20,171 bases of DNA from NCBI GenBank assembly GCA_947649215.1, contig CANSQW010000004.1, positions 1 to 20,171 of the forward strand. Direction: 5' to 3'. Origin of the DNA: an uncultured bacterium. GTDB lineage: Bacteria > Actinomycetota > Coriobacteriia > Coriobacteriales > Eggerthellaceae. Below the pieces are notes generated by a model. That model did no database searches. It was given only the letters and a program-made list of their open reading frames with translations, and was not told the origin of the DNA. Shown piece by piece: positions 1 to 20,171 of the stretch (positions within the stretch are counted from its first letter, which is position 1; every line of letters starts with the position of its first letter). A program made the translations under genes and the position numbers.

Positions 1-220
1 GGGCCTCGTCCTTGCGCAGCGACAGCTCGAAGCCGCGCACGGTCACCTCGATGGGGTCGCCCAGCGGAGCCACCTTGCGCACGTAGACGTCGGCTCCCTT
101 CGTGATGCCCATGTCCATGATGCGGCGCTTCACCGCACCCTCGCCCGTCAGGCGCCGAACCACCGCCGACTGCCCCACCGGCACGTCGCGCAGCGTTCGC
201 GCCTCTTCTGTCTCGCTCAT
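1..220 (-). CDS. feoA: FeoA-family protein, partial (C-terminus beyond window)
   Basis: Translation on the minus strand gives about 73 residues of a small SH3-like FeoA domain. It includes the family-typical turn RRIMDMGITKGADVYV, followed by PLGDPIEVTVRGFELSLRKDEA. FeoA proteins are cytosolic partners of the FeoB ferrous iron transporter. The ATG at 220 is preceded on the minus strand by a purine-rich AAGGGAAGGAAAG ribosome binding site. The gene runs off the left edge, so the last residues and any following feoB cannot be seen. A second FeoA gene in the same orientation starts at 1203. In many bacteria such genes are adjacent (feoA-feoA-feoB), but here about 650 bp with three parS sites lies between them. 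A 15-bp putative operator lies 27 bp upstream of the start. The family is clear; the iron role is by homology only. Confidence 0.85.
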   Translation of the reverse strand, partial: MSETEEARTLRDVPVGQSAVVRRLTGEGAVKRRIMDMGITKGADVYVRKVAPLGDPIEVTVRGFELSLRKDEA

Positions 221-246
221 TCTTTCCTTCCCTTCAAGATCACGTT

Positions 247-261
247 GCTAACACTGATAGG
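247..261. promoter_or_regulatory. Putative operator upstream of first feoA (15-bp element, copy 1)
   Basis: GCTAACACTGATAGG on the plus strand. The core CTAACACTGATAG is an imperfect 13-bp palindrome, matching its own reverse complement at 10 of 13 positions. The identical 15 bp occurs in opposite orientation at 1211-1225, just upstream of the other feoA gene. Its position before both iron genes suggests a binding site for an iron-responsive regulator of DtxR/IdeR or Fur type. The regulator's identity is inference. Confidence 0.55.
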
Positions 262-384
262 CATCTGCCCGAAGGCGAGCCACGCCGTCGAGCCCGCCCG
301 CTTGCCGCCAGCCTGTCGACCAGGGCCGAAGCGATGGCGCGACCCGCTCGCAGAATCCGTCAGAAACCCGGCGCGCCTCACGAG

Positions 385-400
385 TGTTTCACGTGAAACA
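385..400. other. parS: parS centromere site 1
   Basis: TGTTTCACGTGAAACA is an exact match to the 16-bp palindromic parS consensus bound by chromosomal ParB (Spo0J), which spreads from it and loads SMC. Binding by ParB is established for this sequence in many bacteria; function here is inferred from sequence identity and clustering. Confidence 0.92.
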
Positions 401-499
401 TTCGTACGTCCGGCTCGCCCTGCTCGAGCGGAAAGCGGCCGACAGGTTGCCCCGGAGCCTGACGTCCTGCGGCAAAACCGTGATTCGAACCGCGGCGAA

Positions 500-515
500 T
501 GTTTCACGTGAAACA
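500..515. other. parS: parS centromere site 2
   Basis: This is a second perfect TGTTTCACGTGAAACA. The palindrome extends on both sides through flanking CGAA and TTCG, giving 24 bp of perfect dyad symmetry from 496 to 519. It starts 115 bp after site 1. Confidence 0.92.
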
Positions 516-606
516 TTCGTTTGCCTCGCGCCGCCAATGCGAAGAGCCCGGAAACACCAGCCCCCAGCCCGGCATCGCGAAAACCGGCCCCACGCGCCAC
601 CGCGGA

Positions 607-622
607 TGTTTCACGTGAAACA
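607..622. other. parS: parS centromere site 3
   Basis: This is a third perfect TGTTTCACGTGAAACA, flanked by GA and TC so the dyad extends to 20 bp. It starts 107 bp after site 2. Three exact copies in about 240 bp cannot be chance in DNA this GC-rich. Confidence 0.92.
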
Positions 623-870
623 TCTGTGCGCGCTAGCGAATCACCGCCCAGGCCAGGTCGTCCGATCAGCGCTTTGGCCAACCGGAGCCCGAGCCCCGCG
701 CCGCAGCCCGCCCGGCCCCTTGGCCAGCCGGCACCCCAGGCCACCCGAGCGACGCCTCGAGCCTGCTCCGCCAGAACCGCGGGAACCGACCCTTCAGCCC
801 GCCCGGCCCCACGGCCGGCCAGCACTCACGCAGCAAGCCGATCAGCCAGGCGCCCGCCATACCCGGCCCG

Positions 871-1203
871 CTACGCGGCGGCGGTAATGATCTTCGACGC
901 CACCGAGCGATCGAGCGCCACCTGGGCGCCCTTGACCTCGACGATGTAGTTGCCGGCCTGCTCGCTCACCACGCGCACAATGGCACCCTCGACGAAGCCG
1001 AGGTTCTCCAGATGATGATGAACCTCGCCGCGCCCGCGCACCTTCGCCACACGCGCTGCGTCTCCGCTCCGCAGAAACGTGAGCGGCATCTGGGGCAGCG
1101 CACCCGCCGCGGCCATCGCCGGAGCGGCAGCCGAGACGACGGTCACCCTGCCATCTGCGGCGCCGGCAAAGCCCGCGCCGGTCATCGTCATCACGCCTTC
1201 CAT
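871..1203 (-). CDS. feoA: FeoA-family protein with N-terminal extension
   Basis: The product is 110 residues. A FeoA domain fills about residues 37-108 (LPQMPLTFLRSGDAARV, then LENLGFVEGAIVRVVSEQAG and VEVKGAQVALDRSVASKI). It is preceded by an Ala/Met-rich stretch of about 35 residues with no recognised domain. The start at 1203 follows GATAGGAG by 5 bp; in-frame upstream codons lack such a site. FeoA acts in the cytoplasm on FeoB-mediated Fe2+ uptake. The gene reads toward the parS region and, beyond it, a second feoA. The putative operator copy 2 directly abuts its ribosome binding site, so repression close to the translation start is likely. An HHH run within GEVHHHLENLGF is an unusual feature. 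Family assignment is firm; partner and metal are by homology. Confidence 0.85.
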   Translation of the reverse strand: MEGVMTMTGAGFAGAADGRVTVVSAAAPAMAAAGALPQMPLTFLRSGDAARVAKVRGRGEVHHHLENLGFVEGAIVRVVSEQAGNYIVEVKGAQVALDRSVASKIITAAA

Positions 1204-1210
1204 GCAGACT

Positions 1211-1225
1211 CCTATCAGTGTTAGC
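1211..1225. promoter_or_regulatory. Putative operator upstream of second feoA (15-bp element, copy 2)
   Basis: CCTATCAGTGTTAGC on the plus strand is the exact reverse complement of the element at 247-261. It overlaps the TAGGAG ribosome binding site of the feoA starting at 1203. The near-palindromic core is consistent with a dimeric repressor. Confidence 0.55.
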
Positions 1226-1242
1226 TTACTGAAACAAAAAGT

Positions 1243-1271
1243 ATCATACAGCAAACTCTTCCCGAATGGAA
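1243..1271 (-). promoter_or_regulatory. Possible promoter of feoA (start 1203)
   Basis: On the minus strand TATGAT (1243-1248) lies 17 bp after TTCCAT (1266-1271). The -10 is good and the -35 is weak (3 of 6). It sits in the only AT-rich stretch of the 140-bp gap between the SGNH hydrolase gene and this feoA, and 17 bp upstream of the putative operator. This is a sequence-based guess. Confidence 0.4.
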
Positions 1272-1343
1272 CCCATGGATAACTTTTTCGCTCAGAATTA
1301 GAAGTCGTGAGACTCAGAAGCCCCCGCAGGGGCACCGGCGCTC

Positions 1344-2258
1344 CTAGGGCAAATCGCAGACGCAGGACCAAACGGCGCCCGTTCCCCGGGCAAACTCGCA
1401 GCCGAAGCAGGTCTCCCTCTCGCAGCGTCGCTCCGATCGCATCTCGTCCGGAAACAGATCTGCGGGAAGGCCCGCGAAGACCTCGCTCGGGACAGCCTGC
1501 CCCGCAGCAGTCCCACCTGATTCCATCGCCGCCACGACAAGGGCGGCGAGCTGCTCCATGCCCCGCTCGGTAGGATGCGTGCCATCGCTCGCCTCGTAGT
1601 CGAAGCCGGCAGCGCGCACATCGGCCACCAGGCAGCCGTTGGCAGCGGCCACCGTGCGAATGACCTCGTTGTAATCGTCAAGGTCTATCCCGCGCAACCG
1701 GTACGCGAAGGCGGCGTGCCCCGTCCCAGGCTCACGCCCAGGCAGCAACGTCAGACACCAGATGCGCGCCCGAGGACAGGCCTTTCGCATGCGCGCGAGC
1801 ATGGCATCGTAGGCGCGGGCAAACGATGGCAGCGACTCATCAGTCGCGGGGCCGGGCGCGCCCTCGGGGACAGCCAGGGCCTCGGGACACTGCGGCATGG
1901 CCGCGCTACGCGCCGCCGCCTGAGCCCACGGGCCAGCCCACCCGTAGTCGTTGATGCCGATGAACACCAGCACGTCATCGGGCTCCTCGCCATCGGGCCC
2001 CGCGATCTCCGCGATGCGCTCAGGCGTATGCCCCGCAGGGAACCCCGCGCCATCCACCATCGAGCCAGAAAACGCCGCGTTCGACACCAGCCTGCCGCCG
2101 AAATGCGCGATCACCCGGGCCCACCACGTGTCCTCCGGCTCAAGCACGCCGGTCGACTGCCGCAGGTCGCCCGCGTAGTAGATACGGTTGGCCGGGTTCG
2201 TCACCCCCTCGAAAGTGGAGATGGAATCCCCAAAGACCGAGAACGTGCGCTGTGCCAT
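1344..2258 (-). CDS. SGNH/GDSL-family hydrolase with cysteine-rich C-terminal tail
   Basis: The product is 304 residues. SGNH blocks are visible: FGDSIST with nucleophile Ser12, a block-II Gly65 in AAFSGSMVDG, GIND with Asn103, and the catalytic Asp225/His228 pair in DGTHPT. This family hydrolyses ester bonds in lipids, acetylated sugars or cell-wall polymers; the substrate cannot be told here. There is no signal peptide, so it should be cytoplasmic. The ATG at 2258 follows GAGGAGG at good spacing. After the catalytic domain the last 40 residues contain five cysteines (279, 284, 287, 299, 301), including CFGC and CVC, which resembles a small metal-binding module. It is divergent from thrC across a 145-bp gap. 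Confidence 0.85.
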   Translation of the reverse strand: MAQRTFSVFGDSISTFEGVTNPANRIYYAGDLRQSTGVLEPEDTWWARVIAHFGGRLVSNAAFSGSMVDGAGFPAGHTPERIAEIAGPDGEEPDDVLVFIGINDYGWAGPWAQAAARSAAMPQCPEALAVPEGAPGPATDESLPSFARAYDAMLARMRKACPRARIWCLTLLPGREPGTGHAAFAYRLRGIDLDDYNEVIRTVAAANGCLVADVRAAGFDYEASDGTHPTERGMEQLAALVVAAMESGGTAAGQAVPSEVFAGLPADLFPDEMRSERRCERETCFGCEFARGTGAVWSCVCDLP

Positions 2259-2363
2259 GGGCCCTCCTCGCCTCGCGACCAAGCGATGCGCCGCCCACGC
2301 AGGGCGATTGCGCGTTGCATGAAAACCTGGGGCGGCGGCAAGCCGGCCCGAATCGCAGCATAG

Positions 2364-2369
2364 TATACT
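2364..2369 (+). promoter_or_regulatory. Possible -10 element between SGNH hydrolase and thrC
   Basis: TATACT sits in an AT-rich patch 35 bp before the thrC start. It is part of the palindrome AGTATACT, so it could serve either divergent gene. No good -35 hexamer is visible at 17 bp on either strand. Confidence 0.35.
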
Positions 2370-2403
2370 TGTCCGCGTCCGTCCCAGAGAAGGAAGAGAC
2401 CCC

Positions 2404-3972
2404 ATGACAAACGCCTCATCCGGCGAAGCCGGCCAGAACCTCTACGTCGACACGCGCGGCTGCTGCGAGACCCCCGTCCCCTTCACCGAGGCCGTCGTGA
2501 ACGGCCTGGCCCAGGGCGGCGGCCTCTACGTACCCGAGCACATTCCCACGCTCACCCTCGAGCAGATCACCTCCCTGGCCAAGCTGCCCTACGCCCAGCG
2601 TGCGGCGACCATCTACAAGGCCTTTGGCGTCAACCTGCCCGATGACGAGATAGATCGCCTGATGGAGCGCTCCTACGGCGCCAACTTCGACGACGCAGCC
2701 ATCTGCCCCATCACCTCGCTGGACGACGACACGCACATCCTCGAGCTGTGGCACGGGCCCACCAGCGCCTTCAAGGACATGGCGCTTCAGTGCCTGCCAC
2801 AGTTCTTCTCCGCCAGCGCGAACGCCCTGCGCGAGGCCGGGCAGCTCGATCACGAGTTCCTCATCCTCGTCGCCACCTCCGGCGACACGGGGAAGGCGGC
2901 GCTCGAGGGCTTCAAGAACGCAGAGGGCGTGCGCATCGGCGTGCTCTTCCCCGACGCCGGCGTGAGCGACATCCAACGCAAGCAGATGGTCACCACCACC
3001 GGCGACAACGTCCAGGTGTGGGGCGTGCGCGGCAACTTCGATGACTGCCAGACCGGCGTCAAGAAGGCGTTCTCCGACGAAGCCTTCGCCCAGAAGCTCC
3101 TGAACGAGCATGCCGTCGCCCTCTCGAGCGCCAACTCCATCAACTGGGGGCGCCTCATGCCCCAGATCGTCTACTACGTGTCCAGCTACGCCGAGCTGGT
3201 GGCCCAGGGCAAGGTGGCTGCCGGCGCACCCGTAGACGTCTGCGTGCCCACGGGCAACTTCGGCAACATCCTGGCCGCCTGGTATGCGAAGGCCATGGGC
3301 GTTCCCTTCGGCACGCTCATGTGCGCGAGCAACGAGAACCGCGTGCTCGCCGACTTCATCAACACCGGCACCTACGACATCTCCGACCGCGACTTCGTAA
3401 CCACCCCCTCCCCCTCGATGGACATTCTCGTCTCCTCGAACCTAGAGCGCCAGCTCTTCGAGCTCACCGGCCGCGACGCCCAAGCCATCGCCGGCTGGAT
3501 GCGCGACTTGTCGGAGAGCCGTCGCTTCCGCGTAGACGCCGACACCTTCGCCAAGGTGCGTGCCGACTTCGTGGCGGACTCCGTGGAAAACGACGAGTGT
3601 CTCGCCGTCATCCGGGAGGTTCTCGACAAGCATGACTACCTGCTCGACCCGCACACGGCCGTCGCCTACCGTGTGGCCCAGAACGTCCGCGGGGAGAACC
3701 CGGTGCTCATAGCCAGCACGGCCCACTGGGCGAAATTCGGCGACAACGTGTACCGCGCCCTCCATGACCTGCCGGCCGGCGCCGCGCTGCCCGCAGACGT
3801 GGCGGCTCTCACCGGCTGCCAGCTCAACGAGCTCATCTCCCAAGAGACGGGCGGGCGGATCATTCCCGCCGGGCTCTCCACCCTCGACGAGATGCCCGTG
3901 CGGTTCACCGAGGTGATCGACGGCGACGTCGCCTCCATCGAGTCGGCTGCGGAGGATTTCCTCAGCCGCTAA
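2404..3972 (+). CDS. thrC: Threonine synthase
   Basis: The product is 522 residues, the length of the long bacterial/fungal-type ThrC. It is a PLP enzyme converting O-phosphohomoserine to threonine in the cytoplasm. An N-terminal region with DTRG and GGLYVPE is family-typical. The PLP lysine is probably Lys124 in HGPTSAFKDMALQ, and the phosphate-binding loop is ATSGDTGKAAL (about 151-161). Later signatures include SANSINWGRLMPQIVYY and VPTGNFGN. The start at 2404 follows AGAAGGAAGAG. It stands alone on the plus strand with no other threonine genes nearby. A GC-rich hairpin after the stop may end the transcript. No key residue appears missing. Confidence 0.96.
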   Translation: MTNASSGEAGQNLYVDTRGCCETPVPFTEAVVNGLAQGGGLYVPEHIPTLTLEQITSLAKLPYAQRAATIYKAFGVNLPDDEIDRLMERSYGANFDDAAICPITSLDDDTHILELWHGPTSAFKDMALQCLPQFFSASANALREAGQLDHEFLILVATSGDTGKAALEGFKNAEGVRIGVLFPDAGVSDIQRKQMVTTTGDNVQVWGVRGNFDDCQTGVKKAFSDEAFAQKLLNEHAVALSSANSINWGRLMPQIVYYVSSYAELVAQGKVAAGAPVDVCVPTGNFGNILAAWYAKAMGVPFGTLMCASNENRVLADFINTGTYDISDRDFVTTPSPSMDILVSSNLERQLFELTGRDAQAIAGWMRDLSESRRFRVDADTFAKVRADFVADSVENDECLAVIREVLDKHDYLLDPHTAVAYRVAQNVRGENPVLIASTAHWAKFGDNVYRALHDLPAGAALPADVAALTGCQLNELISQETGGRIIPAGLSTLDEMPVRFTEVIDGDVASIESAAEDFLSR

Positions 3973-3992
3973 GACGCCTTCCGTGCGAAAAT

Positions 3993-4025
3993 AGCCCGGG
4001 GAGCCGCTCATGCGCGCCCCGGGCT
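3993..4025 (+). terminator. Hairpin downstream of thrC, possible terminator
   Basis: AGCCCGGGG (3993-4001) pairs perfectly with CCCCGGGCT (4017-4025) around a 15-nt loop. No T-tract follows, so it is either a weak or a factor-assisted terminator. It lies 20 bp after the thrC stop and about 90 bp before the ModE-like gene. Confidence 0.5.
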
Positions 4026-4113
4026 CGCCGATAGCCAGCTCGCGCTTACGCGCAAACCACCACGCTGCGCAGCCGGCAGGGCATCACGGCCCACCTGACC
4101 GAAGGGACTTGCC

Positions 4114-4458
4114 ATGGACCAACTTGACAAGCTCGAGACGAGCGTTCGACTCTCTGTGAGAAACCCGCTTTCCGAGAGCACCTCCGTCTTCGGCCGCGGC
4201 GTCGCCGACCTCTGCCTGGGAGTGCGCACCCACGGCTCGCTCAACGCTGCCGCGAAGCACATGGGCATGGCCTACAGCAAGGCATGGCGCATCATCAAGG
4301 ACACTGAGGCCGCCCTCGACATTCAACTGCTGAACCGAGACGGGGCCCACGGAAGCGAGCTTACCGAGGAGGGCGGTCGCATCCTCGACACCTACATCGC
4401 CATCAACGACCGCCTCCAGGCCGAAGCGCAGCAGCTCTTCGCCGAGCTCACCGCCTAG
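4114..4458 (+). CDS. ModE-type one-domain winged-helix transcriptional regulator
   Basis: The product is 114 residues. The helix-turn-helix of the LysR/ModE N-terminal type spans about residues 37-100. It includes GSLNAAAKHMGMAYSKAWRI and the wing LLNRDGAHGSELTEEGGRIL, which mirrors the GG-rich wing of ModE. The C-terminal molybdate-binding (MOP) domains of full ModE are absent, so it cannot sense molybdate in the standard way. Such short ModE-like proteins are often found near molybdoenzyme genes. One such operon lies about 13 kb to the right, but no direct link is visible. GAAGGGA precedes the ATG by 6 bp. The stop codon overlaps the stop of the convergent zinc-ribbon gene on a shared CTAG. 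Confidence 0.85.
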   Translation: MDQLDKLETSVRLSVRNPLSESTSVFGRGVADLCLGVRTHGSLNAAAKHMGMAYSKAWRIIKDTEAALDIQLLNRDGAHGSELTEEGGRILDTYIAINDRLQAEAQQLFAELTA

Positions 4459-4730
4459 GCACCCGGCACCGGCACCACGGCGCTCGTCGACGAGCAGTCC
4501 TCGTAGGGCGGTATCAGCTCAGCCGCCCAAACCTGACCAGGATCGGAGCAGCTGCGAACCTCCAGCCTCACCACCCAGCGCCTCATGTCACCCTCGCGCA
4601 GCGGCGCAGCCTCATTCAAGTCGCTTGCCGCCTTCTCCAACGCCGGCTCGCTCCCAAAGCGATAGAGACAGCCGTAGCACACCTCCATATCCTCGAAGAG
4701 CGTCGTCTTGCATACCGGGCACACCTTCAT
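4455..4730 (-). CDS. Small zinc-ribbon protein, last gene of the Tad operon
   Basis: The product is 91 residues. The N-terminus carries a CPVC-(10)-CYGC zinc ribbon (Cys4, Cys7, Cys18, Cys21). The remainder has no recognised domain, though RRWVVRLEVRSCSDPGQVWAAEL looks like beta strands. The ATG at 4730 follows AGAGGGGGAG; the upstream in-frame ATG at 4745 overlaps the previous gene and lacks this spacing. It begins 11 bp after the DUF192 stop, so it belongs to the same transcript as the pilus genes. Its role is unknown. It converges on the ModE-like gene with a 4-bp overlap of the coding ends. Confidence 0.75.
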   Translation of the reverse strand: MKVCPVCKTTLFEDMEVCYGCLYRFGSEPALEKAASDLNEAAPLREGDMRRWVVRLEVRSCSDPGQVWAAELIPPYEDCSSTSAVVPVPGA

Positions 4731-4741
4731 GGCTCCCCCTC

Positions 4742-5167
4742 TCATCGCAGCGCCGTCCCTCTGACGGCCACTTCAACCTTGTCACCCGCGCACAGCCAGG
4801 GGCCCTCGCCCGCAAACCGCTCAAGCACAGCCCGAGCCCTCCGGCAGCGCAGCCGCCGCCCCGGGGCGACCGCGCGATGGGCCTCCACCACAAGCCCTGC
4901 AGCATCCACGAACGCGACATCGACGGCGTGTCCCATGCCAAAGGTGTGAACATCCCGACAGGGCGCGAGCAGTATCACTCCCGCTTTCGGACGGCGGAAG
5001 AGAAGCCCGCGCAAGCGCGACGCCAAACTCGTCGCCAAGCAGAGCGACCCCAAGCCTTCTGCGGCGCATCCCTCGCGAGGGCGCGCCCCCGCCGCACGCC
5101 GTGACGCGTCCCCGCCGCCACGGGCCACGGCGCCGCGCAGGTCATTGGGGTCAACCAGCGGCACCAT
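4742..5167 (-). CDS. DUF192-domain protein (Tad operon-associated)
   Basis: The product is 141 residues from the chosen start. The DUF192 fold covers about residues 43-133: LATSLASRLRGLLFRRP, then APCRDVHTFGMGHAVDVAFVD, then LERFAG and GDKVEV. DUF192 proteins are small beta-barrel proteins of unknown function, often exported and repeatedly found next to Tad pilus genes, as here. The start is uncertain. ATG 5167 is used because typical GC-rich codon use begins there. Other in-frame choices are ATG 5212 and a GTG at 5305 that overlaps the upstream stop as GTGA and would add an Arg-rich 46-residue N-terminus. No signal peptide is seen. Confidence concerns the gene; the exact start is less sure. 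Confidence 0.75.
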   Translation of the reverse strand: MVPLVDPNDLRGAVARGGGDASRRAAGARPREGCAAEGLGSLCLATSLASRLRGLLFRRPKAGVILLAPCRDVHTFGMGHAVDVAFVDAAGLVVEAHRAVAPGRRLRCRRARAVLERFAGEGPWLCAGDKVEVAVRGTALR

Positions 5168-5301
5168 ACGTCCCGGCGCGCGCCGTCCCAACCGATCTCC
5201 CTGACACCGCATCGCATCCCTCGCCCGGGTGGGCCTCCGGCGCGAGCGTTCGCGCCGACGCGGCGCCCGACGAGCCACCGACACGCCTCGCACAACGCCC
5301 G

Positions 5302-5805
5302 TCACTCCACCATCCGCACGCGCACCACGACGCTTGCCCACCCCGCCGCATCGGTGCACGACACCATAGCCCATCGACATAGACCCTCTCCTTTCACAAA
5401 CGTCGCGCAGCCCTCCACGCCGCTGGGAACCCCCAGCCAGCCTCGATCAGCCAGCGCTTTCGCCACTACCGCGGCCCTCTCGGCCGCCGCGCCGGGGAAG
5501 ACGAAACCCAGCACCTGCCCGTCTTCGCTGGCATATGACTCCCGGGCACCCTCGGGAGAGAACAGCTCATCGGCGAACCACGTCGGAGCCGAAGGCCCCG
5601 CACGATAGCCGGGAAGCGCCTCCTCCCACGCCGCCTCGCCACCAAGCACAGCCCGCACCAGGGGCGATGCGCGCGGCGGTCCCATCGTTTCAGGCCCCTC
5701 ATCCTTCAGCTGCTGTAACAGCCCCGACACCGCCGTCACCCCCAGCGCCCCCGCCACGAGCGCCGCGGCCGCAAGCGCCCGTCGCCGCTGCCTTCTCTCA
5801 TCCAC
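5302..5805 (-). CDS. Unrecognised membrane-anchored protein in the Tad operon
   Basis: The product is 167 residues with a GTG start 4 bp after AAGGAGG. A basic N-terminus (DERRQRRR) precedes a hydrophobic segment at about residues 9-30, giving an N-in, C-out anchor or uncleaved signal. The outer part contains AAWEEALPGYRAGPSAPTWFADELF, a Gly/Val-rich FVFPGAAAERAAVVAKAL helix region and two cysteines in a C-terminal CATF...GLCRW stretch that could form a disulfide. I recognise no family. It starts 9 bp after the stop of the second TadE-like gene and abuts the DUF192 gene, so a role in assembly, secretion or stability of the pilus is plausible but unproven. Confidence 0.75.
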   Translation of the reverse strand: MDERRQRRRALAAAALVAGALGVTAVSGLLQQLKDEGPETMGPPRASPLVRAVLGGEAAWEEALPGYRAGPSAPTWFADELFSPEGARESYASEDGQVLGFVFPGAAAERAAVVAKALADRGWLGVPSGVEGCATFVKGEGLCRWAMVSCTDAAGWASVVVRVRMVE

Positions 5806-5814
5806 CCGTCCTCC

Positions 5815-6279
5815 TTAGAACAGCATTCCCGGCTTGTATGGATCCACCGTCATCGACACCTGATGTTCCAGGCGCGGAAGGCGCACGCCGAGCACCTCGT
5901 CACGCAGCCCTAGCCCGAAGAGCGTCGGAGCGTAGGTCAGCGTGGCCGTGTAGGTGGCATGTCCAAGCGCGCCGCCCGACACTCCTACGCCCACCGACAG
6001 GTTGCCGCGCCCCAACGCCTCCTCGATCACCGCCCGAACCTCCTCGGCGCTCCGCCCCGCATCCTGCCCGTACGCTGGCGACGCCGCGCAGAGACGCACC
6101 GCGTTGCGCGCCACCCGATCGAAGGCCGCGCAGTCCCCGAAGAACGTGAGCGCGTTCACGGCAACGACTGCCACGATGAGCACGACGGGCAGCACGACCA
6201 GCAGCTCCACGGTCATCTGCCCTCGCTCGTCAGCCAGCACCCGGCTGCGGCGTGGCACGACGCCCGCCATCACCGCCAT
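5815..6279 (-). CDS. tadE: TadE-like pseudopilin (second copy; TadF-like)
   Basis: The product is 154 residues. A class III prepilin-type signal DERG|QMTVE places the conserved Glu at +5 after the cleavage glycine (Gly20), followed by hydrophobic LLVVLPVVLIVAVVAVNALTFF. This is the TadE/TadF pattern of minor pilins processed by the TadV peptidase. The mature part is short, with one early pair of cysteines (GDC, RLCA) and beta-rich GHATYTATLTYAPTLFG. The ATG at 6279 follows GGAGGTGATC and overlaps the end of the upstream TadG-like gene by 10 bp. The partner role in pilus assembly is known for the family; specificity here is inferred from position. Confidence 0.82.
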   Translation of the reverse strand: MAVMAGVVPRRSRVLADERGQMTVELLVVLPVVLIVAVVAVNALTFFGDCAAFDRVARNAVRLCAASPAYGQDAGRSAEEVRAVIEEALGRGNLSVGVGVSGGALGHATYTATLTYAPTLFGLGLRDEVLGVRLPRLEHQVSMTVDPYKPGMLF

Positions 6280-8444
6280 GGCCTGATCACCTCCGTTACC
6301 TCGCCGTACAGGGATCCCACCGCATCGAAGCAGCGCTCCACCAGATCGCGAGCACCCTCAGCAAGAGAGGGAGGCAACGCCACGGTCACGGGAATGGACA
6401 CGCCCCCAACCGGCAGCTCGATTCGCGCCACCTCGATCCCGCGCTCACCAGCCGCTACGGCATCAAGCGCCTCGGCCTCTAGCTCCAGGGCCACCGACGA
6501 GAACAGATCGGCCGTCGGAGACGAGAACCGGAGGGCCTGCTCCCTCACCGAGCGATACGTGGCGGAAAACCGCCCCTCCCCCGCAGCGACCACATGCACG
6601 CTGTTCACGAGCACCGGCCGCAGAGCATTCAGCCGCGCCGGCTGCAAGCCCGCCGTCGCAAAGGCGCCGCGCAGGGCCCCAGCTGCCCACGGGCCTAACC
6701 CGCTCGCGCCGACTAGCGGAATGGAGGCGGCCGCCCCCTCCACGGCGCCCGCGAGCGCCTCTTGGCCCTCCCCATAGACGCGCAGCAGCCCCGACCAGGC
6801 ATCAAGCACGATACGCGCCGCCCCCACCGCCGCGCCGGCATCCCCGCCGAAGCCGTCGAGCAGCGCCGTGACGACCGTCTGTCCCTCGGGCGAAGGATCC
6901 TCAAGCAGCGTCGCGCCCGAGACGGCCGCCCGCGATCCCAGCGTCATGCCGCCGACGACGAACAGCGACTCAAAGCCCTCGTCTGCCGTCACGGGGCGCG
7001 TGCTCACCACCAGCGACACGGCACCCCGGTACCCCGGAGGAGCTGCCTTGATGCGATAGGAGCCTGCCGACCGCGCCACCTCGGCGCACTTCCCGATGAG
7101 GCCTTCGGTCGCTCCCTTAGCCGCCTCCAACTCCGGCGCAAGCCTCTCCTTGGCGACCCGGTACTCGTCAGCCGCCTGGGCTATAGCCGCATAGTGGTAC
7201 TCGAACCCGTTCTCGATAGCCGTGGATGCCGACGCCACGCTCCCAAGGCTCGATGGCGTAAAGTCGCACACAGAGCAGGGTGAGAACTCGCCCTGCTCCC
7301 AGTCGGCAGCCGAGCCCACCCCTACCGCTCCCGCTGCGGCCGGACAGCCAGCCCAAGCGTGCATGGAGCGCTGCTCCCCCTCCGTAATGGGGAATGCTGC
7401 CATGCGGTAGAGCGCGGTCTGCCTCATCTCGTCGGTATTGCGCGGCAGTCGCGGAAAGAAGGCGTCGAAGGAGTTATCCGTCTCTATCACATAACCATGC
7501 GCAAGCTCATCGACGGCGAACCGGTAGAACAGCTTGCGCAGGGCCGACCGAGCCTGCTCCTCCACGCTGTCCGACGCAGGACGCTCCTGAGCCAAACGCT
7601 GCGCATAATAGGCGCGGGCCCGCTTGAGCGGTACCGAGAACGACCAGGCGTCGACGCTGCGATAAAACGGGTTGAGCGACTCATCCAAGGCAGCCAGGTG
7701 ACTTGCGCGCTCGTAGAGGCAGTAGCCGGGATGGGCGCCGCAATCTCGTTCGAAGGCACGCTCCTTGGCCTCTTGCGCCTCGCGCGCCGCCTGCTCTGCG
7801 GCGGCAGCCGCGCGCTCGAGGGCGTCGGACTCCGCCTCCACGGACTCACGCAACACGCCAGCCGCCGCGTCTGCCCCCACCGCAATGGGAGCCCCCTTGG
7901 AGGGAACGAGCATGGCCGCTGCCAGGTAGCCGCCACCCGAGGCGCCGCCCTGGTTGGCGGCCCCCACGGCCGCAGCGTTGGCAGCCGCCAGAAAGGGCAA
8001 GGCGGTCTGGAGCCGATTGAGCCCCCACGCCGCGCGCTCGGCGAAGGCGCTGCGCGCGTCGAGGATCTTCGACCCCAGCTCCACCAGGCGCGCGCCAACG
8101 CTCGCAACGGGCGGAACGCACAGCGCCACCACCCCCGCGCCATAGGTCACCGCCCCGAGCAACGAGAGCGACAGCACCACCGCGTCGCACAGGCGCACCG
8201 CCACCATGAACTCCGCCACGGGGTTCTCGGCAGCCAGCGCCGCCGCGTCGGCGACCTCTTGGATGTCGGCCGCGGCGGCATTCACTCGGTAGACCTGGGC
8301 ACTGCTGAACACAAGCGCCAGAACCAGCAGCAACGCCACGGCCATGCCCGCCGTGGTGAGCCCGTCCTCGTCGCGGACGATCCGGCCCCATGCGCCCGCG
8401 ACAACCCCTTGCGTCACTCGTCGCCGCATCTCATTCATCTCCAT
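6270..8444 (-). CDS. tadG: Large TadG-like Flp pilus-associated protein
   Basis: The product is 724 residues. A single N-terminal membrane segment (AGMAVALLLVLALVFSSAQV, about 32-51) is followed by AAAADIQEVADAAALAAENPVAEF, the segment typical of TadG-like N-termini. More hydrophobic stretches follow near residues 80-115. An alpha-helical, Glu/Ala-rich coiled-coil-like segment spans about 195-240. The rest is extracellular-looking with several cysteines (for example CGAHPGYC, SPCSVC). No von Willebrand domain was recognised. The signal region DEDG|LTTAG lacks the Glu+5 of the pilins. The ATG at 8444 follows AGGAG by 9 bp and overlaps TadE by 14 bp; ATG 8438 is an alternative. It is probably a surface or tip/anchor component, by position. 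Confidence 0.75.
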   Translation of the reverse strand: MEMNEMRRRVTQGVVAGAWGRIVRDEDGLTTAGMAVALLLVLALVFSSAQVYRVNAAAADIQEVADAAALAAENPVAEFMVAVRLCDAVVLSLSLLGAVTYGAGVVALCVPPVASVGARLVELGSKILDARSAFAERAAWGLNRLQTALPFLAAANAAAVGAANQGGASGGGYLAAAMLVPSKGAPIAVGADAAAGVLRESVEAESDALERAAAAAEQAAREAQEAKERAFERDCGAHPGYCLYERASHLAALDESLNPFYRSVDAWSFSVPLKRARAYYAQRLAQERPASDSVEEQARSALRKLFYRFAVDELAHGYVIETDNSFDAFFPRLPRNTDEMRQTALYRMAAFPITEGEQRSMHAWAGCPAAAGAVGVGSAADWEQGEFSPCSVCDFTPSSLGSVASASTAIENGFEYHYAAIAQAADEYRVAKERLAPELEAAKGATEGLIGKCAEVARSAGSYRIKAAPPGYRGAVSLVVSTRPVTADEGFESLFVVGGMTLGSRAAVSGATLLEDPSPEGQTVVTALLDGFGGDAGAAVGAARIVLDAWSGLLRVYGEGQEALAGAVEGAAASIPLVGASGLGPWAAGALRGAFATAGLQPARLNALRPVLVNSVHVVAAGEGRFSATYRSVREQALRFSSPTADLFSSVALELEAEALDAVAAGERGIEVARIELPVGGVSIPVTVALPPSLAEGARDLVERCFDAVGSLYGEVTEVIRPWR

Positions 8445-9057
8445 CGACCCACGCTCCTATCCAGCGAGCCGGATCCCTCCCGGCCTGTGCCCCTGCCGCC
8501 CACGCCGGCTGCGTCGGCATCGATCGCTCAACTGACATCACGATGTTTCCGCGCTCGTTCGCCAACCCCAGCAACGCTGCCCCGCCATCAAGCAGGGGAA
8601 GCGGGCGCACCTCGGTAGATATCCTCACGACCACCCGATCAGAGCGCTCGTCGCCCGTCATCTCGACGCGCCACGTGCAACCGCCCTCGTGAACGTGGAA
8701 GCAGGCCGCCGAGGGAACCGACCCCAGCCGGCGCATGACGTACTCCTCGCAAAGCGCCTCCGCATCGCCCATCGCGTCAGACCGCGTGGCGAGCAACCGG
8801 CACCCCTCTGCCGCTGCCGCCTCCATGACCATGCGGTCGTAGAGGAGAATCCCCGGCTGCAGAAGGAGAAGGGCCAGCAAGAACAGTACCGGCAGGGCGA
8901 AGGCGGCCTCCACCGTTGCCTGGCCGCGCTCGTCCCGCAGACGCCCGGCAACACGGCGCGCCCCCGGCGACGAGCCCGGGCAGAACGGAATCCAACGCCC
9001 CCGCATCCGAGTTATCATGCGGCTGCGACAGACCCCGCAGCCCGGCCTCGATCCCAT
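8431..9057 (-). CDS. tadE: TadE-like pseudopilin
   Basis: The product is 208 residues. After a long basic leader the class III signal DERG|QATVE (Gly45, Glu50) leads into AAFALPVLFLLALLLLQPGILLYDRMVMEAAAAEGCRLLAT, the classic TadE N-terminus. The outer part has a Cys-containing HVHEGGCTW and RVVVRISTEVRPL strands. The start at 9057 follows GGGGAGGAGAGGGAA; downstream ATGs at 9018 and 9009 would shorten the leader without changing the mature protein. It begins 20 bp after the second Flp pilin. TadE is a minor pilin needed for Flp fibre formation and is processed by a prepilin peptidase that is not in this window. Confidence 0.85.
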   Translation of the reverse strand: MGSRPGCGVCRSRMITRMRGRWIPFCPGSSPGARRVAGRLRDERGQATVEAAFALPVLFLLALLLLQPGILLYDRMVMEAAAAEGCRLLATRSDAMGDAEALCEEYVMRRLGSVPSAACFHVHEGGCTWRVEMTGDERSDRVVVRISTEVRPLPLLDGGAALLGLANERGNIVMSVERSMPTQPAWAAGAQAGRDPARWIGAWVDGDE

Positions 9058-9077
9058 TTCCCTCTCCTCCCCCGCCG

Positions 9078-9302
9078 TCAGTAGCAGAACGCATCGGCTG
9101 CCCATCCTGCCGCCATCCCCACATGGTGGGAGGCCGCAGCCAGGGCGTGTTCGACGAATAGGCCCCGTTCAAGCGCAGAGGCAAGCAGCCCACATACCGC
9201 CACGATGACCACCAGGGCCCCGGCCACCACGGCATACTCCACGGTGGCCTGGCCCGACTCGTCCGCTACAAGCCGTTGATGCCAGCGGCTATGGCATCCC
9301 AC
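9078..9302 (-). CDS. flp: Flp-type pilin, second copy
   Basis: The product is 74 residues from a GTG at 9302. The prepilin signal DESG|QATVEY (Gly17, Glu22, Tyr23) is followed by AVVAGALVVIVAVCGLLASAL, the hydrophobic core of Flp pilins. The C-terminus is His/Ala-rich (EHALAAASHHVGMAAGWAADAFCY). No ATG precedes the signal in frame after the first pilin. The GTG lies inside the end of flp1 (37-bp overlap) with GCAGGAG close upstream, implying translational coupling. The start is therefore tentative. The TVEY variant distinguishes it from flp1, so it could be a minor or alternative fibre subunit. Confidence 0.75.
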   Translation of the reverse strand: MGCHSRWHQRLVADESGQATVEYAVVAGALVVIVAVCGLLASALERGLFVEHALAAASHHVGMAAGWAADAFCY

Positions 9303-9514
9303 AGCTCCTGCAGCTTCGGCCGGAACAAGGTGATGGCCAGAATGGCTATCACCACCAGGATGCCCACCAGAATGGCGTACTCCGTCGTGCCCTGTCCGGC
9401 TTGGCAGGACAGCTTCTCCCGCACGCGTCCCGACAGACGCCCCGCCGCGACGCCTACGCGCTCCCAAGCAGCGCGCAGGCGCGCCGCCCCTCCCCCGATC
9501 GCCTTCTCTTTCAC
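9266..9514 (-). CDS. flp: Flp-type major pilin candidate
   Basis: The product is 82 residues. The Flp signature QAG|QGTTEY has cleavage after Gly40 with Glu+5 and Tyr+6. It is followed by AILVGILVVIAILAITLF and a short amphipathic tail ending in INGL, as in Flp1 pilins. The leader of 40 residues is much longer than the usual 15-25 and is Arg/Ala-rich. The GTG at 9514 follows AAAGGAGAAGAGGC. The mature peptide would be 42 residues, normal for Flp. It directly follows tadC (15-bp gap). Confidence 0.88.
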   Translation of the reverse strand: MKEKAIGGGAARLRAAWERVGVAAGRLSGRVREKLSCQAGQGTTEYAILVGILVVIAILAITLFRPKLQELWDAIAAGINGL

Positions 9515-9529
9515 GCCTCTTCTCCTTTC

Positions 9530-10468
9530 TCATGAGAAACCTCCGATAAGCTCCAACATCACCGGCCCCAATACCAGCATCAGCATTGCGGGCAGGATGA
9601 GCACTGCTGTGGGCACCATCATCTTGACCGGGGCCTTCGCCACCTGCTCTTGCTTGCGCGCGCGATAGGCGGCCCGCGCCTCCCTCGCTGCGTCCTCCAG
9701 GCTCTCAGCCAACGAGGACCCGAAGCGCAAGGAGCGCACCACGTTCTCCACCACCCGGCTGAACAGCGCCGAGTCATAGGAGGCGGCGACGCGACGCAAC
9801 GCCTCCTCGCGCGAGGCCAGGCCGCAGCCCCACTGCCGCTGCGCGGCTGCGAGCGAGGCGGAGAGCAGCGTGTCGAAGTGCTCGCCGTAGAGCGCGAGGC
9901 TGCGATCGAACGACAGCCCGCTACGCAGCCCCAGCGCCACCACGTCGAGCATCTCCGAGAGATGCCGCTCCAGTTCCTCCGCCCGCCGCCGGCACCGCCG
10001 CTCTACCGCCCAGCGCGGCGCCCGCGCTCCCCCGATGGCCCCCGCCACGCCCAGCAATGCCGCCGCCTCGGGAGACACGGCCAATCCCGCTAAGGCCCCG
10101 ATCCCCGCGACGGCCGCCATCAGGCGAATGCGCGCCTCTCCGCACGCTTCCGTCGTTACCGCATCCCCCAGGCCCGCCAGCCCCAGATGGTCTTCGAACC
10201 ACGGGGGATGGCGCAACGGAGGGGGCGCCCACGGACGAAAGGAGCCCGATGCCATCTGCCGGGTGACAGACGCCAGGTATCCCGCGACGCGTTCGTCAAC
10301 GGCCTCGCGCCGGCCGGAGGCCGCGGCCTCCGCGCCCCGAACGCCCCGGCGGTGTCGCAGGCGCCGTGCCGCCCTGCCGACGCGCACCCACGCCCACAGC
10401 CCGAGAAGCCCGGCGAACGCGCACGCGCCAGCCGCCCAGGGCCCTATCGCCTGCTCCACACCGGTCAC
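9530..10468 (-). CDS. tadC: Tad pilus inner-membrane platform protein TadC
   Basis: The product is 312 residues. A T2SSF (GspF-type) domain is seen at about residues 170-300, with LSEMLDVVALGLRSGLSFDRSLALY and VVRSLRFGSSLAESLEDAAREARAAYRARKQEQVAKAPVK. Hydrophobic segments flank it near 12-32, 113-140 and 285-310. With TadB it forms the platform driven by the TadA ATPase. The GTG start overlaps the tadB stop as GTGA (4 bp). The C-terminal MMVPTAVLILPAMLMLVLGPVMLEL is typical of TadC. Confidence 0.9.
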   Translation of the reverse strand: MTGVEQAIGPWAAGACAFAGLLGLWAWVRVGRAARRLRHRRGVRGAEAAASGRREAVDERVAGYLASVTRQMASGSFRPWAPPPLRHPPWFEDHLGLAGLGDAVTTEACGEARIRLMAAVAGIGALAGLAVSPEAAALLGVAGAIGGARAPRWAVERRCRRRAEELERHLSEMLDVVALGLRSGLSFDRSLALYGEHFDTLLSASLAAAQRQWGCGLASREEALRRVAASYDSALFSRVVENVVRSLRFGSSLAESLEDAAREARAAYRARKQEQVAKAPVKMMVPTAVLILPAMLMLVLGPVMLELIGGFS

Positions 10469-11433
10469 CCCCTCTCCACGTCGAGCATGCGCCGGACGAT
10501 GACCACGCCCGCCACCTGCATGGCCAGCGCCACGCCCAGCAGCGCAAACCCGGCCGGACTGCTGAAGAAGGGATCGAGGAAGTCCTCGCTGACCAGAGAG
10601 AACAGCGCCACCAGGATGAACGGCATGAGCGTTACGATGCGGGCGGAGAGCTTCGCCTGCGCCGTCTGAACCCGAAGCGACCGCCGCAGCTCCAACTCCC
10701 CCTCCACCGACTCTCGCGCTGCCTCGAGCACCGTGGCCAGACTCCCGCCGCTCTGGTGCTGCACGTCAAGGGACACCGCCACGAACGAGAGCTCTGGCAG
10801 GCCCCGCTGCTCGCGGAAGACCGCTAGGGCCTCGGTGGCAGGGCAACCCGTGTCAAGGCGGGCAGCAGCGCGGGCGAACAGCGCGCCGAGCCCATCGCCC
10901 AGTTCAGCCGCCGTCTGCCGCAGCGTCTGCGACAGGGAGAGCCCCGCCCGAAAACACACCTCCATCGACCGCAAGGCCTCGGGCACCTCCTCGCGCAAAA
11001 GCACCTGCTGCCTCTCCTGGGCCGAGCGCAGCGCACCTGCGAGCGCCACCGCGCCGCAGCCGACCACCGCCGCAGCGCACGCAGCCGACCCGGACGCCGC
11101 TCCCGCCGCCGCGCCTGCCGCAAGGCAGAGGCCGAGCGCCAAGCTGGCCAGCGACTCCGCCGAGGCCAGCATCCCCCGCTCGCCCAGCAACGACTCGGCA
11201 TCCTGCGCCATGCGACGCGCCCACACGCTGCGCAGAAGCACTCGCGCAAGCGGCCGCAGGGGCGCCACGCCATTGCGCAAAAGCCAGGGCACCACGCCCG
11301 GACCACGTGACCCCACGATCGCCTGGGCCCTTCGGGCGCGTTCCACCGCCTCGGCAACCTGCTGGCCCAGCACCAAGCCAGCAGCCGCAGCACCCGCTAA
11401 CGCGCCGCCTGCCATGGCAACTGCCGTCTCCAT
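10465..11433 (-). CDS. tadB: Tad pilus inner-membrane platform protein TadB
   Basis: The product is 322 residues. The T2SSF domain includes EEVPEALRSMEVCFRAGLSLSQTLRQTAAELGDGLG, DVQHQSGGSLATVLEAARESVEGELELRRSLRVQTAQAKLSARI and the final membrane segments LMPFILVALFSLV and AGFALLGVALAMQVAGVVIV. The start at 11433 follows GAGGAGGAGG at 8-bp spacing and overlaps the tadA end by 37 bp. It forms the membrane platform with TadC; the TadB-before-TadC order is the usual one. Confidence 0.9.
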   Translation of the reverse strand: METAVAMAGGALAGAAAAGLVLGQQVAEAVERARRAQAIVGSRGPGVVPWLLRNGVAPLRPLARVLLRSVWARRMAQDAESLLGERGMLASAESLASLALGLCLAAGAAAGAASGSAACAAAVVGCGAVALAGALRSAQERQQVLLREEVPEALRSMEVCFRAGLSLSQTLRQTAAELGDGLGALFARAAARLDTGCPATEALAVFREQRGLPELSFVAVSLDVQHQSGGSLATVLEAARESVEGELELRRSLRVQTAQAKLSARIVTLMPFILVALFSLVSEDFLDPFFSSPAGFALLGVALAMQVAGVVIVRRMLDVERG

Positions 11434-12725
11434 CGATCCACCTCCTCCTCATCGATAAGGCCGGCTCGCACCGCCTGGCTCACCCACGAGGGCTCCGCGA
11501 GCCACTGCCCGCAAGACTCCCCCAGCCCCCGCTCGTAAAGCGGAACGAGTTCACAGGCACGGCGGCGCGGGTCAAAGGACACCTCGGCCGCAGCGGATAC
11601 GAAACGCGCTCCGTCGCGAGCGCGCGTCGTCTGCACTATCAGGTCGAAGGCGTTGCCTATCTGGGCCTCCACCGCATCAAGCGGCAGATCGACCGCGTAG
11701 CGCACCATGGTGACCAGGCGGTCGACAACCTCCTGCGGTGCATTGGCATGCAACGTGGTCAGCGAGCCCTCATGGCCCGTGTTCATGGCCTGAAGCATGT
11801 CGAGCGCCTCACCCCCGCGGCATTCGCCGACGATAATGCGATCGGGCCGCATACGCAGCGCGTTGATGACGAGCTCGCGGATAGTCACCTCGCCGGTTCC
11901 CTCCGCGTTACTGGGCCGCGCCTCCAGCCGCACTACGTGGGGGTGCTCGGCGAACTTCAGCTCAGCCGAGTCCTCGATGGTGATAACCCGCTCATCATGC
12001 GGGATATGGCATGACAGCGCGTTCAGCAGCGTGGTCTTGCCGCTGCCCGTCCCACCCGAAACCGCTACGTTCTTCCGCGCGATCACCGCCCACACAAGCA
12101 TCTGACGGAAGTCGTCGCCGAATGACCCGCCCGCCGCCATCTCCTCAAGAGTCATGACGCGGCGTGAGAAGAGCCTGATGGTCAGCAGCGGCCCGTCGGG
12201 CGAGAGCGGCGGGATGATGGCGTGCACGCGATGCCCCTCGGGAAGCCGCGCGCTCACCGTCGGCGAGGCCTCGTCGATGCGGCGTCCAAGCGGCCCGATG
12301 ATGCGGTCGATGAGCACGCGCACCTGCTCGTCGCTTGCGAAGGCCGCGGAGCTGCGATGCAGTCGGCCCTGACGCTCGTAGTAGATGCTCTGCGTCCCGT
12401 TGACCATGACCTCGGTCACCGTGTCGTCCTCAAGAAGCCCGTCAATGGGACCCATGCCGAAGACGACGTCCACGAGGTCGCTCACCAGGCGCTCACGATC
12501 CTCGGAGGACACGCGCTCCCAGCCGCCCTCGGCGAAGGCCTGGCGGCAGGCCGCACGGAGCTCGTTGCGCGCACGCTCGGGGTTCTCGGCCATCAGCGCG
12601 GCCACCTTCTCCATGGCAAGGCGCCTGCGAACGCTGCGACGCAGATCCTCCACCGTCGCCCCGCGGGGCTCAACCGCAGCGCCGCATGACGCCCCCGCTG
12701 CCCGGGCACGCTCGAGGAGGGTCAT
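11397..12725 (-). CDS. tadA: Tad pilus assembly ATPase TadA (CpaF)
   Basis: The product is 442 residues of the secretion-ATPase (VirB11/GspE) superfamily. An N-terminal domain of about 130 residues contains [27 protein letters not shown]. The RecA-like domain has Walker A GGTGSGKT (224-231), Asp box [11 protein letters not shown], Walker [13 protein letters not shown] (about 296-307) and His box [12 protein letters not shown]. It is a cytoplasmic hexamer that powers pilin assembly. The ATG overlaps the tadZ stop by 4 bp (ATGA). All catalytic motifs are intact. Confidence 0.95.
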
Positions 12726-14395
12726 CGTCCAGCTCCTGCCTCAATCGCAACCGACGCCTTGGAACGCCTTCCCCACAACCCCGCCTTTCGTCCGCCGCGC
12801 GTACGTCCGCGTCGGCGGTCGGGCGTATCGGGAGCTGACGGCTCCGATGCCGGCGGCGCGACCTTGCGCCCTTTCCTGCCACGCAGGCCGCCGCTCGCCT
12901 CGCCATCCGGCAAGAGCCCTTCGAGCACGGAAGCCAGGCTCGCGCACAGGTCGTTGCGCTCAGCCGCGAGGGCCGCCGCCATTCCCGAGCCCAAGAGCTC
13001 CTCAACCGCCGTGCCGCCGTCACGCAGCTCCGAGACGGGCGCTCCCTGCAGAGCGCAGGACACATCGAGCGCAGTCAGTGGCGCGCCCTTGGCGCAGCGG
13101 TTGAGGAGGAAGAAGAACGAGCCCGTGGCGATGCCGCAACGCCCGCAGAGATCGAGCGCATGGCGGCAGGCCCGCACCGACGAGGCCCGCTGATCCACCA
13201 GGAAGAGCGTGCGCGCGCTACGCTCGATGATGACGGCCTGCGCCTCTGACCAGTTGGCCCCCGTATTGACGAAGACCACGTCGAAGCGCGTCAAAGCCGC
13301 CTCCATGAGACGCGGTAGCTGCCCCGCCAGCTCCTCCGCCTGCTCCGGGCGATGCGGCGCGGCCACAAGCGCCGGAGTCCCGTCTGCGGCCAGTTCGTCA
13401 AGACGTCGCAGATCGGCCAGCGCCTCGTCCACCGTGAGCGCATCAGGAGCCCCCAGCAGATCCGCCGCGTCCCCGAACTGAAGATCCCCGTCGACCAGCA
13501 GCACCCGCAGCCCCCGAGCCGCCGCCAGGCAGGCGCTCAGGACGGCGACGGTGCTCTTCCCGGCACCCCCGCTGCCGCTCACCACAGACACCACATAGGC
13601 CGGCGTCTTTGCAGCAGGAGACTCCCCCGTCATGGCGTGGGACGCGGGCGGGACTGCGGGAACGGGGGCAGGGGCGGCAGGCGGTGGCGCGAGCTCCTGG
13701 GAGCCGCCGACGGCCACCGGGGGCAGCGGCGCGGTATCGGCCGCCGACAGGGCGGGCGGCGCGGAGGGCACGGGCGGTGGTGCCGGCACAGGGGCTCGGA
13801 AGGCCGCAGAAGGCTCCGATGCAGGAGCCTGCGTGGCACCTGCCGTCCCGGCGAGCACAGGCGGTGGCTCTGGGGCGAGCTCCTCCTCCAAGGACGACGA
13901 CTCCCAGAAGGGCTCATCCGCCCCCGGCAGGGGCCGGCGGGCGCTGATCGTCGGCAGGGACTCGCCGGTGGGGTCGGGCGGAGGGGCGGACGCCTCGGCC
14001 GCGCGCAGGGCCGCCGCGCGGGCCGCTGCTCCCAAACGGCGCCTTTCCTCGTGGGCGACGCGTCGTGCCAGCCCCTCAGGCGAGAGCATCCCCGTGATTC
14101 CCGCCGCTTGGGCTCGGCTGACAGCTGACCCACTGAGGTTCTCGGACACCAGGTAGATGGGGATGGAGGGGGCATCTCGTCGCAGGCCCGCTGCCAGGTT
14201 GACGGCGTCCATCTGATCGCTTGAGGCAACCCAGGCTTCCTCGACGGGGTCGCCTCGCCTCAGACGATCACGCGCAGCGGCTGCGCTTGAAAACGCCTCC
14301 AGCCAGGTTCGTCGCGACCACGCCCTCCCGTCCAACCCCAAGGAAGAGGGATCGGCAAGCGACGCGCTATCGGCGCACAGCAGTATAGTGCCCAT
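12722..14395 (-). CDS. tadZ: TadZ/CpaE-like localisation ATPase
   Basis: The product is 557 residues, long for the family. The N-terminal 120 residues look like an atypical receiver-like domain (TILLCADS, IPIYLVSENLSGSA, AQAAGITGML). A Pro/Ala/Glu-rich linker follows at about 135-265. Then comes a MinD/ParA-type ATPase with Walker A SGSGGAGKST (about 273-282), LLVDGDLQFGDAADLLG and FVNTGANWSEAQAVI. The C-terminus is basic and low in complexity. TadZ proteins place Tad machinery at a cell site, usually the pole. The start at 14395 follows AAAGGA and lies 35 bp after cpaB. Family assignment is firm; the linker is unusually long. Confidence 0.9.
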   Translation of the reverse strand: MGTILLCADSASLADPSSLGLDGRAWSRRTWLEAFSSAAAARDRLRRGDPVEEAWVASSDQMDAVNLAAGLRRDAPSIPIYLVSENLSGSAVSRAQAAGITGMLSPEGLARRVAHEERRRLGAAARAAALRAAEASAPPPDPTGESLPTISARRPLPGADEPFWESSSLEEELAPEPPPVLAGTAGATQAPASEPSAAFRAPVPAPPPVPSAPPALSAADTAPLPPVAVGGSQELAPPPAAPAPVPAVPPASHAMTGESPAAKTPAYVVSVVSGSGGAGKSTVAVLSACLAAARGLRVLLVDGDLQFGDAADLLGAPDALTVDEALADLRRLDELAADGTPALVAAPHRPEQAEELAGQLPRLMEAALTRFDVVFVNTGANWSEAQAVIIERSARTLFLVDQRASSVRACRHALDLCGRCGIATGSFFFLLNRCAKGAPLTALDVSCALQGAPVSELRDGGTAVEELLGSGMAAALAAERNDLCASLASVLEGLLPDGEASGGLRGRKGRKVAPPASEPSAPDTPDRRRGRTRGGRKAGLWGRRSKASVAIEAGAGR

Positions 14396-14430
14396 GGCAG
14401 TCCTTTCCGCCAGCTAAAGCCGGCTCGTCT

Positions 14431-15096
14431 CTAGGCTTCGGCCCTGGCGGGGGCCTTGGCATCTGTGGGAAGCACGAAGTAGATCTCGAGGTTCTGGGCC
14501 GCCGCCACCAGCTCCTGCACCGCCGCGGGCGCAACGGCAAGCGTCACCCACTCCACCGCCCCTGATGCGAGCGCTCCCGACGTGTCGGTGCTCGTGGCCA
14601 CGACCAACGCGCGCGGAACGATCAGCTCGGTAGCGCTCGCGCCCGTGGCGTAGACGTCGGCGCGCATCCCCGCCTGCAGAGCACCGCCCACCGCCTGCAC
14701 CTCACGCGCAGGGACGCTCACGGCCGCAAGTCCCTCGGGGATATCCAAGGTCAGCGCCTGTCCCGCGCCGATACGACGAACCGTGAGCGCCTCCCCCTTC
14801 AGAATGGCCGCGGAGGCCTGCTTGCCCACCGCCTCCTCGCGCACGGTGACCACGCCGTCGGGCAGCAGGTCGGCCACCCACAGCCCCATCGCCACCGCCC
14901 CCTCGTCGATGGTCTCACCAGGCGCAATGTCGCGTCGGGCCACGCACACCTCCAGCTGATCGCCGCCGTAGCGAGCCAGCGCCTCGGCGCGCGCGGCCTC
15001 GGCCCGGTCGCTCACCTGCACGAGAAACGCACCCATGCAGATTGCGCAGCCTGCGGCGCAGGCGATGCCCACGGCCAGGGATCGACTTCGCTTCAT
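14431..15096 (-). CDS. cpaB: Flp pilus assembly protein CpaB/RcpC
   Basis: The product is 221 residues. An N-terminal membrane segment (LAVGIACAAGCAICMGAFLV, about 7-26) is followed by a SAF domain (about 48-112: VCVARRDIAPGETIDEGAVAMGLW, KQASAAILKGEALTVRRI) and an RcpC-like part with LAAVSVPAREVQAVGGALQAGMRADVY. In diderms RcpC works with the secretin. No secretin is seen here, as expected for a monoderm, where CpaB homologues still head Tad operons. It is the first clear gene of the operon. GGAGG precedes the ATG by 5 bp. A short possible upstream frame overlaps its start by ATGA (see findings). Confidence 0.88.
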   Translation of the reverse strand: MKRSRSLAVGIACAAGCAICMGAFLVQVSDRAEAARAEALARYGGDQLEVCVARRDIAPGETIDEGAVAMGLWVADLLPDGVVTVREEAVGKQASAAILKGEALTVRRIGAGQALTLDIPEGLAAVSVPAREVQAVGGALQAGMRADVYATGASATELIVPRALVVATSTDTSGALASGAVEWVTLAVAPAAVQELVAAAQNLEIYFVLPTDAKAPARAEA

Positions 15097-15525
15097 AGAA
15101 CCTCCGTCCTCTCGATGGAAGCGCCATCATGGGCGCCCCCGCCGACACGTGGTCGGAAAGCGGGCGGCGGGGCGGGTGCGGAGGAGCGGAAGCCGGACGG
15201 GCCGCACGCGAAACACGCGCCGACGAGGGAGTCGCCCCTGCGGCTCGGGAGATGCCCAAGGCGGCGCCCCGTCGCCTCGCGAGCGATACGAGAGCGCGCC
15301 CCCGGAAGGGCAAGGCGAGAGAGAGGGGGGGGGGTCACACGTGGATATCGTGCGAACGCGGGGAGGCGGCATCGCCTCGCCGGGAGGCATGGCCGAGCGA
15401 GACGCTCGGGAACTTCTGAGATGCGTGGCAGCAGACAGGCCGACGGACGGCCCGGCGGCGGGTGGCTATCTGATCAAGGTCTAACCGGCCCTGAATCCGC
15501 TTTTTGAGCCATAGCCTGGTTTAGC
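15097..15525. other. Region upstream of the Tad operon, with G10 tract
   Basis: About 430 bp with no convincing gene. Open frames are Arg/Pro-rich and show no domain. It must hold the tad promoter on the minus strand, but no strong -10/-35 pair is evident in this very GC-rich DNA. A run of ten G (15325-15334; C10 on the coding strand of the operon), flanked by a GA dinucleotide repeat, is the only distinctive structure. Confidence 0.6.
15325..15334. repeat. Poly(G)10 homopolymer tract
   Basis: Ten consecutive G, preceded by alternating GA (GAGAGAGA), about 230 bp upstream of the cpaB start. Homopolymers of this length are prone to slipped-strand changes in length. A role in expression is inference. 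Confidence 0.9.
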
Positions 15526-15566
15526 AAAAAGAAAAACCCCAATTAACCTGGGGTTTTTCTCTTTTT
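15526..15566. terminator. Bidirectional rho-independent terminator after tRNA-Val
   Basis: AAAAACCCC (15532-15540) pairs with GGGGTTTTT (15550-15558) across a 9-nt loop. The arms are extended by A-rich sequence to the left and CTCTTTTT to the right, giving a U-tract in either direction. It lies 5 bp downstream of the tRNA on the minus strand and would insulate the tRNA/slyD side from the tad operon. Confidence 0.88.
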
Positions 15567-15570
15567 GATA

Positions 15571-15645
15571 TGGTGGTCGCGGAGGGATTTGAACCCCCGA
15601 CCTTGTGCTTGTAAGGCACCTGCGCTCCCGCTGCGCCACGCGACC
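15571..15645 (-). tRNA. tRNA-Val (anticodon UAC)
   Basis: The minus strand folds as a full cloverleaf. The acceptor GGTCGCG pairs with CGCGACC, the D stem GCGC/GCGC with loop AGCGGGA, and the anticodon loop CTTACAA gives anticodon TAC (Val). The T arm has loop TTCAAAT, then discriminator A and an encoded CCA. The top anticodon-stem pair is a G-A mismatch. It is 75 nt including CCA. Confidence 0.96.
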
Positions 15646-15654
15646 GTCACGTTG

Positions 15655-15682
15655 GAGGAGCGCCGCTCCGCAGCGGTTCCTC
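15655..15682 (-). other. Hairpin between slyD-type gene and tRNA
   Basis: GAGGA (15655-15659) with TCCTC (15678-15682) and CCGCT (15663-15667) with AGCGG (15672-15676) form a stem with an internal loop. No T-tract follows, so it may be a leader structure of the tRNA transcript or a weak terminator of the upstream gene. Confidence 0.35.
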
Positions 15683-15723
15683 GCGTTTCGGTATTCTCCC
15701 ACAGATGCTCCGCGGGGGCAATC

Positions 15724-16245
15724 TTAACGATAGTCGCTGGCCTGATCGCCTCCGAGAAGCTTGGACTGCTCCTTGAGGTGGCGAGCCTTCTCGGCAGCGG
15801 AAACGAAGTCGGCGGGGGCGGCCTCGACGGAAATCAGCTCTACCTCGAAGGCGAGCGTCTTGCCGGCGAGGGGGTGGTTCAGGTCGAAGGTGACCGAGCC
15901 GTCCTTGACGGCGATGACCGTAGCGGGCATGGGCGCGCCGTCCTCTCCGCTAGCCAGCCAGATGCGCTTGCCCACGGCGATGTCGCGCGCGGGGATCTGC
16001 TCCTCGGGGATGGTGGTGACGTAGTCCTCCAGGTACTCGCCGTAGCCATCGTACTCGCTGACCGTGAACGCCTTCTTCTCGCCGGGCGTCCCCTCCATCT
16101 CGAGAATGGCCCGCTCGAAGCCGTCGATGGTCATGTCCATGCCCGTCTGGAACACCAGGGGCGCGTCGGCGGTCGCGCAGCCGAATACGCTGCCGTCCTC
16201 GAGCGTGCCGGTATAGGCCAGGGTGACGGTGGTTCCCAACTCCAT
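15724..16245 (-). CDS. slyD: SlyD-type FKBP peptidyl-prolyl cis-trans isomerase
   Basis: The product is 173 residues. FKBP halves (VTLAYTGTLEDGSVF; FQTGMDMTIDGFERAILEMEGTPGEKKAFTV) surround an insert-in-flap chaperone domain (about 68-120). The hallmark VTFDLNHPLAGKTLAFEVELISVE follows. SlyD proteins fold proteins and help maturation of metalloenzymes such as hydrogenases. The C-terminus here is a charged helix without the His/Cys-rich metal tail of E. coli SlyD, so a nickel role is unlikely. The ATG at 16245 follows GAAGGAG. It lies in line with the molybdoenzyme operon, 113 bp after the 108-aa gene, so a folding role for those proteins is possible but not shown. Confidence 0.9.
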   Translation of the reverse strand: MELGTTVTLAYTGTLEDGSVFGCATADAPLVFQTGMDMTIDGFERAILEMEGTPGEKKAFTVSEYDGYGEYLEDYVTTIPEEQIPARDIAVGKRIWLASGEDGAPMPATVIAVKDGSVTFDLNHPLAGKTLAFEVELISVEAAPADFVSAAEKARHLKEQSKLLGGDQASDYR

Positions 16246-16358
16246 AGGTGCTCTCCTTCGTTCGAAGGCGCCATCCCCAGGCGGATGCGCCCGTTTCTTC
16301 CTCGTATTGCTCGTTGCGGCTGGCAGGGCGCCGTGCAGGCGCCGGCCTCGCAGGCCTC

Positions 16359-16685
16359 CTACCAGGGCGCGCCGGCAGGGTTGAGCTTGCGCCGCGGCGA
16401 CAGCTCGTCGCTGAAGAGAATGCAGTAGCGCAGGCCCTTCAGCGTGACGTACAGGCTGGCTATCTCGTGCCGGCCGCCATGGTTGAACACCTCGTAGGTA
16501 AGGTATTCCCGCTCGATCATGGGCCCGTAGACGTCGCTCCCCTCTATCTTGTCCAGCAGCAGGTTGGTGGGCTGGCGGCCCAGCTCGTCCTGCTTGAGTG
16601 AGATGCTGTACAGGATGTCCTCCTGCTCTGCGGTCAGGCGGCCGAGCTCCTCGATCTCCGCCCTGATCTCCTCTTCTGTCGCCAT
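16359..16685 (-). CDS. Unrecognised 108-aa protein
   Basis: The product is 108 residues, MATEEEIRAE... to ...LNPAGAPW. The first 40 residues form a charged, heptad-like helix (EIRAEIEELGRLTAEQEDILYSIS). The second half has alternating strands (YLTYEVFNHGG, EIASLYVTLKGLRYCILF). No known domain, signal peptide or membrane segment. AGGAGG lies 10 bp before the ATG; the codon use is that of a real gene (strong GC at third positions). It sits between the molybdoenzyme group and slyD, with its own probable upstream region, so it is not certain that it shares their transcript. Function unknown; a small dimeric accessory protein is a guess. Confidence 0.75.
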   Translation of the reverse strand: MATEEEIRAEIEELGRLTAEQEDILYSISLKQDELGRQPTNLLLDKIEGSDVYGPMIEREYLTYEVFNHGGRHEIASLYVTLKGLRYCILFSDELSPRRKLNPAGAPW

Positions 16686-16772
16686 GGTGTCGTTGCCTCC
16701 TCGCGTTCGATGACTTTCCCGACTTCGTGATCGCTCCGTGATTTGACAGGCAAGGTGCGTTGCCGGCGAGAA

Positions 16773-16794
16773 CTGCTCGGGGGGGGGTGAGCAG
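16773..16794. repeat. Poly(G)9 tract inside a small inverted repeat
   Basis: Nine consecutive G (16779-16787) plus a T are flanked by CTGCTC (16773-16778) and GAGCAG (16789-16794), which pair perfectly. It lies about 90 bp upstream of the 108-aa gene start, in the 187-bp gap before it. Confidence 0.8.
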
Positions 16795-16817
16795 CCCTCG
16801 CCGCCGGCGCATCTTAA

Positions 16818-16849
16818 GAAGGCTCGCCCCGAGGGTGAGGCGAGCCTTC
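16818..16849 (-). terminator. Probable terminator of the molybdoenzyme operon
   Basis: GAAGGCTCGCC (16818-16828) and GGCGAGCCTTC (16839-16849) form a perfect 11-bp stem with a 10-nt loop, 23 bp after the stop of the 91-aa gene. On the minus strand the stem is followed by TTAAGA, a weak U-tract. It is well placed to end the alpha/beta/91-aa transcript. Confidence 0.7.
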
Positions 16850-16872
16850 GATTCCAAGCCGATGACGTCGGC

Positions 16873-17148
16873 CTAGATGCCGGCGAAGCCCTTGGAGGGA
16901 TCGCTGCCGCCAACGCCCTTCTCGTCGTCGCCGGCCTCGTTGCCGGTGCGCTTCGTGGAGGTGTAGCCACCCCAGGCGCGGGCGATGAACTTGTCCTTCA
17001 CCCAGAAGATCTGGGCCTTCATGAGGTCGGCCTGGGTGATGCCCTCTTCCGCCAGGGCCTCGTCTTTGGTCTTGCCCTCGGCCACGAGCGTGTTCAGCAC
17101 CTCGGCGGCCTCGGGAGCATCAAGAGCCAGGAATTCATCTCGGGTCAT
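16873..17148 (-). CDS. Unrecognised 91-aa protein downstream of the molybdoenzyme genes
   Basis: The product is 91 residues starting MTRDEFLALDAP. The ATG follows AAGGAGG at 5-bp spacing, an excellent site. Residues 9-45 (EAAEVLNTLVAEGKTKDEALAEEGITQADLMKAQ is the helical region) look like consecutive short helices resembling a helix-turn-helix. They are followed by aromatic/basic FWVKDKFIARAWGGYTSTKR and a flexible, Gly/Asp-rich tail. I recognise no family. It follows the beta-like gene after an 80-bp gap holding a strong hairpin, and is followed by a terminator, so it is probably the third gene of the molybdoenzyme operon. It could be a regulator or assembly factor; both are guesses. Confidence 0.78.
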   Translation of the reverse strand: MTRDEFLALDAPEAAEVLNTLVAEGKTKDEALAEEGITQADLMKAQIFWVKDKFIARAWGGYTSTKRTGNEAGDDEKGVGGSDPSKGFAGI

Positions 17149-17176
17149 AATGCCCTCCTTGTCAGTCGCAAACACA

Positions 17177-17212
17177 GCCGCGGTCATCGGCCATCGAGCC
17201 GACGACCGCGGC
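17177..17212 (-). promoter_or_regulatory. Intergenic hairpin between beta-like and 91-aa genes
   Basis: GCCGCGGTC (17177-17185) pairs with GACCGCGGC (17204-17212). After one A-C mismatch, TCGGC (17187-17191) pairs with GCCGA (17198-17202) around a 6-nt loop. On the minus strand it is followed by TGTGTTTG rather than a U-run, so partial termination, or mRNA-end protection of the upstream genes, is more likely than full termination. Confidence 0.6.
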
Positions 17213-17228
17213 AAACTACCTCGCGGGC

Positions 17229-17588
17229 CTACAGCTGGAACAGAACCATCGGGCGGTCGAACTCCGCCATCTTGGCCTGCATCTCCTCAACGGTGCCGTA
17301 GTACAGAGACGCGGACTCCTCGACCTGGACGGCCAGGGGACGCTGGCCGGCCTTATCGCCGTTGGTGCCCCAGTGGTCGGAGAAGATGGACGTCGGGCAG
17401 GGAAGGTAGAACCACTCCCAGTCGTCGCCGTCGTTGCCCTCGCCCTTCTTGAAGGGGCCGACCTGGACCTCCTTGATGCCGAACTGATCCAGGGGAAGGC
17501 CGAGCTCCTCCTTGCAGGCGATCTCGGCGGCATGGTTGCCGGAGAAGAAGGTGTAGTCAACGAGCAAAGCGTATTTCTGATCTGCCAT
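17229..17588 (-). CDS. Molybdoenzyme beta-like subunit, degenerate 4Fe-4S protein lacking cluster cysteines
   Basis: The product is 119 residues. The overall pattern is that of a short ferredoxin-type beta subunit of the DMSO-reductase superfamily. LLVDYTFFSGNHAAEIACKE stands where VDY..C..C..C...C is expected, followed by GLPLDQFGIKEVQVGPF, LPCPTSIFSDHW and SLYYGTVEEMQAKM. From knowledge of the family, the first cluster motif would use positions 15, 18, 21 and 25; here they are Phe, Asn, Ala and Cys. Positions 69 and 72 are Phe and His, and 86, 90, 94 are Ala, Glu and Ser. Only two cysteines (25, 64) remain in the protein, too few for any 4Fe-4S cluster. GAAAGG precedes the ATG; the gene starts 20 bp after alpha. 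It probably serves as a structural subunit. Confidence 0.82.
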   Translation of the reverse strand: MADQKYALLVDYTFFSGNHAAEIACKEELGLPLDQFGIKEVQVGPFKKGEGNDGDDWEWFYLPCPTSIFSDHWGTNGDKAGQRPLAVQVEESASLYYGTVEEMQAKMAEFDRPMVLFQL

Positions 17589-17608
17589 GTGTGTCACTAC
17601 CTTTCGGG

Positions 17609-19921
17609 TTAGTCCTGGTCGAGGCTGCGGACACGGCGAGCGTTGCACATGACGCCCTTATAGGGCGCGCCGAAGCCGAGCTTGCCGACGTTGAAGTGCG
17701 GCACGAGGCTGTTGAAGTTGGACTTCCACACGCCGAACAGGTTGGGCTCCTCGCCGTCCTGCTCGGGGAACCACCAGCCGTGGGCGCAGTTGAGGATGCC
17801 GGGCTTGATGATCGGGGTGATCTCCGCCTTGAAGCGGGCCTCGCCGAACATGTTGTAGACCTCGACCCAATCGCCGTCAGTGATGCCGTACTCCTTGGCA
17901 GTCTCGGGGTTGATCTGAACCCACGGCCACGGATCGATCTGGCGCAGGGACGGCACCTGACGATGCTCGGAGTGGAAGGAGCTGTAGCGACGCGAGCCAG
18001 ACGTGGTGATCAGCGGATACTGACCGGCGAAGTCAGGCTTGCTGATGGGGCTGTAGTTCGGCTCCTCGTAGTAGGGCAGCGGATCCTCGCCCCAGGATTC
18101 GTAGAGGATCGAGTAGGCCTCGATCTGGCCGGTGATGGTGTTGAAGCCGGGCTGGCCGTCGAAGCGCAGCAGGCCCTTCTCGTACTTCTCGTACTCGAAG
18201 CCATGGGCGCCGGGCTGGTACAGGCCGAGCTCCTGGAAGCCCTTCCAGTCGAAGCCGAGCTCCTTCAGCTGATCGCTGTAGAAGTCCTCGACCGCGGTCT
18301 CGAGGGCGGCGAGGTCCAGGGACTTGCCGTCAGCGGGCTTGTACCACGGCCACCAGCTGGGGTTCAGGCGCTGGCCGAACATGAGGCAGATCTCCACGTC
18401 GGACTTGGTCTCGCCAACGGTGAGCGCCTTGTTCATGGGGCCCATGAACACGGTGTTGCGGCCGTAGTGGGTGAGCACGATGCCGTTGTGCTCGGCCCAG
18501 GTGGACATGGGGAGGAAGTAGTCGCCCACCGCCATGGCCGTCGGGGTCATGGTGATGTCCTGCACGACCACGAACTCGAGCTTCTGCAGGGCCTTGTGCC
18601 AGCGCTTGGGCTGAGCCGAGCAGGTGGGGGTCAGGAAGTTGGAGCTGTTGAACCAGCCCATCTTCAGGGCGTAGGGCTCGTCGGTCTCCATGGTGTTGAG
18701 GGTCTCGTCAGGCTGGGTGGTGGCCATGCCCGTGGACAGGCCCGGCCACGCGGCGGCGCCGATGCGCTTGGACCACACCTCGTCGTCCATGGCACCGCGC
18801 TGCTCCATGCGCCACTTGCCGAGCAGGGCAGACGGGGGGCCGAGGGTCAGGCCGCCGGGACGGTCGATCGAGCCGGCCAGGGCAGCCAGGACGATGAACG
18901 CCTGGGACAGCTGCACGCCGTTCTTGTTCTGGTCGAAGGCCAGGCCCCAGGCCCAGCCGATCGGGCGCTCGGTGCCGATGATGTGGGCAACGCGCTTGAT
19001 GTCCTCGACCGGGACGGTGGTGATCTCGGAGACCTTCTCCACCGGGTACTCGGCGGCGCGGGCCTTGATCTCGTCGAGGCCGTAGATCCAGTTCTCAGCG
19101 AACTCGTGGTCGTACTCGCCAGACTCGAACATGAGGTTCATGAGGCCGAGGGCCAGGGCGGTGTCGGTCTGGGGGCGAACCTGCAGGTTGATGTTGCCGT
19201 TGCGAGAGCCCACCCAGGTGATGCGGGGATCGATGGAGATGATCTTGGTGCCGCGCTTCATCATGTCAACGAGGCAGTGGCCGAAGAAGCCGTCGCCGTT
19301 GGAGGGCAGGGGCTCCTTGCCCCAGACCACGACCCACTTGGAGAGGGTGTAGCGGGGGTCGTCATAGCTGCCCGGCAGGTGGCCGGCGTAGTCGAGCTCG
19401 GGATAGCCCGCGCCCAGCACGTAGTCGGAGATGGAGCAGCGGGGGCCGTAGCAGGACCAGCCGGACTGGGTGTAGCAGCAGTTGGGGGACTGCAGCACCG
19501 AGAACGTCAGGGCATAGTAGAAGATGCACGCCTCGCGGCCGGTGCCGCCGAAGCAGACGATGGACTCGGGGCCGTAGTTCTCCTGGTAGTAGCGCACCTT
19601 CTCGCAGATGGTGTCGAGAGCCTCGTCCCACGTGGTGCGAACCCACTTGTCCTTGCCGCGATCCTCGTAGGCGCGCTTCATCGGGTAGATGATGCGCTCG
19701 GGGGCGTAGGTGTACTCGCGCAGGGCGAGGTTCATGGCATTGACGCGACCGGTGGTAATCGGGTTGTCGTCATCACCCTCGATGCGGATGAGCTCGCCGT
19801 CCTTGGTCACGACCTTGACGCCGTATCCCACGGGGTGGGACCCCGGAGGGGACCAGGTGTTGGAGCGAGTGACGACCGTGCCGTCCTCCATTACGGTTTG
19901 CCACTGTTTACCGTATGCCAT
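17609..19921 (-). CDS. Molybdopterin-dependent oxidoreductase-superfamily catalytic subunit lacking the N-terminal Fe-S site
   Basis: The product is 770 residues, DMSO-reductase superfamily, binding bis-MGD molybdenum or tungsten. Family blocks include SPPGSHPVGYGVKV, YAPERIIYPMKR, WDEALDTI and FGGTGR. A probable metal-ligand region is SGWSCYGPR (Ser156/Cys157). The C-terminal cofactor-binding domain (about 625-765) contains HSEHRQVPSLRQIDPWPWVQ. No cysteine occurs before residue 106; positions 28, 33, 61 and 64, where relatives carry cluster cysteines (GCH..GC, LC..C), are Ser, Tyr, Asn and Asn. There is no Tat signal, so it is cytoplasmic. The chosen ATG follows AAGGAA; an upstream ATG at 19951 lacks support. 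Relatives include pyrogallol transhydroxylase and gut catechol dehydroxylases; the substrate is unknown. Confidence 0.93.
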   Translation of the reverse strand: MAYGKQWQTVMEDGTVVTRSNTWSPPGSHPVGYGVKVVTKDGELIRIEGDDDNPITTGRVNAMNLALREYTYAPERIIYPMKRAYEDRGKDKWVRTTWDEALDTICEKVRYYQENYGPESIVCFGGTGREACIFYYALTFSVLQSPNCCYTQSGWSCYGPRCSISDYVLGAGYPELDYAGHLPGSYDDPRYTLSKWVVVWGKEPLPSNGDGFFGHCLVDMMKRGTKIISIDPRITWVGSRNGNINLQVRPQTDTALALGLMNLMFESGEYDHEFAENWIYGLDEIKARAAEYPVEKVSEITTVPVEDIKRVAHIIGTERPIGWAWGLAFDQNKNGVQLSQAFIVLAALAGSIDRPGGLTLGPPSALLGKWRMEQRGAMDDEVWSKRIGAAAWPGLSTGMATTQPDETLNTMETDEPYALKMGWFNSSNFLTPTCSAQPKRWHKALQKLEFVVVQDITMTPTAMAVGDYFLPMSTWAEHNGIVLTHYGRNTVFMGPMNKALTVGETKSDVEICLMFGQRLNPSWWPWYKPADGKSLDLAALETAVEDFYSDQLKELGFDWKGFQELGLYQPGAHGFEYEKYEKGLLRFDGQPGFNTITGQIEAYSILYESWGEDPLPYYEEPNYSPISKPDFAGQYPLITTSGSRRYSSFHSEHRQVPSLRQIDPWPWVQINPETAKEYGITDGDWVEVYNMFGEARFKAEITPIIKPGILNCAHGWWFPEQDGEEPNLFGVWKSNFNSLVPHFNVGKLGFGAPYKGVMCNARRVRSLDQD

Positions 19922-19940
19922 ACTTTCCTTCTTTCTCCAC

Positions 19941-19962
19941 GTTTCTTCCATACCGTAGAAAC
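19941..19962. promoter_or_regulatory. Inverted repeat upstream of the molybdoenzyme gene
   Basis: GTTTCT (19941-19946) and AGAAAC (19957-19962) form a 22-bp inverted repeat with a 10-bp centre, ending 20 bp before the start codon. It could be an operator or leader hairpin. No clear promoter hexamers were identified in the 160-bp gap. Confidence 0.35.
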
Positions 19963-20083
19963 TTCACGTGCTTGGCGGCACGCTATCAGCAAGCGCACGA
20001 CCGTCGAGAAGGTGGTTCTCCCCGGCGGCGCGCCCTCCCATCCCTAGTGAGCGGGCGCGGCGCTTGTTGCCAAGGGGGTCGGC

Positions 20084-20171
20084 CTACTGGCCGGGGGCCT
20101 TCGGAGCCGCGGGGGCGCCGGGGGCGGCGGGGGCAGCCGGCGCGCCGGGAGCCGCGGGGGCGGCGTTCGGC
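20084..20171 (-). CDS. C-terminus of a Pro/Ala-rich protein, partial (start beyond window)
   Basis: The minus strand in the frame ending TAG at 20084-20086 reads 28 residues of alternating Pro/Ala/Gly (repeats of AAPAAPGAP) ending in KAPGQ. This is a typical flexible low-complexity tail; the body of the protein lies outside the window and cannot be identified. The frame is open to the edge, but with such composition the call rests on orientation and context with the downstream operon. Confidence 0.5.
   Translation of the reverse strand, partial: PNAAPAAPGAPAAPAAPGAPAAPKAPGQ

Follow-up and report, generated by a model that had tools for sequence, protein, structure and literature searches.

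We describe here a molybdoenzyme gene pair in which the iron-sulfur cluster sites have been lost from both subunits, and which is almost certainly the orthologue of the Gordonibacter pamelaeae hydrocaffeic acid dehydroxylase, Gp Hcdh or Unk-9. The pair lies in the window, the whole stretch of 20,171 nucleotides analysed here, and consists of alpha, a bis-MGD catalytic subunit of 770 amino acids belonging to the Gp Hcdh (Unk-9A) orthologous group (positions 17609..19921, minus strand), and beta, a Unk-9B orthologue of 119 amino acids with a ferredoxin-type fold (17229..17588, minus strand). The alpha-beta complex very probably contains no Fe-S clusters, and we consider it likely that the pair encodes a cluster-free Gp Hcdh orthologue, whose Mo is supplied with electrons directly from an outside donor.

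The initial annotation had pointed out that alpha lacks cysteines in its first 105 residues, and indeed the first cysteine of the protein is residue 106. The vacated Fe-S site is formed by N21, S28, Y33, N61 and N64 (codons within 19730..19861, minus strand), and in our alignment these five residues are identical in all 39 family alphas, which comprise 33 loci, the window and five database proteins, with near-identical rows kept and eight of 41 loci omitted as their alpha N-terminus lies past the contig end. Cluster-bearing relatives mostly have Cys at these positions and mostly Asp at the second: among the 27 other alphas aligned, Cys is found in 19, 8, 24, 24 and 23, respectively, and Asp at the second position in 17. 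The position two residues past the Cys aligned with the last cluster Cys of acetylene hydratase is Arg63 in 25 of the 27 others and Met or Leu in every family member. Cys157 (codon 19451..19453, minus strand; motif SGWSCYGPR), the predicted Mo ligand, is invariant in both groups (39/39 and 27/27) and aligns with an acetylene hydratase Cys; we take this position to be the metal-binding ligand. Cys is given as one ligand type for the metal of such enzymes in a published table.

As also proposed initially, beta retains a ferredoxin-type framework and has lost its cluster cysteines, seven of the eight being replaced. Across 42 loci with cluster-free betas, including the window, N18, A21, F69 and A86 are found without exception, and the other former ligand positions are nearly as uniform, with F15 in 39, H72 in 38 and E90 in 39. 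C25 is the remaining cluster cysteine in 41 of these betas, and the other locus has none. The same picture emerged from database homologues, since among the 60 of at least 105 amino acids that were aligned, out of 85, 53 have one Cys and seven have none at the eight positions. All eight cysteines are present in each of the 32 other betas aligned, 20 of which are encoded in the same genome and 12 at cluster-bearing loci (L080-L089). With both subunits devoid of cluster ligands and Arg63 replaced by Met or Leu, the internal electron wire appears to be missing.

Pairwise dN/dS values between the window and 11 relatives, calculated by the Nei-Gojobori method with our own script, are low for alpha (0.052-0.231) and beta (0.045-0.227) and range from 0.025 to 0.648 for gamma and from 0.068 to 0.407 for delta, the two small genes downstream, with two of the eleven delta pairs saturated. 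These values indicate that the cluster-free pair is under selection, and, judging from the alignments, cluster loss is fixed and the replacement residues are constrained in both subunits. The suggestion that joint loss in the two partners was kept by selection is thus borne out by the fixed residues and the low dN/dS. The alignments and dN/dS values also rule out that the window holds a lone decayed copy, the finding that had been named as fatal to it: the five alpha residues are shared by all 39 family members and none of the 42 betas has more than one of the eight cysteines.

A search for conserved pairs in relatives, as the initial annotation had recommended, identified a cluster-free beta in 38 of 396 Coriobacteriia genomes, counting matches that score above 180 bits, with the next one at 104 bits. 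Scanning contigs of relatives yielded 51 loci, 41 of them cluster-free (L039-L079) and 10 cluster-bearing (L080-L089). Many of the records with the cluster-free pair are metagenome-assembled genomes, and the pair is also present in isolate genomes of Gordonibacter, Slackia, Adlercreutzia, Paraeggerthella, Ellagibacter and Raoultibacter. In the window's own genome, which is 57% complete, searches gave 62 hits for PF00384 and 23 for beta at E<=1. Leaving out two weak beta matches on contigs C19 and C124, the contigs fetched encode 21 short betas, and all 20 besides that of the window keep the eight cluster cysteines. This includes the nearest paralogue pair (contig C181, L020), in which the alpha motif is lost and beta has all eight cysteines, a case of alpha-only loss. 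The alphas of L021 keep their cysteines, and their motif starts with Y, not W.

In a tree of 83 alphas calculated with a quick method, the family, represented by 34 rows with a cluster-free beta and five with unknown beta, is monophyletic (SH-aLRT 100) and branches from within cluster-bearing enzymes of Coriobacteriia and Bacillota. Monophyly, with a support of 100, was also recovered in a 42-row tree from which the N-terminal trait columns were removed. A single origin of all alpha-cluster losses including P0146, with groups chosen after an earlier tree had been seen, was rejected (AU p 9.6e-7), whereas a single origin for the window's family and the L020 group was not (AU p 0.25). If lost clusters are never regained, alpha would have lost its cluster at least twice; loss in beta was found solely in the window's family. 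The ancestors were alpha-beta enzymes with one cluster in alpha and two in beta, and the sequences show that both subunits of the window's family have exchanged their cluster ligands for other residues, which became fixed.

Unk-9 was renamed Gp Hcdh by Bae et al. (2024), who describe a catalytic subunit of 770 amino acids with an accessory subunit, and a neighbouring membrane LuxR protein, Unk-9R, 44% identical to E. lenta HcdR (PMC11585353). Its assignment to the window pair is based on alpha length, hosts and regulator, and the G. pamelaeae locus L041 is most likely the published enzyme, an identification made by inference and not by accession. The L041 alpha has exactly 770 residues, as has the window's alpha, which is also followed by a single adjacent accessory subunit. 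Alpha and beta of the window are 93% and 91% identical to those of L041, with the alpha value above the 72% used as network cut-off (PMC11585353), and the motifs compared, up to the end of the window's contig upstream of alpha, show no difference. The published hosts, Gordonibacter, P. hongkongensis RC2/2 A, E. isourolithinifaciens DSM 104140 and R. massiliensis (PMC11585353), match loci L039-L041, L046 and L053, with Raoultibacter matched at genus level only (L048 from R. timonensis, and G156). P. hongkongensis has five alpha matches at E<=1e-50; three of these were compared with six alphas from the other hosts, and 72% was exceeded by the one of the window type alone, while the other two of the three, at most 61% identical to the six, were discarded as Unk-9 candidates. 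In E. lenta, a single protein matches the LuxR protein near the L041 alpha at E<=1e-60; the two are 45.0% identical over the alignment, close to the published 44%, or 51.0% when only aligned pairs are counted. Conversely, a search with the E. lenta regulator returned, as best match in four of four genomes, the LuxR protein 4.0-7.4 kb from the family alpha, the next best match scoring at most 82 bits apart from pieces of the same gene. The E. lenta regulator itself is encoded roughly 7 kb away from a Tat alpha, whose 1193 amino acids equal the published length of E. lenta Hcdh (PMC11585353), and hcdR is reported as not immediately adjoining hcdh.

Gp Hcdh converts hydrocaffeic acid, a metabolite of coffee and vegetables, to 3-hydroxyphenylpropionate with methyl viologen and dithionite, with a kcat of 28.3 per min, a Km of 0.24 mM and one Mo per protein, and after its deletion ATP is no longer formed in a hydrocaffeate-dependent manner (PMC11585353). 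By analogy, the window enzyme would remove a hydroxyl of hydrocaffeic acid reductively. Gp Hcdh was purified under air (PMC11585353), which fits with, and does not prove, the absence of labile clusters. The word iron does not occur in the main text of that paper and no iron content of Gp Hcdh is given there, and in the open-licence PMC literature, supplements being outside the scope in both cases, we found no statement that its subunits lack Fe-S clusters. Gordonibacter catalytic subunits have been reported to be without the Fe-S motif of the Eggerthella ones (PMC11574389). A later paper portrays enzymes of the Gordonibacter type generally as possessing an Fe-S beta, for which a role in electron transport is predicted (PMC11887054); the beta of the window, with one of eight cluster cysteines left, does not match this description. 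Dodh, Cldh and Eadh1-2, the other two-subunit catechol dehydroxylases of the Gordonibacter type, share a small cytoplasmic bis-MGD alpha and a small adjacent subunit with the window pair, but the latter is in their case reported to be an Fe-S protein (PMC7028382, PMC11887054, PMC12771579).

At many loci, the gene order is LuxR, MFS, zinc-ribbon gene, alpha, beta, gamma and delta. The window's contig stops 250 bases upstream of alpha and truncates a gene there, of which the Pro/Ala/Gly-rich C-terminal tail is left (20084..20170, minus strand); relatives encode a CxxC...CxxC zinc-ribbon-like protein directly upstream of alpha. Gamma (91 amino acids; 16873..17148, minus strand) matched no Pfam family and, in NCBIfam, gave only two chance-level matches far under the cut-offs (E 0.17 and 0.2). 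Both gamma and the zinc-ribbon gene also occur beside some cluster-bearing relatives. Delta (108 amino acids; 16359..16685, minus strand) had no Pfam match at 0.01 when its homologue L050:10935-11282 was searched, and it follows the cluster-free pair closely: of the 41 Coriobacteriia genomes with delta among the 396, 37 belong to the 38 with a cluster-free beta, the exception being G395, and four to the 358 others (G272, G355, G364 and G372). In G355, gamma and delta of the family type lie right at the start of the contig (L141), so alpha and beta were probably cut off; in G372, the delta match is near a contig start; and in G272 and G364, delta lies within a row of LRR, VWA and MoxR genes. 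Counted by locus and with genome duplicates included, the cluster-free pair is accompanied by delta in 53 of 58 cases, and no delta was found at any of 39 loci with other alpha-beta pairs, some of them short or duplicates.

Beyond delta, many loci encode a BspA-like LRR protein, a DUF2201/VWA protein and a MoxR AAA+ ATPase-methyltransferase fusion, homologues of the L050 copies being found at 28, 27 and 27 of 40 other loci scanned, respectively. As the set of delta, LRR, VWA and MoxR genes is also found without an enzyme alongside (L135-L140), delta may, as a lead only, belong to a remodelling module that was recruited here. We do not regard VWA and MoxR as strict partners, since MoxR homologues are present in 107 of 396 genomes (E<=1e-60) and no VWA gene adjoins delta in L041, L043, L044, L046, L048 and L066. 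A search for the VWA protein in the incomplete genome of the window gave no match. An FKBP-type prolyl isomerase (15724..16245, minus strand; Pfam assignment on the homologue in L059) has homologues near the pair in several loci, and its link to the enzyme is uncertain. Trigger factor and FKBP are at times encoded in the same neighbourhood.

We propose that the enzyme acts as a soluble two-subunit Mo-bisMGD reductase, here in a host whose genome has the Adlercreutzia faecimuris genus code. Electrons would reach its Mo directly from an external donor, a small carrier in reduced form that could dock either on alpha or at the alpha/beta face, or come in through the substrate funnel, a route resembling that of the cluster-free DMSO/TMAO reductases. 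Direct feeding is probable and represents the best-supported route. Beta might have been retained as a cluster-less structural or docking subunit, and delta, perhaps also gamma, could be accessory factors for assembly or for a new electron hand-over. More tentatively, one might speculate on a respiratory Mo reductase without any built-in wire, in which beta serves as a cofactor-free seat or gate, the vacated pockets have become fixed polar or aromatic sites, an outside donor such as a flavin, a quinol or a hydride carrier loads the Mo by direct contact, and delta, in many strains with the LRR-VWA-MoxR module, serves hand-over or assembly. A special case of direct feeding is that a docked ferredoxin replaces the lost wire, using the empty beta as its seat. 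The retention of the ferredoxin-type fold and the near fixation of residues at the former beta ligand positions would fit this idea, but a Pfam search confined to ten recurring neighbours revealed no ferredoxin, and the alpha cluster, the next stop for the electrons, is also lost. We therefore regard a docked ferredoxin as rather unlikely.

Among solved structures, acetylene hydratase (2e7z) is the closest to the window's alpha by sequence and fold, the structure models being single chains. Both have Cys at the Mo/W ligand position, but acetylene hydratase keeps its N-terminal 4Fe-4S cluster, for which the window's alpha lacks the ligands. Pyrogallol-phloroglucinol transhydroxylase (4v4c) shares an alpha without N-terminal cluster and a ferredoxin-type beta; its beta keeps three 4Fe-4S clusters, and the loss in the window's family, with both subunits cluster-free, goes further, as had been noted initially. 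The DorA/TorA/BisC-type reductases are likewise Mo reductases without the N-terminal cluster, in which electrons pass straight to Mo, but they have no ferredoxin-type beta, whereas a beta is encoded adjacent to alpha here. In a published table, acetylene hydratase hydrates acetylene, the Mo ligand of transhydroxylase is Ser, and DorA has a Ser ligand and no N-terminal cluster; the Ser ligand of the transhydroxylase and of the DorA/TorA/BisC type differs from the invariant Cys157 of the window's family.

These comparisons bear on the reaction type, for which the initial annotation had favoured a non-electron-transferring enzyme, that is, a transhydroxylase, hydratase or isomerase, or else one fed directly by a small carrier. 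A non-redox or self-contained enzyme would need no outside electrons at steady state. However, the likely orthologue reduces hydrocaffeic acid with a viologen donor and is needed for hydrocaffeate-dependent ATP formation, so this reading is unsupported, and the transhydroxylase template fits neither the Cys at the ligand position nor the beta without clusters. Such a reaction, which had been considered by family resemblance alone, was set aside given the published reduction and is improbable; feeding by a small carrier is the option remaining. Similarly improbable is a hidden cluster, a new Fe-S site formed by C106, C123, C132, C148, C149, C216 and C712 of alpha. Several of these are commoner in the family than outside it (C106 33/39 versus 2/27, C123 28/39 versus 0/27, C148 36/39 versus 2/27, C216 30/39 versus 1/27 and C712 39/39 versus 4/27), which leaves an unusual new metal site conceivable, but C712 alone of the strongly enriched cysteines is invariant, and the 27 other alphas also have C132 in 13 cases, C149 in 17 and C157 in all. 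Lastly, a decaying or mis-assembled gene pair, as loss of cofactor sites, the usual sign of decay, and the many metagenome-assembled records might suggest, is hardly credible given the isolate genomes of six genera, the low dN/dS and, if orthology holds, the observation that, in one cohort, unk-9A/B ranked first and second in transcription among the genes of G. pamelaeae (PMC11585353).

Taken together, the pair is architecturally a novel form within a known enzyme class, its cluster sites having been lost from both subunits. In human gut samples, Gp Hcdh is reported to be transcribed more than any other catechol dehydroxylase (PMC11585353). If orthology holds, the most transcribed gut catechol dehydroxylase would be without an Fe-S cluster in either subunit, and a cluster-free enzyme that contradicts the general description of its class would nevertheless serve anaerobic respiration. 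How a Mo reductase obtains electrons without an Fe-S relay can be tested on an enzyme that has already been purified and in a genetically tractable gut bacterium, and the relatives, with clusters in both subunits, lost in alpha only or lost in both, provide a graded series for the dismantling of an electron wire.

Genome G156, which bears the genus code of Raoultibacter timonensis, has a second cluster-free pair of its own at locus L099 (contig C2, positions 355500-375000); the alpha subunit of this pair is 78% identical to that of the window. Loss from alpha only characterises a second group of loci (L020, L080, L109, L110 and L117), in which the alpha cluster motif is gone or, in L117, degraded, and beta is intact with all eight cluster cysteines. 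L020 lies in the window's own genome, G000 (contig C181, positions 1081-3354). The architecture of this group resembles that of pyrogallol transhydroxylase. In a separate lineage, the alpha sequence of the database homologue P0146, considered by itself, has also lost the motif and reads GHG and GRLD, while its sister P0148 retains it.

The small protein delta (window 16359-16685) belongs to a delta-LRR-VWA(DUF2201)-MoxR(-methyltransferase) gene set, in which delta is either encoded by its own gene or fused with the LRR protein. This set occurs both adjoining the cluster-free enzyme and by itself, the latter at loci L135-L140. Elsewhere in the window, a Flp/Tad pilus-like gene run (5302-15096, minus strand) appears, from translations judged by eye, to encode TadE-like proteins, TadB/C-like, CpaE-like and CpaB-like proteins and a CpaF-like ATPase. 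A gene at 4114-4458 (plus strand) encodes a small, putatively ModE-like protein, which appears similar to the DNA-binding N-terminal half of ModE-type molybdate regulators. In G000, which is 57% complete, 62 matches to the molybdopterin domain were counted, together with 21 short betas, most of which adjoin an alpha.
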